Source: Kitasatospora sp. NBC_01287
GTDB taxonomy: Bacteria; Actinomycetota; Actinomycetes; Streptomycetales; Streptomycetaceae
Reading direction: 5' to 3'
Length of the DNA stretch: 64,000 nt
Assembly: GCF_026340565.1 (NCBI RefSeq)
Contig: NZ_JAPEPB010000001.1
Coordinates: forward strand, 4,812,501 to 4,876,500
The translations under genes were made by a program, and so were the position numbers. Positions 1-64,000 of the stretch are shown piece after piece; positions within the stretch are counted from its first letter, which is position 1, and the number at the start of each line of letters is the position of its first letter. The notes under the pieces are model-generated. The model ran no database searches and was not told the DNA's origin. It saw only the letters and a program-made list of their open reading frames with translations.

Positions 1-1
1 C

Positions 2-346
2 CACCGCGGCCGGGTCAACACGCTGCTGCTGCGGGCAGGTGAGCTGGTGCGGGCCACCGTGCCGGGCAAGAAGCGCGACCGCCGCGGCGCCGACCTGATC
101 GGCGCCAAGCTCGCCGGTGCCTCGCTGCGCGGCGCCGACCTGCGCGGCGCCTACCTGATCGCCGCCGACCTGACCCGGGCCGATCTGCGCACCGCGGACC
201 TGATCGGCGCCGACCTGCGTGACACCAGGCTGCACGGCGCCGACCTCACCGGCGCCTTCTTCCTCACCCAGCCCCAGCTCAACGCCGCCAAGGGCGACGC
301 GGCCACCAAGCTCCCGGCCGGCCTCACCCGCCCGTCGCACTGGTAG
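2..346 (+). CDS. Pentapeptide-repeat protein, C-terminal part (gene starts before the window)
   Basis: The reading frame is open from the first bases of the window. The GTG at 47 is internal, because the codons before it (ending LLLRAGELV) read as protein. From about 80 to 270 the product is built of A(D/N)LxG-type five-residue steps ([30 protein letters not shown]), the signature of the right-handed quadrilateral beta helix. A short non-repeat tail rich in Pro and Lys ends in HW. Pentapeptide proteins in actinomycetes are mostly cytoplasmic and of unknown role; a few mimic DNA to protect gyrase, but nothing here shows that function. The N-terminal part cannot be seen. Confidence 0.85.
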
Positions 347-474
347 CCCAGTCCGGTCCAGCCCCGCCCCGCCCAGCCCCGCGGATCACGCTGTCGGACC
401 TTCATGATCGAATCCAAGGCGCTACCTGTGGCACCAGTGCCTGACGATCGATCCGAAACCCGAGGTGACCGACC

Positions 475-1047
475 ATGGCGGAGCGCGCCCCCGCACCGCA
501 GATCCGGCTCGAACCCTGGGCGGACACGCCCGAGTTCCTCGAACTGCTGCACCGGACCAACGCCCCCGAGATGACCGAGCACCTCGGCGGCCCGGAGACG
601 GCGGAGCAGGTGCTCGCGCGGCACCAGCGCTACGTCCGGCTCAGCGGCTCGGAGACCGCGCAGATGTTCGGGGTGGTGCTGGCGGAGACGGGGGAGGTGG
701 CCGGCAGCATCGGGTACTGGGAGCACGAGTGGCGGGGCGAGCCCGGCTACGAGACCGGCTGGGGCGTGCTGCCCGCGTTCCAGGGCCGGGGGATCGCCGC
801 CGCCGCCGTGGCCGCCGCCGCCGTGGCCGCCGCGGCAGCCGCCGCGCGGGCGGAGCGCGGGCACCGCTGGCTGCACGCCTTCCCGTCGGTCGACAACCTC
901 GCGTCCAACGCGCTCTGCCGCCGCGCCGGGTTCACCCTGGTCGAGGCCTGCGACTTCGAGTACCCGCCCGGCAACCTCATGCGCTGCAACGACTGGCGCC
1001 TCGACCTGGCACCTCGACCTGGCGAAATGCCGGTGCGGCAGGGATGA
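475..1047 (+). CDS. GNAT family N-acetyltransferase (RimJ/RimL-like)
   Basis: A 190-residue cytoplasmic acetyl-CoA-dependent acetyltransferase of unknown substrate. The acetyl-CoA loop is visible as FQGRGIAAAAV (Q/RxxGxG/A) at about residues 101-111, after a beta4-like stretch YETGWGVLP. The alpha4 region NLASNALCRRAGF matches the usual N..S..(C/V)..K/RxGF signature. The start is the ATG at 475, preceded by a GAGGTGACC ribosome site. The helix after the CoA loop is an almost pure Ala run (VAAAAVAAAAAAARAE) encoded by GCC/GTG-rich sequence, an odd low-complexity patch in a conserved position. The stop TGA overlaps an ATG at 1044, so a coupled downstream reading frame may have existed. Confidence 0.85.
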   Translation: MAERAPAPQIRLEPWADTPEFLELLHRTNAPEMTEHLGGPETAEQVLARHQRYVRLSGSETAQMFGVVLAETGEVAGSIGYWEHEWRGEPGYETGWGVLPAFQGRGIAAAAVAAAAVAAAAAAARAERGHRWLHAFPSVDNLASNALCRRAGFTLVEACDFEYPPGNLMRCNDWRLDLAPRPGEMPVRQG

Positions 1048-1237
1048 CCGACGCGAACGGAGCGGCGGCGACGGAGTACGACGCCCCACCGCGCACGCCT
1101 GGTCCGCGCTCGGGGCGCCCCGGAGCTGCTCGCGGGTGTGGCGTACCGGCGGGCGCCGGGGGTGCCGGCCGCGCGGCTGCCGGTGCGGGAGCTGGCCCGG
1201 GCCCTGGTCGGTCCGGTGCCGCGCATACGCTCCGACC
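1044..1237 (+). pseudogene. Possible remnant or frameshifted small gene between two acetyltransferases
   Basis: An ATG at 1044 overlaps the stop of the upstream acetyltransferase (ATGA). The frame it opens (MTDANGAAATEYDA...) becomes low-complexity Gly/Ala after about 14 codons. From about 1100 another plus-strand frame reads ARLVRARGAPELLAGVAY and continues RRAPGVPAARLPVRELA, with third positions almost all G or C and a normal residue mix. This is the signature of real coding sequence, but it has no start of its own and runs into the next gene out of frame. A single frameshift would join the two parts. No family is recognisable, so this is an inference from codon pattern only. Confidence 0.25.
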
Positions 1238-1828
1238 ATGACGGAGACCACCGGCGCCCTTCGCGTCGTCACCACCGAGCGCCTCGAACTGCGCGCCGTG
1301 AGCCTGGACGACCTGGAGCCGCTCTACGCGATCAACTCGGACCCCGAGGCGTGGCGGCACCTGCCCCAGGGCCGGCACACCGACATCGAGCAGACCCGGG
1401 ACTGGATCGAGCGGGCGGCGGAGCGCTGGGCGGACGGTCTCAGCTACTGGACGGTACGGCTGCGCGGCGACGGTGACGGCGGTGGCGCCGGCCCGGTGAT
1501 CGGGATCGGCGGGGTGCAGGCCCAGCAGGGGCGCGGCCACTGGAACCTCTTCTACCGGCTGGCGACCGCCCACTGGGGCCGTGGCTACGCGACCGAGCTG
1601 AGCCGGGCGGGGCTCGCCGCTGCCCGGGAGCACAACGCCGAGCTCCCGGTCTTCGCCTGGATCTACGCGCACAACGCCGGGTCGCGCGCGGTGGCCGAGC
1701 GGCTCGGGCTGATCGACCACGGACTGCGGCTCGATCCGATCTACCGCGACCTGCTCCACCTCTACGCGGACCGCCCGCAGCCGGCCTGGCGGGACGGGAC
1801 ACCGCTGGTGACAGGTGATCAGACCTGA
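1238..1828 (+). CDS. GNAT family N-acetyltransferase (RimJ/RimL-like)
   Basis: A 196-residue acetyltransferase of the ribosomal-protein-acetylating RimJ/RimL type, opening TTERLELRAVSLDDLEPLYA, which is typical of the family. The acetyl-CoA region is AHWGRGYATELSRAGL and the C-terminal signature is HNAGSRAVAERLGLI. The substrate is unknown. I take the ATG at 1238 rather than any earlier in-frame codon because homology begins there. There is no ribosome site; instead a TACGCT box ends seven bases before the ATG, the arrangement of leaderless actinomycete transcripts. It is not obviously related in sequence to the acetyltransferase upstream beyond the shared fold. Confidence 0.85.
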   Translation: MTETTGALRVVTTERLELRAVSLDDLEPLYAINSDPEAWRHLPQGRHTDIEQTRDWIERAAERWADGLSYWTVRLRGDGDGGGAGPVIGIGGVQAQQGRGHWNLFYRLATAHWGRGYATELSRAGLAAAREHNAELPVFAWIYAHNAGSRAVAERLGLIDHGLRLDPIYRDLLHLYADRPQPAWRDGTPLVTGDQT

Positions 1829-2131
1829 CGGTGCCACAGGTGACGGTTTGCTGGGGATGTGCTGGGTGAATGCTGGGGATGTGGAGATTCCGTGCCGGGC
1901 TGGGCGCTCCGGATGCCCCGTGCTTGACCTGCGGACACCTGGGCGAGGGGCGTAGGACCGCAGGCCGAACGGCAGGCGTGGGATCTGCGTGCGGTGCGGA
2001 GATTTTGCGATGGGCCGTGAACCGTGGTCCTACGGATATGAGTTCGTCCGATATTCTCCGTCGAACTTCTCCCGTCGGCCCAGGGGCGTCTCTCCATGGG
2101 CGCGGATCCTGATGATGAGGTGCTCACACCC
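1829..2131. other. Non-coding leader region upstream of the surface-protein gene
   Basis: About 300 bases with no convincing gene. It holds a 13-base direct repeat (TGCTGGGGATGTG at 1849-1861 and 1871-1883). It also contains a locally AT-richer stretch (about 2020-2070, with GATATGAG and GATATTCT) that probably contains the promoter of the LAxTG protein. No canonical -35/-10 pair stands out. Confidence 0.4.
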
Positions 2132-3340
2132 ATGCGTCGTTCTCTCGCCCTGGCCGCGGCCGGCACGCTGGCATGCTCGGTGGTGCTGACCGGCGGCGCC
2201 GCGGCCTTCGCGGCACCGCTCGCCGCTTCGGTGACGACCAGCCCCGCGGCCTCGGTGCCGCCCGCGGCGGTGCCGGCCTCGGCCGAGCCGAAGCTGCAGG
2301 TCGAGGGGCTGAAGCACACGGTCACGGCGGGTGACCAGCCCACGGAGTTCACCGTGCAGCTGACCAACACCTCCGGCAGCGACCTGGTCTTCTACCCGGC
2401 GGTCCAGGTGAACGACCAGGCGCTGGACTTCGACAACACCCAGCTCCTCCTGGACTACAAGAAGGCCCGCCAGGACTGGCAGGAGAGCACCATCCCGGCC
2501 TTCCTGGACACCGTCCGGCTGCTCGGCCCGCTGGACGACAGCGGGGAGCCGTCGCCGGACGCGCTGATCTTCGTCAAGGCGGGCAAGTCGGTCTCGATCA
2601 AGGTGCGACTCGGGCTGCCGGACGACAACCCGACCGGGCCCGCCTTCGCGCAGTTCGTCGCCTACTGGGCGCCGGTCGACGCCGACAAGGTGCCCACCCA
2701 GGCCGGCGAGCTGTCCACCAGCAAGCCCGCCTTCTTCTGCGTGCTGCCGCCGCACGGCGGGCACCCGACCGGGAGCCCGTCGTCCAGCCCGTCGGCGAGC
2801 GCCTCGGCCTCGGCGAGCGCCTCGGCCTCGGCCTCGGCGAGCGCCTCCGCTTCGGCGTCCTCCTCGCCCTCCAGCTCGGCCAGCGCGTCCAGCTCGCCGT
2901 CCTCCTCGCCGTCCGCCTCCGCTTCGGCGTCCTCTTCGCCGTCGTCCTCGCCGAGCGCCTCGGCCTCGGAGTCGTCCTCGCCGTCGTCCTCGCCGTCGGC
3001 CTCCGCCTCGGCCAGCCAGTCCGCGAGCGCCTCGCCGAGCCACTCGACGAGCCCGTCCAGCTCTTCCCCGGCGGCGGTCGCCACCCCGTCCGCCTCGTCC
3101 ACCGACATCACGGTCACCCCCTTCCCGGTGCAGCCGCCGAAGGCTGTGGTGGTGCCGATCCCGGCCGCCGCCGTGCAGCAGGCGCAGGCCTCCGAGGCCG
3201 CGGACGAGAAGAGCCTGGCCTTCACCGGCGGTGGCAGCGATGCCACGCCGATCGCGATCGCCGGCGCCGGTGTGCTCGCGGCCGGCGTGGGCACCCTGGT
3301 CCTGCTCCGTCGTCGCAAGGGCGGCGCGCGGCACGCCTGA
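2132..3340 (+). CDS. Sortase-anchored cell-surface protein with Ser/Ala-rich stalk
   Basis: A 402-residue secreted protein. The start ATG at 2132 follows a GATGAGG ribosome site and opens a signal peptide (MRRSLALAAAGTLACSVVL... to about AFAAP, residue 30). Residues 50-210 form one globular domain with a beta-sandwich look (VEGLKHTVTAGDQPTEFTV). Residues about 212-325 are a Ser/Ala/Pro stalk made of SAS, SSPSSS and SASASAS steps. The C-terminus is a cell-wall sorting signal: LAFTGG, a hydrophobic helix (AIAIAGAGVLAAGVGTLVLL) and a basic RRRKGG tail. LAxTG motifs are the substrates of class E sortases in Streptomyces. The stalk probably projects the domain beyond the peptidoglycan. The ligand is unknown. 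Confidence 0.9.
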   Translation: MRRSLALAAAGTLACSVVLTGGAAAFAAPLAASVTTSPAASVPPAAVPASAEPKLQVEGLKHTVTAGDQPTEFTVQLTNTSGSDLVFYPAVQVNDQALDFDNTQLLLDYKKARQDWQESTIPAFLDTVRLLGPLDDSGEPSPDALIFVKAGKSVSIKVRLGLPDDNPTGPAFAQFVAYWAPVDADKVPTQAGELSTSKPAFFCVLPPHGGHPTGSPSSSPSASASASASASASASASASASASSSPSSSASASSSPSSSPSASASASSSPSSSPSASASESSSPSSSPSASASASQSASASPSHSTSPSSSSPAAVATPSASSTDITVTPFPVQPPKAVVVPIPAAAVQQAQASEAADEKSLAFTGGGSDATPIAIAGAGVLAAGVGTLVLLRRRKGGARHA

Positions 3341-3389
3341 CCCGCGCCTGACCTGCGCCGTCCGTTGAGCGGACCGGCGATCCACCTGT

Positions 3390-3427
3390 CCTGGGTCCGG
3401 GGCGAGCACTGCTCGGCCGGGCCCAGG
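3390..3427 (+). terminator. Rho-independent-type hairpin after the surface-protein gene
   Basis: The arms CCTGGGTCCGG (3390-3400) and CCGGGCCCAGG (3417-3427) pair apart from one G-T position. A second inner stem CGAGC/GCTCG has a three-base loop. There is no T run, as is common in Streptomyces terminators. It lies 50 bases beyond the stop codon. Confidence 0.6.
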
Positions 3428-3520
3428 GCACATGTGCGCCACGCCACAGCCGGTGGGCTGTTCCAACTGATCGCATAGGATGTCCGGCCGGGGGGGCCGG
3501 TGCGGGGAAGAGGAACAGAG

Positions 3521-4801
3521 GTGCGCGGAGCCAGCGCGGACAGCAGTGCAACCGATTACGGGTCGAACACCGGCCGGATCGCCAGCCTGCCTGTCCGCAG
3601 ACACCACGTCCTCCTGGTCGCCTGGACCATCCTCTGGTTCCTGATCGTCTTGCCCAGCGGCGGCGTCTCCTGGCACTACCTGCGCGAGGGCGAGCAACTG
3701 CTCTTCGCCAACCAGCAGGGCGGCGGACTCTCGCTCTACGCGCACCACCCGGAGTTGCAGATCGGGCCGGTCAGCCTGGCCGCGGCCAGGCTCTTCGCCC
3801 CGTTCCCCGAGTCCGTCGGGCAGGTGCTGGCCGAGGGCACGATGTCGGCGCTCGGGCTGGTGATGCTGGTCCTGGTCGGGCGCACCGCCGCCTGGTACTA
3901 CCGCGGCACCGGCACCAACCACCGCCGTCTGCAGCAGCGGATCCTGATCGCCGGGCTGGCCTTCATCCCGATGTGGGTCGAGGTCTCGGTGCGCTTCGCG
4001 CACCTGGACGACGTGCTGGCGCTCTTCTTCACGATGCTCGCGGTGCACGCGCTGGTGCGGAACAAGCCGGCCGCGGTGGGCATCTTCCTGGCCCTGGCGG
4101 TGGACTCCAAACCCTGGGCGATCTCCTTCCTGCCGCTCATCCTGGCGCTGCCCCGGTCGAGTTGGAAGCGCTCCTTCCTGTGGTGCGCGGGGCTGGTGGC
4201 CGTCGCCTGGCTGCCGTTCTACCTGGGCAACCTGGGATCGATGGCGGCCGCCAAGTTCACCATCCCCAACCAGCCGGCCTCCTCGCTGCGCTGGCTGGGC
4301 GTCTCCGACCCCTCCACCCCTTGGTGGGACCGGCCCGCGCAGTTCGCGGTCGGGATGGGCCTGGGCACCCTGGCGGTGCGGCGCGGGCGCTGGCCGGCGG
4401 TGGTGCTGGTCGGCGCGAACGCCCGGATCCTGCTGGACCCGAGCGTCTACACGTACTACACGGCGTCCATCCTGCTCGGCACGCTGCTCTGGGACGCGGT
4501 CGGCCAGCGCCGCCTGGTGCCCTGGTGGAGCTGGATCGCGCTGGCCTCGCTCTACGGCGGCACGCTGCTGATCCCGAGCGACTCGACCCGCGGCCTGATC
4601 CGGCTGGCCTTCGTGGTGGTCTCCACGGCCTACGTGCTGCTCTGGCCCACCAAGAAGCCGCGCCGCGGCCGCGGCCGCGGCAGCGCCGAGGGCGGGGGCG
4701 GCCGAGGGGCCGGCGGGCGTCGGGGCAAGGGCCGGGGCACGATCCCGCGCCCGAGTGGCGAGGCGCGCACCCCGGCCGCCATGGGGGCCGAGGCCGGCTG
4801 A
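3521..4801 (+). CDS. Polytopic membrane protein, GT-C (GT87/DUF2029-like) glycosyltransferase fold
   Basis: A 426-residue integral membrane protein with about nine to ten hydrophobic segments, beginning with HHVLLVAWTILWFLIVLPSG. The segment RFAHLDDVLALFFTMLAVHA followed by FLALAVDSKPWAISFLPLIL matches the general pattern of GT87-type polyprenol-phosphate-dependent mannosyltransferases: an acidic pair after the first loops, then a 'sxKP' helix. The C-terminal tail is a basic RGRGRG/GGRG stretch of low complexity. The start is chosen at GTG 3521, eight bases after GGGGAAGAGGAAC; the earlier in-frame GTG at 3500 has no such site. It may add mannose or another sugar to lipoglycan or cell-wall polymers, but the family link is by pattern only. 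Confidence 0.6.
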   Translation: MRGASADSSATDYGSNTGRIASLPVRRHHVLLVAWTILWFLIVLPSGGVSWHYLREGEQLLFANQQGGGLSLYAHHPELQIGPVSLAAARLFAPFPESVGQVLAEGTMSALGLVMLVLVGRTAAWYYRGTGTNHRRLQQRILIAGLAFIPMWVEVSVRFAHLDDVLALFFTMLAVHALVRNKPAAVGIFLALAVDSKPWAISFLPLILALPRSSWKRSFLWCAGLVAVAWLPFYLGNLGSMAAAKFTIPNQPASSLRWLGVSDPSTPWWDRPAQFAVGMGLGTLAVRRGRWPAVVLVGANARILLDPSVYTYYTASILLGTLLWDAVGQRRLVPWWSWIALASLYGGTLLIPSDSTRGLIRLAFVVVSTAYVLLWPTKKPRRGRGRGSAEGGGGRGAGGRRGKGRGTIPRPSGEARTPAAMGAEAG

Positions 4802-4822
4802 GGCGGTGCCCGCCGCACCCGG

Positions 4823-5608
4823 CTACGCGTGGCTGAACAGGGCCGCCGGCTCGTCGGCCCCGCCCGCGGGACGGGCGCCGGCGCCGGGCGCGCTCCCGCC
4901 GTCCGGACCGGCGCCGTGCGGCCGGTCCGGGCCGAAGAGCAGCCGCACCAGCGCGAGCCCGATCACCGAGCCGAGCAGCTGGGCCAGCAGGAACCCGGGC
5001 ACCGAGCCAGGCGCGATGCCGGTGTACCCCGCGTTCAGCGAGCGCCCCACGGTCAGCGCCGGATTGGCGAAGCAGCCCGAGGCGGTGGCCCAGATCCCGG
5101 CCGCGATCCAGCCGGCCACCGCCGCCGGGGCGTAGCGCTGTCGGCCGGACCTGGCCAACCCGAAAGCCACCAGCAGCAGCACCGCCGTCGCCACCACCTC
5201 ACCGGTCCACTGCGCGGGCCCGCTGCGCGCCTGGTGCGCGAGCCCTATGGTGCTCCGGTCGAACATCAGCCCGGCGAGCAGCGCCCCGCCGCTTGCCCCG
5301 GCGAGCTGGGCGAGCGCGTAGCCGGCCACCTCGCGCACCCGCAGGGCCTGCGCCGTGCCGCGGCTGGTCCACCAGACGCCGGCCGTGACCAGCGGGTTCA
5401 GGTGGGCTCCGGAGACCGGCCCGAGCAGCGCGATCAGCACACCGAGCGCGCAGACCGAGGCGAGCGTGTTGGTCAGCAGCTGGACCCCGCCGTCCTGGCT
5501 GAGCGCCACGGACTGGATGCCGGACCCGATCACGGTGAGCGAGAGAATGCCGGTACCCACGGCCTCGGCGGCTGCCCTGCGGCCGAGGGAGGGAGTGCTG
5601 AGGATCAT
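4823..5608 (-). CDS. MIP/aquaporin-family channel
   Basis: A 261-residue membrane channel with six hydrophobic segments and the two half-helix motifs of the family. The first is SGAHLNPLVT, where the usual NPA is NPL; the second is FANPALTVGRSLN with intact NPA. Members conduct water, glycerol or small neutral solutes such as arsenite. A changed first NPA is found in several actinobacterial members, and substrate cannot be read from it. The N-terminus opens MILSTPSLGRRAAAEAVGTG. The C-terminal 35 residues are a Gly/Ala/Pro cytoplasmic tail. It is convergent with the membrane glycosyltransferase-like gene and divergent from the rhodanese. No arsenic genes are next to it. Confidence 0.85.
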   Translation of the reverse strand: MILSTPSLGRRAAAEAVGTGILSLTVIGSGIQSVALSQDGGVQLLTNTLASVCALGVLIALLGPVSGAHLNPLVTAGVWWTSRGTAQALRVREVAGYALAQLAGASGGALLAGLMFDRSTIGLAHQARSGPAQWTGEVVATAVLLLVAFGLARSGRQRYAPAAVAGWIAAGIWATASGCFANPALTVGRSLNAGYTGIAPGSVPGFLLAQLLGSVIGLALVRLLFGPDRPHGAGPDGGSAPGAGARPAGGADEPAALFSHA

Positions 5609-5870
5609 CGGACCATCGTCCAGTCAGGGCACGCGGGGTCACAATGCCCGTCCGGATAGCGGTACCTCCAAGGCCCGGGTCACGCGTCCGAGCCATGGTC
5701 GGAGACTCGTACACGGCGTGCGTTTGACCCTCACGCAACGTCAGGCCCCACGGTGGAGACCAGTTGGCGGGATCTTGGTGGTCGTAGTCGTTGCCGCCAC
5801 TGTCGGCGGTAGGGGTCGGCGGCGGAGGATCGACTCACCGCCCCGAGCCCCGACCGCCCAGGAGCCGACC
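5609..5870. other. Divergent intergenic region between channel and rhodanese genes
   Basis: About 260 bases between two divergently transcribed genes. The GTG of the rhodanese at 5871 is preceded by GGAG at 5861-5864. A stretch reading VVVVVAATVGG-like in the rhodanese frame lies upstream of that start but has no start codon with a ribosome site. I see no strong palindrome. Confidence 0.4.
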
Positions 5871-6368
5871 GTGACCGCCGCCCCCACCGCCCCCACCGCC
5901 CCCGCCGCCCCTGCCCCCGCGCCCACCGCCTCGCCCGTCACCGCGATCCCGGCCCTCGCACCCGAGCGGGCCTTCGCCTTCTTCGCCGAGCGCCTCGGCT
6001 GCCAGGCCGACCCGGCCGACGTCTGGTACGCGCTGCGCGACGGCCGGCAGGACTTCACCATCGTCGACGTCCGGATCGAGGGCGCCCACCGCAGGACGCA
6101 CCTGCCCGGTGCGATCAGTCTGCCGCTGGCCGAGATCACCCCGGAGAAGGTCGCCGACCTGCCGCCGGGCCTGCTGCTCGTCCACTGCTGGGGCCCGGCC
6201 TGCAACGGCTCGACCAAGGGGGCGATGAAGCTGGCCGCGCTCGGCCGCGAGGTCAAGGAGATGATCGGCGGCCTGGAGTACTGGATCCGGGAGGGCTGGC
6301 CCACCGAGGGCCGCCGCCCGGTGGACCCGGCCACCGCCACCCCGGCCGACCTGGGCCTGGTCTGCTGA
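5871..6368 (+). CDS. Rhodanese-like sulfurtransferase-fold protein
   Basis: A 165-residue single rhodanese domain preceded by a roughly 28-residue Pro/Ala/Thr-rich tail. The conserved first half reads FTIVDVRIEGAHRRTHLPGA, where D and R of the 'DvRe..y..gHIpgA' motif are present. The active-site loop is VHCWGPACNGSTKGAMKL, with the candidate catalytic Cys near residue 106 and a second Cys four residues on. Rhodaneses transfer sulfane sulfur, but many act in redox sensing or are inactive. The start is the GTG at 5871, six bases after GGAG. The gene is convergent with a GlxA-type regulator, a pairing that recurs in actinobacteria and suggests linked control of a detoxification function. Confidence 0.8.
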   Translation: MTAAPTAPTAPAAPAPAPTASPVTAIPALAPERAFAFFAERLGCQADPADVWYALRDGRQDFTIVDVRIEGAHRRTHLPGAISLPLAEITPEKVADLPPGLLLVHCWGPACNGSTKGAMKLAALGREVKEMIGGLEYWIREGWPTEGRRPVDPATATPADLGLVC

Positions 6369-6404
6369 GGCGAGGTCGCGGGGCCGGACGGACCTGACCG
6401 AGCG

Positions 6405-7445
6405 CTACTGGGCCACCCCGGTGCCGAAGGAGCGCCGGTAGGCGGTCGGCGAGGTGCGCATGGTCCGGCCGAAGTGGTGCCGGTAGGTCGCCGCGCTCTC
6501 GAAGCCGACCGCCGCGGCGATCTCCTCCACCGTCCCGTCCAGCGACTCCAGCAGCGGCAGGCTGGCCGCGATGCGCTGGGTGACCACCCAGCGCATCGGG
6601 CTGGTCCCGTTGCGCGCGGTGAAGTGGCGCAGGTACGAACGGTCGGACATCCGGGCCGCCCGGGCCAGCAGCGAGAGCGTCAGCGGTGAGCCGAGGTGCT
6701 CCAGTGCCCACCGCATGCTGGCCGCGATCCCGTCCTCCTCCTCGGCCACCGGTGCCACCGCGGCCTCGATGAACTGCGCCTGCCCGCCGTCCCGGTGCGG
6801 CGGCACCACGAAGCGGCGGGCCACCGTGTTGGCCACCTTGGCGCCGTGGTCACGGCGCACCAGGTGCAGGCAGAGGTCGATGCCGGCCGCGCTGCCGGCG
6901 CTGGTCAGCAGGTCGCCGTGGTCCACGTAGAGCACGTCCGGGTTGACCCGGACCGCCGGGTAGCGCTGCCGCAGCAGCTCGGCGTACCGCCAGTGCGTGG
7001 TGGCCTCCCGGCCGTCCAGCAGTCCGGTGGCGGCCAGGGCGAAGGCGCCCGAGCAGATCGACACGATCCGGGCCCCGCGCTCGTGGGCCGTGCGCAGCGC
7101 GGCGACCAGCCCGGCCGGCACCTCCCCGCTGAAGGTGTTGGCCACCCCGACCACGATCACGGTGTCGGCGGCCGCCAGTTCGTCCAGCCCGTGGCGCGCC
7201 GTCAGGGCGAAACCGCCGAGCGCGTTCAGTGGCCGGCCCGGCTCGTCCGCGCAGACCTTCAGCCCGTACCAGGGGGACGCCAGCAGCCCCGCCAGCTCCG
7301 GCCGGGCCAGCCCGAAGACCTCCACCACCACGCCGAGTTCGAACGGTGCCATGCCCTCGTAGGCGTACACCCCCACCGTGTGCACCGGCTCGGGCCGCCG
7401 CCCGATCACCACGTCCACCGCTCGCGACGCACTCCGCTCGGTCAT
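6405..7445 (-). CDS. GlxA-family transcriptional regulator (DJ-1/PfpI domain + AraC-type HTH)
   Basis: A 346-residue one-component regulator. Residues about 20-190 form a DJ-1/PfpI-like domain: VGVYAYEGMAPFELGVVVEV, with the nucleophile-elbow position in IVSICSGAFALAATGLLDG. Residues about 235-335 are an AraC/XylS DNA-binding domain with two helix-turn-helix motifs (LLARAARMSDRSYLRHFTAR; EIAAAVGFESAATYRHHFGR), ending in the usual TSPTAYRRSF. Such proteins activate genes in response to a small metabolite bound by the DJ-1 domain. The ligand is not predictable. The GTG/ATG start at 7445 has no strong ribosome site. The adjacent convergent rhodanese is the likeliest functional partner. Confidence 0.9.
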   Translation of the reverse strand: MTERSASRAVDVVIGRRPEPVHTVGVYAYEGMAPFELGVVVEVFGLARPELAGLLASPWYGLKVCADEPGRPLNALGGFALTARHGLDELAAADTVIVVGVANTFSGEVPAGLVAALRTAHERGARIVSICSGAFALAATGLLDGREATTHWRYAELLRQRYPAVRVNPDVLYVDHGDLLTSAGSAAGIDLCLHLVRRDHGAKVANTVARRFVVPPHRDGGQAQFIEAAVAPVAEEEDGIAASMRWALEHLGSPLTLSLLARAARMSDRSYLRHFTARNGTSPMRWVVTQRIAASLPLLESLDGTVEEIAAAVGFESAATYRHHFGRTMRTSPTAYRRSFGTGVAQ

Positions 7446-7650
7446 CGATCCCCCTGTTCACCGTGGCGGAACTGCTGGCGAGTGTAGTGCGCGGTGCCCT
7501 GCCGGCGGTCCGTCAACCGGTCCGGGAGCGGCACGGACCGATGGTGATCGAAGCTGCCGGGAACCGTTCCGAAGTCACCCTGCGACGCCCCCGAGTGCGA
7601 CACCCCGAGGGGATGGACGCCCCGAGAGGATGGACGTCCCGCCCCGAAGA

Positions 7651-7688
7651 CCGGTGCCCGGCCCCGCACGAGCGGGGCCGGGCACCGG
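7651..7688 (-). terminator. Strong hairpin terminator after aminopeptidase P
   Basis: A perfect 17-base stem (CCGGTGCCCGGCCCCGC, 7651-7667, with its complement 7672-7688) and a four-base ACGA loop lie 20 bases past the stop of the minus-strand peptidase gene. Confidence 0.85.
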
Positions 7689-7707
7689 CGGTGGCTGCGG
7701 CCGGGCC

Positions 7708-9207
7708 TCAGCCGGTCAGCTCCGCCATCCACGCCTCGACCGCGTCCGCCGTGCGCGGCAGCGCGGCGGAGAGGTTCTCGTTGCCCTCGGCGGTCACCAG
7801 GATGTCGTCCTCGATCCGCACCCCGATGCCGCGGTACTCCTCGGGGACCGTCAGGTCGTCCTGCTGGAAGTAGAGACCGGGCTCCACGGTCAGGCACATG
7901 CCCGGCTCCAGCACGGCGTCCACGTACTGCTCGCGGCGGGCGTGGGCGCAGTCGTGCACGTCCAGGCCGAGCATGTGGCCGGTGCCGTGCAGGGTCCAGC
8001 GGCGCTGCAGGCCCAGCTCCAGCACCTTCTCCACGTCGTAGACCGAGGCGTCCAGCAGGCCCCAGGCGAGCAGGTGCCCGGCCAGCACGCGCTGGGCGGC
8101 GTCGTGGAAGTCGCGGAACCGGCCGCCGGGCTCGACGGCCGCGATGCCGGCCTCCTGGGCCTCGTACACGGCGTCGTAGATCTTGCGCTGCAGCGGGGAG
8201 AAGGTGCCGCTGATCGGCAGCGTCCGGGTGATGTCGGCGGTGTAGAGGCTGGCGGTCTCCACTCCGGCGTCCAGCAGCAGCAGCTCGCCGGGGCGGACCT
8301 CGCCGTCGTTGCGGACCCAGTGCAGGGTGGTGGCGTGCGGGCCGGCGGCGGCGATCGAGCCGTAGCCGACGTCGTTGCCCTCGACCCGGGCGCGGCGCCA
8401 GAAGGTGCCCTCGATCCAGCGCTCGGAGGTGGCCCGGGCCTGCGCCAGCTCCCGCACCACATCGGTGAAGCCGTTGGCGGTGGCCGCGCAGGCGGCGCGC
8501 AGCTGCCCGACCTCCCACTCGTCCTTGACCAGGCGCAGGCCGCTGAGGAAGACCTTCAGCTCGTCGTCGCCCTCCTCGGTGCTGGTGACCGCGGCCTCCA
8601 GGGCGGCGTCGTAGCCGCGCACGATCCGGGTGGGCACCGCGGTGTCGGCGGCGGCCAGCTCCTCGGCGGCCTTGCGCACGTCCCGGGTGGGCAGGCCGAG
8701 CAACTGCTCGGCCTCGGCCAGGCTGTTGCGGCGGCCGACCCAGAGCTCGCCCTGGCCGTCCAGCCAGAACTCGCCGTTCTCCCGGTCGGAGCGCGGCAGC
8801 AGGTAGACCGCCTGCTCGTGGCCGCCCTCGGCGCGCGGTTCGAGCACCAGCACGGCGTCCTGGGTCTGGTCGCCGGTCAGGTGCGCGTACTCGCTGGCGG
8901 TGCGGAAGGCGTACTCGGTGTCGTTGGCCCGGGTGCGCAGGTTGCCGGCCGGGACCACCAGGCGCTCGCCGGGGAAGGCGGCCGAGAGCGCGGCCCGCCG
9001 GGCGGCGGTGTGCGTGGCCTGCTCGATCGGGGCCAGCCCGCGCAGCTCGGTGTCGGCCCAGCCGGACTTCATGGACGCGGCCAGCTCGTCGGAGACCTCG
9101 CCGTACAGGCCGTTCTTGCGGCTCTTGATCGGCTGCTCGGCCGACTCCTCGTCGGTGCCGGCCCCCTCGGGGTTCTCCGCCGTTGCCGGGGTGCGGTCCT
9201 CGGTCAC
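7708..9207 (-). CDS. pepP: Xaa-Pro aminopeptidase (aminopeptidase P, M24B)
   Basis: A 499-residue cytoplasmic metallopeptidase that removes N-terminal residues preceding proline. The N-terminal AMP_N domain (residues about 50-190) is followed by the pita-bread catalytic domain. Its dinuclear-metal ligands are visible: D in LLLDAGVE, D in YTADITRTLP, H in HGTGHMLGLDVHD, E in TVEPGLYF and E in GIGVRIEDD. The start is set at GTG 9207, eight bases downstream of AAGGAGG. The longer frame from 9231 would place that ribosome site inside the coding sequence. The first 30 residues are acidic and disordered. The gene is monocistronic, ending at a strong hairpin. Confidence 0.93.
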   Translation of the reverse strand: MTEDRTPATAENPEGAGTDEESAEQPIKSRKNGLYGEVSDELAASMKSGWADTELRGLAPIEQATHTAARRAALSAAFPGERLVVPAGNLRTRANDTEYAFRTASEYAHLTGDQTQDAVLVLEPRAEGGHEQAVYLLPRSDRENGEFWLDGQGELWVGRRNSLAEAEQLLGLPTRDVRKAAEELAAADTAVPTRIVRGYDAALEAAVTSTEEGDDELKVFLSGLRLVKDEWEVGQLRAACAATANGFTDVVRELAQARATSERWIEGTFWRRARVEGNDVGYGSIAAAGPHATTLHWVRNDGEVRPGELLLLDAGVETASLYTADITRTLPISGTFSPLQRKIYDAVYEAQEAGIAAVEPGGRFRDFHDAAQRVLAGHLLAWGLLDASVYDVEKVLELGLQRRWTLHGTGHMLGLDVHDCAHARREQYVDAVLEPGMCLTVEPGLYFQQDDLTVPEEYRGIGVRIEDDILVTAEGNENLSAALPRTADAVEAWMAELTG

Positions 9208-9347
9208 GTTCGTCGCCTCCTTGCGAGTCACGCCGCCCCGGGCGCGTCGGGTCGCGACACGTGACGGGCGGCTTCGGCTCCCATGGTACGGATGACCTGC
9301 CGATCAACCGTTCGGGAGGGGCGGGGCCCGTCCCGGCGCCGGTGGGG

Positions 9348-10946
9348 CTACTCGAAGCGCGCCGCGAGCAGCACCAGATCGTCGGTCAGCCCGGTGACGT
9401 CGGGCACGCAGACCTCCAGCAGGTGCGCGCAGAGCCGGTCCGGGTCGTGGCGCACCTCGCGCGGGGCATCGGCGGCGGCCTTGCGCAGCCGGGCCTGGCC
9501 GGCGTGCAGGGTGGGGCCGCAGTGGCGGGCCAGGCCCTCGGTGTAGAGCACCAGCAGGTCGCCGCGCTCGACACCCAGCTCCACGCCCGGAGCCTCCCAG
9601 CAGCTGAGCATGCCCAGCGGGGCGGAGAGCGAGGTCTCGACGAAGTTGGCGCCGTACCGGGTGACCAGCAGCGGGGGGCAGTGGCCCGCGCCGGCCAGGG
9701 TGATCCGGCGCTCCTCGGGGTCCAGGCAGGCGTAGACGGCGGTGGCGGTGCGGGCCGGCTCGCAGGACTTGAGCAGCAGCTCCAGGTCGCCGAGCACGGC
9801 CACCGGGTCTTCGCCCTCCAGCACCGCGTAGGCGCGCAGCGCGGCCCGCAACCGGCCCATCGCGCTGGCCGCGGCGGTGGCGGAGGCGGGCCCGGCGCCC
9901 GGGCCGTCGCCGGAGACCGAGCCGACGGTCAGCCCGATCGAGCCGTCCGGCAGCGCGATCGCGTCGTACCAGTCGCTGCCCGCCGAGTTGTCCAGGCCGG
10001 CCGGCACCCAGCGGGCCGCCAGCCGCAGCCCGGGCAGGTAGGGCAGGTGGTCGGGCAGCAGGCCGCGGCGCAGCGCCTCGGTGGCCCGCAGACCCCGCTC
10101 GGCGGCCAGCCGGCCGGCCAGCAGGGGAGCCGCGAAGGCCAGGTAGTCGCGCGCCAACTCCTGCTGCAGCTCGGTGGGTTGACCGGGGTTCGGGTAGAAC
10201 CAGACGGCGGCGGCCAGCGGGCCGTCCTCCTTGGTGGCCAGCGGCAGCGCGAAGCAGGCGCCCAGGCCGAGGCCGGCGGCCACCTCGCGGAACCGCGGGG
10301 CCACCTCGGCGACGGCGGCCAGATCGCGGTGGAGCAGCTGGCGCGGGCGCCCGGTGCCGCGCAGCAGCCCGGCGAACGGTCCGTGGTCGACCGGCACCGT
10401 CTCCAAGGCGCCGATCGCGGCGTGGTCCAGGGCCAGGCCCACCATCGGGCCGTGACCCGTGTGGTCCTGCCAGCAGCCCCCGGCCGGACCCCGCAGGGCG
10501 GCGGTCGCCGGCTCGCCGGCCCCGGTGGTGGCCGCGCGGCCCTCGCCGCTCTCCCGGGCGATGGGGACGAGCAACGCGCGTCCGGCGCCGAGCAGTTCGC
10601 CGCCGGAGCTGAGCAGGGTGGTCAGCGTGGCGGCCAGGCCGCGGGCCCGGGCCAGCCGCTCGGTGTGCCGGTGCAGCCGGTCCAGCGCCGCGAGGCGCTC
10701 CAGCGGGGGCAACTGGTCCAGCACGCCGGCTGGTTCGGCTGGTTCGGCCGGTTCGGCCGGTTCGACCGGCGGCTCGGCGCCCCGCCCCGGTGGCACCGCG
10801 GGTGGGGCGGTGGGCTGTGGGAGGTCCAGCAGGGTGGCCAGGCGTCCGGCCACCGGGGGCGGACCCTCCCCGCAGCCGGGGCTCTCGGCCGGTTCGGGCG
10901 AAGCACCGCTCGTGCCGGCCGCGCCGGACGGACGCTTGTCACTCAT
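9348..10946 (-). CDS. SpoIIE/PP2C-type phosphatase domain protein with altered metal ligands
   Basis: A 532-residue protein: a Pro/Glu-rich N-terminus (about 1-90, with PAEPAEPAEP repeats), a GAF-like sensor region (about 130-300), and a C-terminal SpoIIE/RsbU-type domain (about 310-532). The first Asp of the phosphatase motif is kept (AGSDWYDAIAL). However, the usual GDVxGHG is GSVSGDG, so a metal-binding Asp is Ser, and the usual TDG is TEG (LVLYTEGLAR); the last DD is kept (LTDDLVLLAA). Active family members dephosphorylate anti-anti-sigma factors. Here catalysis may be weakened or lost. The start is at ATG 10946 with GGGAG seven bases upstream, not the longer frame from 10997. Confidence 0.85.
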   Translation of the reverse strand: MSDKRPSGAAGTSGASPEPAESPGCGEGPPPVAGRLATLLDLPQPTAPPAVPPGRGAEPPVEPAEPAEPAEPAGVLDQLPPLERLAALDRLHRHTERLARARGLAATLTTLLSSGGELLGAGRALLVPIARESGEGRAATTGAGEPATAALRGPAGGCWQDHTGHGPMVGLALDHAAIGALETVPVDHGPFAGLLRGTGRPRQLLHRDLAAVAEVAPRFREVAAGLGLGACFALPLATKEDGPLAAAVWFYPNPGQPTELQQELARDYLAFAAPLLAGRLAAERGLRATEALRRGLLPDHLPYLPGLRLAARWVPAGLDNSAGSDWYDAIALPDGSIGLTVGSVSGDGPGAGPASATAAASAMGRLRAALRAYAVLEGEDPVAVLGDLELLLKSCEPARTATAVYACLDPEERRITLAGAGHCPPLLVTRYGANFVETSLSAPLGMLSCWEAPGVELGVERGDLLVLYTEGLARHCGPTLHAGQARLRKAAADAPREVRHDPDRLCAHLLEVCVPDVTGLTDDLVLLAARFE

Positions 10947-11450
10947 GCCGCGACTCCCAGCGCTGTGGCCGTACCGTACAAAGGGTTGCCAAACCACTCC
11001 AATGCCCCACTTCTACACAGGACGGTCGGCGCGTGTCCAGGATCGGGACCCCGCCGGATGGCTGGTTCTGCGTCGTGCGTGGAGGGCGCCGGGAGCGGGC
11101 AGAAGCTGTCCAGAGGTTGCCGGACCCTGCCCGGAGCGTAGGGATCCCCCCGCCCGGCAACCGTGCTGACCAGACGTCACTCACTCGTACGGTGGAACCA
11201 GAGGCCGCAGAAGGGCGTCCATCTGGTCGCATGAGGGATTCTCGTTCCAGGGACGCGCCCGAGGCCTGCCCGGGTCGGCGTCCCGTCGCGCATGACGCCG
11301 AGCACATCCCGCGGCTCCCCGGCCGCACCAGCAGTTGAACCAGTCGGTAACTGCCCAGCCAGTCGGTTGTGAGCCGGTCCGCCGGCCGCCCCTTCGGTCT
11401 TGATCCATTCGGTCTTGATCCATCCGGTCGCGGAGAGGAAGCGAGTGCCC
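10947..11450. other. Divergent intergenic region with direct repeats and a hairpin
   Basis: About 500 bases with no convincing gene. It contains a hairpin with arms GGTTGCCGG (11115-11123) and CCGGCAACC (11154-11162) and an inner CCCT/AGGG pairing. It also holds a perfect 15-base tandem repeat TTCGGTCTTGATCCA (11393-11407, 11408-11422) just before the primase-like gene, and two copies of CCAGTCGGT around 11339-11366. The repeats look like protein-binding sites controlling the downstream gene. Confidence 0.5.
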
Positions 11451-12200
11451 ATGCGTGAATCGCGGGAGTCCAGCAGGCACCGCAAGGCCCGGCAAGCGCT
11501 GCTCCAGGCGGCGCTGACCTGTGCGCAGCACTGGAACTGGCCGGTGGTGCCCGGCGCGGTGCTGGTCGAGCGGGTCGGTGGTCCGGGCGAGTCGGCCGCC
11601 GGCCCGCAGGTGGTCTGCTCCTGCGACGACCCGCGCTGCCCGGTGCCCGCCGCGCACCCGCACGACCAGTCGCTGCTGGCGGCCACCACCGATCCCCGGA
11701 TGGTGCGCTGGTGGTGGGAGCGGCACAGCCCGCAGGCGCCGGTGATCGTGGCGACCGGACGGGCGGTGGCGGCGGTCAGCGTGCCGGCCGCGGTGGGCGG
11801 GGCGCTGCTGGGCTACCTGGACGCGCTGCGGCTGACCCCGGGCCCGGTGCTGGCCGGCCCGACCCGCTGGGCGCTGCTCGTCGCGCCCTACTCCTACCAG
11901 GAGTTGGCCGAGTCGCTGGTGGATCAGGAGCGGACCCTCGGCCCCGGCGGCGGGCCGGGAGTGGTGCCCAGTTCGGTGCGCTACCACGGGCCCGGCGGCT
12001 TCCTGGTGCTGCCGCCCTCGCGGGTCGGCGACGGGGGCGCCCCCGGCCGCAGGCCGGGGGAGGGCGCGGGGGTTCGCTGGGTGCGCCGGCCGGTGCCGGG
12101 GCCGGCCGGCGGGGTGTGGCTGCCGCCGGTGGCGAGTCTGCTGGAGGCGCTGGTGGCGGCGGGTTCGGCGGCGCCGGACGGCAGCCGGCTGGCCCACTGA
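11451..12200 (+). CDS. Bifunctional DNA primase/polymerase-like protein
   Basis: A 249-residue protein resembling the actinobacterial proteins annotated with the N-terminal primase/polymerase (prim-pol) domain. These begin with an Ala/Leu helix and 'WPVVPGA', carry a Cys-containing loop (CSCDDPRCPVPAAHPHD) and a Trp-rich segment (MVRWWWERHSPQAPVIVATG), and end with LPPVASLLEAL. Catalytic acidic residues of true prim-pol enzymes are not obvious: the expected D.D pair after the IVATG strand is AAVSVPAAV. It may therefore be a regulatory relative. The start is ATG 11451; a GTG at 11445 is better spaced from AGAGGAA and cannot be excluded. The 15-base tandem repeat directly upstream may be its operator. 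Confidence 0.55.
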   Translation: MRESRESSRHRKARQALLQAALTCAQHWNWPVVPGAVLVERVGGPGESAAGPQVVCSCDDPRCPVPAAHPHDQSLLAATTDPRMVRWWWERHSPQAPVIVATGRAVAAVSVPAAVGGALLGYLDALRLTPGPVLAGPTRWALLVAPYSYQELAESLVDQERTLGPGGGPGVVPSSVRYHGPGGFLVLPPSRVGDGGAPGRRPGEGAGVRWVRRPVPGPAGGVWLPPVASLLEALVAAGSAAPDGSRLAH

Positions 12201-12273
12201 GGGCCGACGCTGATGGTCCCGCGCCGATGGTCCTCAGGGGGCTTGCCGAGGGTCGGCTGACGACTTCCGGAAG

Positions 12274-12330
12274 GGCTGCCGTGATGTGCTGAAAGGCCGT
12301 CGGGATTGTCACGACGCCTTCTCGGCAGCC
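12274..12330 (+). ncRNA. Nested stem-loop element in convergent intergenic region
   Basis: The outer arms GGCTGCCG (12274-12281) and CGGCAGCC (12323-12330) enclose a second stem, AAGGC-C-GTCG against CGAC-GCCTT (about 12293-12320), with a nine-base loop. The two nested helices are followed 12 bases later by a separate terminator hairpin. It could be a small structured RNA or simply part of a compound terminator between convergent genes. Transcription is not shown by the sequence. Confidence 0.35.
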
Positions 12331-12342
12331 CACATGGAAGAT

Positions 12343-12378
12343 CCGGCCGCTGGCGACGGGGGATGCACCAGCGGCCGG
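12343..12378 (+). terminator. Terminator hairpin with T run after the primase-like gene
   Basis: Perfect 11-base arms CCGGCCGCTGG (12343-12353) and CCAGCGGCCGG (12368-12378) are separated by 14 bases and followed by ACTGTTTT, so termination is oriented on the plus strand. It may also stop the convergent minus-strand transcript. Confidence 0.75.
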
Positions 12379-12520
12379 ACTGTTTTGAACAGTAACAAGG
12401 ATTCGCGCCGTCGCCAATTTCCCTGCGCGGCTCGGCCCCGGGTTTTCCGGGTTTCCGGGGTCGGATGTGACCGGACTCACGCTCACATGATCAGATTTGA
12501 TCACAGTGCGCCATGTTCGG

Positions 12521-13504
12521 TCAGTTCAGGGTGACCTGACGGCTCACCAGGTTGGCCCGGGCCCGGCGCTCCTCGCCCGTCAGGGGCGCGGCGGCGGCCA
12601 GTGCGCCGGTCAGCCGCTCGGCGAAGGCCGCGGCCGGCTTCTCGCAGTCGGCCGCCGACATCGCCACCGGCAGGTCCCAGACCGGCACGGTCAGGCCGTG
12701 CGCGCGGAACGAGCCGACCAGCCGGGTGCCCTCGCCGACCGAGGCCTCGCCGAGGGCGGCGAGCCGGGCCAGCGCGTCCAGCAGCTGCTCCTCCGGCACG
12801 GTCATCACCCAGCGCAGGTGGTTCTTGTCCGGGGTGCCGCACCAGTAGGCGCTGTCCACCGAGGAGAGCTTCTCGGTCGGGATCGCCGAGGCGTTGGCCC
12901 GCTCCAGCGAGGCCGCGACCTCGCCGGAGGCGGCCTCGGCGTCCTCCAGCCAGAACTCGAAGCCGGTGTGCACCGCGGGGACGAACGGCGCGGCCGGGTC
13001 GAGCAGGTCCTGCAGCCGGGGGCCGTCGGCGGCGGCCCGGCGGGTCGGCACCGGGTTGCCCGGCTCGGTGACCAGGGCCTCGGCCAGCGCGTCCGCCAGG
13101 TCGCGGCTCAGGTCGCCGGAGGAGGACTGGGTCTGCAGGCCGAGCAGGATCGAGCCGTCCGGGCGGCGCAGGGCCGGCCAGGCCAGCGGCAGCACGGTGG
13201 CCAGGGTGACCGAGGGCACCTCGCCCGACGCCCCGTCGGCCACGCCGGCGGCCAGCGTCAGCGGCACCGTCGCGGCGGGCACCAGCTCGCGCAGCGCCAC
13301 CCAGTCGGCCTCACCCGCCAGTCCCTCGAACGGGCGGTGCACCAGCTCCTGGACCGCGTGCGCGGCCTGCCGGCCGTGGCAGGCCTTGTACCGGCGGCCC
13401 GAGCCGCAGGGGCAGTCCTCGCGGGCGCCGACGACGGGGACGGCGCCGTCCGGCGCGGCGGCGCGGCTCGGCTGGGACGACTTCTTGGCGGCCTTCTTGG
13501 CCAT
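12521..13504 (-). CDS. DUF5926 family protein with SEC-C zinc motif
   Basis: A 327-residue cytoplasmic protein of a family restricted to actinobacteria. The N-terminus is a Lys/Ala tail (MAKKAAKKSSQ). At residues about 35-55 it carries a SEC-C type zinc motif, CPCGSGRRYKACHG, the same C-x-C-x8-C-H pattern found at the SecA C-terminus. The remainder is an alpha/beta domain without known activity. The start is ATG 13504, preceded by GGGAGAG; the frame extends upstream without a better start. It is immediately downstream, on the same strand, of an HATPase anti-sigma-like gene, a neighbourhood I believe is common in Streptomyces. Function unknown. Confidence 0.8.
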   Translation of the reverse strand: MAKKAAKKSSQPSRAAAPDGAVPVVGAREDCPCGSGRRYKACHGRQAAHAVQELVHRPFEGLAGEADWVALRELVPAATVPLTLAAGVADGASGEVPSVTLATVLPLAWPALRRPDGSILLGLQTQSSSGDLSRDLADALAEALVTEPGNPVPTRRAAADGPRLQDLLDPAAPFVPAVHTGFEFWLEDAEAASGEVAASLERANASAIPTEKLSSVDSAYWCGTPDKNHLRWVMTVPEEQLLDALARLAALGEASVGEGTRLVGSFRAHGLTVPVWDLPVAMSAADCEKPAAAFAERLTGALAAAAPLTGEERRARANLVSRQVTLN

Positions 13505-13584
13505 GGTGCGGCTCTCCCGGGGATGGTGGGCACTGTCTCCGGGCAGCCTACTGAGAATCGGCGCGCTCCCTTTCCGGCCGCCGC

Positions 13585-14277
13585 TCAGGCCGAGCGGCGG
13601 GCCGGCCTGGCCGGCCAGGCCGGCAGCACCGCCCAGACGGTCACCTCGCCCGGCGCGTCCCGCACCCCCCAGTCGACGGCCAGTTGGCCCACGATGCTCA
13701 GGCCGCGCCCGCCCTTCGCGGTGAGCGAGGGGCTGGCCGGCAGCGGCCGGGTGCTCGCGCCGCCGTCGGTGACCTCCAGGCTCAGCAGGCCGTCGGTGTG
13801 CATCTGCCAGCGCACCAGCACCCCGCCGGGCTGCTCGGGACACGGTGTCCCGGCCGCCTCGTGCGCCGCCGCCGGGTGGCGGTGCACCCCGGCGCCGACC
13901 AGCAGCTCGTCGAGCGTGGCGGCCTCCTCCACCTCGGCGGACCCCGCCGAGGCGACGGCCGCCGCCTCGGCGGTAGGCCTGCCGGGCCGGGATTCCGCCC
14001 GCTCCTGGGGCTTCGCCAAATCAGTGGGATGCAGTGGGAATTCGTCGGGCGCCCCCCCGGCGAGATCCAGCAATGGAGCCAGCGGCCGCGCATAGCGGCA
14101 GGAATTGCTGAGCAGTTCGGAAAGGATCAGAACCGCGTCATCGATGACGGTATCGGGCACCTCGCGATCGCCCAGATCACGCCGCAGCCGGCGCCGGGCG
14201 GCCCCGACACTGGCCGGGCCGTGCGGCACCGCCATGGTTGATGAAGTCGGCACTTCACGCGCCACCATCAACGCCAC
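13585..14277 (-). CDS. HATPase_c_2 anti-sigma-factor-like ATP-binding protein
   Basis: A 230-residue protein related to RsbW/SpoIIAB serine kinases. The N-box is ILSELLSNSCRYARPL, with the conserved E and N present. The G1 and G2 boxes are VTDGGASTRPL and GGRGLSIVGQLAVDWG. About 70 residues of Ala/Glu/Arg-rich sequence (about 90-160) are inserted between N-box and G1, longer than in the classical kinases. Family members bind and inhibit sigma factors or phosphorylate anti-sigma antagonists. The partner here is unknown, although two group 3 sigma factors are encoded 41 kb away. The start GTG 14277 lies seven bases after AAGGAGG, which decides it over the longer frame. Confidence 0.85.
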   Translation of the reverse strand: MALMVAREVPTSSTMAVPHGPASVGAARRRLRRDLGDREVPDTVIDDAVLILSELLSNSCRYARPLAPLLDLAGGAPDEFPLHPTDLAKPQERAESRPGRPTAEAAAVASAGSAEVEEAATLDELLVGAGVHRHPAAAHEAAGTPCPEQPGGVLVRWQMHTDGLLSLEVTDGGASTRPLPASPSLTAKGGRGLSIVGQLAVDWGVRDAPGEVTVWAVLPAWPARPARRSA

Positions 14278-14610
14278 CCCCGGACCTCCTTCAGCGTTTG
14301 CCGAGGGATGGATGCCCCGGGGGAATGCGCCGGAAACGGGTTGACTCGCTCGTGGTCCGTCAATTGTGAAGTCGCCGAGGTTGGCGCAACACGCTGTGCG
14401 CAAAAGGTGATTAGCTGCTTACGCTGCGTCAATCGAGGGGGCGGATTCCGTCCGCGTCGGCCAGTGCGCCACCCGGTTTCGCGCCCGCGTACGCCAAATC
14501 GGCGCAGTGGGCGCGGGCGCGGACGGCGGCCGCACGAGGTGATGCGGTGGCCGTGCGGTGGACGGTCCGGGTGTGGCGGGTGTGGCGGGTGTGTCCGATG
14601 GGACGGTCGA
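14278..14610. other. Intergenic region with a terminator-like hairpin
   Basis: About 330 bases upstream of the ATPase gene and downstream of the phosphodiesterase gene, both minus strand. GCGCCCGCG (14481-14489) and CGCGGGCGC (14512-14520) form a stem with an inner CGCC/GGCG pairing and probably end the phosphodiesterase transcript. A short GGGTGTGGC direct repeat occurs around 14567-14590. The promoter of the ATPase gene should lie at 14300-14450, a locally AT-richer part, but I cannot assign boxes. Confidence 0.45.
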
Positions 14611-15489
14611 TCAGCGGCCCAGCTGGTCCAGCACGTCCCGGGGGCGGTTGGTGATGATCGCCTCGACACCGAGCTCCAGGCAGAGCGCGACGTCCTCGGG
14701 GCGGTCCACCGTCCAGACGTGCACCCGGTGCCCGGCGGCCCGCAACCGGGTCACCAACTCCGGCTTGCGGCGGACCAGTTCGATGCCCGGTCCGGCGATC
14801 ACCGCGCCGGCCGGCAGCCCGGCGCCGGGCCACAGGCGCAGCAGCGAGGGGTGCTCGAAGAGGAAGACCCGGGGAAACTCCGGTGCCGAGTCCCGCAGCC
14901 GGCCGAGCGCCAGCCCGGAGAAGCTCATCAGCCTGGCGTGCGGCCGCGCCGGGTCGCCCTCGCCGGCCGGCGCGCCCTGGATCCCGAAGCGGCGCAGCAT
15001 CCGCACCAGCTCGGCCTCCACCGCGCCCCGGTAGCGCACCGGGTGCTTGGTCTCGATCGCCAGGTCCACCCGGCGTCCGCAGTCGGCGACCAGCTCCAGC
15101 AGCGACTCCAGCCTCAGCACCGAGTGCCGCTCCGGATCCGCCGCGCCGCCGTCACCGGTGGGGCGGCCGGGGCCCGCTGGTGCTTCGTCGGCGACCGGCT
15201 TCCAGGAGCCGAAGTCGTGCGCCGCCAGTTCCGCCAGGGTGAGCGTGGAGACCACCTTGCGCCCGCCGTCCGAGACCCGGGCGATGGTCCGGTCGTGCAC
15301 GCAGACGAGCTGCCGGTCCCTGGTCAGCCGGACGTCGCACTCGACCGCGTCGGCCCCCTCGGTCAGCGCCCGCCGGTAGGCCGCCAGGGTGTGCTCGGGC
15401 AGCGCGGCCGAGGAGCCGCGGTGGGCGACCACCTGGACCCCCGGTGCGGTGCGGGCGGGGTCGGCGGCGGAGAGGTCGGGAGTCGTCAC
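14611..15489 (-). CDS. Glycerophosphodiester phosphodiesterase (GDPD family)
   Basis: A 292-residue TIM-barrel enzyme that hydrolyses glycerophosphodiesters to glycerol-3-phosphate and an alcohol. The signature residues are present: AHRGSSAALPEHTLAAYRRA (H-R-G...E.T), then GADAVECDVRLTRDRQLVCVHD with the E-x-D metal ligands and the second catalytic His. Further on are LAIETKH and the C-terminal VHVWTVDRPEDVALCLELGV with EAIITNRP. There is no signal peptide, so the enzyme is cytoplasmic. The GTG start at 15489 has no ribosome site but follows a TTAGGGT box by seven bases, suggesting a leaderless transcript. The cytX-like gene ends 65 bases upstream on the same strand. Confidence 0.92.
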   Translation of the reverse strand: MTTPDLSAADPARTAPGVQVVAHRGSSAALPEHTLAAYRRALTEGADAVECDVRLTRDRQLVCVHDRTIARVSDGGRKVVSTLTLAELAAHDFGSWKPVADEAPAGPGRPTGDGGAADPERHSVLRLESLLELVADCGRRVDLAIETKHPVRYRGAVEAELVRMLRRFGIQGAPAGEGDPARPHARLMSFSGLALGRLRDSAPEFPRVFLFEHPSLLRLWPGAGLPAGAVIAGPGIELVRRKPELVTRLRAAGHRVHVWTVDRPEDVALCLELGVEAIITNRPRDVLDQLGR

Positions 15490-15554
15490 GGCACCACCCT
15501 AAGCGGCCCGGGTGACCCGGACGCGACGAGCACCCCAACGCCGGGTTCCGCAGG

Positions 15555-17003
15555 TCAGGCGGTGTCCGAGAGCCGGTTCAGCCCCAGCGTCAGCAGGCCC
15601 GCGACCAGGAAGGAGAAGAGCGAGGCGGAGGTCCACTCCTGCGGGGTGAAGTGCGCCCAGGACTGGGTGTCCGTCCAGAAGCGCGTCCAGGGTCCGGCGT
15701 GCTGGGTCGGCGCCAGGAACTGGTAGGTGCACAGGCCCAACGCCCACGGCAGCAGCATCAGTGGCCGGGCCGGTGCCTGCTGCGACATGTCCCAGCCGCG
15801 CCGGCCGCGGCCCAGGAAGTAGTCGGCGGCCAGCACCGCGAGCAGCGGCACGAAGACCGAGCCGATCAGCCCGAGGAAGGCGTAGTAGGAGTTGGTGAAC
15901 TCGGTGATCCGCAGCGCCAGCACGGTGACCAGCAGGCCGATCCCGCCGGTCAGCAGCCGCCGGTCGACCCTCGGGAAGAGGTTGTGCACCGACATGGCGG
16001 TCGAGTAGACGTTGGCGAAGGACTGGTCCGCCTCGCGCAGCACCAGGACCAGCAGGAAGGCCCAGCCGGCCGTCACCCCGGTGAAGGAGTCCAGCAGGTT
16101 GTCGGCGTTGCCGTGCGACTGGAGCAGCGCGATCAGGCCGAGCAGGTAGCACCAGACCTGGGCCACGGTGTAGCCGGAGAAGGTCCCCCAGAAGGAGGCC
16201 CGCCCGGTGCGCGAGTGCCGGGTGTAGTCGGCGGCCAGCGGCACGAAGGAGATCGAGACGGCGATGATCGCGTCGGTCGCGCCGAGGAAGCCGTGCCAGT
16301 TGCCGGCTCCCGGGTCGGGCCAGCCCTGCCGCCCCAGCTGGACGGTGTAGTAGACCATCGCCACGCCCACCGCGATCGCCACGTACTTGCGCAGCGCCGC
16401 GATCGACCCCAGCGGCCAGATCGTCAGCACGGTGGTCAGCAGGCCGGCCAGCACCACGAAGAGCCAGCGCCAGCCCTGGGTACCGGCCACCGTCTGGGCA
16501 CCCCAGGCGATCACGATCAGCTCGTAGACGCCCCAGCCCACGCACTGCGCGATGTTCAGCACGGTCGGCACGTAGGAGAGCCGGGTGCCGAAGAGCCCGC
16601 GCAGCACGGCCATGGCCGGCGCGCCGGTGCGGGCGCCGATCAGCGCGGCCACGCCCAGCATCGCGGTGCCGATCACGGTGCCCGCCACGATCGCGGTCAG
16701 CGCCGCGGTGAAGGAGAGCTCGCTGCCGGGCTGGCCCAGCACGGTGGCGGCGCTGGTGAAGCCGATCAGGCTGATCCCCAGGTTGGCCCAGAGCGCGAAC
16801 TGGTCCTTGAAGCCCAGGGTGCGCGGCGGCGCGGTGTCCAGCACCAGCGGTGCCTCGGCGTGGCCGGCCGCGGCCCGCGGTTCGAGCACCGCCGTCGACG
16901 AGGACGACGAGGACGACGAGGGCGACGAGGGCGAGGAGGGCGAGGAGGACGAGGAGGGTGACGACGGGGAAGGCGAAGATGGGGAAGGCGAAGCAGCCGT
17001 CAT
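15555..17003 (-). CDS. cytX: NCS1-family permease, putative hydroxymethylpyrimidine transporter CytX
   Basis: A 482-residue NCS1 transporter with about 12 membrane segments. The body opens with LGFKDQFALWANLGISLIGF and contains ISFVPLAADYTRHSRTG and GLIGSVFVPLLAVLAADYF, as in CytX/CodB-type permeases. The TPP riboswitch directly upstream identifies the cargo class: CytX proteins import the thiamine precursor HMP or related pyrimidines. The start ATG 17003 follows GGGAG that forms the 3' edge of the aptamer, so ligand binding can hide the ribosome site. The first 36 residues are an almost pure Ser/Pro tract (SPSSPSPSSPSSSSS), unusual for this family and probably disordered in the cytoplasm. 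Confidence 0.85.
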   Translation of the reverse strand: MTAASPSPSSPSPSSPSSSSSPSSPSSPSSSSSSSSTAVLEPRAAAGHAEAPLVLDTAPPRTLGFKDQFALWANLGISLIGFTSAATVLGQPGSELSFTAALTAIVAGTVIGTAMLGVAALIGARTGAPAMAVLRGLFGTRLSYVPTVLNIAQCVGWGVYELIVIAWGAQTVAGTQGWRWLFVVLAGLLTTVLTIWPLGSIAALRKYVAIAVGVAMVYYTVQLGRQGWPDPGAGNWHGFLGATDAIIAVSISFVPLAADYTRHSRTGRASFWGTFSGYTVAQVWCYLLGLIALLQSHGNADNLLDSFTGVTAGWAFLLVLVLREADQSFANVYSTAMSVHNLFPRVDRRLLTGGIGLLVTVLALRITEFTNSYYAFLGLIGSVFVPLLAVLAADYFLGRGRRGWDMSQQAPARPLMLLPWALGLCTYQFLAPTQHAGPWTRFWTDTQSWAHFTPQEWTSASLFSFLVAGLLTLGLNRLSDTA

Positions 17004-17009
17004 GGCCAG

Positions 17010-17145
17010 GACTCCCTACGCCGGCATTACCCGGACAGGTTCCGGCGGTCAGCACTCCCTCGACCGCACCGGCGTCACCGCCATGGCGTACGGTCGATCA
17101 GCGCACTCTCAGCCTGGTGGGTCCAAGCTCCCGCGTGTCGATCAG
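17010..17145 (-). promoter_or_regulatory. TPP (thiamine pyrophosphate) riboswitch, THI element
   Basis: Read on the minus strand, the conserved pieces occur in order: GGGAGC (about 17131), CACCAGGCTGAGAGTGCGC (17101-17119), GGGAGTGCTGACCGCCGGAA, ACCTGTCCGGGTAATGCCGG (17021-17040) and GCGTAGGGAGTCC. The CTGAGA loop and the GGGTAATGCCGGCGTAGGGA thi-box core are essentially consensus. The P3 extension holds extra paired sequence (GTACGCC/GGCG). The 3' end overlaps the ribosome site of the permease gene, so control is probably at translation initiation, with repression when TPP is bound. Confidence 0.95.
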
Positions 17146-17374
17146 GAAGCGACAGGGTAGCCCGGCGCTTGGATTACGCCAAGGCACGGCAGTGCGCCGT
17201 CCGGATCGCGGAACGCCTCGGGGAGGCCGTTCGGGTGTCGCGAGCAGGGCGAACGGGGGCCTGTTCGGTCCGTCTAAGGATTCTTACCAGTTCTTCAGGC
17301 GGCCCCTTACGGCAACCAGATCGGGCATAGGAAAAACTAGGGGCCAAGGTCCCTGTCAGCTATGGAGGTCGTCC

Positions 17375-19162
17375 GTGAGCACCGAGCACGAGAGTGGTTC
17401 CACCGGTCCGCAGGGGGAGCAGCTCTCCAGCGGGCACGGCGAGCCGGGGGGCACTTCGGCGGTCGGTGACCCCCGGGCGGGCACCGAGCCCGCGGCGAGC
17501 GAGCCGACGATGGTCCTGCCCGCGGCGGACCCGGGCGTGGCGGACGCGAGCGCGCCCGAGCGGCCCGTGGCACCGCAGCCGACCCTGGCCCTGACCAAGG
17601 TGCCCGCCCCGGAGCCGACCCCGGCCGCGCCGCCCGCCGAGCCCGCCAGGACCTACCTGGACGCGCCGCCGCCGGCCGCGCCCGGCTACCTGGACGCCCC
17701 GCCGCCGGTCCCGTCGGCGCCCGCCGTCGAGCCGCCCGCCAACCCGTACGCGGCCCCCGCGGCCCCGCTCGCCGCCCCGCCCGTGGGCGGCGCCCCGATC
17801 ACCCCCGGCCTGCCGGCCGCCGGGGCCCCGCAGGGCGAGCAGCACCACCCGTTCGGCGCCGGCACCCCGATCGGCGATGCCTGGTCGACCCCGCAGCAGG
17901 GCCTGCCCGGCTACCCGGAGGGGACGGAGTTCGCCGGCCACCCGCAGGGCGGCGTCCCCGGTTACCCCGGCGGACCGGAGTTCCCCGGCGAGTACCCGGG
18001 CGGCTTCGCCCCGCCGCCCGCGCCGCGCAAGAAGGGCAAGGGCTCGCTGATCGCGCTGATCGCCGCGGTCGCCCTGGTGGCCGGTGTCGCGGGCGGGGTG
18101 GCCGGCGCGGCGCTCAAGGGCAACGGCAGCTCCGGCTCGTCCGCCCTGACCGGCAACAGTCGCTCCAGCACCACGACCACCAGCGCCAACAACCAGGTCG
18201 CGCTCAACCGGGCACCCGACTCGGTGGCCGGCATCGCGGGCACCGCGTTGCCCAGCACCGTCACCATCAAGGCGGAGGGCAGCTCGGAGTCCGGCACCGG
18301 CACCGGCTTCATCTTCGACACCCAGGGCCACATCCTGACCAACAACCACGTGGTCGCCCCGGCGGACAACGGCGGCAAGCTGAGCGTCAAGTTCTCCGAC
18401 GGCAACACCTACCCCGCCTCGGTGGTCGGCAAGGCCAAGGGCTACGACCTCGCGGTGGTCAAGCTGGACGCGCAGCCGAGCGAGAAGCTCACCCCGCTCC
18501 CGCTGGGCGACTCCGACCAGGTCGCGGTCGGCGACGTGTCGATCGCCATCGGCGCGCCGTACGACCTGGAGAGCACCGTCACCTCCGGCATCATCAGCGC
18601 CAAGAACCGCCCGGTCGCCTCCGGTGACCAGGCCAGCACCCAGACCTCGTACATGAACGCGCTGCAGACCGACGCCTCGATCAACCCGGGCAACTCCGGC
18701 GGCCCGCTGCTCAACGCGAGCGGCCAGGTGATCGGGATCAACTCGGCGATCCAGTCCAACTCCAGCGGCAGCGGCCAGGCCGGCAGCATCGGCCTCGGCT
18801 TCGCGATCCCGATCAACCAGGCCAAGCGGGTCGCCCAGATGCTGATCACCACCGGCACCCCGGTCTACGCGACCCTCGGCGTGCTGCGCAACGACGACTA
18901 CAGCGGGGACGGCGCGCAGATCATGACCTCCCCGGTCGGCGGCACCCCGGCCGTCACCCCCGGCGGCCCTGCCGACCAGGCCGGCCTGAAGCCGGGCGAC
19001 GTGATCACCAAGCTCGGCGGCGAGATCATCGACAACGGTCCCGCCCTGGTCAGCGCCATCTGGACGCACGCCCCCGGCGACAAGGTGGACGTCGACTACA
19101 CCCGCAACGGCACCTCCGGCCACACCAGCGTCACCCTGGGCAGCCGCTCCGGCGACCAGTAA
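17375..19162 (+). CDS. HtrA/DegP-like S1C serine protease with PDZ domain, membrane anchored
   Basis: A 595-residue protein. The cytoplasmic N-terminus (about 1-220) is a Pro/Ala/Gly-rich disordered region. A single transmembrane helix follows KKGKG (LIALIAAVALVAGVAGGVAG, about 225-245). The trypsin-like domain shows the full triad: His in ILTNNHVV (about 325), Asp in GYDLAVVKLD (about 357) and Ser in NPGNSGGPLL (about 440). A C-terminal PDZ domain (DQAGLKPGDVITKLGGEII) follows. Such proteases degrade or refold damaged extracytoplasmic proteins and process signalling proteins. The GTG start at 17375 follows TGGAGG. The gene is divergent from the riboswitch-controlled permease. Confidence 0.93.
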   Translation: MSTEHESGSTGPQGEQLSSGHGEPGGTSAVGDPRAGTEPAASEPTMVLPAADPGVADASAPERPVAPQPTLALTKVPAPEPTPAAPPAEPARTYLDAPPPAAPGYLDAPPPVPSAPAVEPPANPYAAPAAPLAAPPVGGAPITPGLPAAGAPQGEQHHPFGAGTPIGDAWSTPQQGLPGYPEGTEFAGHPQGGVPGYPGGPEFPGEYPGGFAPPPAPRKKGKGSLIALIAAVALVAGVAGGVAGAALKGNGSSGSSALTGNSRSSTTTTSANNQVALNRAPDSVAGIAGTALPSTVTIKAEGSSESGTGTGFIFDTQGHILTNNHVVAPADNGGKLSVKFSDGNTYPASVVGKAKGYDLAVVKLDAQPSEKLTPLPLGDSDQVAVGDVSIAIGAPYDLESTVTSGIISAKNRPVASGDQASTQTSYMNALQTDASINPGNSGGPLLNASGQVIGINSAIQSNSSGSGQAGSIGLGFAIPINQAKRVAQMLITTGTPVYATLGVLRNDDYSGDGAQIMTSPVGGTPAVTPGGPADQAGLKPGDVITKLGGEIIDNGPALVSAIWTHAPGDKVDVDYTRNGTSGHTSVTLGSRSGDQ

Positions 19163-19230
19163 CCCCCGTCCCGCCCAGCCGCAAACCGGTGCACCGAACC
19201 CCCGCGGACCCGTTAGGCTGACCTCCGCCT

Positions 19231-19318
19231 GGAGAGCTGCCCGAGCGGCCTAAGGGAACAGTCTTGAAAACTGTCGTGCGGTGACCCCGTACCGTGGGTT
19301 CGAATCCCACGCTCTCCG
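19231..19318 (+). tRNA. tRNA-Ser (anticodon UGA)
   Basis: The acceptor stem GGAGAGC pairs with GCTCTCC and is followed by a G discriminator. The anticodon arm ACAGT-CTTGAAA-ACTGT shows TGA. A long variable arm and the T-arm GTGGGTTCGAATCCCAC are present. CCA is not encoded. A TTAGGCT box about ten bases upstream may be the -10 element. Confidence 0.95.
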
Positions 19319-19325
19319 CCGCGGA

Positions 19326-19360
19326 CCGGCCCCTGACCAGCGACAACGGTCAGGGGCCGG
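19326..19360 (+). terminator. Terminator after tRNA-Ser(UGA)
   Basis: Perfect 13-base arms (CCGGCCCCTGACC, 19326-19338; GGTCAGGGGCCGG, 19348-19360) with a nine-base loop, followed by GGTCTTTT. Confidence 0.9.
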
Positions 19361-19413
19361 GGTCTTTTCGGATCTTCAGCTCTCCTTCAGGCGGGCCTGG
19401 CAGGGTAGGGCTC

Positions 19414-20211
19414 ATGACGACTGCTCAACTGCGGCCGAGCGAGCCGGCCGCCGCCGCGGAGCGCCTGCTGAGCAAGGTGCCCGAGGTCACGGCGCTGTTC
19501 TGGATCACCAAGGTGCTCACCACCGGGATGGGTGAGGACGCCTCGGACTTCCTGGTGCGCACGCTCGATCCGGTGCCCGCGGTCGGGCTGGGCGGGGTGC
19601 TGCTGGTGGCGGCACTGGCGCTGCAGTTCCGGGTGAAGCGGTACATCCCGTGGGTGTACTGGCTGGCGGTCACCATGGTGAGCGTCTTCGGGACGATGGC
19701 GGCGGACGTGCTGCACGTGGGGTTCGGGGTGCCGTACACCGTTTCGGCGCCGGGGTTCCTGGTGGTGCTGCTGGCGGTCTTCGCCTGGTGGCGGATCAGT
19801 GAGGGGACGCTGTCGATCCACAGCGTGCGCACCCCGAAGCGGGAGTTCTGCTACTGGGCGGCCGTGCTGGCCACCTTCGCGCTGGGCACGGCGGTGGGCG
19901 ACATGACGGCCACCACGGTGGGCCTGGGCTACTTCTCCTCCGGGGTGGCCTTCACCGTCGCGATCGCGCTGCCCGCGCTCGCGCACTGGAAGCTGCGACT
20001 GAACGCGGTGCTCGCCTTCTGGCTGGCCTACATCCTGACCCGCCCGCTGGGTGCCTCGTTCGCCGACTGGATGGGCGCGGACCGCGACCACCACGGCCTG
20101 GGCTGGGGCTTCGGGCCGGTCAGCCTGGTGCTCGCGGTGCTGATCGCGGCGCTGGTCGGTGTGCTGACGGTGCGTGGTGGCGCTGCCGCGGGGCGGCGCC
20201 GGGCGGGCTGA
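19414..20211 (+). CDS. COG4705-like integral membrane protein
   Basis: A 265-residue protein with seven to eight hydrophobic segments. Its first part, LLSKVPEVTALFWITKVLTT, followed by GMGEDASDFLV, is characteristic of the COG4705 membrane proteins, described as possible regulators of amylopullulanase but without a proven role. Repeated helices carry small conserved acidic spots (MGEDASD, GTAVGDMTATTVGLGY), suggesting a transport or binding role. The ATG at 19414 is preceded directly by TAGGGCTC, the -10-like box of a leaderless transcript, and there is no ribosome site. An upstream in-frame ATG at 19294 lies inside the tRNA and is rejected. It stands alone after the tRNA terminator. Confidence 0.75.
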   Translation: MTTAQLRPSEPAAAAERLLSKVPEVTALFWITKVLTTGMGEDASDFLVRTLDPVPAVGLGGVLLVAALALQFRVKRYIPWVYWLAVTMVSVFGTMAADVLHVGFGVPYTVSAPGFLVVLLAVFAWWRISEGTLSIHSVRTPKREFCYWAAVLATFALGTAVGDMTATTVGLGYFSSGVAFTVAIALPALAHWKLRLNAVLAFWLAYILTRPLGASFADWMGADRDHHGLGWGFGPVSLVLAVLIAALVGVLTVRGGAAAGRRRAG

Positions 20212-20349
20212 AACCGGGGCCGGCGGCCGGCGGGACCAGGACGGGGAAGGGATGACGCCCAATCGGCTGAACTTCCCGTATGACGGTGCTACCTTCGTCC
20301 CGCAGCCGCCACCGGGTGCGCACAGGCCTTGGTCGAGGGGGAGACCGAC

Positions 20350-21168
20350 ATGTCCGACGAGCAGCCGTATCCGCCGCCGGGCGGGCCTTCGGGGCCGCCG
20401 CCGTACCTGCCCCCGGCTCCGGGCCCGGCCCCGTCAGCCGCTTACCCACCCCCTGCCTACCCGCCGCCCGGCGGGCCGCTGCCCCCCGGCTACCCGGCAG
20501 CACCCGGCTACGCCGTGCCGCCCGGGTACCCGCCGCCACCGCCGCGGACGCCCCGGAAGGGGCTGTGGACGGCGGTGGCCGTCGTCGCCGGGATCGCGGT
20601 GCTGAGCGGTGTGGTGCTCGCGGTCTCCTCCTCCACCAGGCCGGACCCGGTGGACATCGCGCTGCCGCACTCGGTCGAGGGCAAGGCGATGGCCGACGGC
20701 TCGGACGGCCGTGACTCGCTCATCGACCAGTCCAATGCCTCCCGGGCGGGCCTGGCAGATCTGAGGCAGGCCGGCTACGGAGCCGCCGCCGCTTCCTCCG
20801 ACGAGGCCGCCTGGAGCGTGGCGATCGGCCGTAACGCCGACCACACTTTCGCGGGCTGGCTCGCCGGCAACCGGGGGGACATCGCCGATCGGGCCAAGGT
20901 CACCCATCCTGACCTGGGGATCGGCGGCACGACGGAGTGCTACCAGGCGAACAGCGGGAGCGGCGGGAGCGGTGACAGCGGTGACAGCGGTGACAGCGGT
21001 GACAGCGGCAGCGGTGACAGCAGTGACAGCAGTGACAGCGACAGCGATTTCGGCTCACTGTGCATCTGGTACGACGACAACTACGTGCTGATCGTGGTGG
21101 GCAACGCCGCCTCCGCCGGGGAGGTCGGCGCGGTGGTGCGCGGGGTCTACCAGGGCACCGAGCGCTGA
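20350..21168 (+). CDS. Pro-rich single-pass membrane protein with Gly-Asp-Ser repeat, function unknown
   Basis: A 272-residue protein: a cytoplasmic PPPGGPSGPPPYLPP-type region (1-75), one transmembrane helix (LWTAVAVVAGIAVLSGVVLAV, split here for length, about 77-97), and an extracytoplasmic domain of about 170 residues. Two Cys (TECYQAN and LCIWYDD) flank a GDSGDSGDSG/SDSSDSDSD run encoded by a nine-base GGTGACAGC tandem repeat (20970-21045). The repeat therefore sits as a flexible acidic loop that may be closed by a disulfide. The start ATG 20350 follows GGGGGAG. The architecture (Pro-rich cytoplasmic tail, one helix, external domain) is common in actinomycete envelope proteins of unknown role. 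Confidence 0.7.
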   Translation: MSDEQPYPPPGGPSGPPPYLPPAPGPAPSAAYPPPAYPPPGGPLPPGYPAAPGYAVPPGYPPPPPRTPRKGLWTAVAVVAGIAVLSGVVLAVSSSTRPDPVDIALPHSVEGKAMADGSDGRDSLIDQSNASRAGLADLRQAGYGAAAASSDEAAWSVAIGRNADHTFAGWLAGNRGDIADRAKVTHPDLGIGGTTECYQANSGSGGSGDSGDSGDSGDSGSGDSSDSSDSDSDFGSLCIWYDDNYVLIVVGNAASAGEVGAVVRGVYQGTER

Positions 21169-21294
21169 GAGCGCCGGGCCGCGACCACCGCTCCGGCGGG
21201 GAACGCTCCGCCGGGCCCGCCCCCGCGGACACCCACCCCCGCCTCCGCGGGCTTCCGTCACACTGGGCTCCTCGGACGACGAGAGGGGCCTGTG

Positions 21295-22659
21295 ATGAGC
21301 GAGCTGATGGAGCGTCTGCTGGCGGGGCTGCCCGCGGCGGCGGTGGTCGTCGATCCGGCGGTGACCGCCGCCTACCGGCACGACATGGCGGGGTTCTGCG
21401 AGGCCGGTGAGCCGGCCGTGCTCGTCTTCCCGACCACGGTCGAGGAGGTGCGGCACGTGCTGCGCACCGCGAGCGAACTGCGGGTGCCGGTGGTGCCGCA
21501 GGGCGCCAGGACGGGCCTGTCCGGCGGGGCGAACGCGGTGGCCGGCTGTGTCCTGCTCTCGCTGGTGAAGATGGACCGGATCCTGGAGCTGGACCCGGTG
21601 AACCGGATCGCCGTGGTGGAGCCCGGGGTGGTCAACGCCCAGCTCTCCCGGGCCGCCGAGGCACGCGGCCTGGCCTATCCGCCGGACCCGTCCAGCTGGG
21701 AGTCGTGCACCATCGGCGGCAACATCGGCACCGGCGCGGGCGGCCTGTGCTGCGTCAAGTACGGGGTGACCGGCGAGTACGTGCTCGGCCTCGACGTGGT
21801 GCTGGCCGACGGGCGGCTGCTGCGCACCGGGCGGCGCACCGCCAAGGGCGTGGCCGGCTACGACCTGACCCGGCTCTTCGTCGGCTCCGAGGGCACCTTG
21901 GGCGTGGTGGTCGGCGCGGTGCTCGCCCTGCGGCCCGCGCCCGCGCCGCAGCTCGCGCTGGCGGCCGAGTTCGCCAGTGCGACGGCGGCCTGCGCGGCGG
22001 TCAACGCGGTGATCGAGGCCGGCTTCACCCCCTCGTTGATGGAGCTGATGGACTCGGTGGTCGTCAAGGCGGTCAACCGGTTCGGGCGGATGGGGCTGCC
22101 GGAGAGCACCGAGGCGCTGCTGCTGGTGGCCTTCGACGGGCCCGAGCGGCTCCAGGAGCTGGCCGCGGTCGCCGAGCTGTGCCGGGCGGCGGGGGCCACC
22201 GAGGTGGTGCCCGCCGATGACCAGGCCGAGTCGGAACTGCTGCTGCAGGCCCGGCGCCTGGCGCTGACCGCGATGGACACCCTGGGCACCACGATGGTGG
22301 ACGACGTCGCGGTACCGCGCTCGCGGATGGCCGAGATGCTGAACGGCGTGGCCGAGATCGGTGAGCGCTGCGGACTGACCATCGGCGTCTGCTGCCACGC
22401 GGGGGACGGCAACACCCACCCGATCGTCGCCTTCGACGCGAAGGACCCGGACCAGGTGGCCCGGGCCAAGGACTCCTTCGACGCGATCATGGCGCTCGGT
22501 CTGGAGCTGGGCGGCACGATCACCGGCGAGCACGGGGTGGGGCTGCTCAAGCGGGAGTGGCTGGCCCGGGAGCTGGGGCCGGTCGGCTGGGAGCTGCAAA
22601 AGCAGATGAAAGGATTGTTCGACCCGCTGGGAATCCTCAATCCGGGCAAGCTGTTCTGA
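21295..22659 (+). CDS. FAD-binding oxidoreductase, GlcD / D-lactate dehydrogenase type
   Basis: A 454-residue flavoprotein of the vanillyl-alcohol-oxidase fold. The FAD-binding half shows VVPQGARTGLSGGANAV and IGGNIGTGAGGLCCVKYG; the C-terminal cap ends GTITGEHGVGLLKREWL, with the metal-binding/catalytic His, and DPLGILNPGKLF. The family oxidises 2-hydroxy acids such as glycolate or D-lactate to 2-oxo acids, passing electrons to an acceptor. No GlcE/GlcF partner subunits are adjacent, which favours a stand-alone D-lactate or D-2-hydroxyglutarate-type dehydrogenase. ATG 21295 is preferred over the GTG at 21292 because AGAGGGG is six bases from it. Confidence 0.9.
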   Translation: MSELMERLLAGLPAAAVVVDPAVTAAYRHDMAGFCEAGEPAVLVFPTTVEEVRHVLRTASELRVPVVPQGARTGLSGGANAVAGCVLLSLVKMDRILELDPVNRIAVVEPGVVNAQLSRAAEARGLAYPPDPSSWESCTIGGNIGTGAGGLCCVKYGVTGEYVLGLDVVLADGRLLRTGRRTAKGVAGYDLTRLFVGSEGTLGVVVGAVLALRPAPAPQLALAAEFASATAACAAVNAVIEAGFTPSLMELMDSVVVKAVNRFGRMGLPESTEALLLVAFDGPERLQELAAVAELCRAAGATEVVPADDQAESELLLQARRLALTAMDTLGTTMVDDVAVPRSRMAEMLNGVAEIGERCGLTIGVCCHAGDGNTHPIVAFDAKDPDQVARAKDSFDAIMALGLELGGTITGEHGVGLLKREWLARELGPVGWELQKQMKGLFDPLGILNPGKLF

Positions 22660-22939
22660 GCCATTCCGGGGTGGCGCGAGGGGGTGGCGCGGCGCCGGCG
22701 GGCGCTGGGCCCGGGGTGGCCGGGCGCTGCGATGGCCGAAGAACGACCTGTGGATATCGGCTCTTCCGGGGTCCGGGTTTAGCTTTCCGACGTCACGCGA
22801 TCGAGCGAATTGCCTGGTGGGGGCTGGCGGAGTGCCCCGCGGCGGTTGAATCCTGATCTCGGCGTCGCAGCCCGCAGGGGTTCGTCTGGCCGCGAACTCC
22901 CGCAGCAATTAACCCACTTCCGGATTTCTGGAGGATCTC

Positions 22940-23269
22940 ATGGCTCGCTTCCGCACTGCACGGGTGGCCGTCGCGCTGGCCGCAGCCCCGCTCGCCGCAG
23001 GCCTGCTGCTGGCTGGTGCCGGCGCCGCGTTCGCCGACAACGTGGCCGGCGCCGATCAGGGTGCCAACAGCAGCGTCGTCTCCAACGTCGGCAGCGGCAA
23101 CATCTTCGGCTCGGTGGACGGCAACTACAACTGGACCCAGCAGACCGCGACCGGCAGCGGCGCCTCGAACCAGAACAACACCCTCGGGGTGAAGGACAAC
23201 TCGGGCTGGGTCTACGCGGACCAGTCGAACAAGGACGTGAAGATCGACTTCGCACCGATCATCAAGTGA
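22940..23269 (+). CDS. Small secreted protein, function unknown
   Basis: A 109-residue protein with a clear signal peptide (MARFRTARVAVALAAAPLAA to about AAFA, residue 32). The mature part of about 77 residues is rich in Asn, Gly, Ser and aromatic residues (VGSGNIFGSVDGNYNWTQQ; GSGASNQNNTLGVKDNSG). There are no Cys, no sorting signal and no lipobox, so it is probably released or self-associates on the surface. It does not match chaplins or rodlins by motif, though its Asn/Gly-rich alternation has an amyloid-like flavour. The start follows a strong TGGAGG site by six bases. The upstream 280 bases (22660-22939) hold no gene and should carry its promoter. Confidence 0.8.
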   Translation: MARFRTARVAVALAAAPLAAGLLLAGAGAAFADNVAGADQGANSSVVSNVGSGNIFGSVDGNYNWTQQTATGSGASNQNNTLGVKDNSGWVYADQSNKDVKIDFAPIIK

Positions 23270-23477
23270 GTCGGTGACGGGCGGCGGAAAGGGTCACCGC
23301 GGCTCAGGGTCCGTGGGCGGTGCCGGCGACGGCGCCGCCCACCGGCGCGTCCGGCCCCGGGCGTCCGGCCCCGGGTGGGTGGCCGGGCTGCTCCGTCCGG
23401 GTGGAGCAGTGGTGCGCACCCGGCGCGTCCGCCCCCGGTTGACCCGGTACGGCGTCAGCCGCGGCCAGGATCGAGGG

Positions 23478-24509
23478 ATGGTCCGCTATCTGCGTCCGGC
23501 GGCGCTCTCGGCCGCCGCCCTGGTTCTGCTGCTGGCCACCGACGGGAGCGCGGTGCGGGGACTGCCGCTCGCGTACGCGGAGACGGCCAACCGGACACTT
23601 GCGGCCCGGCACGCGGTGCCCGTGGCCGTCTCCGTGGCCGCGCCGCCCGGTGCCGCCTCACCTGATCCGGCAGCACCGGCAGCACCGGGAGCACCGGCTG
23701 ATCCCGCCGCGCCCGCCGCGCCTGCTGCCCCCGCCGCGCCACCCGCGCCCCCCACGGTGCTGCCCGACCCCGGGGCGGCCGCGCTGGCCGCCGGTCCGCG
23801 CACCGTCTTCGCCGGCGGCGCCTTCGACGCCTGCAGCGCCCCGCCCCTGGAGGCCATGCGCGCCTGGCGCGGGACCTCCCCGTACGGTGCGGTCGGCATC
23901 TACATCAGCGGCCGCCAACGCGCCTGCGGCCAGAGCCGGTTGACCGCGGACTGGGTGCGCCAGGTCCGGGCGCTCGGCTGGCGGCTGATCCCCACCCACG
24001 TCGGGTTGCAGGCGCCGTGCAGCAAGGCGTCCAACAAGCCGCAGCGGATCGACCCGGCGCACGCCGTGGAGCAGGGGCGCCAGGAGGCGGCCGAGGCGGT
24101 GCTGGGCGCCGAGCGGCTGGGCATCGGCGTGGGCAGTCCGGTCTACCTGGACATGGAGGCCTACCAGCCCGGGGATGCCGACTGCGCCCGGGCGGTGATC
24201 GACTTCACCCTCGGCTGGACCCAGGGCCTGCACGGCGCGGGCTACTTTTCGGGTTTCTACTCCAGCCTCGAATCCGGGGTCGGCGATCTGGCCGCCGCGG
24301 CCCGGGCCGGCGCCGCCCCGCTGCCGGACTCCGTCTGGTACGCCCGCTGGGACGGCCGGGCCGCCCTGGACGGCGGCGGCGTGCTGGCCGACGACCAGTG
24401 GAGCGGCCACCGTCGGGCCCACCAGCTGGTCGGCAACGTGGCGGAGTCCTATGGAGGTGTCCAACTGGTCATCGATCGAGACCAGTTGGACACACTCGTG
24501 GCCCGCTGA
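23478..24509 (+). CDS. Secreted DUF1906 (Rv2525c-like) glycoside-hydrolase-like protein
   Basis: A 343-residue secreted protein. A signal-like helix (LRPAALSAAALVLLLATDG) is followed by an Ala/Pro linker to about residue 105, then a TIM-barrel-like DUF1906 domain. The latter shows AFDACSAPPLEAMRAW at its start and IGVYISG-like GAVGIYISGRQ. GVGSPVYLDMEAYQPGD marks the acidic strand end typical of these glycoside-hydrolase-like proteins, and GAGYFSGFYSSLES follows. The mycobacterial relative Rv2525c affects the cell envelope; no enzymatic activity is firmly established. The start is ATG 23478, after GGATCGAGGG. The last codons contain a 13-base inverted repeat, and the gene ends four bases from a convergent gene. 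Confidence 0.8.
   Translation: MVRYLRPAALSAAALVLLLATDGSAVRGLPLAYAETANRTLAARHAVPVAVSVAAPPGAASPDPAAPAAPGAPADPAAPAAPAAPAAPPAPPTVLPDPGAAALAAGPRTVFAGGAFDACSAPPLEAMRAWRGTSPYGAVGIYISGRQRACGQSRLTADWVRQVRALGWRLIPTHVGLQAPCSKASNKPQRIDPAHAVEQGRQEAAEAVLGAERLGIGVGSPVYLDMEAYQPGDADCARAVIDFTLGWTQGLHGAGYFSGFYSSLESGVGDLAAAARAGAAPLPDSVWYARWDGRAALDGGGVLADDQWSGHRRAHQLVGNVAESYGGVQLVIDRDQLDTLVAR
24459..24493 (-). terminator. Perfect inverted repeat inside the end of the DUF1906 gene
   Basis: TGTCCAACTGGTC (24459-24471) and GACCAGTTGGACA (24481-24493) pair without mismatch around a nine-base loop. On the minus strand this hairpin lies 20 bases after the stop of the SnoaL-like gene, so it probably terminates that transcript although it also codes VQLVIDRDQLDT of the convergent gene. 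Confidence 0.6.
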
Positions 24510-24513
24510 GGCG

Positions 24514-24927
24514 TCACGCCTCGGGGAAGAGCACCTTCGCCACGTGCTGCGTGTCGGTGTACTCGCGCACCGAGGCGATCCGGCCGTCGCGCACCGTGAA
24601 GACGCCCAGGCACAGGTTGTCGTAGATCGCGCCGGCCTTGGCGACACCCTCCGAGCGCCACTCGGCGACCACCTGGGCGCCGTCGGCGATGACGTTGGTC
24701 AGCGTCACCTTGGGGGTCCCGCCCGGGGCGAAGAGCACGCCGCCGCTGCCCAGGAAGTCGTTGATGATCGCGTCGCGGCCGCTCCAGACCCGGGTCAGCG
24801 GGACGTCGCCCGGGTAGGTCCAGGTGGCGTCCTCGGCGAAGCTGTCCGTGATGACCGCCAGGTCGCCCTCGGCGACGGCGTTGACGTAGCGGACCACGAC
24901 GTCCTTGGGGGTGAGCTCGTTCGACAT
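24514..24927 (-). CDS. SnoaL-like / NTF2-fold protein
   Basis: A 137-residue single-domain protein of the cystatin-like NTF2 fold. The pattern VVRYVNAVAEGDLAVITDSF, then AEDATWTYPGD and WSGRDAIINDFLG, then the closing VFTVRDGRIASVREYTDTQH is classic for the SnoaL/ketosteroid-isomerase-like group. Members are cyclases, isomerases or non-catalytic small-molecule binders. The ligand here is not predictable. The ATG at 24927 follows GAGAGG. A separate promoter is visible upstream (24968-24996). It lies downstream of, and in the same direction as, the quinone-reductase-like gene, so both may belong to one stress or detoxification response. Confidence 0.85.
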   Translation of the reverse strand: MSNELTPKDVVVRYVNAVAEGDLAVITDSFAEDATWTYPGDVPLTRVWSGRDAIINDFLGSGGVLFAPGGTPKVTLTNVIADGAQVVAEWRSEGVAKAGAIYDNLCLGVFTVRDGRIASVREYTDTQHVAKVLFPEA

Positions 24928-24966
24928 GGTGAAGCCTCTCTCAGCAGTGGTTGTTCGGGCAAGGAT

Positions 24967-25000
24967 GATTGAACAGAAGACAGATTTGATGGTCAATCAA
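24967..25000 (-). promoter_or_regulatory. Promoter and palindromic operator of the SnoaL-like gene
   Basis: On the minus strand, TTGACC (24991-24996) and TTCAAT (24968-24973) are 17 bases apart, a good sigma70-type promoter in an AT-rich island unlike its surroundings. Overlapping it are GATTGA/TCAATC arms (24967-24972, 24993-24998) and TTGAT/ATCAA arms (24986-24990, 24996-25000), candidate repressor sites. Confidence 0.5.
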
Positions 25001-25014
25001 CTATTGGCATCGAC

Positions 25015-25956
25015 TCAGCTGACGGTCAGCACGGCGTTGCCCCGGATCCGGCGCTCGCGCAGCTCGTCCAGCACCTCGGCGGTCCGCGTCCAGTCGCGGA
25101 CGGTGCCGAGCTCCGGGTGCAGCTGCCCGTCCGCGGTCAGCCGCACCAGGGTGGCCAGGTCGGGCCCGTCCGGTCCGTCCACGTCGGCGTAGCTGAACTG
25201 CTGGATCGTCGCGCTGACCGGCCCGTTGAGGATGCTGAAGAAGTCCAGCGTCACCGGCTGACGGCTGGCCTGCCCGAACCAGAGCAGCAGCCCGCGCGGC
25301 GCCAGCCGGTCGAGCGCGAGCGGCAGGTTCGCGCCGCCGGTGGACTCCAGCACCAGGTCGAACGGCCCCTCGGCCGCCGCGACCGTCGGCACTACCTGGT
25401 CGGCACCCAGTTCGAGCAGCCGCGCCCCGCGCTCCGCCGAGGCGCTGACGGCGGTCAGCCGTGCCCCGGCCGCGGCGGCCAGCTCGGTGACGTAGTGACC
25501 GACCCCGCCGGAGGCCCCGGTGAGCAGGATCCGTCGCCCCGCGAGGTGGCCGGTGTGCCGGGCGGCGGCGCGCAGCAGGCGCAGCGCGGTCAGGCCGGCC
25601 AGCGGCAGCGCGGCGGCGGTGGCGGCCGTCAGGTGGTCGGGGATCGGGGCCAGCGCGGTGGTCGGCACCGCGACGTACTCGGCCCAGCCCAGCGCCGGCG
25701 GGTGGGCCACCACCCGGCAGCCGACCGCCGGCCCCGAGCCGTCCGGCGCCGCCTGCACCACCAGTCCGGCCACGTCCTTGCCGGGGCGCCAGCCGACCGG
25801 CGGGCGCTCCAGCACGAAGGTCTCACCGCGGTTCACCGAGTACGCCTCGACCTTGATCAGGGCCTGGTCGGACTGCTGCACCGGTTCCGCGACCTCGGCC
25901 AGTCGGACCGCGGGACCGGTCGTCCGGGGGCTGTCGGTGGGGATGAACGCCTTCAT
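25015..25956 (-). CDS. Zinc-type alcohol dehydrogenase-like NADP-dependent oxidoreductase (quinone reductase group)
   Basis: A 313-residue medium-chain dehydrogenase/reductase. The N-terminal GroES-like half has VEAYSVNRGETFVLERPP and PGKDVAGLVVQ. The Rossmann half has ILLTGASGGVGHYVTELAAAAGA, where an NADPH-binding GxSGGVG motif replaces the usual AxxGVG. No zinc-binding Cys clusters are visible, so it belongs with zeta-crystallin-like quinone/enone reductases. The start ATG 25956 follows AAGGAGC. It is divergent from a LysR regulator with a perfect palindrome between them, so LysR control in response to an electrophile or quinone is likely. The SnoaL-like gene lies downstream. Confidence 0.88.
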   Translation of the reverse strand: MKAFIPTDSPRTTGPAVRLAEVAEPVQQSDQALIKVEAYSVNRGETFVLERPPVGWRPGKDVAGLVVQAAPDGSGPAVGCRVVAHPPALGWAEYVAVPTTALAPIPDHLTAATAAALPLAGLTALRLLRAAARHTGHLAGRRILLTGASGGVGHYVTELAAAAGARLTAVSASAERGARLLELGADQVVPTVAAAEGPFDLVLESTGGANLPLALDRLAPRGLLLWFGQASRQPVTLDFFSILNGPVSATIQQFSYADVDGPDGPDLATLVRLTADGQLHPELGTVRDWTRTAEVLDELRERRIRGNAVLTVS

Positions 25957-26041
25957 CTGCTCTGCTCCTTCGGGCTCTTCGCTGCGGTGCCCTCAGCTAA
26001 CCGCCGGGCCCACCGGGGCGGCCAACAACCGCCCCGGTGCT

Positions 26042-26062
26042 CCGACAACCGGCGGTTGTCGG
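26042..26062. promoter_or_regulatory. Perfect palindrome, probable LysR operator
   Basis: CCGACAACC-GGC-GGTTGTCGG is a perfect inverted repeat of nine-base arms ending five bases before the ATG of the LysR gene. A related half-site, CCAACAACCGCC, lies about 20 bases further toward the dehydrogenase gene. The position allows autorepression of the regulator and control of the divergent gene. Confidence 0.7.
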
Positions 26063-26067
26063 CGAAG

Positions 26068-27045
26068 ATGGCGGGCGTGGACCTCGACCTCGCCCAGGTG
26101 CGCGCCTTCCTCGCGGTCACCGAGCACCGCCACTTCCGGCACGCCGCCGAGGAGTTGTCGATCACGCAGCAGGCGCTCTCCAAGCGGGTCGCGCGGCTGG
26201 AGGAGGCGCTGGGCGAGCGGCTGCTGGAGCGCGACGGGCGCGGCGTGACGCTGACCGCGGCCGGCGAGCGCCTCCTCGCCCCGGCCCGGGCGCTGCTGGC
26301 GGCCGGCGCGGTGGCGGTGGAGGCCGTCCGCGGGACGGTGCGGCCGCTGCGGCTGGACGTCTGGGGGCACTTGTTCGCGCCGCTGCGGACGGTGGGTCAG
26401 GTGGTGCACGCGGAGCTGCCGTTGAGGGTCGAGATCGGGCACGGGCGCGACCTGCCGGCCGTGGTCGGCGCGCTGCTGCGAGAGGAGGTCGACGCGGGGT
26501 TCGGCCGCTACCACGCGCTGGGGGACCGGCGGGACGAGGCGCTGGCGCACCGCCTGGTCCGGCTCGAACCGGTGGACGCGGTGCTCGGTCCGGGCCACCG
26601 GCTGGCGGCGGCCGAGGCGCTGCGGCCCACCGAGCTGCGTGGCGGGCGACTGCTGCTGCCGGCCGCGCTGGAGCGGCTGGACTTCCTGCAGCGCCTCGCC
26701 GAGCGGTTCGAGTGGGGCGAGGCGGTGGTGCCGGAGGCCAACCTCGGGGCCGAGCACTTCCTGACCCAGCTGCGCGAGGAGCCGGACGCGTTCACCGTGC
26801 TCCCGGCCGACCTGCCGCTGCCCGAGGGTGCGGCGGCCGCGGGTCTGCGCTCGGTGCCGCTGGTCGAGCCGACCCCGCTCTACGCCTGGTCGCTGGTCTG
26901 GCCCCGCCGCACCGGCCACCCGGGCGTCCCCGCCCTGCTGCGCGGCTTCGCCGAGGCCGGTCGGCGCAACCGCTGGCTGGAGTACCACCCGGAGCGTGAC
27001 TGGCTCCCCGAGTCCGAGCGCGCGGAGCTGAGCGGGCGGAGCTGA
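26068..27045 (+). CDS. LysR-family transcriptional regulator
   Basis: A 325-residue regulator. The winged helix is at residues 4-63: DLDLAQVRAFLAVTEHRHFR, then HAAEELSITQQALSKRVARLEE, and the wing LERDGRGVTLTAAGERLL. The effector-binding half (about 90-300) is shorter and more divergent, with LRLDVWGHLF as the first strand. It is divergent from the quinone-reductase-like gene across a perfect palindrome. The start is ATG 26068; a GTG nine bases later is the alternative. The last codons lie in a 14-base tandem repeat (27023-27064), so the C-terminus ELSGRS depends on repeat number. The effector is unknown. Confidence 0.9.
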   Translation: MAGVDLDLAQVRAFLAVTEHRHFRHAAEELSITQQALSKRVARLEEALGERLLERDGRGVTLTAAGERLLAPARALLAAGAVAVEAVRGTVRPLRLDVWGHLFAPLRTVGQVVHAELPLRVEIGHGRDLPAVVGALLREEVDAGFGRYHALGDRRDEALAHRLVRLEPVDAVLGPGHRLAAAEALRPTELRGGRLLLPAALERLDFLQRLAERFEWGEAVVPEANLGAEHFLTQLREEPDAFTVLPADLPLPEGAAAAGLRSVPLVEPTPLYAWSLVWPRRTGHPGVPALLRGFAEAGRRNRWLEYHPERDWLPESERAELSGRS

Positions 27046-27064
27046 GCGGGCGGAGCTGAGCGCG
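27023..27064 (+). repeat. Three copies of a 14-base tandem repeat at the LysR stop codon
   Basis: CGGAGCTGAGCGGG is repeated at 27023 and 27037, with a slightly changed third copy at 27051. The period is not a multiple of three, and the stop codon of the LysR gene lies in the second copy. Confidence 0.85.
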
Positions 27065-27096
27065 CGAGGCCGGGAGTTCTGGTCCGGGGGCGGGCG

Positions 27097-27759
27097 CTAC
27101 GCCGTCGGCGCCCTCAACAGCGCGTCCAGGTACCGGCCCGCCTCCGCCCGAAGCTCGGCCGGCTCGGGGGTGCGGGCCTGCCCGGCGCCGGCCACCGCGT
27201 GGAACAGCACGCCCTCGCACCAGCGGACCAGGCTCAGCGCGTGGCGGTGCGGGTCGGGCGAGCCGGCGAAGGCCAGCAACTGGGCGAGTTGGGTGGTGAA
27301 GCGCGCACCCAGGCGGTCGTAGGTGGCGCGCAGCTCCGGGCGGCGGGTGGCCTCCAGCGCGAGCTCGAAGCGGGCCAGGGTGAGGGGCCGGCCCACGGTG
27401 AGCGCCTGGTGCACGCCGAGGGCGAGCAGTTCGGCCAGCAGCTCCCGGGGCGAGGAGCCGCCGACCCTCCCGTCCGCCGTCCCGGGCCCGTCCACCGTCC
27501 CGGGCCCGGCCACCGCCCCGGATCCGGCCGTGCTCTCGGCCGTCAGCAGTGTGGCCGCCTCCAGTTCGGCGATTCGGTCCAGCGCGGTCGCGAGGAGCGC
27601 GGCCCGGGTGCGGGCGTGGTTGGAGGTGGTGCCGGGCGGCAGGTCGGCGGTCTCGTCGACGGCCCGGTGGGTCAGGCCGCGCAGGCCCCGCTCGGCGATC
27701 AGGGCGATGGCGGTGTCGGCGATCAGGGCGGCGCGCGGCGAACTCATGCCACCGATCAT
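27097..27759 (-). CDS. TetR-family transcriptional regulator
   Basis: A 220-residue repressor. The DNA-binding domain is PRAALIADTAIALIAERGLR followed by GLTHRAVDETADLPPGTTSNH, a helix-turn-helix with the TTSNHARTR pattern found in actinobacterial TetR proteins. The C-terminal ligand-binding domain is helical (LLALGVHQALTVGRPLTLAR). A Gly/Pro-rich loop (GAVAGPGTVDGPGTADG) built from short imperfect repeats interrupts it. The start is ATG 27759 (GGAGG four bases upstream); ATG 27747 is an alternative. It is divergent from the FAD monooxygenase across a 38-base palindrome, which it probably binds to repress both genes until a substrate-like ligand appears. Confidence 0.88.
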   Translation of the reverse strand: MIGGMSSPRAALIADTAIALIAERGLRGLTHRAVDETADLPPGTTSNHARTRAALLATALDRIAELEAATLLTAESTAGSGAVAGPGTVDGPGTADGRVGGSSPRELLAELLALGVHQALTVGRPLTLARFELALEATRRPELRATYDRLGARFTTQLAQLLAFAGSPDPHRHALSLVRWCEGVLFHAVAGAGQARTPEPAELRAEAGRYLDALLRAPTA

Positions 27760-27776
27760 CCCGCCTCCACTGGCCC

Positions 27777-27814
27777 TACTACGGATGTAGTGACTTGTCA
27801 CTATGGACGTAGTA
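27777..27814. promoter_or_regulatory. 38-base palindromic operator between TetR and monooxygenase genes
   Basis: TACTACGGATGTAGTGAC (27777-27794), a TT spacer, and GTCACTATGGACGTAGTA (27797-27814) are inverted repeats with 14 of 18 positions paired per arm. It ends ten bases before the monooxygenase ATG and includes the likely promoters. Inner GTAGTGAC/GTCACTA arms form the core. Confidence 0.8.
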
Positions 27815-27824
27815 CGGTGCTGTC

Positions 27825-29183
27825 ATGAAGCAGCCTGAGAAGCACGCCACCGTCATCGGCGCCGGAATCGGCGGCCTCACCGCCGCGCTGGCCCTGCACC
27901 GGCGCGGTTGGCGGGTCACCGTGCACGAGCGGGCCGGCTCGCTCGACCCGATCGGCTCCGGCCTGAGCATCGCGCCCAACGCGCTGCGCGCCCTGGACCT
28001 GCTCGGGGTCGGCGACGCGATCCGGGCCCGCGCGGCCGCCCAGGGCGAGGCGGCGCTGCGGCGCCCGTCCGGGCGGCGGCTGGCCCGCACCAGCACCGAG
28101 GGCTTCGCCCGTGCCTACGGCGACCCGATCGTCGTGCTGCACCGCGCGGACGTGGTGGCCGCGTTGGCGGACCGCCTCCCGCCGGGCGTGATCCGCACCG
28201 GCAGCGAGGCCCGGCTGACGGACCCCGGCGACCCGGCGGACCCGGACCGCCCCGCCCTCCTGCGGCTCACGCCGGTCGGCGGGCCGCCGCCCGGCACCGG
28301 CGATCACCGCCCCACCCGCGAGCCCCGCCCCACCCGCGACCCCCGCCCCACCGGCGAGGGCGAGCAGCGGGCCGACCTCGTGGTGGCCGCCGACGGCCTG
28401 CGCTCACCCAGCCGCGCGCTGCTCTTCCCCGATCACCCCGGCCCCCGCTACGCCGGCTGCACCACCTGGCGCACCGTGGTGTCCCGCCCGGCGGGCCTGT
28501 CGATCCCGATCGGCGAGACGTGGGGCCGTGGCGCGCTGGTCGGCGCCGTCCCGCTCGCCGAGGACCGGGTCTACCTGTACGCCGCCGCCTGGACCCCGCC
28601 CGGAGGCCGGGCCGCCGACGGTGACGAGCGCGCGGAGCTGCTGCGCCGCTTCGGCGGCTGGTTCGCCCCGCTGCCCGCCCTGCTGTCCGCCGCCGACCCG
28701 GCCCGGGTGCTGCGCCACGACGTCTGGGAACTGGTCGACCCGCTGCCCGCCTTCCACCTCGGCCGCACCGCGCTGCTCGGCGACGCGGCCCACGCGATGA
28801 CGCCGTTCCAGGGTCAGGGTGCCTGCCAGGCGATCGAGGACGCCGTGGTGCTGGCGCAGCATGCCGGCGCCGACCACGCCGACCACGCCGACCACGCCGA
28901 CCACGCCGACCACGCCGACGGCGACGCCGGCCTGGCCGCCTACTCAGCCGCCCGGCTGCCCCGCACCACCCAGGTCGCCGCCCGCTCCCGCCAGGTGTCC
29001 CGGCTGGTCGCGCTGCGCGCCCCGCTCGCCGTCGCCGCCCGCGACACCGTGCTCGCGCTGGCCGGCCGACTGCCCGAGCGCGCCGTGGTCCGGGGCGCCG
29101 CGCCGATGCTCGACTGGCACCCGCCGACCTCCGCCGTGCCGAGCCTGGCGGGGGCGCGGCCCGTGCCGACCACCGGTCGTTGA
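27825..29183 (+). CDS. FAD-dependent aromatic monooxygenase (class A, salicylate-hydroxylase-like)
   Basis: A 452-residue flavoprotein monooxygenase that would hydroxylate an aromatic or polyketide substrate with NAD(P)H and O2. All three family motifs are seen: GAGIGGLTAALALHRRGW (FAD dinucleotide fold), DLVVAADGLRSPSRALLFP (DG motif) and ALLGDAAHAMTPFQGQGACQ (GD motif), followed by AIEDAVVLA. Two low-complexity insertions are unusual. One is PTREPRPTRDPRPTGE (about 164-179, an 18-base repeat). The other is a run of DHA triplets encoded by a nine-base GACCACGCC repeat at 28870-28915, straight after the GD motif. It is controlled by the divergent TetR gene and followed by an acyl-CoA synthetase. 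Confidence 0.9.
   Translation: MKQPEKHATVIGAGIGGLTAALALHRRGWRVTVHERAGSLDPIGSGLSIAPNALRALDLLGVGDAIRARAAAQGEAALRRPSGRRLARTSTEGFARAYGDPIVVLHRADVVAALADRLPPGVIRTGSEARLTDPGDPADPDRPALLRLTPVGGPPPGTGDHRPTREPRPTRDPRPTGEGEQRADLVVAADGLRSPSRALLFPDHPGPRYAGCTTWRTVVSRPAGLSIPIGETWGRGALVGAVPLAEDRVYLYAAAWTPPGGRAADGDERAELLRRFGGWFAPLPALLSAADPARVLRHDVWELVDPLPAFHLGRTALLGDAAHAMTPFQGQGACQAIEDAVVLAQHAGADHADHADHADHADHADGDAGLAAYSAARLPRTTQVAARSRQVSRLVALRAPLAVAARDTVLALAGRLPERAVVRGAAPMLDWHPPTSAVPSLAGARPVPTTGR
28870..28915 (+). repeat. Nine-base in-frame tandem repeat in the monooxygenase gene
   Basis: GACCACGCC is repeated five times in tandem and codes for (Asp-His-Ala)n. Copy-number change would keep the frame and only lengthen or shorten a surface loop. 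Confidence 0.85.
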
Positions 29184-29330
29184 GCTGATCGTCTCAATCG
29201 GGGGTGACCTACTGACATCCGTTCGTCCGGCGGGCCAGAATCGGCAGCGGACCATCCGGCTACTTGCCGGTAGCAACCCGCAGCGAGCAGGGTGGACCGC
29301 AGGCAGGCAGCCCGGTCAAGGAGGACCCGC

Positions 29331-31007
29331 GTGTTCAGCACCATGCAGGACGTACCGCTCACCGTCGCCCGGATCCTGGGGCACGGTGCGACCATCCACG
29401 GCCGGGCGACCGTGACCACCTGGACCGAGCAGGGCCCCGAGGTGCGCACCTTCGCCGAGGTCGGCGCCCGCGCCGCCCAGCTCGCCCACGCGCTCCGCGA
29501 CGAGCTGGGCGCCACGCCCGACACCGTGATCGGGACCCTGATGTGGAACAACGCCGACCACTTGGAGGCGTACCTCGCGGTGCCCTCGATGGGCTCGGTG
29601 CTGCACACCCTCAACCTGCGGCTGCCTGCCGCGCAGTTGGCGTTCATCATCGACCACGCGGCCGACCACGCGATCATCGTCAGCGGCAGCGTGCTCCCGC
29701 TGCTCGCCGGGGTGCTGCCCCACCTCGCGCCGACCCTCCAGCACATCGTGGTCAGCGGGCAGGGCGACCGGACGCTGCTGGCAGGGTTCGCGGGCACCGT
29801 GCACGACTACGACGAGCTGATCGCCGGTCGCCCCACCGACTACCCGTGGCAGGAGGAGCTGGACGAGCGCAGCCCGGCGATGATCTGCTACACCTCCGGC
29901 ACCACCGGCGACCCCAAGGGCGTGGTCTACAGCCACCGCTCGGTCTACCTGCACTGCCTGCAGGTCAATTCGGCCGCCACCTTCGGTCTCGCCCCGCAGG
30001 ACATCGCGCTGCCGGTGGTCCCGATGTTCCACGTCGGCGCCTGGGGCATCCCGCACGCCGCGTTCATGTCCGGGGCGAGCCTGCTGATGCCCGACCGCTT
30101 CCTGCAGCCGCAGCCGCTGGCCGCCATGATCGAACGGGTCCGGCCCACCGTCAGCGCGGCGGTGCCGACCATCTGGAACGGCCTGCTGGACGAGCTCGAC
30201 CACCCGACGGACCGTCAGGAACCCTATGACACCTCCTCGTTGCGTCAGGTGGTGATCGGCGGCTCGGCCTGCCCGCCGGCGCTGATGCGGGGCTTCGAGG
30301 AGCGCCACGGCATCCGGGTGGTGCACGCCTGGGGCATGACCGAGACCTCGCCGCTGGGCACCTTCGGCCTGCCCCCGGCCGGCCTGCCCGCCGACGAGGA
30401 GTGGGCCTACCGGGTCACCCAGGGCGTCTTCCCGGCCTCCGTGCAGGCCCGGCTGATCGGCCCCGGCGGCGAGCGGGTGCCGCACGACGGCGTGTCGGCC
30501 GGTGAGCTGGAGGTGCGCGGCCCGTGGATCGCCGGCGCCTACTACGGCGGGGCCGGCCGCGAACCGGAGCGCCCCGAGGACAAGTTCTCCGAGGACGGTT
30601 GGCTGCGCACCGGTGACGTGGGCACCATCACCGCCGACGGCTTCCTCACCCTCACCGACCGGGCCAAGGACGTGATCAAGTCCGGCGGTGAGTGGATCTC
30701 CTCGGTCGAGTTGGAGAACCACCTGATGGCCCACCCTGAGGTGGCCGAGGCGGCCGTGGTCGCGGTCCCCGACGAGAAGTGGGGCGAGCGGCCGCTGGCC
30801 ACCGTGGTGCTGCGGCCCGGCGCCACCGTCGACCTGCGCGGCCTGCGGGGCTTCCTGGCCGGGCGGATCGCCTCCTGGCAGCTGCCGGAGCGCTGGGTGC
30901 TGGTGCCCTCGGTGCCCAAGACCTCGGTCGGCAAGTTCGACAAGAAGGTGATCCGCGCCTCCTACGCCGCCGAGGAGCTGGACGTCACGGTGCTCGGCAA
31001 GGACTGA
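29331..31007 (+). CDS. Long-/medium-chain fatty-acyl-CoA synthetase (AMP-forming)
   Basis: A 558-residue ANL-superfamily ligase that activates a carboxylic acid with ATP and CoA. The P-loop-like A3 motif is MICYTSGTTGDPKGVVYSH. A5 is VVHAWGMTETSPLG, A7 is GWLRTGDVGTI, A8 is LTDRAKDVIKSGGEWISSVE and the A10 catalytic Lys is in PKTSVGKFDKK. The length and the HAWGMTETSP motif match FadD-type ligases used for fatty acids. The start is GTG 29331, six bases after AAGGAGG; a longer in-frame start at 29292 lacks a site. It follows the monooxygenase by 147 bases and may share a catabolic role, but it has its own leader. Confidence 0.92.
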   Translation: MFSTMQDVPLTVARILGHGATIHGRATVTTWTEQGPEVRTFAEVGARAAQLAHALRDELGATPDTVIGTLMWNNADHLEAYLAVPSMGSVLHTLNLRLPAAQLAFIIDHAADHAIIVSGSVLPLLAGVLPHLAPTLQHIVVSGQGDRTLLAGFAGTVHDYDELIAGRPTDYPWQEELDERSPAMICYTSGTTGDPKGVVYSHRSVYLHCLQVNSAATFGLAPQDIALPVVPMFHVGAWGIPHAAFMSGASLLMPDRFLQPQPLAAMIERVRPTVSAAVPTIWNGLLDELDHPTDRQEPYDTSSLRQVVIGGSACPPALMRGFEERHGIRVVHAWGMTETSPLGTFGLPPAGLPADEEWAYRVTQGVFPASVQARLIGPGGERVPHDGVSAGELEVRGPWIAGAYYGGAGREPERPEDKFSEDGWLRTGDVGTITADGFLTLTDRAKDVIKSGGEWISSVELENHLMAHPEVAEAAVVAVPDEKWGERPLATVVLRPGATVDLRGLRGFLAGRIASWQLPERWVLVPSVPKTSVGKFDKKVIRASYAAEELDVTVLGKD

Positions 31008-31099
31008 GGCGCCGCGCCGTGCCGGGGCCGCCACCGGGGCCGGCTCCGCGGCCACGGCCGGTCGGCGGATGCCCGCCGGCCGTGGCCGTCAACCGGCCG

Positions 31100-34000
31100 T
31101 CAACCGGCCGTCGCCACCTCGCCCAGCGAGCCGATCCGGCCCAGCAGGTCGACGATCCGCGCCTGCACGTCGGCACTGGTGGAGCGCTCGGCGAGGAAGA
31201 GCACCGTCTCGCCGGTGCGCAGCCGCGGCAGCTCGGCCGGGTCCAGGTCGACCGAGGTGTAGACGACCAGCGGGGTGCGGTGCAGGCGGTCGTTGCTCCG
31301 CAGCCAGTCCAGCAGGCCCAACCGGCGGCGGCGGATCTGCAGCAGGTCCATCACCACCAGGTTGGGCTGCACGCTGCTCGCCTTGGAGACCGCGTCGTTC
31401 TCGGAGACGGCGTGCTCCACGTGCATGCCGCGCCGCTCCAGGCTGCTGGTCAGCGCGGCGGCGATGTCCGGGTCACCCTCCACCAGCAGCACGCGCGCGG
31501 CGTGGTTCTCGCTGTCGCGCGGGGCCAGCGCGCGCAGCAGCACCGCCGGGTCGGCCCCGTACGCGGCGTCCCGGGTGGCCTGGCCGAGCCCCGCGGTGAC
31601 CAGCACCGGGACCCGGCTGTTGAGCGCGGCGGTGCGCAGCGACTGCAGCGCGGTGCGGGTGATCGGGCCGGTCAGCGGGTCGACGAAGAGCGCGGCGGGA
31701 TAGGCGGCGACCTGGGCGTCCACCTCCTCGCGGGAGCGGACTATCACCGGGCGGTAGCCGCGCTCCTGGAGCGCCTGCTTGGTCGACGGGTCGGGCTCGG
31801 GCCAGACCAGCAGGCGGCGCGGGCGGCCGTCGGCGGTCGGGTTGACCATCGTCGGGTAGTCCGGGTACTCGGGCACCCGCGGCGCGGTGTCGGCACCCGG
31901 CACCGCCGGATCGTCCTCGCCGGAGAGCCGGGGCAGCCCGCTCTCGGTGTCCCCGGAACCGGACCCGGACCCGGAGCCGGAGCCCGGGTGGGTCCCCACG
32001 CCAGGGCCGGTGCCGGTTCCGGCGCCGAAGGCGAAGCCGGGGCCGCTGCCTGACGGCCCGTCGACCGCCGCGGGGGGCAGTTCGGCGATCGGCCGCGGCG
32101 GTGTGCGCGACTCGGCGGGCCCGGGTGCCGCGGGAGCGGCGGCGCCGGCCTGCGGGGTCGGGAAGGCGGCCGGGAAAGCGCTCGCGAAGCCGGACGGCCG
32201 CGGCGGGGCCAGCTCGCCCAGCCCGCTGCCCACCGGCACCTGCTGCGGCAGCGGCGGCACGATCGGCGGTGCCGCGGGCACCGGTGGTGCCGACTCGGTG
32301 AGGGCGAGCGCCGCCGAGGGGCCGGCCGCCGCCGGGTCCTCGCCGGCCCGGGCCGACTCCAGTGCGGGCTGCGCGGCCCCCGGGATGCCCAGGCGGCGGC
32401 GCCGCCCGGTCGGCTGCTGCTGCTCGGCGGCCGGACCGGGCGCGGGCAGTGGCGGTGCGGCGGGCAGCGGCGGCAGCGCGTGCTCCAGACCGGGGTAGCG
32501 CGGGGTGTCGAGGTCGGGCACGCCGGGCAGCGCGAGCGCGCCGGCGGGCGGTACCGCAGGGCCCGGCTGCGCGGGCAGCGCCCGCCGGCGGCGTGAGGGC
32601 TGGGCGGGCGGCTGCTCCTCGGCGCTCGGCCCGGGGCCGAGCGCGAACGGGCCGCGGGCCGCTTCGGCCGCCGGCGGGGCCCCTTCAGCAGCGTGCCCCT
32701 GGCTGCTCTGGCTCCCCGGAACGCCCGGTTCGACGGGGCCGGGGCCCAGGGCCAGTGGGCCGCGCCCGGTGCCGCCGTCGGCGCCGGCCTTGCGCGGGCT
32801 CGCGGCCCGGTCCGCCCCGGTGCTCCCGGGGTGCGCTCCGTCGGGCTCCGCGGCGCTGCCGGGCTCGTCCGTCAGGCCCGGCATCTCGGGCAGCACCGCC
32901 GTGTCGGTCTCGCGCGGCACCTGCCGCCCGCCGTTCGCCGCCGACCGCGCGGCCGCGGCGCTGGCCGCCGCCGGGTCGAGCGGCAGCTCCACCACGTAGG
33001 TGGTGCCCGCGTGGTTGGGCAGTTCGTGGGGCTGTAGCACGCCGCCGTGCCGCTCCACCAGTCCGCGCGCGATCGGCACGTGCACCCGGCTGCCGCCCCG
33101 CCCGGGGCCGCGCACCTCGATCCGGGCCACCTCGCCGCGCTGAGCCGCGGCCAGCACCACCATCGGCGCCTGGCCGCCGCCGGTGCCGGGGCCGCCGGAC
33201 AGCTCGGTGCCGCTGACGTCGGCCACCAGGTGGGCGAGCGCCTCGGCCAGCTTCTCGTGGTCGGCGCTCACCTCGACGGCGGCGGCGTGCACCGAGAAGC
33301 GCAGCCGGCCGGGGCCGACCAACTGCCCGGCGAACTCGACCGCGCGCGCGATCAGCTTGTCCAGCGAGGTCTGCGCGCGGTCGAGCGAGTCGCCGTCCTC
33401 GCGGCCCTCGCCGGTGCCGGTCTCCTGCTCGTGGCGCTGGTGGGCCAGCACGCCGTCGACCAGCAGGCCGAACCGGCGGCAGTCGTCGGCCAACGCGCGC
33501 AGCGTCCAGTTCGCCTCCGGCCACAGCTGCCCGGCCGGGTCGCCGGCCAGCGCGTCGATCCGCTGCCGCAGTGCCTCCAGGGCGCCGCTGACCTCGGTCT
33601 CCAGCACCGCCGTCAGGTGGTCGGCGCGGGCGGTCAGGGCCAGCTCCCTGGTCCGGTCGGTGAAGGTCATCACCGCGCCGACCAGCTGGTCGCCGTCGCG
33701 CACCGGAGCCGTCGTCAGGTCGACCGTGACCGCCCGGCCGTCCTTGCGCCAGAGGGTGGCGCCGCGCACCCGGTGCTTGCGGCCCGAGGTGAGGGTGTCG
33801 AGCAGTGCGGACTCGTCGGCGGCCAGCGGGGTGCCGTCGGCGCGGGAGTGCTGGACCAGCGGGTGCAGCTCACGGCCGCCCAGCTCGCTGGCCCTGAAGT
33901 CCAGGATGTGCGCGGCGGCCGGGTTGACCAGCACCACCCGCCCCTCCAGGTCGACCCCGAGCACGCCTTCGGCCGCCGCCCGCAGGATCATCTCGGTCTG

Positions 34001-34492
34001 CTTGTGCTGGCGGCGCAGTTCCGCCTCGACGCCCAGCCGGCTGGAGAGGTCGCGGACCAGGAGCAGCAGCAGGTCGCCGGGGCCGGAGGCGCGCGGGCCG
34101 CCGTCCCGGTAGGGGTCGTACGGGACGAGCGGGGGGAGCGCGTAGCCGCGGCCCTCGCTGCTGTTCTCGTCGGCGAAGTCGTTGCCGGAGACCTCGACCG
34201 GGAAGGTGCTGCCGTCGGTGCGGCGGGCGGTCATCCGCACCGGCCGGTCGGCCTCCTCGCGGTCGCGCGGGGCCGGGCGCATCGAGCCGGGGATCCGGCT
34301 GGGGTCGAAGTCGGGGAGCAGGTCGAGCACGCCCATCCCCACCAGGGAGGTGCCGGGGGTCTGCAGGCTGCGGACGGCGGCCTGGTTGGCGTCCACCACG
34401 GTGCCGTTGCTGTTCACCAGCAGCAGCGCGTCGGGCAACGCGTCGAGTATCGCGGCGAGGCGAGCAGCGCCTCGGATCGGCCTGCTGCTCAC
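31100..34492 (-). CDS. Large PAS / degenerate histidine-kinase / tandem receiver protein
   Basis: A 1130-residue cytoplasmic signalling protein. It has PAS domain 1 (about 15-110, ILDALPDALLLVNSNGTVVD), PAS domain 2 (about 165-290, AAAEGVLGVDLEGRVVLVNP) and a kinase-like region (about 290-510). The H-box and N-box are eroded in that region (no HExR/xP motif; EKLAEALAHLVADVSG), though the end GLVERHGGVLQ is kinase-like. A 370-residue Pro/Ala/Gly linker follows, then two receiver-like domains (about 887-1000, ALFVDPLTG; about 1003-1125, LVVMDLLQI). The second has the phospho-Asp and Thr/Ser but lacks the conserved Lys (LFLAERS). It resembles OsaA-type hybrid proteins of Streptomyces in layout. 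The start GTG 34492 follows AGGAG. Confidence 0.8.
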   Translation of the reverse strand: MSSRPIRGAARLAAILDALPDALLLVNSNGTVVDANQAAVRSLQTPGTSLVGMGVLDLLPDFDPSRIPGSMRPAPRDREEADRPVRMTARRTDGSTFPVEVSGNDFADENSSEGRGYALPPLVPYDPYRDGGPRASGPGDLLLLLVRDLSSRLGVEAELRRQHKQTEMILRAAAEGVLGVDLEGRVVLVNPAAAHILDFRASELGGRELHPLVQHSRADGTPLAADESALLDTLTSGRKHRVRGATLWRKDGRAVTVDLTTAPVRDGDQLVGAVMTFTDRTRELALTARADHLTAVLETEVSGALEALRQRIDALAGDPAGQLWPEANWTLRALADDCRRFGLLVDGVLAHQRHEQETGTGEGREDGDSLDRAQTSLDKLIARAVEFAGQLVGPGRLRFSVHAAAVEVSADHEKLAEALAHLVADVSGTELSGGPGTGGGQAPMVVLAAAQRGEVARIEVRGPGRGGSRVHVPIARGLVERHGGVLQPHELPNHAGTTYVVELPLDPAAASAAAARSAANGGRQVPRETDTAVLPEMPGLTDEPGSAAEPDGAHPGSTGADRAASPRKAGADGGTGRGPLALGPGPVEPGVPGSQSSQGHAAEGAPPAAEAARGPFALGPGPSAEEQPPAQPSRRRRALPAQPGPAVPPAGALALPGVPDLDTPRYPGLEHALPPLPAAPPLPAPGPAAEQQQPTGRRRRLGIPGAAQPALESARAGEDPAAAGPSAALALTESAPPVPAAPPIVPPLPQQVPVGSGLGELAPPRPSGFASAFPAAFPTPQAGAAAPAAPGPAESRTPPRPIAELPPAAVDGPSGSGPGFAFGAGTGTGPGVGTHPGSGSGSGSGSGDTESGLPRLSGEDDPAVPGADTAPRVPEYPDYPTMVNPTADGRPRRLLVWPEPDPSTKQALQERGYRPVIVRSREEVDAQVAAYPAALFVDPLTGPITRTALQSLRTAALNSRVPVLVTAGLGQATRDAAYGADPAVLLRALAPRDSENHAARVLLVEGDPDIAAALTSSLERRGMHVEHAVSENDAVSKASSVQPNLVVMDLLQIRRRRLGLLDWLRSNDRLHRTPLVVYTSVDLDPAELPRLRTGETVLFLAERSTSADVQARIVDLLGRIGSLGEVATAG

Positions 34493-34693
34493 GTCGACAG
34501 GTCTCCTCACGACTTACGACTTGCGGTTCGCGCTCGCGGACCGGGCTGCCTCCGGGGGTTGGAGTATCCCATTGTTTTTGCCGAGAGGACGACCCGCCTA
34601 GTAACGTAAGCGGTGGTTGGTGCCGGAGCCCCGAGCTGTGGCATCATCTCCTGCACGCGGAGCACACCGGAGACGGTGCTGGTCCGAGTGGAT

Positions 34694-34784
34694 GGAGGCT
34701 TCGCCTAGTCCGGTCTATGGCGCCGCACTGCTAATGCGGTTTCGGGGTTATTCCTGATCGAGGGTTCAAATCCCTCAGCCTCCG
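34694..34784 (+). tRNA. tRNA-Ser (anticodon GCU)
   Basis: GGAGGCT pairs with AGCCTCC, with discriminator G. The anticodon arm CCGCA-CTGCTAA-TGCGG shows GCT. A long variable arm (TTTCGGGGTTATTCCTGATC region) and the T-arm GAGGGTTCAAATCCCTC are present. No CCA is encoded. Confidence 0.95.
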
Positions 34785-34792
34785 CCCGATGG

Positions 34793-34822
34793 GAGCCCCG
34801 TCGACTTCGGTCGACGGGGCTC
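34793..34822 (+). terminator. Terminator after tRNA-Ser(GCU)
   Basis: A perfect 13-base stem (GAGCCCCGTCGAC and its complement) closes on a TTCG tetraloop, eight bases after the tRNA. Confidence 0.88.
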
Positions 34823-34871
34823 TCGGCGTCTGTGCGCCCGATCGGTGCTGACCCGCCCGGAACTTATCGAT

Positions 34872-34900
34872 TTCACCCCAGGTCGACGGTCATGTAATGT
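34872..34900 (+). promoter_or_regulatory. Probable promoter of the tRNA-Arg genes
   Basis: TTCACC (34872-34877) and TAATGT (34895-34900) are separated by 17 bases, about 40 bases before the first tRNA-Arg, in a locally AT-richer stretch. This fits the principal sigma factor. Confidence 0.5.
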
Positions 34901-34939
34901 TGTCCCCGCAACGCCCCGGAGGCCCAGCCGCCGGGGCGA

Positions 34940-35012
34940 GCGCTCATAGCTCAACGGATAGAGCACTTGACTACGGATCAAGAGGTTGCAGGTTCGAATC
35001 CTGCTGAGCGCA
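34940..35012 (+). tRNA. tRNA-Arg (anticodon ACG), copy 1
   Basis: A 73-base gene: acceptor GCGCTCA/TGAGCGC with A discriminator, anticodon arm CTTGA-CTACGGA-TCAAG (ACG, read as ICG), and T-arm GCAGGTTCGAATCCTGC. It is followed by CAG, so CCA is not encoded. Confidence 0.95.
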
Positions 35013-35051
35013 CAGTTCCACCGCTCGCGGCTCCCCCTCGGAGCCGTCCGA

Positions 35052-35124
35052 GCGCTCATAGCTCAACGGATAGAGCACTTGACTACGGATCAAGAGGTTG
35101 CAGGTTCGAATCCTGCTGAGCGCA
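35052..35124 (+). tRNA. tRNA-Arg (anticodon ACG), copy 2
   Basis: Identical in all 73 bases to the copy that begins 112 bases upstream. Here the discriminator A is followed by CCA (35125-35127), so this copy may encode its CCA end. The 39 bases between the copies hold no promoter I can see, so the two are probably one transcript. Confidence 0.95.
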
Positions 35125-35134
35125 CCACCTGATC

Positions 35135-35160
35135 GAAGGCCCCTCCCGCGAGGGGCCTTC
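35135..35160 (+). terminator. Terminator after the tRNA-Arg pair
   Basis: GAAGGCCCCT (35135-35144) pairs with AGGGGCCTTC (35151-35160) around CCCGCG, followed by GGCGTTTT. It also faces the convergent MFS gene end at 35180. Confidence 0.88.
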
Positions 35161-35179
35161 GGCGTTTTCCGAGGCCGGT

Positions 35180-36463
35180 TCAGGCCGCTCGGGCCGGCAC
35201 GGTGGCCGGTGCGGCCGGCGCCGTCGGCCAGCGCGCGGTCCACAGGGCCCGGCCGGCGGTCGAGGGCAGCAGGCCGAGGGCGAGCAGGGCGGCGAAGACG
35301 ACCAGCGCACTGCCGGGCGACAGCAGGTCGAGCAGCAGGCCGGCCAGCATGCTGCCGAGCGGTACGCCGAGCATCACGGTCGTCAGGGTGATCGCGATCA
35401 CCCTGCCGCGCAGCCCGTCCGGCACCTGCTGGAAGATCAGCACGTCGATCATCACCCGCAGTGCGGGCAGTGCCAGGTTCATCGCGGCGAGCGCGAGGAA
35501 GACCACCACCGGGCCGCCGGGCAGCAACAGGACGAGCAGCAGCGGGACGCAGAGCCAGGCCGCGCCCAGCAGGAGTCGGCCGGGGCCGGCCAGTCGGTGC
35601 AGTCGCCCCACCAGGAAGGCGCCGCCGATCGCGCCGGCGGCCTCGCCGGCCAGGGTGAGCCCGACGGTGGTGCCGTCGGCGCCGCGCGAGCGGAGCAGCA
35701 CCAGGACCACCAGCGTCATGCCCGAGCCGACCAGGTTCAGCGGGATGGCCGCGCCGAGGGTGGCGCGCAGCAGCGGGCTGCCGAAGAGCAGCCGCAGCGG
35801 GGTGGTGGCCGGGGGGAGCGGTCCGGGCTGATGGCCGGGGTCGGCGTCCGGGTCCGGTGCGGCGGGGGCCGCCGCCCGGGCGGCGGGGGTGCGGGGGAGC
35901 GCGGCCCGGACGGCGGCGAGGGAGAGCAGCGAGCCCAGCGCGGTGCCGAGGATCGGCAGGGGCCGCCCGGCGGCGAAGAGCAGCCCGGCCAGCGGCGGCC
36001 CGAGCAGCGAGGTGCTGCTGCCGCGCAGTTCCTCCTGGGCCAGCGCCTGCCGGAGTTGGGCAGCGGGGACCACCGAGCGGACCGCGAGCATCCGGGACGG
36101 TCCGGCGTAGGCGCTCGCGGCGCCGGTCGCCGCGGCGACCAGCACCGCCTGCCCGAAGGTGAAGTGACCCAGTGCCAGCGCGACCACCACCCCCGCCGCC
36201 GCCAGCAGCCGCACGGTCTCGGCGAGGAGCAGGATCCGGCGCCGGTCGTACCGGTCGGCGACCGCGCCCGCGTGCGGCCCGCAGAGCAGTGCGGCGGTGA
36301 ACTCCACGCTCGCGAAGGCTCCGGCGAGCACCGGTGAGCCGGTCGTGGCGAGCAGCAGCAGGGGATAGGCGGTGTCGGCGATCCGGGTGCCGAGCAGGGC
36401 GGCGGCGGAGCCGGCCCAGAGCAGCTGGAAGCGGCGATTTCGCCGAAGGGGAATGTTCACCAT
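35180..36463 (-). CDS. MFS exporter (EntS/macrolide-efflux-like, 12 TM)
   Basis: A 427-residue major facilitator with about 12 hydrophobic segments. The loop 2-3 signature is GAVADRYDRRRILLLAE. The family feature VPAAQLRQALAQEELRGSST after TM5 and VPDGLRGRVIAI in the second half mark the MFS_3 group of drug and siderophore exporters. A Pro/Asp-rich cytoplasmic loop (APAAPDPDADPGHQPGPLPP) separates the two halves. It is divergent from an ArsR-type regulator, with a TTCAC-N6-GTGAA inverted repeat over its start codon, so it is probably induced by a toxic compound. The start ATG 36463 has AGGAAA upstream; GTG 36460 is an alternative. Confidence 0.88.
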   Translation of the reverse strand: MVNIPLRRNRRFQLLWAGSAAALLGTRIADTAYPLLLLATTGSPVLAGAFASVEFTAALLCGPHAGAVADRYDRRRILLLAETVRLLAAAGVVVALALGHFTFGQAVLVAAATGAASAYAGPSRMLAVRSVVPAAQLRQALAQEELRGSSTSLLGPPLAGLLFAAGRPLPILGTALGSLLSLAAVRAALPRTPAARAAAPAAPDPDADPGHQPGPLPPATTPLRLLFGSPLLRATLGAAIPLNLVGSGMTLVVLVLLRSRGADGTTVGLTLAGEAAGAIGGAFLVGRLHRLAGPGRLLLGAAWLCVPLLLVLLLPGGPVVVFLALAAMNLALPALRVMIDVLIFQQVPDGLRGRVIAITLTTVMLGVPLGSMLAGLLLDLLSPGSALVVFAALLALGLLPSTAGRALWTARWPTAPAAPATVPARAA

Positions 36464-36471
36464 GTTGTGAA
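36456..36471. promoter_or_regulatory. Candidate operator over the MFS start codon
   Basis: TTCAC (36456-36460) and GTGAA (36467-36471) form an inverted repeat, six bases apart, in the AT-richer gap between the exporter and its divergent regulator. The arms are short, so this is tentative. Confidence 0.35.
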
Positions 36472-36527
36472 TGGTTTCCTATGAGTGAGCGATCGCACAA
36501 GCCCTGAACGCCTGCCAGAATGGCCGG

Positions 36528-37157
36528 ATGCTGGAAAGCGCGAAGGAACGCCTGGTCAATGACGCCGCGACGCTCAAGGTGCTCGCCGACCCGCTGCGCC
36601 TGGCGATCCTCGGCGCGCTGGCCAGGCATCAGCCGCGGCCGATGACGGTCAAGGAGCTGGCCGCCGAACTGGAGGAGCCGCCGACCAAGCTCTACCGGCA
36701 CATCAAGCAGCTCGAAGGGGCCGAGCTGATCGCGGTCGCCGGCACCCGCCTGGTCTCCGGGATCGTGGAGAGCCGCTACCAGGTGCGCCAGTCGCAGATC
36801 CAGCTCTCGCCCGAGATCTTCGCCACCGACTCGGGGCACCGCCCGGAGGGGCTGGCGGCCGTGCTCGCTGTGCTGGACCTGGTGCGGCGCGATGCCGAGC
36901 GGGACTTCCTCGGCGACCGGATCGACTTCGGCTCCGCGTCGGAGGAGGAGCCAGGGGTGCCAGGGGTGGGCGGGGCGTTCCGGCAGAGCACCTTCCGGCT
37001 GCGGCCGGAGCAGGCCGTGCGGCTGCGGGACCGGCTGCTGGCGGTGCTGGACGAGGCGGCGCGGGCGGAGGAGGAGGTCGCGGTGCTGCCGGAGGCGGAG
37101 TGCGTCGAGGTGAAGGCCTTCACCATGCTGTACAAGGTCCGGACGGACGCTCCGTAG
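36528..37157 (+). CDS. ArsR/winged-helix transcriptional regulator
   Basis: A 209-residue regulator with an N-terminal winged helix (residues about 8-75): AATLKVLADPLRLAILGALA, MTVKELAAELEEPPTKLYRHI as the recognition helix, then KQLEGAELIAVAGTRLVSG. The C-terminal 120 residues are a helical ligand-binding region with an acidic, Gly/Pro insertion (SASEEEPGVPGVGG). No metal-binding Cys are present, so the effector is organic rather than arsenic. It probably controls the divergent MFS exporter, 64 bases away. No clear ribosome site precedes the ATG at 36528, so translation may be leaderless or weak. Confidence 0.82.
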   Translation: MLESAKERLVNDAATLKVLADPLRLAILGALARHQPRPMTVKELAAELEEPPTKLYRHIKQLEGAELIAVAGTRLVSGIVESRYQVRQSQIQLSPEIFATDSGHRPEGLAAVLAVLDLVRRDAERDFLGDRIDFGSASEEEPGVPGVGGAFRQSTFRLRPEQAVRLRDRLLAVLDEAARAEEEVAVLPEAECVEVKAFTMLYKVRTDAP

Positions 37158-37264
37158 CCGTTGCGGCCGTCCGGGTGGTTGCGGGGGGCCCTGCCGAGTG
37201 GCATCCATGACAGAGCGTTAGATCGTGATTCCTTCTTGTCACATCGTGTGCACAGGAGGGTGTC

Positions 37265-40111
37265 ATGCCCGCGAGATCGCCACGGAACGGCAGTCCGACC
37301 CGCCCCCGCCCCTGCCCCCGGCCCCGGCCTCGCGGCGCTACCCGCCTGCGGCGGCCGGTGGCGGTGGCGGCCGCACTGGCCGTCGCGGTCACCATCGGCT
37401 GGCTGCCGGCCGTCTCACAGGCGCAGCAGTCGCCGGACGGATGGTCCCAGGACCAGCGCGCGGTGCTGCGTTCCGGCCTGGCGGTCGACCTCGACTTCGC
37501 CGCCGAGCCCGGGGTCACCGCGTGGCCCGCCGCCGGGACACTGGCCGACGGCGCCTCGACCCCCTTCACGGACGGGATCCGCCCCGGAGCGCCCGCCGAG
37601 ACCCTGCGGATCGACACCGACCGCCCGCAGCCGGACGGCAGCTGGCGCACCCTCGGCACCCTGCGGCTCAGCTTCTCCCGACCGGTGCGCGATCCCCGAC
37701 TGCACGTCAGCGGCCTGGCCGGGGCGGCGTACGGCCCGGGCGGCCGCACCAGCTCGGCCCTGCGGCTGAGCGTCACCGGCGGCACCCCGGGCGCCCCCGC
37801 GCTGACCGCCCGCTCGCCGTGGCGGGGCTGGACGGCGGCCGGTGGCGCGCTCGCCCCCGCCGGCGTCGACGGCTCCGCCGACGCGGCCCTCGATCCGGCC
37901 GGCACCCTCGAACTCGACGGCACCTTCGACACCGCGACGTTCCGGGTCGAGCGCCGCGACACCGCCGCCCCCGGCAGTGCCACCGCGTTGCCCGACCTGC
38001 TCCAGGCGTTCACCGTCACGCTGGACGAGACGCTGGGCAGCGCGCCGGTCGGCTACGGGAACGCCTCGCACGTGATCTCCGACCTCTTCCTCGGCAGTGA
38101 CGCCGCGGGCGCGGTGCCGACCGCCGGGCTCAGCCACCGCGGCGCCGGGCCCCAGCCGCCGCCGCAACTGCAGCCGGGCCGGGTCGAGCACACCACCAAC
38201 GACCCCACCGTGGTCTTCCCGCCCGATGCGGCGATCGGCGGCTACTACGACGTCACGGTGCCGGTGAACCCCGGCCAGAGCGCGGCGACGCTGGCCGGCT
38301 GGATCGACTTCGACCGCGACGGACGCTTCGACCCCACCGAGCGGGCCCAGGTGGACATCCCCGCCGGGGCGAGCAGCGCGACGCTGGAGTGGATCGTGCC
38401 GCCGAACGTCGCCGCCGGGGACACCTGGGCGCGGCTGCGGATCGCCCGCGACCCCGCCCAGGTGGTGGCCGCCGACGGGTTCGCGGACGCCGGCGAGGTG
38501 GAGGACCAGGCGATCCGGCTCGGCGTCGGCGCGGCCAAGCCGGAACTCACCAACCCCCTGGCGGGCGCGGAGGTCGGCGATCAGCGGCCGGAGTTCTCCG
38601 GCGACAGCGGCGTGCCGGGCGCGACGGTGGCAGTCGAGGAGGGTCAGGTGACGCTCTGCCGGGCGACGGTGCGGGGCGACGGCGGCTGGAGCTGCCGGCC
38701 CGACGCGGCGCTCGCCGACGGGGACCAGACGCTCCAGTTGGCCGAGACGACGAGCGGGGGCGCGGAGCTGGCCGGGGACCCGGTGCGGATCACGGTCAGC
38801 ACCACGCCGCCGGCGGCGCCGCTCTTCACGCTGCCCGCGTACACCAACGACCCCGGGCTGCTGCTGACCGGCACCGGCGGCGCCGGGAGCACGGTCTCGG
38901 TGGCGGAGGGCGACCCGAGCGGGGGCGGGGGTGGGAACGAGCTGTGCAGCACGGCCGTGCCGGCGGACCGCTCCTGGGCCTGCCTGCCGGTGGAGGAGCT
39001 CGCGGAGGGGCCGCACCTGCTGACGGCGACGGCGGTGGACGCGGCCGGCCACCACGCGGTCGGGCGGCCGACCGCGCTGGTGGTGGACACGGTGCCGCCC
39101 GCGAAGCCGGTGCTCACCGCGCCCGGTCCGGGCGAGGAACTGCACGTGGTGCGCCCTGGCCTGGCGGGCCGGGGCGAGCCCGGGGCCACCATCACGGTGC
39201 TGGCCGGCGGGGACGGGGCGCTGTGCGCGGCGGTCGCGGCGGTGGACGGCAGCTGGCGGTGCAACGCGCTGCGGGATCTGGGGGTGGGGGAGCAACTGCT
39301 CACCCCGACGGCGACCGACCGGGCCGGCAACGCGACGGCGGGGGACCCGGTGCGGGTGCGGGTGGCGGCGGCGAGCGCGAGTGTGGGCGTGAGTCCTACG
39401 CCGAGCGCGAGTGTGGGCGTGAGTCCTACGCCGAGCGCGAGTGTGGGCGTGAGTCCTACGCCGAGCGCGAGTGTGGGCGTGAGCCCTACGCCGAGCGCGA
39501 GTGTGAGCGTGAGCCCTACGCCGAGCGCGAGTGTGGGCGTGAGTCCTACGCCGAGCGCGAGTGTGGGCGTGAGCCCTACGCCGAGCGCGAGTGTGAGCGT
39601 GAGCCCTACGCCGAGCGCGAGTGTGGGCGTGAGTCCTACGCCGAGCGCGAGTGTGGGCGTGAGTCCTACGCCGAGCGCGAGTGTGGGCGTGAGTCCTACG
39701 CCGAGCGCGAGTGTGGGCGTGAGTCCCACCTCCGGTGCGAGTCCCACTCCCACCCGAACCGCGAGCCCTGCCTCCGGCGCGAGTCCGAGCGTGAGTCCCA
39801 CGCCTGGCGCGAGTCCGAGCCCGAGCGCGAGCCCGAGTCCCAGCCCCACCCCCACTCCCAGCCCCACCTTCTCCGCCGCGTCCAGCTCGAACGGCGGTAC
39901 CGCCTCGTCCCAGAAGTCGGTCATGCCGACTTCTCCCGCCGCTTCCCCGCAGCCCCTGGGCCCGCCGCCGGTCGCGGACAGCGCCTCGGTGCGGCGGGTC
40001 AGGTTCGGGGGGTGGCGGGCGGTGAGTTGCGGGGTGCTGCTGATCCTGGCGGGCACCGCCCTGATCACCCGGCGGCTGCTCGCCCGGGGCCCGGGCAGCC
40101 GGCGGAGGTGA
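37265..40111 (+). CDS. Large surface protein: GEVED domain, Ig-like repeats, repeat stalk, C-terminal TM
   Basis: A 948-residue exported protein. A basic N-region of about 30 residues precedes the signal helix (VAVAAALAVAVTIGWLPAV). Residues about 50-280 form a beta-rich domain. Residues about 310-415 are a GEVED domain (GWIDFDRDGRFDPTERAQVD ... GEVEDQAIRLGV). Three bacterial Ig-like modules follow (each beginning near P.LT.P..G, with paired Cys), then a 10-residue repeat stalk ASVGVSPTPS x12 and a Pro/Ser tail. The C-terminus is a TM helix (VSCGVLLILAGTALITRRLL) with a basic tail but no LPxTG-like motif. This suggests an adhesin-like membrane-anchored protein. The start has AGGAGGG seven bases upstream. 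Confidence 0.8.
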   Translation: MPARSPRNGSPTRPRPCPRPRPRGATRLRRPVAVAAALAVAVTIGWLPAVSQAQQSPDGWSQDQRAVLRSGLAVDLDFAAEPGVTAWPAAGTLADGASTPFTDGIRPGAPAETLRIDTDRPQPDGSWRTLGTLRLSFSRPVRDPRLHVSGLAGAAYGPGGRTSSALRLSVTGGTPGAPALTARSPWRGWTAAGGALAPAGVDGSADAALDPAGTLELDGTFDTATFRVERRDTAAPGSATALPDLLQAFTVTLDETLGSAPVGYGNASHVISDLFLGSDAAGAVPTAGLSHRGAGPQPPPQLQPGRVEHTTNDPTVVFPPDAAIGGYYDVTVPVNPGQSAATLAGWIDFDRDGRFDPTERAQVDIPAGASSATLEWIVPPNVAAGDTWARLRIARDPAQVVAADGFADAGEVEDQAIRLGVGAAKPELTNPLAGAEVGDQRPEFSGDSGVPGATVAVEEGQVTLCRATVRGDGGWSCRPDAALADGDQTLQLAETTSGGAELAGDPVRITVSTTPPAAPLFTLPAYTNDPGLLLTGTGGAGSTVSVAEGDPSGGGGGNELCSTAVPADRSWACLPVEELAEGPHLLTATAVDAAGHHAVGRPTALVVDTVPPAKPVLTAPGPGEELHVVRPGLAGRGEPGATITVLAGGDGALCAAVAAVDGSWRCNALRDLGVGEQLLTPTATDRAGNATAGDPVRVRVAAASASVGVSPTPSASVGVSPTPSASVGVSPTPSASVGVSPTPSASVSVSPTPSASVGVSPTPSASVGVSPTPSASVSVSPTPSASVGVSPTPSASVGVSPTPSASVGVSPTPSASVGVSPTSGASPTPTRTASPASGASPSVSPTPGASPSPSASPSPSPTPTPSPTFSAASSSNGGTASSQKSVMPTSPAASPQPLGPPPVADSASVRRVRFGGWRAVSCGVLLILAGTALITRRLLARGPGSRRR
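39381..39740 (+). repeat. 30-base tandem repeat (12 units) with a 90-base higher-order unit
   Basis: Twelve head-to-tail 30-base units start at 39381, 39411, 39441 and so on to 39711, coding for SVGVSPTPSA. Units vary at only two or three sites (GGC/AGC, AGT/AGC). Units 3-5 (39441-39530) and 6-8 (39531-39620) are identical triplets, showing a recent 90-base duplication. Confidence 0.95.
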
Positions 40112-40200
40112 CCACGACACACTGTCAGCCAAATGTCGCATTTGCTGGGTTATGTACTTAATCTGACTGCGCGTAATACATCGACTCGGAGGATCCCCAT
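40112..40200 (+). promoter_or_regulatory. AT-rich promoter region of the SPFH/NlpC operon
   Basis: A short strongly AT-rich stretch in very GC-rich DNA contains the inverted repeat CAAATG-TCG-CATTTG (40130-40144), followed by TTATGTACTTAATC and GTAATACATCG, with GGAGG before the ATG. A regulator site plus promoter is likely. Confidence 0.5.
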
Positions 40201-41379
40201 ATGGATGGCCCCCGCGACCTCGCCCATCGCACCCTTGCCGGGGCGACCCCGCTCCCGAAGAGGCCGGCGGCTGCCGCCGAGACTCAGCCGCTCCCGCTGC
40301 CGGCCCCGGCGGCCGCGCCCCGTCCGCAGCTTGTGGACACGCGGGCGGTGGTGGCCGCCCGCCGCCCGCCGAAGGTGGTTCCGGAGCTGCGTGAGCGGGG
40401 GGCGTTCGCGCTTCCCGGGTGGCTCGCGCTCTTCGCGCTGCTGCTCGCGGCGGCCTCGGTGGCCCTGGTGCTGGCCCGGGTCGGAGCGGTGCCGAGGCTG
40501 GCCCATCCGCTCCCCGATCTGCGCGGTGCCGCGGCCCGGGCGGCGGGTGGTCCGGTGGTCACCGGCTGGGCGCTGCTCGCGGCGGGTATCGGCTGTGCGG
40601 TCGGCCTGCTCCTGCTGGCGGGGCTGCTCGCGAACGCGGGTGGTGAGACCCGGGTGCTCAGCCGCTGGGGCCGCTACCGGGGGACGGTGCGCCGGACCGG
40701 GCTGCTCTGGGTCAACCCGCTGCTGCGTCGCCGCCGGGTGGACATCAGGCTGCGGCACTGGCGCAGCGATCCGGTGCAGGTCATCGACCGGAGCGGGACG
40801 CCCATCGTGGTCCGGCTGCTGGTGGTGTGGCGGATCAAGGACACGGCCCGCGCGGTCTTCGCGGTCGGGGACCACGAGGACTACCTGCGCGAGCAGATCC
40901 ACGCGGTGCTCACCCGGGTCGCCAGCACCCTGCCCTGTGACAGCAACGCGGCGCCCGGCCCCGCGTTGCGCGACGGTCAGTGGTTCGCCGACGAGCTGAC
41001 CCGGGGGGTGGCCGCCGAAGCGGCGCCGGCCGGTCTGGAGGTGTTCTCGGTGCAGCCGCTGGCCCTGGACTACGCGCCCGAGGTGGCCGACTCGATGCGC
41101 CGCCGGCGGCTGGCCGAGCTGGACGCGGGGCTGCGCACCGTGCTGGTGGACGACGCGGTGGAGGCGGCGGCGCTGGCGGTCCGCCGGCTGGAGCGGGCGA
41201 CCGCCCATGAACTGGACAGGGCGGCCCGCAGCGCGCTGATGGAGCAACTGCTGGTCGCCTTCGTCGCGCCCGCCGGGGTGCCGAGCGCGCTGCCGGGCAC
41301 CGTCCCGGCGCCGGCCGCCGGCCGCACCGCCGGGGCCACCGGGCAGAGCGCCAGGAAGAAGGAAGGGAATCGAGCATGA
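40201..41379 (+). CDS. SPFH/band-7 domain membrane protein
   Basis: A 392-residue protein: a cytoplasmic Pro/Ala-rich tail (1-60), two transmembrane helices (about 71-93 and 119-144), then an SPFH (stomatin/prohibitin/flotillin) domain (about 148-340). The domain opens RVLSRWGRYRGTVRRTGLLW, followed by VNPLL, and contains PVQVIDRSGTPIVVRLLVVW and DYLREQIHAVL. SPFH proteins form oligomeric scaffolds that organise membrane patches or proteases. GGAGG lies upstream of the ATG. Its stop overlaps the start of the NlpC/P60 gene by four bases (ATGA), so the two are translated together and probably work together in cell-wall remodelling. Confidence 0.85.
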   Translation: MDGPRDLAHRTLAGATPLPKRPAAAAETQPLPLPAPAAAPRPQLVDTRAVVAARRPPKVVPELRERGAFALPGWLALFALLLAAASVALVLARVGAVPRLAHPLPDLRGAAARAAGGPVVTGWALLAAGIGCAVGLLLLAGLLANAGGETRVLSRWGRYRGTVRRTGLLWVNPLLRRRRVDIRLRHWRSDPVQVIDRSGTPIVVRLLVVWRIKDTARAVFAVGDHEDYLREQIHAVLTRVASTLPCDSNAAPGPALRDGQWFADELTRGVAAEAAPAGLEVFSVQPLALDYAPEVADSMRRRRLAELDAGLRTVLVDDAVEAAALAVRRLERATAHELDRAARSALMEQLLVAFVAPAGVPSALPGTVPAPAAGRTAGATGQSARKKEGNRA

Positions 41380-42458
41380 GGATAGCCACCGGTCCCGCCC
41401 TGATCGGCTTCGAGGAGCGGAGCGGCGAGCTGCCGGCGCCGCAGGTGTGCGGGTGCCCGCACTGCGTGGCGCGGACGGCGTCACTGGCCGGGCTCGCTCG
41501 GCGGCGCGCGCGAATACCGCGTGTGGGCCGTTCCCTGCGGGGGGCCTGCCTGGCCACCACCGTGCTCGCGGGCGCCGGCGTGGTCGGCCTCGGCTTCGGT
41601 GCCGGAACGGCCGCCGCCGACCCGGTCCCGAGCGGACTGGGGTGGGACGGGTCGAGGTACTGGTTCCAGAACGCGGCGGGCGAGTGGCGGTACACCAGCC
41701 ATTACGACGTGTACGTGAGCCGGACGAGCCAGTCCGCTCAGTCCGCTCAGTCCGCTCAGCCCGTCCAGTCCGCTCAGCCGGTGGACGGCGGTGGCGACGG
41801 GATGCGGCAGGGCTGGGACGGGTCGAGGTACTGGTTCCAGAACGCGGCGGGCGAGTGGCGGTACACCAGTCACTACGACGTGTACGTGAGCCGGACGAGC
41901 CAGCCCGCTCAGCCCGCTCAGCCCGCTCAGCCGGTGGACGGCGGTGGCGAGGGGATGCGGCAGGGCTGGGACGGGTCCAAGTACTGGTTCCAGAACGACA
42001 GTGGTGAGTGGCGTTACACCACGCACTACGACGTCTACCTCAGCCGCACCGGCTCCGGTGCCGCCGCCACCGGCACGGCCGGCACCGCGAGCTCCTCCGC
42101 CACCGAGTCGGCCATCGCCTACGCCCTCGCCCAACTCGGCAAGCCCTACGTCTGGGGCGGTGACGGACCGTCCGGCTACGACTGCTCGGGCCTGGTGCAG
42201 CAGGCGTACCGCCGGGGCGGGATAGACCTGCCCCGGGTGGCCGACGACCAGTACGCGGCGACCACGCCGATCAGCGCCGGTCAGCTGCGCCGCGGCGACC
42301 TGATGTTCTGGTCGGACAGCGACCGCGCCTCCGGCATCCACCACGTGGCCATCTACCTGGGTGGCAACCAGTACGTCGAGGCCCCGCGCCCAGGGCGGAA
42401 CGTGCGGATCGCGACGCTGAATGCCGGCTATTTCCCGAGCTACCTCGGCCGGCCGTAA
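41376..42458 (+). CDS. NlpC/P60 peptidoglycan hydrolase with three novel-looking W..YWFQN repeats
   Basis: A 360-residue exported hydrolase. A 50-residue cytoplasmic-looking lead with a CGCPHC motif precedes a signal helix (about 55-80). Three near-identical modules follow (starting about 90, 147 and 199): WDGSRYWFQNAAGEWRYTSH, then YDVYVSRTS. They are joined by SAQSAQ/PAQPAQ linkers. The C-terminal domain (about 245-360) is NlpC/P60: catalytic Cys in GYDCSGLVQ (270) and His in IHHVAIYLGG (about 323). It would cut peptide stems of peptidoglycan. The aromatic modules are candidate wall-binding units. It is translationally coupled to the SPFH gene and ends before a strong bidirectional terminator. 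Confidence 0.88.
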   Translation: MRIATGPALIGFEERSGELPAPQVCGCPHCVARTASLAGLARRRARIPRVGRSLRGACLATTVLAGAGVVGLGFGAGTAAADPVPSGLGWDGSRYWFQNAAGEWRYTSHYDVYVSRTSQSAQSAQSAQPVQSAQPVDGGGDGMRQGWDGSRYWFQNAAGEWRYTSHYDVYVSRTSQPAQPAQPAQPVDGGGEGMRQGWDGSKYWFQNDSGEWRYTTHYDVYLSRTGSGAAATGTAGTASSSATESAIAYALAQLGKPYVWGGDGPSGYDCSGLVQQAYRRGGIDLPRVADDQYAATTPISAGQLRRGDLMFWSDSDRASGIHHVAIYLGGNQYVEAPRPGRNVRIATLNAGYFPSYLGRP

Positions 42459-42487
42459 CGGGTCGCGGCGAGAGCTCGGCGCGGTGC

Positions 42488-42530
42488 GCGACCGGCCCCT
42501 GTCCACAGCCTGTGGACAGGGGCCGGTCGC
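42488..42530. terminator. Strong bidirectional terminator
   Basis: A perfect 20-base stem (GCGACCGGCCCCTGTCCACA, 42488-42507, and complement 42511-42530) with a three-base loop lies between the convergent NlpC/P60 and aldo/keto reductase genes. Confidence 0.92.
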
Positions 42531-42534
42531 CGTG

Positions 42535-43494
42535 TCACGCGGAGGCGGTGTCCAGCAGGGCCAGCTCCTCCGGGGTGAGCCGCAGGGTGGTGGCGGCCAG
42601 TAGCGGGGCGAGCTGCTCGACGGTGCGGGCGCTGGCGATGGGGGCGGCGACCGTCGGCTGGGCGGTCAGCCAGGCCAGCGCCACCGAGGCGGGCTCGACC
42701 TGGTGGGCGGCGGCGACGGTGTCCAGCGCGGCGAGCACCCGCGGGCCGCGCGGGTCGGCCAGGTAGCGGCGCGCGCCCTCGGCGCGGGCGCTCTCCACGC
42801 TCGGGCCGTCCGTACGGTACTTGCCGGTCAGGAAGCCGGCCGCGAGCGCGAAGTAGGGGACGGCGGCGAGGCCGTGCGCGGCCACCGTGTCGGCCAGTTC
42901 GCCCTCGTAGGTGGCGCGGGAGACCAGGTTGTAGTGCGGCTGCAGGGCTATGTACTTGGCCGTGCCCTCCCGGTCGGAGAAGTCGAGCGACTCGGCCAGC
43001 CGCTCGGCGCTGATGTTGGAGGCGGCGATCTCGCGGACCTTGCCCTCCTTCACCAGGCCGTTCAGCGCGCCGATGATCTCGGCCACCGGGACCTCGGGGT
43101 CGTCGAAGTGGGTGTAGAGCAGGTCGATCATCTCGATGCCGAGCCGGCGCAGCGAGGCCTCGGTGGCTGTGCGGATGTTCGCCGCACCCAGGCCCTTGGC
43201 CTGCGGGTGCTGGCCGATCTTGGTGGCCACCACGATCCGGTCGCGGTTGCCGCGGGTGCGCAGCCAGTTGCCCAGGACGGTCTCCGACTCACCGCCCTGG
43301 TTGCCGGGGGCCCAGGACGAGTAGACGTCGGCGGTGTCGACGAAGTTGCCGCCGGCCGCCGCGTAGGCGTCCAGCACGGCGAAGGACTGCGCCTCGTCGG
43401 CGGTCCAGCCGAAGACGTTGCCGCCGAGCGAGAACGGGAAGACGGACAGCTCGGAGGGGCCGAGCGGGACGGCGGGGGCAAGGGTGTCGGTCAT
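42535..43494 (-). CDS. Aldo/keto reductase
   Basis: A 319-residue TIM-barrel NADPH-dependent oxidoreductase. The catalytic tetrad is visible: Asp in GNFVDTADVYSSWA with the Tyr four residues on, Lys in IVVATKIGQH, and His in DLLYTHFDDP. The NADPH phosphate-binding stretch near the end is APIASARTVEQLAPLL. It belongs to the YajO/Gfo-like 'AKR11/12' group by the SDREGTAKYIALQPHYNLVS strand. The substrate is unknown. The start ATG 43494 begins the homologous region; the ORF extends upstream through a VSARPG repeat without a ribosome site. Confidence 0.9.
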   Translation of the reverse strand: MTDTLAPAVPLGPSELSVFPFSLGGNVFGWTADEAQSFAVLDAYAAAGGNFVDTADVYSSWAPGNQGGESETVLGNWLRTRGNRDRIVVATKIGQHPQAKGLGAANIRTATEASLRRLGIEMIDLLYTHFDDPEVPVAEIIGALNGLVKEGKVREIAASNISAERLAESLDFSDREGTAKYIALQPHYNLVSRATYEGELADTVAAHGLAAVPYFALAAGFLTGKYRTDGPSVESARAEGARRYLADPRGPRVLAALDTVAAAHQVEPASVALAWLTAQPTVAAPIASARTVEQLAPLLAATTLRLTPEELALLDTASA

Positions 43495-43619
43495 GCTGCT
43501 GAACAACCCGCGCCGTGCGGCGGTCATTCCGGGGCGGGCGCTCACTCCGGGTCGGGCGCTCACTCCGGGGAGGGGTCGGACTGTCCCGGGCGGGCCAGGA
43601 TTGGTTAGAGTCCCATGCC

Positions 43620-43817
43620 ATGGCTGAGAACTATGAAGACCCCGCCGGCAGCACCCAGATGTTCCGGGCCTTTGTGGAGACGCCGGCGGCCCAGGCCCCG
43701 AGCAATGTCTCCGTGCACCGCAGTGGCGGCGGCAACAGCCGCACCGGCCTGATCGCGGCCGGTGCGGTCGTCGCGCTGCTCGTCGTCGTGGCGGTGGTCT
43801 GGCTCGCCGTCAAGTAG
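43620..43817 (+). CDS. 65-residue single-pass membrane protein
   Basis: A small protein with about 40 hydrophilic residues (MAENYEDPAGSTQMFRAFVE ... VHRSGGGNSR) and one transmembrane helix at the end (GLIAAGAVVALLVVVAVVWL). It resembles small conserved actinobacterial envelope proteins of unknown role. The ATG at 43620 is close behind a TTAGAGT box (about 43605), so the transcript may start within a few bases of it. Three imperfect 15-base direct repeats follow its stop codon. Confidence 0.65.
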   Translation: MAENYEDPAGSTQMFRAFVETPAAQAPSNVSVHRSGGGNSRTGLIAAGAVVALLVVVAVVWLAVK

Positions 43818-43819
43818 TA

Positions 43820-43864
43820 CCTGGTCGGCCGGTATCTGGTCAGCCGATACCCGGTCGGCGCTGG
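43820..43864. repeat. Three imperfect 15-base direct repeats
   Basis: ACCTGGTCGGCCGGT, ATCTGGTCAGCCGAT and ACCCGGTCGGCGCTG follow one another between a small membrane protein gene and the convergent GH114 gene. GGTATC/GATACC arms at 43831 and 43846 could also form a hairpin. Confidence 0.6.
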
Positions 43865-43886
43865 TCCAGGCGGGCGCGGGCGGTGC

Positions 43887-44945
43887 TCAGCACGGCTCGC
43901 GCCACGCGTCCAGGTTGAGGTGCTTCTCCATCGAGCTGAGCTGGAGCTGCTTGGACTGCGCGCAGTACTGGCTGTTCGGCACGTTGTACTCGACGTGCAG
44001 CACCGCCTTGCCCTGCTTGATGAAGGGCGTCAACCCGTCGCACTCCTGGAACTCCGCGCACTGCTCGTCGACGGAGAAGTCGAAGTAGTCGACCAGCTGC
44101 GGGACCTGGTCCACGTCGTTCTTGAGTGCGACGGCCAGGCCGCGCTGATGGGCCAGTTGGGCGATCATCTTGTTGTAGGCGAGCTGGTCGTCGGCGGTGA
44201 CCGGGAAGCCGGAGTTGTTGGAGTAGGCCTCCAGCAGGTCGGGTTCGACCGCGTCGAAGCCCTTCTCCTTGCACATGTCGAAGCGCTTGGCCAGCAGTGG
44301 CTGCAGCACGCTGATCTGCCGGATGTCGAACCACTTCTCGCCCTTCCAGCCGTCGCTGGAGCCGAGCACGGAGCTGGGGAAGGACGAGGCGTCGGGGCGG
44401 AAGCTCTCCCAGGCACCGACGTTGATGTAGCAGATCACCTTGCGGCCCTTGGCGTGCAACGAGGCGACCACCGAGGCGTCGTTCTCGAAGCCGTCGATGT
44501 CGTAGACCGGCGCGTCCACGGACTGGTCGACGGTGCCGCTGAGTTGCCACTGCCAGCTGGTGCCGGGGGCGGGGTGCCACAGGGCCTGGCCCGGGCCGCC
44601 CGGCGAGGCGGGCCCGGTGGCCGGCGCGGACGCGGGGTTCGACGCAGGTGCCGGTGAGGCCGACCCCGACGGCGCGGGCGGCGCGGACGGCGAGTGGGTA
44701 CCGGCGCCCGGGGCGGAGGCGCTCGGGGCCGCGCTGGGTGAGCTGCTCGGCGACCCGGCGTCCGACGGGCCGGCGGAGGGACTCGGCTGCGCGGTGGGCG
44801 AGTTCGGCGCGCTGGTGGCCGGCGCAGGCGCGGGCGACTGCGAGTCGTCATCGCCTCCGCCGCTGGAGCAGGCGCTCGCGAACAGGCCGGTGGTCAGGGT
44901 CAGGGCCGCCAGCAGGGCAGCGGTACGACGGGTCACTGCGGGCAC
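43887..44945 (-). CDS. GH114-type endo-alpha-1,4-polygalactosaminidase lipoprotein
   Basis: A 352-residue lipoprotein. A signal peptide with lipobox (TTGLFASACSSGGG, Cys at 26) is followed by a Ser/Pro/Ala-rich linker to about 115 and a GH114 catalytic domain. The domain shows WQWQLSGTVDQSVDAPVYDI, then DGFENDASVVASLHAKGRKVICYINVG-type strands, WESFRPD, GFDAVEPDLLEAY and LKNDVDQVPQLVDYFDF, with acidic residues at strand ends. GH114 enzymes cleave alpha-1,4-galactosamine polymers and are related to the hydrolase domain of PelA. It is the last gene of the polysaccharide operon, overlapping the previous gene by 13 bases, and probably trims or releases the product at the cell surface. Confidence 0.88.
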   Translation of the reverse strand: MPAVTRRTAALLAALTLTTGLFASACSSGGGDDDSQSPAPAPATSAPNSPTAQPSPSAGPSDAGSPSSSPSAAPSASAPGAGTHSPSAPPAPSGSASPAPASNPASAPATGPASPGGPGQALWHPAPGTSWQWQLSGTVDQSVDAPVYDIDGFENDASVVASLHAKGRKVICYINVGAWESFRPDASSFPSSVLGSSDGWKGEKWFDIRQISVLQPLLAKRFDMCKEKGFDAVEPDLLEAYSNNSGFPVTADDQLAYNKMIAQLAHQRGLAVALKNDVDQVPQLVDYFDFSVDEQCAEFQECDGLTPFIKQGKAVLHVEYNVPNSQYCAQSKQLQLSSMEKHLNLDAWREPC

Positions 44946-45742
44946 TCCAGGTGCGTCGGCTTCGATGGTGGAGTGGCGGGGTTTCCCGTGGCGGCGGGTG
45001 GCGGCACCACCAGCGCGAGCTGTGCCGGTGGTGTCTGTGGTGCGGGTGGTGCGGGTGGTGCGTCGGCGGTGCCGAGGCCGTAGGGCAGCTCGCTCCAGGG
45101 GTTGGTGCCCGACCCGGGGACCGCGCAGCCCACGCCGGCCCGGCGGGAGGCGAGCAGCGCGCCCGCCGCCTCGGCCCGCTCGGCCGGGACCCCGTAGACC
45201 AGGTGGCAGAACCGCTCGGCCGGGTGGTGACCCGTCCAGAGCGGCAGCACCAGGGCATCGTACTCGCTCCAGCTGCCCTCGAAGGTCACCAGGACGTCAC
45301 CCAACTCGTGCCCGGCGAAGGATGGTTCGGGGTGCACGCCGTGGCCGAGCACGACCAGCTCGCAGCCGGCCGCGCGGGCCGCGGTGGTCAGCCGGCGATA
45401 GTGCGCCAGCGCGGCCTGGTGGGCCGCGGCCTGGTCGAAGTACACCCCCGTGGTGCCGTACCACTGGCGGTGGTTCAGCACCTCGGCGACGACCTCGGCG
45501 TGCGGGCGGCGGCCGTAGCCGGTGTCCACGTAGCCCAGCAGCGGGATGCCGGCCCCGGCGAGCTCGGCGGCGGCCTGGACGAAGGCCTGGTCGGGCTCGG
45601 GGCCCGGGCCGTTGGCGACGTTGAGCACCACGGCCCGGACCCGCTCGGGGCCGGCGGCCGCGACCGCCTGCCAGGCCGCCGGGTCCACCGCGGGGTGGAC
45701 GTACAGCGGCACCAGCAGGCGGGCCGCGGAAGTGCTGTTCAT
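44933..45742 (-). CDS. Spherulation-specific family 4 (spherulin-4-like) protein
   Basis: A 269-residue TIM-barrel-like protein. The family pattern is LLVPLYVHPAVDPAAWQAVA, then VLNVANGPGPEPDQAF, GIPLLGYVDTGYGRRPHAEV and GVYFDQAA. The spherulin-4 family was named from a slime-mould protein and is distantly related to GH114/GH135 glycosidases acting on galactosaminogalactan, so an alpha-galactosaminidase role is plausible. No signal peptide is visible; it is probably cytoplasmic or exported by another route. The C-terminal 50 residues are Pro-rich. Its start overlaps the stop of the epimerase gene (ATGA), so translation is coupled. Confidence 0.82.
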   Translation of the reverse strand: MNSTSAARLLVPLYVHPAVDPAAWQAVAAAGPERVRAVVLNVANGPGPEPDQAFVQAAAELAGAGIPLLGYVDTGYGRRPHAEVVAEVLNHRQWYGTTGVYFDQAAAHQAALAHYRRLTTAARAAGCELVVLGHGVHPEPSFAGHELGDVLVTFEGSWSEYDALVLPLWTGHHPAERFCHLVYGVPAERAEAAGALLASRRAGVGCAVPGSGTNPWSELPYGLGTADAPPAPPAPQTPPAQLALVVPPPAATGNPATPPSKPTHLECPQ

Positions 45743-46644
45743 CGGTGGTCGGCCGCCGGTGGCTCGGCGGACACACTGGCCCAGAGGTCGCGCAGACTCT
45801 GCTCCAGCGGGATCAGGGGCTGCCAGCCGAGCGTCCGCCCGGCCAGCGAGATGTCCCCCTGGTGCCAGGAGACGGAGGCCGAGCGGTCCGAACCGGCTCC
45901 CGTCTCCTCGATCCGGCCGGTGAACCCGGCCGCCGCCACCAGGCCCTCGGCGATCGCCCGGACGGGCTGCGCCCGGCCGCCGGCGACGTTGAGGATGCGC
46001 GGCAGCGGCTCCGTGGACAGCGCGGCGGCGACCACCGCCGAGGCGACGTCGCGGGCGTCCACGAAGTCGCGGTAGGCGGACAGGTCACCGACCGTGACCA
46101 CCCCGCCGGGGTGGGCGGCCAGCTCGGCCGCCAGCCGCCCGGGCAGCGAGGCCGCCGAGGCGCCCGGGCCGACCGGGTTGAAGACCCGCAGCGAGACCGC
46201 GTCCAGTGCGGACTCGGCCACCGCCAGGGTCCCGGCCAGCTTGGTCGCCCCGTAGATGCCGGTCGGGCGCGGCAGGTCCCGCTCGCTCAGCGAGCTGCCG
46301 TACTCGGCCGGGCCGTACTCGCCGGCCGAGCCCAGATGGATCAACCGGGCCTTGGGCAGCCCGAGTTCCAGCGCCTCGACGAGCATCGCCGGACCCCGGG
46401 CGTTGACCTCGCTCTGGTGCCGGGCGCCACCGGCCACCGCACCCGCGCAGTTGACCACGAGCTGGGGCCCCAGGCGCCCCAGCTCGGCGGCCAGTGGCTC
46501 GACCTGATCGATCGTCAGGTCGAGGCGCAGGTCGTGGGACGGACGGCGGCCCGCGGTCGCCAGTTCGGCGTCCGGCAGCTCCCGCAGGGCGGCGGCGATG
46601 TGCTGCCCGAGGAAGCCGTCCGCACCCAGCAGCAGGATCCTCAC
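45739..46644 (-). CDS. NAD-dependent sugar epimerase/dehydratase (extended SDR)
   Basis: A 301-residue extended short-chain dehydrogenase. The NAD fold opens VRILLLGADGFLGQHIAAAL. The catalytic pair is in RPTGIYGATKLAGTLAV (Tyr-x3-Lys), with a Ser in HLGSAGEYGP. SLRVFNPVGPG follows, as in sugar-nucleotide epimerases. It would epimerise or reduce a nucleotide sugar. The start is GTG 46644, whose first bases overlap the TGA of the nucleotidyltransferase gene (GTGA); the much longer frame upstream is a shadow of that gene. It is coupled on both sides within the polysaccharide operon. Confidence 0.87.
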   Translation of the reverse strand: MRILLLGADGFLGQHIAAALRELPDAELATAGRRPSHDLRLDLTIDQVEPLAAELGRLGPQLVVNCAGAVAGGARHQSEVNARGPAMLVEALELGLPKARLIHLGSAGEYGPAEYGSSLSERDLPRPTGIYGATKLAGTLAVAESALDAVSLRVFNPVGPGASAASLPGRLAAELAAHPGGVVTVGDLSAYRDFVDARDVASAVVAAALSTEPLPRILNVAGGRAQPVRAIAEGLVAAAGFTGRIEETGAGSDRSASVSWHQGDISLAGRTLGWQPLIPLEQSLRDLWASVSAEPPAADHR

Positions 46645-47471
46645 GCGGCCCGCCCGTCCGCCGCGCCGACCGGGGCGGCTTCGGTCGGGTCCAGCTCGAT
46701 GGCCTCCTCCGCCACGCCGGTGGCCGCCCGGGAGAGCTCGTTCAGCGAGCGCTCGGTGCGGTCGTCCCGCAGTAGCAGCGAACGGCGCGCGGCGAACTCG
46801 GCGTTGGCCCGGTCGTAGTCGTCGGGCCGGCCGATGTCCAGCCAGTAGCCGTTGAACTCGTAGGCCGACGGCGGGGTCCGGGCCGCGAGCAGGTCCAGGA
46901 CCAGCTCGTCGAAGCCCAGCGGCAGCCCGGGCGTGTAGCTGGTCAGCGCGGCCCGCGAGACGCCGTAGACGCCCATCGAGACGCGGTAGTCCATGCTCGG
47001 CTTCTCCCGGAAGCCGGTGATGGTGCCCGCCTCGGTGGTCAGCACCCCGAAGTCGATCTTGACCTCGCGCGCGTAGGTCGCGATGGTCAGCGGCGCCTTG
47101 GACGCCTCGTGGTGCTTCAGCACCCCGGCGAAGTCCAGGTCGGTGAGGATGTCGCCGTTCATCACCAGGAAGTGCTCGGGCAGCCGGTCGAGCATGGTCA
47201 GCAGCGGGCCCATCGTGCCCAGCGGCGTGTCCTCGACGGCGTAGCCGACCCGCAGCCCCCACTGCGAACCGTTGCCGACGTAGGCGCGGATGATGTGGCC
47301 CAGGTGCCCGATGGCGAGCGTGACGGTCTTGAAGCCGGCCGCGGCCAGCTGACGCATCACGATCTCCAGGATGGCGTGCTGGTCGCCGATCGGGACCAGC
47401 GGCTTGGGCAGGGCGGTGGTGTAGGGCCGGAGCCGGACGCCCTTGCCCCCGGCCAGAATCACTGCGTGCAT
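46641..47471 (-). CDS. Sugar-phosphate nucleotidyltransferase (NTP-transferase family)
   Basis: A 276-residue enzyme that joins a sugar-1-phosphate to a nucleotide. The signature is MHAVILAGGKGVRLRPYTTA, then PKPLVPIGDQHAILEIVM, followed by VMNGDILTDLDF with the metal-binding Asp, and FREKPSMDY with YWLDIGRPDDYDRA at the end. This pattern is shared by glucose-1-phosphate thymidylyl-/mannose-1-phosphate guanylyl-type enzymes, so the exact nucleotide and sugar are not set. The start is ATG 47471, six bases after GGGGGAG. It follows the LegB-like dehydratase by 59 bases and is coupled to the epimerase gene. Confidence 0.9.
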   Translation of the reverse strand: MHAVILAGGKGVRLRPYTTALPKPLVPIGDQHAILEIVMRQLAAAGFKTVTLAIGHLGHIIRAYVGNGSQWGLRVGYAVEDTPLGTMGPLLTMLDRLPEHFLVMNGDILTDLDFAGVLKHHEASKAPLTIATYAREVKIDFGVLTTEAGTITGFREKPSMDYRVSMGVYGVSRAALTSYTPGLPLGFDELVLDLLAARTPPSAYEFNGYWLDIGRPDDYDRANAEFAARRSLLLRDDRTERSLNELSRAATGVAEEAIELDPTEAAPVGAADGRAA

Positions 47472-47530
47472 GGTGGTCTCCCCCACGATTTGAGGTGGAC
47501 GTGCTCAGACGAAGTTGATGTTGGACGGGC

Positions 47531-48523
47531 TCACACGTTGTACAGGTCGGTCTTGTAGCGTGCCAGGTTGGCCGGGTCGCGGAAGAAGGCGATGGTCTTC
47601 TCCAGGCCCGCCTCCAGCGAGTGCGCCGGCGCCCAGTCGGTGGCCGCGCGCAGCCGGCTGGCGTCGGCGACCAGGCGCATCACCTCGGAGTTGGCCGGCC
47701 GCAGGCGCTGGGTGTCCTCGCGGACGCTCAGCTCGACCTCCATCAGCTTGCCGACCAGGGTGACCAGGTCGCCGACCGAGATCTCGCCGCCGGTACCGGC
47801 GTTGAAGGTGCGGCCGACCACGGTCTCGGCCGGCGCGGTGCCCACCGCGTGGAAGGCCGCGGCGGTGTCCTTGACGAACATGAAGTCGCGGGTGGGCCGC
47901 AGGTCGCCCAGGGTGATCTCCCGCGTCCCGGCGGCGATCTGCGCGATCACGGTCGGGATCACGGCCCGCATCGACTGGCGCGGGCCGAAGGTGTTGAACG
48001 GCCGCAGGGTGACCACCTGGGTCTCGAAGCTGGCGTGGTAGGAGTCCGCCAGCCGGTCCCCGCCCGCCTTGGAAGCGGCGTACGGGGACTGGGTGTTGAT
48101 CGGGTGGTCCTCGGTGATCGGTACGGTCTGCGCGGTGCCGTAGGTCTCACTGGTCGAGGTGTGCACCAGCCGCGGGACGTCCAGGTGGCGCACCGCCTCC
48201 AGCACGTTGAGGGTGCCGCTGACGTTGGTGTCGATGTAGGAGTGCGGGGCCTGGTAGGAGTACGGGATGGCGATCAGCGCGGCCAGGTGGTAGACGGCCT
48301 CGGTGCCCTTGACCAGGCCGTTCACCGATCCGGGGTCGCGCACGTCGCCGAGGACGATCTCCACCGAGTCGAGCGTGTCCGAGTCAAGCGTCTCCAGCCA
48401 GCCGAAGCTGGAGAACGAGTTGTACTGGACCATGGCGCGCACCCGGTGCCCGTGGGCGACCAGGTGCTCGGTCAGGTGGGAGCCGATGAATCCCTCGGCG
48501 CCGGTGACTGCGACAGTGCTCAT
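47531..48523 (-). CDS. NAD-dependent 4,6-dehydratase, LegB-like (UDP-GlcNAc type)
   Basis: A 330-residue extended SDR. It contains VAVTGAEGFIGSHLTEHLVA (NAD fold), HTSTSETYGTAQ, SPYAASKAGGDRLADSYHAS (Tyr-x3-Lys), LRPFNTFGPRQSMRAVIPT and DLRPTRDFMFVKDTAAAF. This combination is that of the LegB family, which converts a UDP-N-acetylhexosamine to a 4-keto-6-deoxy sugar in legionaminic/bacillosamine-type pathways. It supports an amino-sugar precursor for the operon's product. The start ATG 48523 has AGAAGG upstream at slightly long spacing. The 109 bases before it contain short GTGCGGTCAGT repeats. Confidence 0.88.
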   Translation of the reverse strand: MSTVAVTGAEGFIGSHLTEHLVAHGHRVRAMVQYNSFSSFGWLETLDSDTLDSVEIVLGDVRDPGSVNGLVKGTEAVYHLAALIAIPYSYQAPHSYIDTNVSGTLNVLEAVRHLDVPRLVHTSTSETYGTAQTVPITEDHPINTQSPYAASKAGGDRLADSYHASFETQVVTLRPFNTFGPRQSMRAVIPTVIAQIAAGTREITLGDLRPTRDFMFVKDTAAAFHAVGTAPAETVVGRTFNAGTGGEISVGDLVTLVGKLMEVELSVREDTQRLRPANSEVMRLVADASRLRAATDWAPAHSLEAGLEKTIAFFRDPANLARYKTDLYNV

Positions 48524-48632
48524 GTCGGGGAACTGCCTTCTCTGTGTGGTGTGGTGGCAGGGAATCAGTGCGGGTGCGGTCAGTGTGCGGTCAGTGGTGC
48601 GGGTGCGCTGTGGTGCGCTGTGGCGCTCGTGC

Positions 48633-50138
48633 TCAGCGGTGCCGGGTGGTGCGGCCGAGGACGATCACGGCCAGGGGGACCAGCAGCGCGGCGGCTGCTC
48701 CACAGCCGTACAGCTGGACTCTGGTCGGATCGCCGCCGATCAGCAGAACGGTGCTCTCGAACCCGGCCGCCGCGAGGCAGAGGCCGGCGGTACGCCAGGC
48801 GACCGACAGCGCCTGCAGCAGCAGTGCCGTCCACAGGGTGGCGGCGAGCAGCAGGAGTGCGGCCAACTGGGTCGGACCGATCAAGGGGGCGTGTGCCCAG
48901 AGGGCGGTGCCCGCGTAGTCCAGCGCGGCCACCGCGAGCAGGTAGCCGAGCAGGCAGCCGAGCAGCACCAGGGCGGTGCGGCGGCGGAAGTCGCCCGGAC
49001 TGGTGCTGATCCGCAGCGCCGTGGTGGCCAGGCTCCGGTAGCGGTAGAGCAGCCACTCGGCCAGGCCCAGGCTCAGGGTGAGCGCGACCAGGGCAGGCCC
49101 GGTGGCGTTCGCGCCCGGCGAGGGCGGCGCGTCCGGGTGCACGGCGTGGTGCAGGGTCGGGCCGAGACCGGCGATCATGGTCAGCGTGCCGACCGCGAGC
49201 CCGAACAGCCCGGAGGCGGCGGTGGCCGACCAGGCGGGCCCGGCCGGACCGGAGCCGTCGCCACTGAGGCAGCGGTGGAGCTGCTGAGCGGCCAGGCCCA
49301 CCGCGGCGGCCAGGGTGGCCAGCAGGATCGCCGCCTTCGCCCAGCCGGGCAGCGGGACCAGGCGCACCAGCACCGCGCCCGCCGCGGACGGCGTCAGCGC
49401 CGCCAGCAGCAGCTTCTCCTGGCCGAGCACCAGCAGCACGGTGGCCGCGCCCAGGTAGGCGGACTGCCCGATGGTGAACAGTAAAGCCGCCAGCGGGCCG
49501 CCGATCAGCCAGCCGGCGCCCGCCGCCAGCAGCGCGCCCAGCGGCGCGCCCACCGCCAGGGTGCGGGCCGCCGAGCGGCGGTCGGCCAGGCTCAGCCAGC
49601 CGTACGCCCGGTGCGCCAGGGCCTGGTTGAAGGCCCAGCTCAGCAGGGTCGCGGCGGCCAGCGCGGCCATCCCCGAGGGCAGGCCGAAGCGCGTCCGGTT
49701 CGCGGCGAAGAGGCCGGCGCCCAGCAGGTAGCCGAGCCCGGGCAGGGCGAAGACCAGCCCGCGCAGCACGCAGCGCCACGGGTCCGCCCGCCAGGGGTCG
49801 GTGGCGGCCGGGGGCGGGCCCGGGTAGCGGCGGGCGACCTTGGCGAACAGGTCCTCGGCCAGCGTGAAGGCGTCGGCCCGGCCGTAGACCAGCGCGGCCT
49901 GCTCGTCGGTCAGGCCGTCCGACTCCAGGAACGCGGCGATCTCGTAGGGGTGCACCGCGTCGGCGCACAACTCGGCGAGCCGCTCTGCCAGGTCGTCCAA
50001 GGGGTCCGGGGAGAGCTCGGGCAGGGCAGGGGTCGAGGCAGGCCGGGGACGGCGGCGCGGCAGGGTGCGCAGGAGCATCGTCTCCTCCGCCCAGCCGGGG
50101 GTCCCCTCGTCGGGGACCAGGCGCAGCGGCCCGCTCAT
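48633..50138 (-). CDS. Polytopic membrane protein of the polysaccharide operon
   Basis: A 501-residue protein: a cytoplasmic N-terminal part of about 130 residues (DPLDDLAERLAELCADAVHP, then YEIAAFLESDGLTDEQAALVYGR), then ten to twelve hydrophobic helices to the C-terminus. Recognisable transporter motifs are absent. By position, start overlapping the stop of the PelF-like gene (ATGA), it should carry out the membrane step: lifting or exporting the polymer, the task done by PelG and its partners in pel systems. It has no clear PelG (MATE-like) signature, so it may be a different exporter or a regulatory membrane subunit. Ala/Leu content is very high. Confidence 0.7.
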   Translation of the reverse strand: MSGPLRLVPDEGTPGWAEETMLLRTLPRRRPRPASTPALPELSPDPLDDLAERLAELCADAVHPYEIAAFLESDGLTDEQAALVYGRADAFTLAEDLFAKVARRYPGPPPAATDPWRADPWRCVLRGLVFALPGLGYLLGAGLFAANRTRFGLPSGMAALAAATLLSWAFNQALAHRAYGWLSLADRRSAARTLAVGAPLGALLAAGAGWLIGGPLAALLFTIGQSAYLGAATVLLVLGQEKLLLAALTPSAAGAVLVRLVPLPGWAKAAILLATLAAAVGLAAQQLHRCLSGDGSGPAGPAWSATAASGLFGLAVGTLTMIAGLGPTLHHAVHPDAPPSPGANATGPALVALTLSLGLAEWLLYRYRSLATTALRISTSPGDFRRRTALVLLGCLLGYLLAVAALDYAGTALWAHAPLIGPTQLAALLLLAATLWTALLLQALSVAWRTAGLCLAAAGFESTVLLIGGDPTRVQLYGCGAAAALLVPLAVIVLGRTTRHR

Positions 50139-51598
50139 GCGGCCCCCTCGGCCGCGGGCTGCAGCACCGTCAGACCGGTGTTCTCGTCGTTCTTCTCACC
50201 CAGCAGTTCGGCGTAGATGCCGCGGAAGGCGTCGATGGTCTGGCGCAGCGTGAACTGCTCGACCACCCGGATCCGGGCGCCGGCGCCCATCACCGCCCGG
50301 CGCTCGGGATCGCGCAGCAGTTCGAGGGCGGCCCGCGCCATCGGCTCGGGCTCGCGCGGCGGCACCACCAGTCCGGTGTCGCCCACCGCTTCGCGCACCC
50401 CGCCGACATCGGTGGAGACGGTGGCCCGCCCCGAGCTCATCGCCTCGATCAGGGTGAACGGGAAGCCCTCGCTGATGCTGCTGAGCATCACGATGCTGCC
50501 GGCCGCGTACGCGTCCTTGATCTCCTCGACCCGGCCCTCGAAGACCACCGAGTCGGCCAGGCCCAGCTCGGCCGCGAGCGCGATGCAGCCGTCGCGGTAG
50601 CCCTCGGCACCGCGCGCGGTGCCGCCGAACAGGCGCAGCCTGGCCTCGGGCAGCTCGGCCTTGACGATCGCGAAGGCGCGGATCAGGGTCTCCAGGTCCT
50701 TGATCGGGTCGACCCGGCCCGCCCAGCTCATGGTGGGCAGCTCGGGCTCGGGCCCGGCGGCCGGGAAGAGTTCGGGGTCGACCCCGTTGTAGACGGTGCG
50801 GATGTTCTCGGAGGGCGTGCCACCGCGCTCCTCCCAGCGCCGGTTGTACCGGTTGCCGGGGGTGACCAGGGCGGCGCGCGCGTAGCTCTCCTCGGCGAGC
50901 ATCCGGTAGAAGCCGAGCAGCAGCGCCTTGACCGGCCAGCGGTAGGGCCCGGTGCGGTAGCCGAGGTAGCGCTCGCGCAGGTAGATGCCGTGCTCGGTGA
51001 GCAGGAACGGCACGTTGTGCTGCTGGGCCGCTATCAGCCCGGGCAGCGCGGCCAGGCCGCCGCTGACCGCGTGCGTCACCCCGTCGCTCGGCACCTCGAC
51101 CACCAGCGGGCGCAGCGCGTGCTCCAGCAGGTCGGTGGCGTGCAGGGCGTCGTGCAGGGTGGGCTCGGCGGCGGCGGTGGACAGGTAGGGGCGGTGCCAG
51201 ACCTGCTGCAGGGTGCGCAGCGCCCCCTCGCTGCGCAGCGCCGGGGCGAGCAGGCCGCGCCGGGCGAAGTCGGCGAAGCCGTACAGCTCGGTGCCGAAGT
51301 GGGTGGCGTAGACCGGGTCGAGGACGGAGTGCAGGAAGCGCTCGTAGGCGTCCAGGAAGCGGCGGAGCTCGCGGCCGCGCGGCGGCTTGCCGGGCAGCGG
51401 CGGCCCCCACAGCGGTGCGGTGGTGACCGTGCGGACCTGGCGGGGCAGCTCCCAGGCCAGCGGCTCGCTGCCGGTGCCGGTCACCGCGATGATGTCGAAC
51501 TCGACGTCGGGCATGCCCTGGACGAGTTGGTCGCACCACACACTGACGCCGCCATGCGCGTGCGGGTACGTCCCCTCGGTGAGCAAGGTGACTCGCAT
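50135..51598 (-). CDS. pelF: GT4-family glycosyltransferase, PelF-like (DUF3492)
   Basis: A 487-residue cytoplasmic glycosyltransferase. The N-terminus RVTLLTEGTYPHAHGGVSVW is the hallmark of DUF3492/PelF proteins, as is LTEHGIYLRERYL mid-way. The C-terminal GT-B half has MSWAGRVDPIKDLETLIRAF, then the donor-binding EGFPFTLIEAMSSGRATVST (E-x7-E) and VGDTGLVVPPRE. PelF polymerises from a UDP-sugar on the cytoplasmic side in pel systems. The start ATG 51598 is after AGGGAAG. Two strong hairpins lie between it and the upstream deacetylase gene. Its stop overlaps the next gene by four bases. Confidence 0.88.
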   Translation of the reverse strand: MRVTLLTEGTYPHAHGGVSVWCDQLVQGMPDVEFDIIAVTGTGSEPLAWELPRQVRTVTTAPLWGPPLPGKPPRGRELRRFLDAYERFLHSVLDPVYATHFGTELYGFADFARRGLLAPALRSEGALRTLQQVWHRPYLSTAAAEPTLHDALHATDLLEHALRPLVVEVPSDGVTHAVSGGLAALPGLIAAQQHNVPFLLTEHGIYLRERYLGYRTGPYRWPVKALLLGFYRMLAEESYARAALVTPGNRYNRRWEERGGTPSENIRTVYNGVDPELFPAAGPEPELPTMSWAGRVDPIKDLETLIRAFAIVKAELPEARLRLFGGTARGAEGYRDGCIALAAELGLADSVVFEGRVEEIKDAYAAGSIVMLSSISEGFPFTLIEAMSSGRATVSTDVGGVREAVGDTGLVVPPREPEPMARAALELLRDPERRAVMGAGARIRVVEQFTLRQTIDAFRGIYAELLGEKNDENTGLTVLQPAAEGAA

Positions 51599-51622
51599 CT
51601 TGCTTCCCTTCCCCCCAAATCG

Positions 51623-51690
51623 GCTGCGCCCGGTGGCGGCCGGGCGCAGCGCCGGTACGGGCCGCGCGGGGTCGCCGCGCGGCCCGTACC
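51623..51690 (-). terminator. Two consecutive hairpins between deacetylase and PelF-like genes
   Basis: On the minus strand, a perfect 16-base stem (51654-51669 with 51675-51690, five-base loop) is followed by a perfect 11-base stem (51623-51633 with 51640-51650, six-base loop), 25 bases before the PelF start. They may terminate, attenuate or stabilise the upstream transcript. Confidence 0.7.
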
Positions 51691-51791
51691 GCCGCGTTGT
51701 GGTGCCGGTGGTACGCGTGGAGCTAGTTGGTACTGGACTTGCTTGCCTTGCGGTGGTGCGTGGTGCCTCAGGTGGCGCCTTGCTTGCTGAC

Positions 51792-54032
51792 CTACTTGGT
51801 GCCGGCCGGCACCAGGGACTTGCCCTTGGTGCGCTGGGTGTCACCGGGACCGACCGGGACGGCCTTGGCGGTGCCGGCCGGGACGGTGGTCTTCGGCGCC
51901 TTGGCGGTCTTCTGGGCCGCGGTGGCGGCCGCGTTGACCGTGGCGGCCGGAGCCTTGACCGAGCTCGGCGCCGCCGCGGCGGCCAGCTGCAGGGTCACCG
52001 AGCCCTGGAAGGTCCCGGGGGAGACCCAGCCGGAGAGCGAACCGGCGTAGGCGGTGCCGAAGGCCGAGCTGCCGAGCAGCTGCTGCTGGGTGGTGCCGGT
52101 CGGCATGGTGGCCTCGACCTGCACCCCGGAGGGCGCCTGCACGGTGACCGTGTTGCCGATCCGGTACGCGGTGACCTGGCCGGCCGCGACAGCCGCGTTC
52201 CAGGCGGAACGCTTCTGCAGCTCGGTGCCGATCGCGCTCTCGCGCAGGTTCACGATCGGGGTGTTCGCCGCGTAGAGGCTCTTGTACGTGCCGAGGATCG
52301 AGTTGAGCACCGGGTAGGCGATCTGGTCCTCGGCGAAGTTGGACTGGTGGATGAAGTTCGGCCGCGGGTCGTTGTTCATCACGTAGCCGAGGTCGATCTT
52401 GGTCTGCATCGGCACGATGTACGAGGCGTACCCGGTGGTGGTGTCCAGCGCGGCCGGCAGGCAGGTGGAGTTGCCCGAGGTCTCGCAGATCCCACTGCCG
52501 CCGTTGGCCTTGCTGGTGTAGATCCAGTTGTACTCGTCCACCTCCTCGTTGGTGTGGCCCGCGTTGTAGAACACGTTCATCGGGTAGCGCGGCACGGTCA
52601 GCGTGGAGCTGCCGACGGCGCGCTGGTTCGGCTCGCGGGAGGCGTCCGAGCCGGTCCACTTGATCCCGTTGGCGGCCAGCGCGGGCGCCAGGTTCGGGTT
52701 GTCGGTGGGCTGCTGCGGCAGCGTCACCAGGCCCGAGTGCTCACCGGTGATCAGCTCGCTCGGGTCGGTCGGCAGACCCTGCTGCTTGGCCCAGGCGGTG
52801 TTCTCGGAGATCTCGGTCTGGATGGTGTTCTCGTCCACCCACTGGGTGTTGCCGCTCGTGTCGGTGGAGCAGACCCACGGCACCACGGTGACGTTCTGGA
52901 CGCAGCCCAGGAACGGGTGGTCCCAGGTGTGGTTGATGAACCGGAACGAGCTGGAGTTCGCCTTGAAGGCGGTCAGCAGCGGGTCGGTGGTGGTGTTGTT
53001 GTCCGACTCCCAGTCGGCGCTGCCGCCGCCGTTGAAGGCGAAGTCGAGGGTGAAGTTGTTGGCCTTCTCCCACGCCACCACGGTGTTGACGTCCGACGGG
53101 GTCATCCGGATCGGGTCGTTGTCGGTGTTGTTGCTCCCCGGCGGGCAGGTGACGTCACCGGGGGTGCACTTGAGCGTGGTGTCCCAGCGGTCGTCGGAGA
53201 GGAACAGGTCGTCCACGTGGACCGCGAAGTAGTTGCGGTCGTAGCCGAGGTGGATGCCCTGGGTCAGCCAGTCCACGAAGCCGCGGGCCAGCAGGCGGTA
53301 CTGCTGCTGGTACTGGTTGTAGACGAAGGTGACCACCAGCTCCTTGCGGCTGTCGTGGTCGTACTCGCCGACCAGCGAGCCGCGCGAGCCGGTGCCCGGG
53401 ATCGGCGCGTCCACCAGGGGGGTGAACGAGGCGCCGGTGGGCAGTGCGGCCGAGGCCAGCGGGGTGGCCAGGTACCCGTAGCTGGTGGAGACCCCGGGCT
53501 CCGGCTGCTCGAACGGCACGTTGCCGCTGAGGTAGCCGAACGGCCCGGACAGGCCGGCCGTGGTGACGGCGCCCTGGGTGCCGTCCAGCGAGCCGATGTA
53601 GCCCGGGTTCTGCGCCCAGTTGAGGCCCACGTTGGGGTTGGCGTAGGTGTAGGCGTCGATCTGGCGGATGCCGAAGGTGGCCTCGTAGGAGGCGAGCGCG
53701 GTCATCTCGGCGGAGCCGGTGCCGAACGGGTTCTCGTTGGGCAGCACGACGCCCTGGAACTTCGCCCGGGGGGCGCCGTTCACGGTGTCGCTGAGGTAGC
53801 CGGCGGTGATCGTCGGACGGTTCGGGTCCGACAGCTTCACCACGGTGTACGGGGTGCCCTCACTGGCGAGTTCGGCGGTGATCGCGGCGGTGGCGGGACC
53901 GCCGTCGTCGACCACCAGCACGGTGAGGTCGATTCGGTTCTGTACCGCCGCGAAGGCGGTCGAGGTCTGCAGTCCGGCAGCCAGCAGACCGGCTGCCGCG
54001 CAGGCGGCAGCACGACGGGTCGCTCGACCCAT
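51792..54032 (-). CDS. Secreted polysaccharide deacetylase-like (CE4-type) protein
   Basis: A 746-residue exported protein with a signal peptide at residues 1-29 (ending STAFA). An N-terminal domain (about 30-250, RIDLTVLVVDDGGPATAAIT) resembles a Rossmann-like module. A CE4-like deacetylase region follows: YFAVHVDDLFLSDDRWD (about 270-286, Asp pair) and FINHTWDHPFLGC (about 365-377), matching the DD and H-(S/T)-x2-(D)H motifs. Later strands include GEHSGLVTLP and NFIHQSNFAED. The C-terminus (about 600-746) is an Ala/Lys/Thr-rich tail. By analogy with the deacetylase half of PelA it would deacetylate the exported amino-sugar polymer. The start ATG 54032 has GGAGG nine bases upstream. Confidence 0.75.
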   Translation of the reverse strand: MGRATRRAAACAAAGLLAAGLQTSTAFAAVQNRIDLTVLVVDDGGPATAAITAELASEGTPYTVVKLSDPNRPTITAGYLSDTVNGAPRAKFQGVVLPNENPFGTGSAEMTALASYEATFGIRQIDAYTYANPNVGLNWAQNPGYIGSLDGTQGAVTTAGLSGPFGYLSGNVPFEQPEPGVSTSYGYLATPLASAALPTGASFTPLVDAPIPGTGSRGSLVGEYDHDSRKELVVTFVYNQYQQQYRLLARGFVDWLTQGIHLGYDRNYFAVHVDDLFLSDDRWDTTLKCTPGDVTCPPGSNNTDNDPIRMTPSDVNTVVAWEKANNFTLDFAFNGGGSADWESDNNTTTDPLLTAFKANSSSFRFINHTWDHPFLGCVQNVTVVPWVCSTDTSGNTQWVDENTIQTEISENTAWAKQQGLPTDPSELITGEHSGLVTLPQQPTDNPNLAPALAANGIKWTGSDASREPNQRAVGSSTLTVPRYPMNVFYNAGHTNEEVDEYNWIYTSKANGGSGICETSGNSTCLPAALDTTTGYASYIVPMQTKIDLGYVMNNDPRPNFIHQSNFAEDQIAYPVLNSILGTYKSLYAANTPIVNLRESAIGTELQKRSAWNAAVAAGQVTAYRIGNTVTVQAPSGVQVEATMPTGTTQQQLLGSSAFGTAYAGSLSGWVSPGTFQGSVTLQLAAAAAPSSVKAPAATVNAAATAAQKTAKAPKTTVPAGTAKAVPVGPGDTQRTKGKSLVPAGTK

Positions 54033-54429
54033 GTTCGGTGTTCCTCCCCATGAAAAGGACGGACTGCCCCCGCGTCCGACCTTTGATGTTTCTGTGTCTC
54101 CCCCGCGTCGCACGGCCCGCCGTGCGAGGCACTGCGGAACATGGTGGGGCAGAACTACCTGGTTTATCGGCCGAATGGGTGAGAGTGCAGCGAATCTGTC
54201 ATAGACGTTCACTTGTGGGCCATGTTCGTCACCCTGCGGTCGTTAAGGCGCCCTTAAGGAGGCAGAAACCGGTCGGATCATGACAAGTTTCGCTTTATGA
54301 AAGCGTCTCACCTGCCGAAACACGTCGTACACGGTCGCCGCCCGGGTGCGTGGCGCGCCGGATCCGGTTCGTACCCTGGTCGGACCGGATGACCCGAGCG
54401 ATGACCACGAGCACACCATGGAGGCCCCA
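54033..54429. promoter_or_regulatory. AT-rich divergent control region of the polysaccharide operon
   Basis: About 400 bases separate the divergent deacetylase and phosphatase genes. The middle is the least GC-rich part nearby and holds two perfect short palindromes: TTAAGG-CGC-CCTTAA (54243-54257) and CGCTTT-ATG-AAAGCG (54291-54305). Regulator sites and promoters for both directions should lie here. Confidence 0.5.
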
Positions 54430-55359
54430 GTGACCGAGCAGCCCGTCGCGGCAAGCGCCGCCGCAGTCGAGGAGCTGGCCGCCCGCAGCCTTGGCCTGGC
54501 GGGCGCGGTCAACGCCCGTGACCTGGGTGGTTACCGGACGGCCGACGGCCGGGTGCTGCGCAGCGGCGTGGCGCTGCGCAGCGACGGCCTCAACCGGTTG
54601 GTCGAGGCCGACCTGCCGCTCTTCACCGCCCTCGGGGTGCGCCACGTGGTCGACCTGCGCAGCCTGGACGAGGTCCGCGAGGCCGGTCCCGACCGGGTGC
54701 CCGGGCTCCCGGTGGCCGAGATCTCGGCCGTGGAGCTCTCCGACCGCCCACTGAGCGTCAGCGCCGCCGGGCCGGACGGGATCACCCTGCACCATCTGCC
54801 GGTCTTCGCCGCCGACTACGACATCTACGTGGCGCTGCGCGACGCGCTGGCCGACCGTGACCCCGCCAAGCAGGAGGCGCTGCTCGGCGAGGGCCGGGCC
54901 GCGCAGATGATGATCGGCCTGTACCGCTGGTTCGTCACCGACGCGCTGGCCCGCGAGCGCTTCGCCACCGTGCTGCGCCTGCTGGCGGCGCCCGACGGCC
55001 CGCCGGTGCTCTTCCACTGCACCGCGGGCAAGGACCGCACCGGCTGGACCGCCGCGCTGCTGCTCACCGCGCTCGGGGTGGACCAGGAGACGGTCTACGA
55101 GGACTACCTGCTGACCAACGTGCGCTCGGCCGCGATCGTCGAGCACATCGTGGACAGCTTCGGCACCCGCGGCCTGATGGCGGACCCCTCGCTGCTGCTG
55201 CCGCTCTTCCGCGCCGACCGCGACTACCTGGCCGCGGCCTTCGCCGAGGTCGAGACCGGCTGGGGCGACTTCCAGGCCTTCTGGCGGGACGGCCTGGGCC
55301 TGGAGGAGGCGGTGCTGGCCGGTCTGCGCAAGAACCTGCTCGGCGACGCCGGCCACTGA
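54430..55359 (+). CDS. Tyrosine-protein phosphatase (IphP/Y_phosphatase3 type)
   Basis: A 309-residue cytoplasmic phosphatase of the Cys-based class. The N-terminal signature is NARDLGGYRTADGRVLRSGV and the P-loop is VLFHCTAGKDRTGWTAALLL (C-x5-R). An Asp general acid is plausibly in the DEVREAGPDR region. Family members such as mycobacterial PtpB act on phosphotyrosine or phosphoinositides. The start is chosen at GTG 54430, five bases after GGAGG; the ATG at 54418 would place that site inside the gene. It is divergent from the polysaccharide operon, and exopolysaccharide export is controlled by Tyr phosphorylation in other systems, so a link is possible. Confidence 0.87.
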   Translation: MTEQPVAASAAAVEELAARSLGLAGAVNARDLGGYRTADGRVLRSGVALRSDGLNRLVEADLPLFTALGVRHVVDLRSLDEVREAGPDRVPGLPVAEISAVELSDRPLSVSAAGPDGITLHHLPVFAADYDIYVALRDALADRDPAKQEALLGEGRAAQMMIGLYRWFVTDALARERFATVLRLLAAPDGPPVLFHCTAGKDRTGWTAALLLTALGVDQETVYEDYLLTNVRSAAIVEHIVDSFGTRGLMADPSLLLPLFRADRDYLAAAFAEVETGWGDFQAFWRDGLGLEEAVLAGLRKNLLGDAGH

Positions 55360-55420
55360 GCCGCGCCGAGCCCACCGGACCCCGCACCCGGCCCGACCCC
55401 GCGCCGACCGCGCCCGACCC

Positions 55421-55445
55421 CGCCCCGGGCTGCCGGCCCGGGGCG
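55421..55445. terminator. Bidirectional terminator region between phosphatase and sigma-factor genes
   Basis: CGCCCCGGG (55421-55429) and CCCGGGGCG (55437-55445) form a compact stem. An outer 11-base inverted repeat, TGAGCCGCGCC (55358-55368) with GGCGCGGCTCA (55451-55461), contains the stop codons of both convergent genes. Confidence 0.65.
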
Positions 55446-55459
55446 CGGCCGGGCGCGGC

Positions 55460-56350
55460 TCAGCTCTCGCTGGTCAGGCCCTCGCGCAGCTGGGTGAGGG
55501 TGCGGGTGAGCAGCCGGGAGACGTGCATCTGGGAGATGCCGATCTCGTCGCCGATCTGGGACTGGGTCAGGTTGCCGAAGAAGCGCAGCATGATGATCCG
55601 CCGCTCCCTGGGCGGCAGCTTGGCCAGCAGCGGCTTGAGCGACTCGCGGTACTCCACGCCCTCCAGCGCCAGGTCCTCGTAGCCCAGGCGCTCGGCCAGG
55701 GGTCCGTCGCCGTCCTCGTCGCCGGGCGTCGAGTCCAGCGAGCTCGCGGTGTAGGCGTTGCCGACGGCCAGGCCCTCGACCACGTCCTCCTCGCTGACCC
55801 CCAGGCAGACCGCCAGCTCCGCCACGGTGGGGGAGCGGTCCAGCCGCTGGGCGAGCTCGTCGCCGGCCTTGGTGAGGGCCAGCCGCAGCTCCTGGAGCCG
55901 CCGGGGCACCCGGACCGACCAACTGGTGTCCCGGAAGAAGCGCTTGACCTCGCCGACCACGGTGGGCATCGCGAAGGTCGGGAACTCCACCCCGCGGTCC
56001 GGGTCGAACCGGTCGATCGCCTTGATCAGGCCGATCGTGCCGACCTGGACGATGTCCTCCATCGGCTCGTTGCGGCTGCGGAACCGGGCCGAGGCGTAGC
56101 GCACCAGCGGCAGGTTCAGCTCGATCAGGGTGTCCCGGACGTAGGTGTGCTCGGGGGTGCCGGCCTGCAGCGTGGCCAGCCGGCGGAAGAGCGAGCGGGA
56201 GAGCGTGCGGGTGTCCAGGCCCGGCGCCGCGGTCGGCTCGGGGACGGGCGGCGGCGGGACGGCGGGCGCCACGGCCGCCGCCTGCTCCGGAGCGTGCTCG
56301 GCCACCGCCGTACCACCGTGGATCTCTGCGCTGCCCAGCTCTGCGGACAT
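55460..56350 (-). CDS. Group 3 sigma factor (SigB/SigF family), second of a tandem pair
   Basis: A 296-residue alternative sigma factor. A Pro/Ala-rich N-terminus precedes region 2 ([20 protein letters not shown], then [20 protein letters not shown]), region 3 ([18 protein letters not shown]) and region 4 ([40 protein letters not shown]). This is the SpoIIAC/SigB/SigF type, normally held by an RsbW-like anti-sigma factor. The start is ATG 56350 with AAGGGGG upstream. It is a clear paralogue of the next upstream gene. In Streptomyces this family controls osmotic stress and spore maturation. The matching anti-sigma gene is not adjacent. Confidence 0.92.
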
Positions 56351-56522
56351 GCACCCACCCCCTTGTGACTGGTCCAACGGGAGCCTCCGCTCGGCGGTTC
56401 CCCGGTGCGCGCCGAGTGATCGGCGTCCCCCAACCGCTTGCTTACCGGAACCGCGAGCACGGCAAACCCGAACATCGCGAGTTGTCACGTGGCAGTAACG
56501 CGCAGCGATGCCCGGGTCCTGC

Positions 56523-57443
56523 TCACTCGTCCCAGTTGTTGCCGGTGCGCAGCCTGGTGAGGATGCGCGTGAGGAGGCGGGAGACGTGCATCTGGGACAT
56601 GCCGAGCTCGTTGGAGATCTGGGACTGCGTCAGGTTGGCGAAGAAGCGCAGCATCACGATCCGCCGCTCGCGCTCGGGCAACTGCACCAGCAGGTGCCGG
56701 ACCATGTCGCGGTGCTCCACGTCGGTCAGCGCGGAGTCCTCGTAGCCGAGCCGGTCGAGCAGCGCCAGGCCGCCCTCGTGCTCCTGGGCGGCCTCCAGGG
56801 AGGCGGCGTTGTAGGCGCGCCCGGCGTCCAGGCAGGCGCGCACGTCCTCCTCGGGGATGCGCAGGTTGGCGGCGATCTCGGGGACCTTGGGGGTGCGCCC
56901 GTGCAGCACCGTCAGCTCCTCCATCGCGCCGCTCACCTGCACCCAGAGCTCCTGCAGCCGGCGCGGGACGTGCATGGTGCGGACGTTGTCCCGGAAGTAG
57001 CGCTTGATCTCCCCCAGGATGGTGGGCAGCGCGTAGGTGGGGAACTGCACGCCGCGGCTGGGGTCGAACCGGTCGATCGCGTTGATCAGGCCGATGGTGC
57101 CGACCTGGACCACGTCCTCCATCGGCTCGTTGCGGCTGCGGAACCGGGTGGCGGCGTAGCGCACCAGCGGGATGTTGACCTCGATCAGCGCGGCCCGCAC
57201 CTGCTCGCGTTCGGGGGCCTGGGCGGGCAGCTCGGCCAGCCGCTCGAAGAGCACCCGGGTCAGCGTGCGCACGTCGATCGGGCCCGGGGCGCCGTGCTCC
57301 TCGGTGCGCGCCTCCTCGGCCCGCGGGCCGGGGGTGGGGGTGGGAGCGGCGCCGGTCACCGCGGTGGTGGTCGCGGCGCCCGGGTCGGGCCCGGCCTCGG
57401 GACCGCCCGTGCCGGTGTCCGGCGTATCGTCCTGGATCCGCAC
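56523..57443 (-). CDS. Group 3 sigma factor (SigB/SigF family), first of a tandem pair
   Basis: A 306-residue alternative sigma factor closely related to the downstream gene. Region 2 is [20 protein letters not shown], then [20 protein letters not shown]; region 3 is [20 protein letters not shown]; region 4 is [20 protein letters not shown], then [20 protein letters not shown]. The 55-residue N-terminal extension is Thr/Pro/Ala-rich and differs from its neighbour. The start is GTG 57443 with GGAGGG ten bases upstream. The 172 bases between the two genes suggest separate promoters. The tandem arrangement looks like a local gene duplication. Confidence 0.92.
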
Positions 57444-57571
57444 GGACGCGTCACCCTCCCTAGTTCACCACCTTGTCCTGCCCGGCGAAATCGGTCATAG
57501 CATCACAAGACGGACGCCATTCGTTCAAGTACCGGCCAGAGGCGTGTTGCTGACCTGGCGTCAACAAGGCG

Positions 57572-57628
57572 ACGGCCCCCCGGGTCCGGCGCGGACTCCT
57601 CGGGAGTCGTCGCGGGGCGGGGGGCCGT
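57572..57628 (-). terminator. Structured terminator after the Dabb gene
   Basis: The outer arms ACGGCCCCCCG (57572-57582) and CGGGGGGCCGT (57618-57628) enclose a second stem, GACTCC/GGAGTC, at 57593-57607. It is placed 38 bases beyond the minus-strand stop at 57666. Confidence 0.75.
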
Positions 57629-57665
57629 TGGGTCGTTCGAGTGCGATCGACCTGCTGGGCGCTGG

Positions 57666-57959
57666 TCAGACCTCGAAGTCGGCGACCACCAGGGTGGCGA
57701 TCTCCCGCCACTGCTGAGCACCAACGACATGCGCCGGATGGGTGGCATAGGCCTGCAGCGCGTCCTGGTCGGCGACCAGGCTGTTGATCGCGTAGTCGTA
57801 GGCGATGTCACGCGGGCTGACGTTGAAGCCGTGCTGCCACTCCAGCAGCTCGGGGATCTGCTGGTCGAGCCCCTCGAAGGCCTCGGCGGCGGCGAGCGCG
57901 CGCTCGTCGTCCTTCGCGATGCCTTCGTTGAGCTTGAACAGGACCAGGTGGCGGATCAC
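57666..57959 (-). CDS. Dabb-family (stress-responsive A/B barrel) protein
   Basis: A 97-residue protein of the dimeric alpha-beta barrel fold. IRHLVLFKLNEGIAKDDERA opens with the conserved His of the family, HGFNVSPRDIAYDYAINSLV is the second strand region, and YATHPAHVVGAQQW matches the 'y..hp.H' motif before the final strand. Dabb proteins range from stress proteins to cyclases (olivetolic acid cyclase-like); no specific reaction can be assigned. The GTG start at 57959 lies six bases after AAGGAG. It is monocistronic, with a structured terminator behind it. Confidence 0.88.
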   Translation of the reverse strand: MIRHLVLFKLNEGIAKDDERALAAAEAFEGLDQQIPELLEWQHGFNVSPRDIAYDYAINSLVADQDALQAYATHPAHVVGAQQWREIATLVVADFEV

Positions 57960-58032
57960 GGGGTGCTCCTTGCGGGGCCGAGGGTGGACCCGGACACGGT
58001 AACCCGCCCGCTTCGGGCGCCGGGGCAGGGTC

Positions 58033-58197
58033 CTATTTGATGAGACCCGTCATGAAGGCCCCCACCGAGTTGGCCGCGTCCGAGATCCCGACGAAGCCCG
58101 ATTGGACCAGCTCCGCCGCGCGTGCGGGCGAGTGGATGATCGTGTACACCACGAAGATCAGCAGCAGATACATGCCGATCCGCCTTGCCTGTGCCAT
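58033..58197 (-). CDS. Conserved 54-residue membrane protein
   Basis: A small protein with one transmembrane helix (IGMYLLLIFVVYTIIHSPAR, about 7-26) and an amphipathic C-terminal half (AAELVQSGFVGISDAANSVG). The residue pattern is that of a conserved streptomycete small protein of unknown role. The start at ATG 58197 is preferred because the residues before it (Arg/Gly-rich) are not protein-like. GGAGG lies 12 bases upstream, slightly far. The coding signal is otherwise good. Confidence 0.65.
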   Translation of the reverse strand: MAQARRIGMYLLLIFVVYTIIHSPARAAELVQSGFVGISDAANSVGAFMTGLIK

Positions 58198-58572
58198 CGG
58201 AAACGCCCGCCTCCGCCTCGTCCGCTCCAGCCCCGCGCCCGCGTCCGGGCCCGGTCGGGTGCCGGTCCCAGCGAGCAGCTTATCCACCGGATGGCCGAAT
58301 CAGGTGTGCAACGCGTTCACTCCGCGGGACGAAGGTCCCCGGGAGACGGGTCCTTGTACGCCTGCCGCCCGGCGGGGCCCGGCGGCAGGATGGGTGTTGT
58401 ACCGAGGATCTGGCAGGAATCGGCGGTACGTGGATCCGGAGTTCCCCGCTGTGGGACCCGACGCCGTGAGTACCCCCTGACGCGGCGTCCGGTTGTGGGA
58501 GCTCCGCCGGGGGAGCGGTCCGTTCCCCCGGGACCGCTCCCCCCACTCTCCTTCTCGCAGCTGCCGGCCTGC
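58198..58572. other. Intergenic region with two hairpins
   Basis: About 375 bases with no convincing gene. CCTGCCGCC (58361-58369) with GGCGGCAGG (58381-58389) forms one hairpin. GGAGCGGTCC (58512-58521) with GGACCGCTCC (58531-58540) forms another that sits 33 bases after the DUF6917 gene and probably ends that operon. The promoter of the small membrane protein gene should lie at 58200-58350. Confidence 0.5.
58512..58540 (-). terminator. Terminator of the DUF6917 operon
   Basis: Perfect 10-base arms GGAGCGGTCC/GGACCGCTCC with a nine-base loop, directly beyond the last minus-strand gene of the operon. There is no T run. Confidence 0.7.
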
Positions 58573-58983
58573 TCAGGGCTGCTGGATGAAGCGGACCTCG
58601 GCCTCGGGGCAGAGCCCCAGCTCCTCACCGGTCACCGGCTCCCCGGTGCAGATCAGGATGTTGTAGTGGTTGGGGAAGTGGCAGGCGTCGAAACCGAGCA
58701 CGGTGCCCACCGGCCGCCCGCCGATCCAGACCGTGTCGCCCCGGTCGATCACCCCGGCGCGGGAGATCTCGGTGAAGCCCAGGAACCCCACCCGGTCCAC
58801 CCTGGTCCCCGGCGTGCCGTCGGCGACGTCCGTGGTCACCAGCTCGTGCAGCTCGCCGGCCCGCACGCACCGGCTCGCGTACGGCTCCACGGTCATGCCG
58901 CGGTCCTCGCGGCGGTGGATCAGCACCTTCACCAGCTCCCCGGCGACCGCCCGCTTGGCGCCGTCCTCCCGCACCGCGCTCAT
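58573..58983 (-). CDS. DUF6917 family protein, last gene of an overlapping operon
   Basis: A 136-residue cytoplasmic protein with a beta-rich pattern: GELVKVLIHRREDRGMTVEP, then VTTDVADGTPGTRVDRVGFL, DTVWIGGRPVGTVLGFDACH and FPNHYNILI. The strongly conserved-looking GFDACHFPNHYNI motif, with Asp, Cys and two His, could bind a metal or cofactor. I recognise it only as a DUF6917-type protein, without known function. Its start overlaps the stop of the upstream oxidoreductase gene (ATGA). It is part of the operon that runs to the window's right edge. Confidence 0.7.
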   Translation of the reverse strand: MSAVREDGAKRAVAGELVKVLIHRREDRGMTVEPYASRCVRAGELHELVTTDVADGTPGTRVDRVGFLGFTEISRAGVIDRGDTVWIGGRPVGTVLGFDACHFPNHYNILICTGEPVTGEELGLCPEAEVRFIQQP

Positions 58984-59948
58984 CGTGCCTCCGCGGCGGT
59001 GGGACGGAACACGTGGGTGGCGTCGTCTCGGTCGAGCCGGTAGGCCGCCGCCACCAGGTCCAGGGCGGCCAGGCCGCCGTCGCGGCGGCCGGCGGGGCGC
59101 TCGATCGTGGCGCCGAAGGCGGTCAGGATGCCCCGGTACTCGTGCCAGAGCGAGGCCTTGAACCCCTGGTGCCCGGCCAGCAGGTCGGACCGCAGCACCC
59201 GGCCGTCGGCCAGGGTGACCTCGACGTCCTTCAACTCGCCCGGATAGGACCAGTCCAGCTCGACCCTGGCCCGGCGCGGGGCGGGGCCCGCGGTGACCAG
59301 GTCGAGCGCCGCCTGCCGGTCCAGGCCCGCCGCGTCGCGGGTGATCGCGGCCCGCACCACGCTCAGCTCGGACTCGCCGAAGAGCAGCCGGACCAGGTCG
59401 AAGGCGTTCGGGCCGTTGTCGGCGACGCAGCCACCGCCGCAGCGCGCCGGGTCCAGGTACCAGGCGTCCTGGCCGATGTGGTCCTCGATCCGCTCGAAGT
59501 AGCGGACCTTGACCTTGGCGACCGGGGTGCCGGCGCAGGCGGCCGCCAACTCCAGCACCTGGCTGTTGTAGCGGCGGTGGAAGGCGGTGAAGAGCACCAG
59601 CGAGCGCTCGGCGGCGATCGCGGTCAGCGCCCGGGCGTCGGAGAGCTCGGTCGCCAGCGGCTTCTCCACGCAGACCGGCAGCCCGGCGGCCAGCAGGTCG
59701 CGGCAGAGCGCGGCGTGCGCGTCGTTGGGCACGGTGACGATCGCGCCGTCCAGGTCGCGGTGGGCCGCGAGCAGCTCGCGGTGGCCGAGGTGGCCGGGGA
59801 TGCCGGCGGCCCGCGGGGCGGCCAGCGCGGCCTCGTCGAGGTCGCAGACGGCGGCCAGGGTGAAGGCCGGGTCGGCCTCGATCGCGGCCAGGTAGAACTT
59901 GGCGATCACACCGAGGCCGATCACGGCCAGTTTGCGGGGGGCGGTCAC
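58980..59948 (-). CDS. Gfo/Idh/MocA-family oxidoreductase
   Basis: A 322-residue NAD(P)-dependent sugar or cyclitol dehydrogenase-like enzyme. The Rossmann domain opens KLAVIGLGVIAKFYLAAIEA. The characteristic EKPLATELSDARAL (Glu-Lys-Pro, catalytic-region Lys) is near residue 95, with VPNDAHAALC before it. The C-terminal domain has WYLDPARCGGGCVADNGPNA with the conserved GG..D.G.H/N region (Asn replaces the usual His). The substrate is not predictable. The start is GTG 59948, overlapping the TGA of the Ldh-family gene (GTGA); a longer upstream frame is rejected as its shadow. Confidence 0.87.
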   Translation of the reverse strand: MTAPRKLAVIGLGVIAKFYLAAIEADPAFTLAAVCDLDEAALAAPRAAGIPGHLGHRELLAAHRDLDGAIVTVPNDAHAALCRDLLAAGLPVCVEKPLATELSDARALTAIAAERSLVLFTAFHRRYNSQVLELAAACAGTPVAKVKVRYFERIEDHIGQDAWYLDPARCGGGCVADNGPNAFDLVRLLFGESELSVVRAAITRDAAGLDRQAALDLVTAGPAPRRARVELDWSYPGELKDVEVTLADGRVLRSDLLAGHQGFKASLWHEYRGILTAFGATIERPAGRRDGGLAALDLVAAAYRLDRDDATHVFRPTAAEAR

Positions 59949-61225
59949 GGCGTGCCTCCGATCGGCTTGGGGGCGCTCAGGCCGGTGGCCAGGGCCAGTT
60001 CGGTCAGCTCGGCGAACCGGGCGGGTGACAGCTCGACCCCGTCGCGCAACTGACGCCGCGCCAATTCGCCTTCGGGGAAGCCGGGGTAGCGCACCGGGTG
60101 GGCCAGGTCCAGCGGTGGGCAGTCCAGCAGCGCGCCGAAGAGCGAGCCGGCCTGCCGGGCGAAGTCCGCGCCGTCCCGCAGCGCGCCGGGGTCGATCGCC
60201 AGTGCCAGGTAGCCGATGTCGTCGTCCCGGCCGGCGGGGCCGCCGTCCCCGGCCAGCGCGGCCGGCTCCGGTCCCAGGCCCGCGCCGGCCAGCAGCGCGC
60301 CCAGCACCTCGACCACCAGGCCCAGGCCGTAACCCTTGAACGCGCCGGTCTCCGGGCGGCTGCCCAGCCAGAGCAGGTGTGCCTCGCCCCGGTCGAAGGC
60401 CGCCGGGTCGGTGACCGGCGCGCCGTCCTGGTCGGCCAGCCAGCCGCTCGGCACCGCCTGTCCGGCCCGGGCGGCGGCCCGCACCCGCCCGGTGGGCACC
60501 GCCGTGGTGCTCATGTCCAGCACGAACGGGTGCCGGTCGCCGGCCGGCGCGGCCACGCTCAGCGGATTGGTGCCGAGCATCGCCAGCCGCCCGCCCGGCG
60601 GTCTGGCGATCTTCTGGTGCCCGCAGTTGGCGGCCAGCAGGCCGATCAGGCCCCGGCGGGCGGCGCGCAGCGTGTGGAAGCCGGCGCAGCCCAGATGGGT
60701 GGCGCCGCGCACCGAGACCAGCCCGATGCCGAAGCTCGCGGCCCGCTCGATCGCCAGGTCCATCGCGGCCGGGGCCGCCCACAGGCCCAGCGCCCGGCGG
60801 TCGTCGAGCAGCACGGCGGCGCCGCGGTCGGCCAGCGTCTCGGGCTCGGCCGCCGGATCGGCCCGGCCCTCGTCCAGCAGCGGCAGGTAGAGCCGGGTGA
60901 GGTTGACCAGGCCGTGCGAGGTCAGGCCGGTCAGATCGCCGTAGCAGAGCGCCTCGGCGGCGGTGGTGGCCCGGGCCGCGGGCAGGCCGCGGGCGGTGAA
61001 GACCTCGGTGGTGAAGCGGAGCAGCTCGGGGTAGCGGACCAGGACGGCGGGGCGGGTGGTGCGCGGGGCGCCGATCCGGGCGCCGTCGCCCTCGGCCTCG
61101 GCGGCGCGCTCGGCGGCGGACCCGGCGGCCTCGGCGGAGGCGAGGGCGGCGGATGTGGTCTCCACCTCGGCGGCGGACCCGGTTCCAGGCCCGGCGAGCG
61201 GGGTGGCGAGGGGCGTCAGCGGCAT
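59945..61225 (-). CDS. Ldh-family (malate/L-lactate/ureidoglycolate-type) oxidoreductase
   Basis: A 426-residue NAD(P)-dependent oxidoreductase of the LDH_2/YlbC-like family, not related to classical lactate dehydrogenase. Motifs are ALCYGDLTGLTSHGLVNLTR (with the conserved D..g..SHG), SVRGATHLGCAGFHTLRAAR (the catalytic His) and MLGTNPLSVAAPAGDRHPFV, followed by LDMSTTAVPTG. Family members reduce 2-keto acids or act on cyclic imines and ureidoglycolate. An Ala/Glu-rich N-terminal extension of about 55 residues is unusual. The start ATG 61225 overlaps the end of the M20 gene by ten bases. Confidence 0.87.
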   Translation of the reverse strand: MPLTPLATPLAGPGTGSAAEVETTSAALASAEAAGSAAERAAEAEGDGARIGAPRTTRPAVLVRYPELLRFTTEVFTARGLPAARATTAAEALCYGDLTGLTSHGLVNLTRLYLPLLDEGRADPAAEPETLADRGAAVLLDDRRALGLWAAPAAMDLAIERAASFGIGLVSVRGATHLGCAGFHTLRAARRGLIGLLAANCGHQKIARPPGGRLAMLGTNPLSVAAPAGDRHPFVLDMSTTAVPTGRVRAAARAGQAVPSGWLADQDGAPVTDPAAFDRGEAHLLWLGSRPETGAFKGYGLGLVVEVLGALLAGAGLGPEPAALAGDGGPAGRDDDIGYLALAIDPGALRDGADFARQAGSLFGALLDCPPLDLAHPVRYPGFPEGELARRQLRDGVELSPARFAELTELALATGLSAPKPIGGTP

Positions 61226-62538
61226 GCGGGGTTGGCCTCCTGGGTGGGGTGGGGCAGCCGGGGGGAGGGCGGCGAGGCAGGGCGCTCGGCGTCGAAGGCG
61301 AGCAGCAGGTCGGCGACGGAGCGGGCGAACGCGGCGAGCTCGTGGACGTGGACGAACTCGCCGTCCGCGTGGGCGTTGTTGTCCTCCAGCGAGCCGGGGC
61401 CGAGCACCACGGTGGCGGTGTCGGGTCGGTCGGCCAGCCAGATCGCGTCGCAGGTGAAGCCGGGCTCCTCGGCGGGCCAGCGCGGGATCCGGGCGGCGGC
61501 CAGCAGCCGGGGCAGCCAGGGCTGTTCGGCGGCCGGGTCGGTGAGCGCGGGCAGGCCGCGCTTGAGCCAGCGCAGCCGGGTGATCGCGGCCGCGTCCACC
61601 GCGGTGCGGGCCAGCAGCGGGTTGGCGGCGAAGCGCTCGGCGAAGGCGGCCAGGCCCGCCGCCAGGCCCTCGACCACCGCCCGCTCCAGCCGCTCGGCGG
61701 TGGCCGGGTCGGGGTAGGCGAGGTTGAGCAGCAACTCGCCCTGCCCGTAAACCCGGTTGTGCAGGTGGCCGGTGTGCAGGCCGGCCACGCAGAGCCGGCC
61801 GGGGCCGGGGTTGATCGAGCCGGCCAGGTGCTGGGCCAGGAAGCCGAGCAGCACGGTGGCGTTGTGTCCGGCGGCGGGCCGGTCGTCCACCGCGTCCTGG
61901 CCCGCCACCTCGATCCGCGCGGTCATGGCGGCGGTCGAGCGGGTCAGCGCGCGGTTGCCGGTGGGTTCGCAGAAGACGTTCAACCGGCCGTAGTGCCCGG
62001 CGGCCACCAGCGGGCGGGTGCCGATGGTGCCGAGCGCGCCGCCCTCCTCGCCGGCCACCGCCTGCACCAGCACACGGGTCCGGTCGGCCAGGCCGGGCCG
62101 CTCGGCGCGGGCCGCCCGGATCCCGGCCAGCAGGGCGACGGCCGGGCCCTTGGCGTCCACCGCGCCGCGCCCGTAGTAGGTGCCACCGGTGCGGTGCACC
62201 GGCTGCTGCCCCGCCACGGTGTCGAGGTGGACGTTGAACATCACGGTCCGCTCGCGCGCGGACGCGGGCCCCGACTGCAGCACCAGGCTCGGCTGCTCGG
62301 CCAGGAAGGCGGGGTCGGCGGCGGCCGCGCGCACCGGCAGCGGCACGTCGGGCAGTTCGGCCCAGGCGCGCTGGGGGGCGGCGTGGTGCAGCACGGTGAA
62401 GCCCGACTCGGCGGCGGCCTCGGCGTAGCGCCGCTGCGCCGCCCAGAGCCGGGGGGTGCCCGCGGGCTCCTCCAGCGGGCCGGCGGTGGGCAGCGCGAGC
62501 AGGTCGAGCAGCAGTCGGTGGTCCGCCGCGGTCAACAT
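61216..62538 (-). CDS. M20/M25/M40-family metallo-hydrolase
   Basis: A 440-residue zinc-dependent amidohydrolase/dipeptidase. Metal and catalytic residues are visible: FNVHLDTVAG (His, Asp), YGRGAVDAKGPAVALL (bridging Asp), AVAGEEGGALG (catalytic Glu and ligand Glu) and DNNAHADGEFVHV (last His). The dimerisation domain lies between about 200 and 320. Family members release amino acids or deacylate N-acyl compounds, for example succinyl-diaminopimelate or N-acetylornithine. The start ATG 62538 overlaps the stop of the isomerase gene by seven bases. In this operon it could unmask an amine from an acylated intermediate. Confidence 0.9.
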   Translation of the reverse strand: MLTAADHRLLLDLLALPTAGPLEEPAGTPRLWAAQRRYAEAAAESGFTVLHHAAPQRAWAELPDVPLPVRAAAADPAFLAEQPSLVLQSGPASARERTVMFNVHLDTVAGQQPVHRTGGTYYGRGAVDAKGPAVALLAGIRAARAERPGLADRTRVLVQAVAGEEGGALGTIGTRPLVAAGHYGRLNVFCEPTGNRALTRSTAAMTARIEVAGQDAVDDRPAAGHNATVLLGFLAQHLAGSINPGPGRLCVAGLHTGHLHNRVYGQGELLLNLAYPDPATAERLERAVVEGLAAGLAAFAERFAANPLLARTAVDAAAITRLRWLKRGLPALTDPAAEQPWLPRLLAAARIPRWPAEEPGFTCDAIWLADRPDTATVVLGPGSLEDNNAHADGEFVHVHELAAFARSVADLLLAFDAERPASPPSPRLPHPTQEANPACR

Positions 62539-63533
62539 GCGGCCAGACCGGCCGCGGTGGGGTGCCACACCGTCCCGTCGGCCGCCGCCAACTGCTCGGC
62601 CAGGGTGCGCAGCGCCTCGCCGCAGGCGGCGAACGCGGCGCGGCAGCGGGCCGGTTCGGCGCGGTAGTGCTCGTGCGGGCGCACCGCCAGGTGCGGTTCG
62701 ATCGACCAGTGGCCCTGGTAGCCGGTGTCGAGCAGCAGCCGCAGGCAGTCGGCGACGGCCGCCTCGCCCGCGCCCGGCAGGGTGTAGGTCACCCCGGCCG
62801 GGCCGCCGGTCGCGTCCTTGACCTGGACGTGCTTCACATAGGGTGCCAGCGTGCGCAGTTGGTCGAGCGAACGGTAGCCGTAGGCGGCGCCGTTGCCGGT
62901 GTCGAAGAGGAAGCCGAAGGCCTCGGGGCCTGCGGCCTCCAGCAGTCGCAGCGCGCGCCCGGCGTCCGCGCCGGCCCAGCCGGAGCAGTTCTCGTGCAGC
63001 AGGACCAGGCCCCGGTCGGCCGCGTGCTTGGCCAGCACCCGGGTGCGGCGCAGCACTTCGCGCTCCCAGGCGACCTCGGTCAGGCCGTCGTTGGGGTAGG
63101 ACATGATCCGCAGGTAGCGGGTGCCGAGCACCGCGCAGCGGTCGGCGAGCACCGTGAGATCGGCCAGCTCCTGGTCCAGGTCGCAGCTGATCGGGCGGGA
63201 CCAGCCGCCGATCCGGGAGGCGACCACCGGCACGGCCAGGCCGGCCTCGGCGATCCGGGCGGCGGCGCGGGCGAAGGCCGGGCCGTTCAGCAGCTCCAGC
63301 GGCTGGCCGTCGATGGTGCGCAACTCGATGGACTGCCAGCCGAGTTCGCGGGTCGCGGCGAGCTGTCCCGCGAGGTCGACGGCGGCCTCGTCGGCGATCC
63401 CGCAGTAGTCGATCCGGCGCCGGGTCCCGCGCTCGACGCCGGGGGGCGAGTGGCCGGTGGAGGGCAGCCGGGACAGTTCGGTGGTGGCCGGTCGGGACAG
63501 TTCGGTGGACGGCCGGGACAGTTCAGTGGACAC
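62532..63533 (-). CDS. Sugar-phosphate isomerase/epimerase (xylose-isomerase-like TIM barrel)
   Basis: A 333-residue AP-endonuclease-2-type TIM barrel. Metal-site residues are seen in VLLHENCSGWAGADAGRALR (Glu), FGFLFDTGNGAAYGY (Asp), YVKHVQVKDATG (His, Lys/Asp) and GHWSIEPHL (Glu). The first 25 residues are an odd repeat, STELSRP/STELSRP/TTELSRL, encoded by GAACTGTCC-containing units, and the barrel begins only at RRIDYCGIADEAAVD. No later start codon is available before the barrel, so the repeat is apparently translated. It overlaps the upstream partial gene by 11 bases. Substrate unknown. Confidence 0.85.
   Translation of the reverse strand: MSTELSRPSTELSRPATTELSRLPSTGHSPPGVERGTRRRIDYCGIADEAAVDLAGQLAATRELGWQSIELRTIDGQPLELLNGPAFARAAARIAEAGLAVPVVASRIGGWSRPISCDLDQELADLTVLADRCAVLGTRYLRIMSYPNDGLTEVAWEREVLRRTRVLAKHAADRGLVLLHENCSGWAGADAGRALRLLEAAGPEAFGFLFDTGNGAAYGYRSLDQLRTLAPYVKHVQVKDATGGPAGVTYTLPGAGEAAVADCLRLLLDTGYQGHWSIEPHLAVRPHEHYRAEPARCRAAFAACGEALRTLAEQLAAADGTVWHPTAAGLAAC
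63470..63533 (-). repeat. Short imperfect tandem repeat at the isomerase N-terminus
   Basis: Three copies of a roughly 24-base unit containing CCGAACTGTCCCGG encode the S/T-T-E-L-S-R-P/L repeats at residues 2-22 of the isomerase. Confidence 0.7.
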
Positions 63534-64000
63534 AGGACAACTCCCGTTCGGTCGAGCTCTCGCGGTTCAGCAGCAGGTCGGCGCCGCTGAGGCGCTTGGC
63601 CTCGCTCAGCAGGCGCACCGCCCGGACGTGTCCGTCGAACTCGGCCTCGGGCGGCAGCGGGCCGAGCAGGAAGCGGCGGTAGGCGCGGGTCAGGTAGCTG
63701 CCGAGCGCGTCGTCCGGGAAGACCTCCCGGCTGTTCAGCCGCCGTCCGGTCAGGCGCAGTTGGGCGTACTCGTCGTCGGAGCTGCCGGGGAAGTGGCCGG
63801 TCGCGGTGCCGCGCGCGAAGCGCAGCGTGATCCGGCGCTCGCGGACCGGCGAGGTCAGGTCGGAGACGATCTCGGTGCGCGCCCCGCCCCGGTGGGCCAG
63901 TTCGAGCCGGGCGCCGCCGAGCATCGGGCGGACCTCGGAGCCGACCCGCAGATCGTGCCAGTGGGCCGCGGTGACCTCCGCGTCGCCGCCCAGCAGCAGG
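63523..64000 (-). CDS. Probable Gfo/Idh/MocA-type oxidoreductase, C-terminal part (runs off the window)
   Basis: The frame is open at the right edge. The codons before the ATG at 63924 read as protein (LLLGGDAEVTAAHWHDLRVG), so that ATG is internal. The visible 158 residues are a mixed alpha/beta C-terminal domain with TLRFARGTATGHFPGSSDDE, SREVFPDDALGSYLTRAYRR and HVRAVRLLSEAKRLSG. The last phrase and the domain style resemble the C-terminal part of sugar dehydrogenase-like Gfo/Idh/MocA proteins. It is the most upstream visible gene of the operon. The N-terminal Rossmann part would decide the family. Confidence 0.5.
   Translation of the reverse strand, partial: LLLGGDAEVTAAHWHDLRVGSEVRPMLGGARLELAHRGGARTEIVSDLTSPVRERRITLRFARGTATGHFPGSSDDEYAQLRLTGRRLNSREVFPDDALGSYLTRAYRRFLLGPLPPEAEFDGHVRAVRLLSEAKRLSGADLLLNRESSTERELSCVH

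Follow-up and report, generated by a model that had tools for sequence, protein, structure and literature searches.

In fungi, the gene cluster for galactosaminogalactan (GAG), a polysaccharide of mould biofilms, is composed of uge3-sph3-ega3-gtb3-agd3 (PMC4817252). Bacterial operons that contain a homologue of agd3 were described bioinformatically by Bamford et al. in 2020 (PMC7229062). These code for the Agd3 homologue, a cytoplasmic glycosyltransferase (GT) and a multi-spanning membrane protein, frequently together with a GH114 protein and, in some Actinobacteria, a spherulin-4 protein; Agd3 homologues are also known from Deinococcus-Thermus (PMC7229062). The pelDEADAFG operon of Bacillus cereus combines a PelF-family GT and a MOP-fold protein with a separate three-domain deacetylase (PMC7112168, PMC13254593). 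PelG has been reported to be a 12-helix MOP protein, and Pel synthesis reportedly requires PelD and PelE (PMC13254593). Recombinant Ega3, Sph3 and Agd3 have been found active on native or re-N-acetylated Pel, which is an alpha-1,4-GalN(Ac) chain (PMC9135694).

The window, which is the whole stretch of 64,000 nucleotides of Kitasatospora DNA that was analysed, carries a putative operon of eight genes on the minus strand, running from 54032 down to 43887. According to the ORF list and the domain scans all eight ORFs are real, and strand and kinds of domains are as the earlier note had claimed. In order of transcription these are:

51792-54032, minus strand: gene 1, Agd3-type deacetylase (746 aa), with a signal-like N-terminus and a CBM87-like N-terminal domain
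50135-51598, minus strand: gene 2, PelF-family GT4 glycosyltransferase (487 aa), predicted cytoplasmic polymerase
48633-50138, minus strand: gene 3, polytopic membrane protein with predicted MOP fold (501 aa), predicted polymer exporter
47531-48523, minus strand: gene 4, LegB-like extended SDR (330 aa), possibly an NDP-sugar 4,6-dehydratase
46641-47471, minus strand: gene 5, sugar-1-phosphate nucleotidyltransferase (276 aa)
45739-46644, minus strand: gene 6, second extended SDR (301 aa), 4-ketoreductase or 4-epimerase
44933-45742, minus strand: gene 7, GH135 protein (spherulin-4/Sph3-like) without signal peptide, predicted cytoplasmic endo-alpha-1,4-N-acetylgalactosaminidase
43887-44945 (a start at 44936 is possible), minus strand: gene 8, GH114 protein (Ega3-like) with a lipoprotein-like N-terminus, predicted endo-alpha-1,4-galactosaminidase

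From the ORF coordinates, overlaps of 4 bases occur between the genes for PelF and the membrane protein, between those for the nucleotidyltransferase and the second SDR, and between the latter and the spherulin-4 gene, while the spherulin-4 and GH114 genes overlap by 4 or 13 bases, depending on the choice of the GH114 start. The remaining gaps are 193, 109 and 59 bases. Third-position G+C is 92-98% in seven of the eight frames; the second SDR is not among these because its frame was there taken from a start far upstream.

This operon belongs to the already known but uncharacterised group of bacterial agd3 operons. Judged from the gene arrangement, a cytoplasmic GT and a multi-spanning membrane protein adjoin an Agd3 homologue, and a GH114 gene is present together with the spherulin-4 gene known from Actinobacteria. 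The suggestion of an undescribed polymer system was thus too strong, as operons of this kind are contained in PMC7229062. What is new is the fold of the exporter, a split into two lineages, and a GH135 protein without a signal-like segment. Section 13 of that paper names neither these nor a three-gene sugar module; the eight-gene form may be present in its figures or supplements. In the open-licence literature, we found no study of the eight-gene operon in Streptomyces, Kitasatospora or Deinococcus. We consider it likely, with a probability of about 0.7, that the operon represents an exopolysaccharide system operating along the lines of Pel and of GAG in fungi.

The deacetylase had been taken for a PelA-like protein, but its closest relative turned out to be Agd3. 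A sequence profile of the deacetylase had no credible match in the PDB, and therefore its structure was predicted (AlphaFold, pLDDT 79.5). The model matches Agd3 (6nwz) with a Foldseek E-value of 4.4e-29 and a VIA Z-score of 29.0 (2.9 A over 546 residues, model residues 31-691), while the Z-score for PelA is 13.2. It is a three-domain Agd3 homologue with CM1-CM4 residues. The candidate active-site residues D274, D275, H368, H372, R482 and H562, which were paired with those given for Agd3 in the literature by motif and order rather than by superposition, are invariant in all 41 rows of an alignment covering the window and 40 of 79 named loci. The CM1-CM2 spacing is 93 residues, in contrast to the more than 120 reported for Agd3. 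Regular expressions for the motifs matched less often (CM1 in 48, PRYPMN in 47 and HQSN in 76 of the 79 loci), with those for CM1 and PRYPMN being too strict, so that conservation is better judged from the columns of the alignment. Pfam Agd3_CE matched 14 of 15 members at E-values up to 1 (best 1.8e-6), and the window protein itself scores under the Pfam cut-offs. With starts picked by script, 73 of 79 Agd3s have a hydrophobic N-terminus. The protein is most likely a CE18-like polysaccharide de-N-acetylase, as predicted from its model, which would act on alpha-1,4-GalNAc chains.

The two hydrolases point in the same direction. The GH135 protein matches Pfam Spherulin4 (109.6 bits) and Sph3 (5c5g, 7.9e-11), and the GH114 protein matches Pfam Glyco_hydro_114 (277.6 bits) and Ega3 (6ojb, 1.9e-54). 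In GH135, D103 and E155 align as the candidate catalytic Asp/Glu pair with Asp and Glu of 5c5g, a placement based on this alignment and not on published residue numbers, and both are conserved in all 76 rows, which represent the window and 75 loci. The residue that follows the aligned Asp is Gln in all these rows, whereas it is Glu in Sph3. E234, D236 and E294 of GH114 are conserved throughout an alignment of 67 rows, which represent the window and 66 loci. A lipobox-like sequence is seen by eye in the window GH114, while such a pattern was found in just 44 of the 67 proteins with starts picked by script. GH114 is absent from 6 of 11 agd3 loci outside the named set, and 7 of the named loci lack it although they offer enough space. 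Deacetylase and hydrolases are encoded as separate proteins, as had been claimed. However, the notion of a PelA that has been split does not fit as well as do GAG-type enzymes, and the deacetylase and both hydrolases are closer to the fungal GAG cluster than to PelA. SDR sugar enzymes are a further likeness to that cluster (PMC4817252). A difference is that the operon has a soluble PelF-family GT4 and a separate MOP protein, while the fungal cluster codes for the putative transmembrane GT Gtb3.

A simple hydropathy test detected no hydrophobic segment upstream of GH135 in any of the 76 named loci with the first-strand motif. Without a signal-like segment, the protein would therefore sit in the cytoplasm, opposite to GH114. 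Fungal Sph3, in contrast, has been described as membrane-anchored (PMC8647848, PMC12054363).

The GT scores above the cut-off of 100 with the NCBIfam PelF model NF038011 (169.1 bits) and matches Pfam DUF3492 with 193 bits, both taken on the ORF from 51844. This part of the claim of a PelF-like GT holds. When aligned with eight PelFs from Pel operons, however, the GTs of our loci fall outside of the single group, at 100/100, which is formed by the eight PelG-linked PelFs, and the substrate of the GT is thus not assured. The check set by the earlier note, in which grouping with non-Pel GT4 enzymes would count against its reading, accordingly has a mixed outcome. Rooting of this tree with six other GT4s from the same genome was discarded; branches were long and four of the six came out next to the Pel group (99/98), a position that the program flagged as doubtful. 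Only the split between the groups was used.

The membrane protein has no Pfam or NCBIfam match. Six Pfam families matched one of 41 members each (best E-value 0.018), which we took as chance. The structure prediction which the earlier note had proposed (pLDDT 84.7) gave 12 membrane helices and an extra N-terminal helical module at about residues 45-105. Foldseek support for a MOP fold is modest, the single match below 0.001 being 4mlb (E-value 3.2e-4, TM 0.42/0.45). VIA Z-scores reach 21.2 for MATE1 (4.7 A over 353 residues), 16.6 for WzxE and 13.8 for MurJ, the latter being within reach of unrelated helical models. Apart from an entry with the title 'protein A', the first 48 VIA rows are MATE, MOP, WzxE or MurJ; an MFS transporter with a Z-score of 6.8 is the first row outside this class. 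From its model, the protein is assigned to the 12-helix MOP (MATE/Wzx/MurJ) fold. The exporter had been considered unrelated to that of Pel, which does not apply to the fold class, in which it agrees with PelG. By sequence, no link to PelG was found: the PelG model PF16933 matched none of 61 relatives, the same genome included, while it did match the Thermotoga maritima control, and hhalign against eight PelGs gave a probability of 0.1%. Homology to PelG is thus unsupported by profile search and by hhalign.

These data bear on whether this is simply a Pel locus of the Gram-positive pelDEADAFG type, in which PelG, PelD and PelE have diverged past recognition. The PelF-family GT, the MOP fold and the position of deacetylase and hydrolase genes next to those for GT and membrane protein would agree with it. 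We consider it unlikely, given the missing PelG match despite a working control, the separate grouping of the PelG-linked PelFs and a deacetylase that is far nearer to Agd3 than to PelA. In contrast to B. cereus pelDEADAFG, the operon has no recognisable PelG, and no counterpart of PelD or PelE was found among the window genes scanned (PMC7112168, PMC13254593). For PelD, Pfam scans covered the eight operon genes and five flanking genes; a search of the same genome also gave no match, but neither did any control.

With WzxE and MurJ appearing in the structural comparison, the MOP protein could also act in a lipid-linked, Wzx-like pathway. It would flip a lipid-linked oligosaccharide assembled by the GT and the products of the sugar genes, to be attached to teichoic acid or protein afterwards, and the hydrolases would serve as remodelling enzymes. 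This is quite improbable: the locus has a single GT, no polymerase, initiating transferase or ligase occurs among the five flanking window genes scanned, and three of its enzymes resemble ones acting on polymeric alpha-1,4-GalN(Ac).

Of 80 named loci, 79 combine the genes for Agd3, PelF and the membrane protein; the complete set of eight is present in 30 loci, and a five-gene form in 36. The gene-neighbourhood survey proposed by the earlier note thus bears out that the eight genes are conserved together; their lack of conservation, which it had named as evidence against its reading, was not observed. With its order repeated in other genomes, the arrangement is more than chance. Lineage A, which has the three nucleotide-sugar genes, accounts for 35 loci (of 80) and lineage B, which lacks them, for 45; some Streptomyces have both. 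A strong match to the membrane protein (E-value up to 1e-16) was found in 8 of 148 genomes of the class, and agd3 is present in all eight. Similar gene sets occur in Kocuria, Deinococcus and Thermus, and relatives are located on plasmids in these genera as well as in Streptomyces.

The Kitasatospora genome has further agd3 paralogues without a pelF match within their 19-kb stretches. This, and the activity of Ega3, Sph3 and Agd3 on GAG or Pel, might suggest an offensive or scavenging role, where the deacetylase and GH114 are secreted to degrade GAG of fungi or the polymer of other bacteria, the GT being a mere bystander. For the operon, such a role is very improbable: agd3, pelF and the membrane gene hardly ever separate, and a GH135 without leader is a poor fit with attack on an outside polymer.

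A related arrangement, type C, is a paralogue with the order pelF-membrane-SDR-spherulin-4. It shares with the operon a homologous GT, a membrane protein homologous in its N-terminal part, an SDR and GH135, while agd3, GH114, LegB-like and nucleotidyltransferase genes had no match in nine 20-kb stretches. A ThiF/rhodanese gene is a neighbour in L036 and L040, the two annotated loci. Type C may correspond to SCO5174-SCO5177 of S. coelicolor, a link made by gene numbers and by the adjoining SCO5178, which is moeB-like (PMC4340878).

Built-in nucleotide-sugar genes, which had been claimed for the system, are a feature of lineage A and do not extend to lineage B. The LegB-like SDR scores 451 bits with TIGR04180, under the cut-off of 475; its TSTSExYG motif is found in 35 of 35 loci. 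Its closest solved chains are a mix of dehydratases, epimerases and decarboxylases, and a firm dehydratase label was not adopted. The nucleotidyltransferase matches Pfam NTP_transferase (1.7e-36), and its closest solved chain is a mannose-1-phosphate guanyltransferase beta (2e-28). The second SDR, scanned from 46632, matches Pfam Epimerase (5.3e-28). Its closest solved chains are led by GDP-6-deoxy-hexose reductases (1.9e-14 and 5.5e-14), followed by MoeE5 and a putative epimerase. Being of several kinds, they allow no firm label as epimerase or reductase, and the designation of the sixth gene as an epimerase cannot be assigned with confidence.

The polymer of lineage A may be a second, chemically distinct one, a copolymer of alpha-linked GalNAc/GalN and a 6-deoxy-hexosamine from the dedicated trio of nucleotidyltransferase, dehydratase and reductase, with the N-terminal module of the MOP protein replacing PelD/PelE and the cytoplasmic GH135 trimming the chain before export. 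This is a tentative and rather doubtful proposal. Deinococcus ficus shares the sugar module with Kitasatospora (66% and 62% identity).

For the system working like Pel and GAG, we propose the following. In the cytoplasm, the PelF-family GT would polymerise an N-acetylhexosamine in alpha-1,4 linkage, N-acetylgalactosamine being the most likely one, and the MOP-fold protein would take the place of PelG and export the chain. Once secreted, the Agd3-type enzyme would strip part of the N-acetyl groups, yielding a cationic, sticky polymer, and GH114 would cleave de-acetylated stretches outside the cell. The leaderless GH135 may work on the still fully acetylated chain at the cytoplasmic side, serving to control length or to remove chains that have stalled. 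The nucleotidyltransferase and the two SDRs of lineage A may provide an additional nucleotide sugar, which could be a 6-deoxy-hexosamine.

In a 2019 review on GAG, the contribution of the membrane-localised hydrolase Sph3 to synthesis was stated to be not known (PMC8647848), and with a bacterial GH135 that has no leader, a role at the cytoplasmic side becomes directly testable. If our reading is true, filamentous actinomycetes would produce a cationic polymer resembling GAG and Pel, with possible consequences for pellet formation and adhesion, and their pathway would correspond to that of fungi in a simpler, bacterial form.

All eight ORFs listed in the earlier note were found on the minus strand in the claimed order (agd3, pelF, a membrane protein gene, a LegB-like SDR, a nucleotidyltransferase, a second SDR, spherulin-4, GH114), and four of the seven junctions were confirmed to overlap, by 4 (or 13) bases. 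The window lies at G000:C1:4812501-4876500 in a genome of 9.49 Mb, and the five flanking genes that were scanned look unrelated to the operon:

One flank: aldo/keto reductase and NlpC/P60 protein
Other flank: tyrosine phosphatase and two sigma-70-family sigma factors

The sigma factor genes form a tandem pair (window 55460-57443) on the upstream side of the operon and are possible regulators of it; the tyrosine phosphatase gene, on the opposite strand, sits in between.

While GH114 and spherulin-4 (GH135) were named by Pfam/NCBIfam scans, Agd3 matches of the window deacetylase were sub-threshold only. With E up to 1, Agd3_CE was matched by 14 of 15 deacetylase homologues (best 1.8e-6) and CBM87 by 11 of 15 (best 2.5e-4). 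The predicted structure is clearly of the Agd3 type: comparison with Agd3 (6nwz) gave a Foldseek E of 4.4e-29 and, for model residues 31-691, a VIA Z of 29.0 over 546 residues, ahead of heparan N-deacetylase (23.5) and PelA (13.2). The residues D377, D378, H510, H514, R613 and H668 reported for Agd3 have counterparts, assigned by motif and order, in D274, D275, H368, H372, R482 and H562, which are invariant in all 41 alignment rows. GH114 matched fungal Ega3 at 1.9e-54 and spherulin-4 matched fungal Sph3 at 7.9e-11.

The glycosyltransferase matched DUF3492 (Pfam) and PelF (NCBIfam, 169 bits against a cut-off of 100). In a tree of 34 glycosyltransferases, the enzymes of the loci stand apart from the eight PelG-linked PelFs, which cluster together (100/100) and sit on a long branch. 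As outgroup placement is unreliable in this tree, we make no claim on the ancestral group or on a single clade of all PelF-named proteins.

The membrane protein was assigned to no family by Pfam and NCBIfam, and its nearest named relative is from Kitasatospora (86%). Its model (mean pLDDT 84.7, low at residues 1-42) predicts 12 membrane helices in a MOP fold. VIA Z reached 21.2 for MATE, 16.6 for WzxE and 13.8 for MurJ, with 6.8 for the best-ranked row outside these families; by the comparison tool's note, helical models without clear kin typically have a best Z of 14. The single Foldseek match below 0.001 was 4mlb (3.2e-4, TM 0.42/0.45). PelG is also described as a 12-helix MOP protein (PMC13254593). 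Alignment of 41 membrane proteins with eight PelGs by hhalign was negative (probability 0.1%), and the PelG model matched none of the 61 relatives searched. The MOP fold is preceded by an N-terminal module, the pattern of which occurs in 79 of the best 80 of 430 relatives.

These 430 relatives came from a genome-collection scan with membrane-protein alignment A1, and the loci of the best 80 were all read. The eight-gene set is complete in 30 loci, one with an extra LegB-like gene, and a five-gene form (agd3-pelF-membrane-spherulin-4-GH114) occurs in 36. The 14 partial loci comprise seven cut by contig ends and seven lacking GH114 despite room. The trio agd3-pelF-membrane is present in 79 of the 80; in the remaining one agd3 would fall past the contig end. 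A PelF tree with 80 rows (the window and 79 loci, one short row being left out) shows lineage A (35 rows, with the three nucleotide-sugar genes) and lineage B (45 rows, without) as one group each (100/100). Both lineages occur, with one locus each, in Streptomyces chryseus (L093, L108) and in genomes G057, G143 and G101.

The membrane protein is by no means found throughout Kitasatospora. In the class sample of 148 genomes, agd3 was found in 10 and the membrane protein in 12, with eight strong matches, all within the 10 agd3 genomes. The four weak matches are type C loci (the paralogous pelF-membrane-SDR-spherulin-4 arrangement) without agd3. Of the agd3 genomes outside the strong eight, G128 carries agd3-pelF-442-residue polytopic protein-spherulin-4-GH114, while in G009 a 5 kb contig begins within the membrane homologue, so that pelF could not appear. 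GH114 is present in five of 11 agd3-bearing loci from genomes other than those of the 80-locus set. A lineage A locus likewise outside that set, L031, gave no agd3 match.

Linear plasmids of Streptomyces californicus also carry the eight-gene set; four records matched, of which two were examined. Plasmid loci L123 and L142 of this species have the full gene set, and L123 is flanked by NRPS genes. Nine non-Streptomyces plasmid records had an Agd3 match, and four were examined. A mobilizable plasmid of Kocuria rosea carries the five-gene form with transposase genes on either side, and Thermus brockianus pTB1 carries agd3-pelF-membrane-234 residues-GH114. Deinococcus ficus pDFI1 has pelF-membrane-SDR-nucleotidyltransferase-oxidoreductase-agd3-GH114-GH114; identity to the window is 66% (LegB-like), 62% (nucleotidyltransferase) and 43% (second SDR) for the sugar genes, and 43% (PelF), 33% (membrane protein), 26% (Agd3) and 38% (second GH114) for the others. 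In the Burkholderia stagnalis record no glycosyltransferase adjoins agd3.

Among the papers listed by searches of the open-licence literature, we found no experimental study of this operon in Streptomyces, Kitasatospora or Deinococcus. The operon kind is already known from bioinformatics, since the survey in PMC7229062 reports agd3 in or near carbohydrate-active enzyme operons in 30 of 35 bacterial species, with a cytoplasmic glycosyltransferase and a multi-spanning membrane protein in every agd3 operon identified, highly consistent GH114, and spherulin-4 in some Actinobacteria. Its discussion also refers to galactosamine polysaccharides of the Streptomyces wall.

The window's genome has a type C paralogue (L036, 8246-11809; G000:C1:3687440 region), with pelF-membrane-SDR adjoining a ThiF/rhodanese gene and no spherulin-4 match. 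Its glycosyltransferase, as aligned, no longer has the KD-motif Lys or either Glu of E-x7-E, and the paralogue may be degenerate. Three more agd3 paralogues (L134, L135 and L136; G000:C1:1928387, 8295623 and 2119088-2121769) have no pelF match within 19-kb stretches; one of them has 1194 residues and Ig-like domains, with a GH8-like protein adjoining. From their gene numbers, we take S. coelicolor SCO5174, SCO5175 and SCO5177 to be type C genes. They are reported with raised levels in the second mycelium (log2 2.2 to 3.8; PMC3610822), and an SCO5174 mutant as reduced in actinorhodin (PMC6585502).

Spherulin-4 occurs in 77 of the best 80 loci, with its first-strand motif in 76, starting at residue 2-19 in the 72 with position given. 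A hydropathy test, which is not a signal-peptide predictor, found no hydrophobic 15-residue segment in frame within 60 codons upstream of the motif in any of the 76. The starts annotated by RefSeq in S. californicus and Kocuria are in line with a leaderless form, while a second spherulin-4 in locus L032 (6833-7441) has a signal-like N-terminus and serves as internal contrast. GH135 in the cytoplasm and GH114 outside would stand on opposite sides of the deacetylation step. This matches the reported preferences of Sph3 for fully acetylated and of Ega3 for de-acetylated polymer (PMC9135694, PMC12054363). However, the GH135 residue following the aligned Asp is Gln, not Glu, which counts against this two-side model and may mean a changed GH135 activity.

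The nucleotidyltransferase and the two SDRs were named by Pfam/NCBIfam scans; the former is closest to mannose-1-phosphate guanylyltransferases and the second SDR to GDP-6-deoxy-hexose reductases. In locus L137 of genome G095 (10243-13267), the same nucleotidyltransferase and second SDR have an additional SDR and a UDP-glucose/GDP-mannose dehydrogenase as neighbours, perhaps as another sugar variant, and the protein next along has a sub-threshold GH114 match. The nearest solved chains of the LegB-like SDR are of mixed kinds. All 35 loci retain its TSTSExYG, the Glu of which is presumably less typical of a simple 4-epimerase than of a 4,6-dehydratase. Lineage B manages without this module, the product of which would most likely be a nucleotide-linked 6-deoxy-hexosamine.

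Follow-up and report, generated by a model that had tools for sequence, protein, structure and literature searches.

The six-gene operon and its conservation

At the right end of the window, by which we mean the whole 64,000-nucleotide stretch analysed here, lie six overlapping genes on the minus strand, and the question they raise is which pathway they serve. In transcription order, the ORF calls give Gfo2, TIM, M20, Ldh_2, Gfo1 and DUF6917:

63523..64000, minus strand: Gfo2, a Gfo/Idh/MocA-type oxidoreductase (PF01408), first gene of the operon, running past the window edge to ~64620
62532..63533, minus strand: TIM, a TIM-barrel sugar isomerase/epimerase/lyase-type enzyme (AP_endonuc_2; PF01261, 92 bits)
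61216..62538, minus strand: M20-family metallohydrolase, DapE/ArgE/LysK-like (PF01546, 57 bits)
59945..61225, minus strand: Ldh_2-family oxidoreductase of the malate/lactate/ureidoglycolate/sugar-acid dehydrogenase type (PF02615, 318 bits)
58980..59948, minus strand: Gfo1, a Gfo/Idh/MocA oxidoreductase with an EKP motif (PF01408, 73 bits; PF22725, 34 bits)
58573..58983, minus strand: DUF6917 protein of 136 aa, a small all-beta barrel (PF21891), last gene of the operon

With the starts called here, the junction overlaps are exactly 11, 7, 10, 4 and 4 bases; these figures, and the place of DUF6917 as last gene, agree with the original prediction. Pfam returned the same families that it had named for five of the six genes within the window, and for the sixth once Gfo2 was taken whole (L009:9524-10621; PF01408 at 27.5 bits, cut-off 24). 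The gene order is kept in 73 of the 76 informative relatives, meaning loci with sufficient upstream sequence. The overlaps recur as well: 11 bases between Gfo2 and TIM in 46 of 71 loci, 4 bases between Ldh_2 and Gfo1 in 60 of 77, and 4 bases between Gfo1 and DUF6917 in 50 of 65. Because both order and overlaps are kept, the arrangement is not due to chance.

About 15% of the genomes sampled from the window's bacterial family have the cluster, which recurs in many actinobacterial genera. Among 298 family genomes, DUF6917 and the M20 orthologue each occur in 45, with 44 in common (Fisher p 2e-50, related genomes not being independent), and UbiA, a prenyltransferase described below, occurs in 44, of which 41 also have DUF6917 (p 4e-42, with the same non-independence). 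The conserved core consists of the six genes plus two DegT aminotransferases; UbiA accompanies it in most loci and a dehydrogenase in many. A second copy in S. violens (L047) is without Gfo2, TIM, M20 and Gfo1.

Proteins of the operon

The EKP motif of Gfo2 is kept across 74 homologues. The conserved part of TIM begins near 63437, and its structure model (pLDDT 93.8) aligns with the isomerase Art22 and UlaE-type epimerases at a VIA-align Z of 26; the quartet E149, D179, H203 and E247 is invariant in the homologue alignment. As adjacent, overlapping genes, Gfo2 and TIM resemble 3-keto-sugar gene pairs, in which a Gfo/Idh/MocA dehydrogenase accompanies a TIM-barrel isomerase or lyase, and the TIM model resembles both YcjR (3-keto-glucoside 4-epimerase) and AtHYD (2-hydroxy-3-keto-glucal hydratase). 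However, identity to these is only about 15%, catabolic partners are missing, and Gfo2/TIM is linked here with aminotransferases and a prenyltransferase.

The closest solved relative of M20 is the [LysW]-lysine hydrolase 5xoy (E 1.7e-8). Its metal-site motifs (HLD, GRGxxDAKGP, GEEGG, CEPTG and NxAHxxGE) are kept in 77 homologues, and the metal site is intact. Many M20 matches in family genomes were flagged as having stops inside; in L086, L087 and L097 the match extends 3 to 48 bases beyond the stop codon of the gene itself, so in these three the flagged stops are where the gene naturally ends. For Ldh_2, every NCBIfam equivalog scores below its cut-off.

Gfo1 has an Asn in place of the usual histidine of GGxxxDxGxH (GGGCVADNGPNA), as judged by conservation over 81 homologues, and is fused to DUF6917 in six loci, L129 among them. 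The DUF6917 protein matches PF21891 at 185.1 bits (gathering cut-off 27) over model positions 2-126 of 127, and 47 positions are invariant among 40 homologues. AlphaFold predicts an all-beta barrel (pLDDT 92.9, pTM 0.87), which had no Foldseek match at E 0.001, including to the DUF4438/TM1086 fold, with which VIA-align gave a collinear alignment (Z 3.9, 3.5 Å over 83 residues). VIA-align ranked EF-Tu domain-2-like barrels highest, but their Z of about 4.5 is too weak for use. A profile search against PDB sequences returned a chance match only (E 0.12), and no paper on DUF6917 was found in the full-text literature searched. Beyond the actinobacteria, DUF6917 occurs in Thermomicrobium roseum beside proline-racemase-family and acetolactate-synthase-like genes; it was found in 0 of 395 other genomes sampled across the phylum.

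The divergent half of the cluster

A divergent operon lies to the right of the six genes and encodes a pair of DegT aminotransferases as well as a methyltransferase, a UbiA prenyltransferase, an AMP ligase and a flavin oxidase. The two arms together form one divergent cluster, which spans L009:4574-18914 and includes an isoprenoid portion; the six genes are half of it. The original prediction had proposed extending the sequence rightward in search of synthetase, transporter or regulator genes, and the extension brought in this divergent operon. Relatives add exporters of the MMPL or MFS type and regulators of the LuxR type, each in several loci.

Both DegT proteins keep the PLP lysine, and among solved structures they are closest to sugar aminotransferases, for example WbpE, which DegT1 matches at E 1e-69. 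Both genes are present in 72 loci. UbiA scores 56.7 bits for PF01040 (cut-off 34.2), had no match among PDB sequences, and keeps its Asp-rich motifs DDxTGxxDGSDxxNY and SNxNDxxGD in 47 homologues; it was seen in 44 loci despite short flanks. Dedicated MEP-pathway genes (IspH, IspG, Dxs) or polyprenyl synthase genes occur in 12 loci. A nucleotide-sugar dehydrogenase of the UDP-HexNAc-6-dehydrogenase type (TIGR03026 at 375 bits, motif GVGGHCIPVDP) is found in 46 of 80 loci; it lies just past the edge in three more (L061, L067 and L102) and occurs in two clusters with trp genes. The window's genome has only a distant homologue (47%), about 0.95 Mb off and not adjacent to the core, and a uronate starting point is therefore uncertain here.

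Proposed pathway and alternatives

We lean towards reading the operon as one arm of an uncharacterised actinobacterial natural-product cluster, in which the core would make a sugar-derived, amine-rich acid that UbiA then prenylates. Each chemical step is assigned from family membership. A sugar or nucleotide sugar, probably a HexNAc uronate, would be converted by the core to the acid: the Gfo enzymes may carry out ring oxidation, the TIM barrel keto-sugar isomerisation or elimination, and DegT1 and DegT2 two transaminations. M20 would remove an N-acyl group by hydrolysis as a deprotection, Ldh_2 may act in redox at a 2-hydroxy/2-oxo-acid (or cyclic imine) centre, and DUF6917 would act together with Gfo1. 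UbiA would then prenylate the amine-rich acceptor, after which an amphiphilic terpenoid hybrid would be finished by the AMP ligase, methyltransferase and flavin oxidase. Against this reading stand the second S. violens copy with its missing core genes, the distant dehydrogenase homologue of the window's genome, the usual need of UbiA enzymes for an aromatic acceptor, and two related genomes that have the core but no UbiA. The small natural-product or sugar-derived amine pathway originally suggested fits well and is partly supported overall, given the two sugar-type aminotransferases, UbiA, AMP ligase, methyltransferase and flavin oxidase here and the exporters, regulators and isoprenoid genes of relatives. 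It seems that most strains would join the amine-rich block to a terpenoid chain, and that a few would pair it with tryptophan-type chemistry.

The few are two related genomes (G169 and G181), where the core is present and UbiA is absent; its place is taken by a duplicate trpDFCBA set together with an L-amino-acid ligase and a B3/4 domain. The G169 operon reads dehydrogenase-trpD-trpC-trpB-trpA-DegT1-DegT2-TIM-M20-Ldh-Gfo1::DUF6917-B3/4, and trpF, Gfo2 and the ligase (ATP-grasp type, LAL_C2) lie close by; the core is arranged alike in G181. For trpA, trpC and trpD the cluster genes are additional to primary copies elsewhere, whereas three other genomes of the genus have no trpF. Both cluster TrpDs have KAGN where five primary TrpDs have KHGN, the histidine of which lies in the anthranilate site. 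The duplicate trp set and the lack of this histidine raise the candidate idea of an anthranilate-like acid from the core. Specifically, the core would turn a sugar acid into a (hetero)aromatic amino-carboxylate analogous to anthranilate or aminobenzoate, to be prenylated by UbiA or, in the rare type, converted by TrpD, TrpF, TrpC, TrpB and TrpA to a tryptophan analogue, which the ligase would build into a small peptide, with the B3/4 editing-type domain serving self-protection. The shared operon or locus of trp genes and core is consistent with this, as is the failure to find trpE near the G169 cluster; UbiA enzymes also usually need an aromatic acceptor, and an aminosugar is not aromatic. However, this type was seen in just two genomes, themselves close relatives, G181 has a trpE-like gene immediately downstream of B3/4, the cluster TrpD still clears the trpD cut-off (297 vs 199 bits), no aromatisation enzyme was recognised, and extra tryptophan supply as a building block is a simpler account of the trp genes. 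We consider an anthranilate analogue possible though unlikely. It is likewise doubtful that the core is a new route by which a sugar-nucleotide uronate becomes a (hetero)aromatic amino acid resembling anthranilate. In such a route, two pairs of dehydrogenase and aminotransferase would do the assembly, DUF6917 would be a new domain of Gfo1 with an enzymatic or auxiliary role, and the product would feed UbiA meroterpenoids in most strains and, in others, a dedicated TrpDFCBA set making a tryptophan analogue.

An aminocyclitol product is improbable. Here Gfo1 would be an inositol dehydrogenase, TIM an inosose isomerase or dehydratase and the DegT proteins inosose aminotransferases, with UbiA prenylating the cyclitol. 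The best NCBIfam matches do include iolG for Gfo1 and iolE for TIM, and the top solved relative of DegT1 (7b0d) is annotated as a glutamine:scyllo-inositol transaminase. However, the scores are 60.9 bits against a cut-off of 355 and 24.9 against 290, values that also reject an inositol catabolic (iol) operon. The annotated genes around the core include no recognisable inositol-phosphate synthase, phosphatase or cyclase, although such an enzyme might act in trans, and the nucleotide-sugar dehydrogenase, M20 and Ldh_2 are left unexplained.

Although all six families are common in catabolic operons, an opine- or purine-like operon that breaks down a sugar-derived amine or amide and has its neighbours by chance is very improbable, given the constant DegT and UbiA partners, the lack of a conserved uptake transporter, and AllD, iolG, iolE, hydroxypyruvate isomerase and DapE/ArgE equivalogs that all fall below cut-off. 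Purine/ureide catabolism was rejected on the AllD ureidoglycolate dehydrogenase model (Ldh_2, 115 bits against 496), and the hydroxypyruvate isomerase and DapE/ArgE readings likewise. Thus the claim that no textbook catabolic pathway is matched withstood a search for an inositol, sugar or purine operon explaining every enzyme.

Comparison with known systems

The proposed sugar-amine route can be compared with the UDP-diaminouronate polysaccharide pathway of the WbpA-WbpB-WbpE type, with its UDP-HexNAc 6-dehydrogenase, Gfo/Idh/MocA dehydrogenase and DegT aminotransferase in sequence. Conversely, we saw no acetyltransferase, epimerase or glycosyltransferase in the cluster here, which adds TIM, M20, Ldh_2, a second DegT, DUF6917 and UbiA. 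The Ebo cluster differs in relying on a dehydroquinate-synthase-like cyclase and is not known to have DegT, M20, Ldh_2 or DUF6917. It is alike in that it is small and conserved and places a UbiA-family prenyltransferase next to sugar-type enzymes of the TIM-barrel fold (PMC5133447). A UbiA prenyltransferase is also shared with bacterial meroterpenoid clusters for zigralone (PMC13307353) and xiamenmycin (PMC4053376), where prenyl groups are joined to aromatic acceptors. Besides methyltransferases and an aminotransferase, the zigralone cluster encodes a polyprenyl synthase of its own, but its gene list is without the sugar-amine core and DUF6917 (PMC13307353). The cluster described here is apparently undescribed; no account of one like it was found in the full-text literature searched.

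DUF6917 gains a precise partner and a pathway context from this cluster. Provided that the tryptophan-linked variant has been interpreted correctly, it would add a new biological route to analogues of anthranilate or tryptophan. The cluster itself is a candidate for a new class of aminosugar-derived terpenoid hybrids, with clear gene sets for knock-out or expression.

Core operon and divergent rightward operon

The original prediction described six fully overlapping genes, and these are borne out on the minus strand in the order Gfo2, TIM, M20, Ldh_2, Gfo1, DUF6917, with overlaps of 11, 7, 10, 4 and 4 bases. The right edge of the window falls within Gfo2, the first gene of the operon, and the region was extended in the strain's own genome (G000, where the window is C1:4812501-4876500). 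This rightward extension, which the prediction had called for, revealed a divergent operon across an intergenic gap of about 200-300 bases from Gfo2. Its genes are listed in coordinates of L009, the extended stretch (L009 position = window position - 53999).

10815-12014, rightward, DegT1
12043-13179, rightward, DegT2
13483-13986, rightward, 167-aa protein with no Pfam match
14067-14882, rightward, methyltransferase
14990-15952, rightward, UbiA
about 15949-17547, rightward, AMP ligase
17538-18914, rightward, flavin oxidase (PF01593)

Another species of the genus (L134) has an identical order in this operon, at 73-94% identity. Left of DUF6917, two adjoining sigma-factor genes and their neighbours (window 55460-57443) are kept across the genus; these and the other genes on that side belong to the genus genomic neighbourhood and lie outside the cluster. 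The 5' end of TIM carries a 21/24-base tandem repeat of about three copies (window 63455-63529) coding for STELSRP-like repeats, and the homologue-conserved part of TIM begins near 63437.

Conservation and accessory genes

A scan of named genomes gave 147 related stretches, 80 of which were fetched. For 76 loci the available sequence reaches at least 6 kb beyond DUF6917 on its upstream side; the complete six-gene order is present in 73 of them and both DegT genes in 72, with UbiA visible within the fetched DNA in 44. Across 298 family genomes, DUF6917 and the M20 orthologue each occur in 45 and UbiA in 44; DUF6917 shares 44 genomes with M20 (Fisher p 2e-50) and 41 with UbiA (p 4e-42); these p-values treat related genomes as independent, which they are not. 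Among the exceptions to this co-occurrence are G169 and G181, which have a second cluster type instead; G067, where the locus appears from its position to stop near a contig edge; and G027 (L132), where the DegT genes and UbiA are gone and TIM and Gfo2 are truncated around an inserted island. This island (8148-19772), possibly a defence island, carries DNA methyltransferase, ATPase, helicase-like and Vsr-like endonuclease genes and breaks up what is a decaying copy of the cluster. S. violens has a complete core (L052) and, in the same strain, a second copy (L047) with DegT1, DegT2, Ldh, DUF6917, UbiA, flavin oxidase, AMP ligase, methyltransferase and dehydrogenase, but lacking Gfo2, TIM, M20 and Gfo1. 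In G165 (L131:9105-11776), M20 and flavin oxidase homologues are paired at 58-59% identity without DUF6917 or the remaining core.

A nucleotide-sugar dehydrogenase (TIGR03026, 375 bits) is within view at 46 of the 80 loci and just outside at three more. Its GVGGHCIPVDP motif we take to mark the UDP-HexNAc branch of the family, not that of UDP-glucose, and among equivalog models it comes nearest to UDP-ManNAc dehydrogenases. The cluster genes annotated in this analysis include no recognisable glycosyltransferase, PKS or NRPS, and this suggests a sugar nucleotide that serves as precursor and not as donor. Since Dxs, IspG, IspH or polyprenyl-synthase genes are present in 12 loci, an isoprenoid component is well supported. 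An EF-hand protein adjoins the cluster in 50 of 80 loci (184 aa at L054:10454-11008), an unusual companion for a biosynthetic cluster, and a small secreted-looking protein recurs in 32. On one Streptomyces plasmid the core is accompanied, some 30 kb away, by DegT1, DegT2, UbiA, AMP ligase, dehydrogenase and an MMPL exporter.

Core enzymes and DUF6917

The PLP lysine is retained in DegT1 and DegT2, as are the metal-site motifs in M20, E149, D179, H203 and E247 in TIM, and EKP in both Gfo proteins, Gfo1 having N at the family's usual H position. The TIM model (pLDDT 93.8) resembles sugar isomerases and epimerases (Z 26.3 to Art22, 25.7 to UlaE and 24.4 to IolI); these predicted-structure matches settle the fold rather than the reaction.

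DUF6917 is confidently modelled as all-beta (pLDDT 92.9, pTM 0.87). Foldseek with this model returned nothing significant, and the VIA-align matches, to EF-Tu-like barrels and TM1086, went no higher than Z about 4. Across 40 homologues 47 positions are invariant, including R28, R38, C39, E47, D52, D99, C101, H102, N105, H106 and N108, which together look like an active or binding site. DUF6917 is fused to the Gfo1 C-terminus in L068, L106, L113, L119, G169 and G181, judged by ORF length and matching sequence and confirmed by Pfam in G169; the simplest inference from these fusions is that DUF6917 functionally partners Gfo1. It is also fused to the N-terminus of Dxs (1-deoxy-D-xylulose-5-phosphate synthase) in NBC_00490 (L122:19989-22316, Streptomyces plasmid). 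The Thermomicrobium roseum homologue (L123:14956-15423, 36% identity) adjoins proline-racemase-family, LysX and acetolactate-synthase-like genes.

A second cluster type with tryptophan genes

In G169 the core (46-54% identity) forms a single operon with the dehydrogenase, trpD, trpC, trpB, trpA and a B3/4-domain gene. Nearby are trpF, Gfo2, an L-amino-acid ligase and an MFS exporter, and no chorismate-binding gene was found near this cluster. G181 has the same layout, with apparent frameshifts in two genes, Ldh and a trpE-like gene immediately downstream of the B3/4 gene. The last gene of the Trp-type operon (L129:7648-8319) encodes a free-standing B3/4 domain of the PheRS beta editing type, which could serve as self-protection against a toxic amino acid.

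Both genomes have housekeeping trpA, trpC and trpD copies elsewhere, while three further genomes of the genus lack trpF. Where all five housekeeping TrpDs have KHGN, the two cluster TrpDs have KAGN. One reading is that these trp genes are a dedicated supply of ordinary tryptophan. A more striking but rather unlikely one has the core producing an analogue of anthranilate. This would also account for UbiA as its customary partner, because UbiA enzymes normally prenylate aromatics.

Proposed pathway

What was observed is which genes are present and in what order, how they co-occur, that their catalytic motifs are intact and that a subset of loci has isoprenoid supply genes; the sequence of steps offered here is a guess. 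The dehydrogenase would convert UDP-HexNAc to a uronate. As in 3-keto-sugar pathways, Gfo2 would oxidise the ring and TIM would catalyse isomerisation or elimination. DegT1 and DegT2 may perform two transaminations, M20 an N-deacylation, Ldh_2 redox at a 2-hydroxy/2-oxo-acid centre, and Gfo1 together with DUF6917 one step. UbiA would then prenylate the product, and the resulting hybrid would be activated, methylated and oxidised to close the route. All component enzyme families are already known. Searches of an open-access library did not turn up their combination, and on that scope novelty is provisional. We provisionally regard the locus as a terpenoid-hybrid biosynthetic cluster with a new combination of genes.
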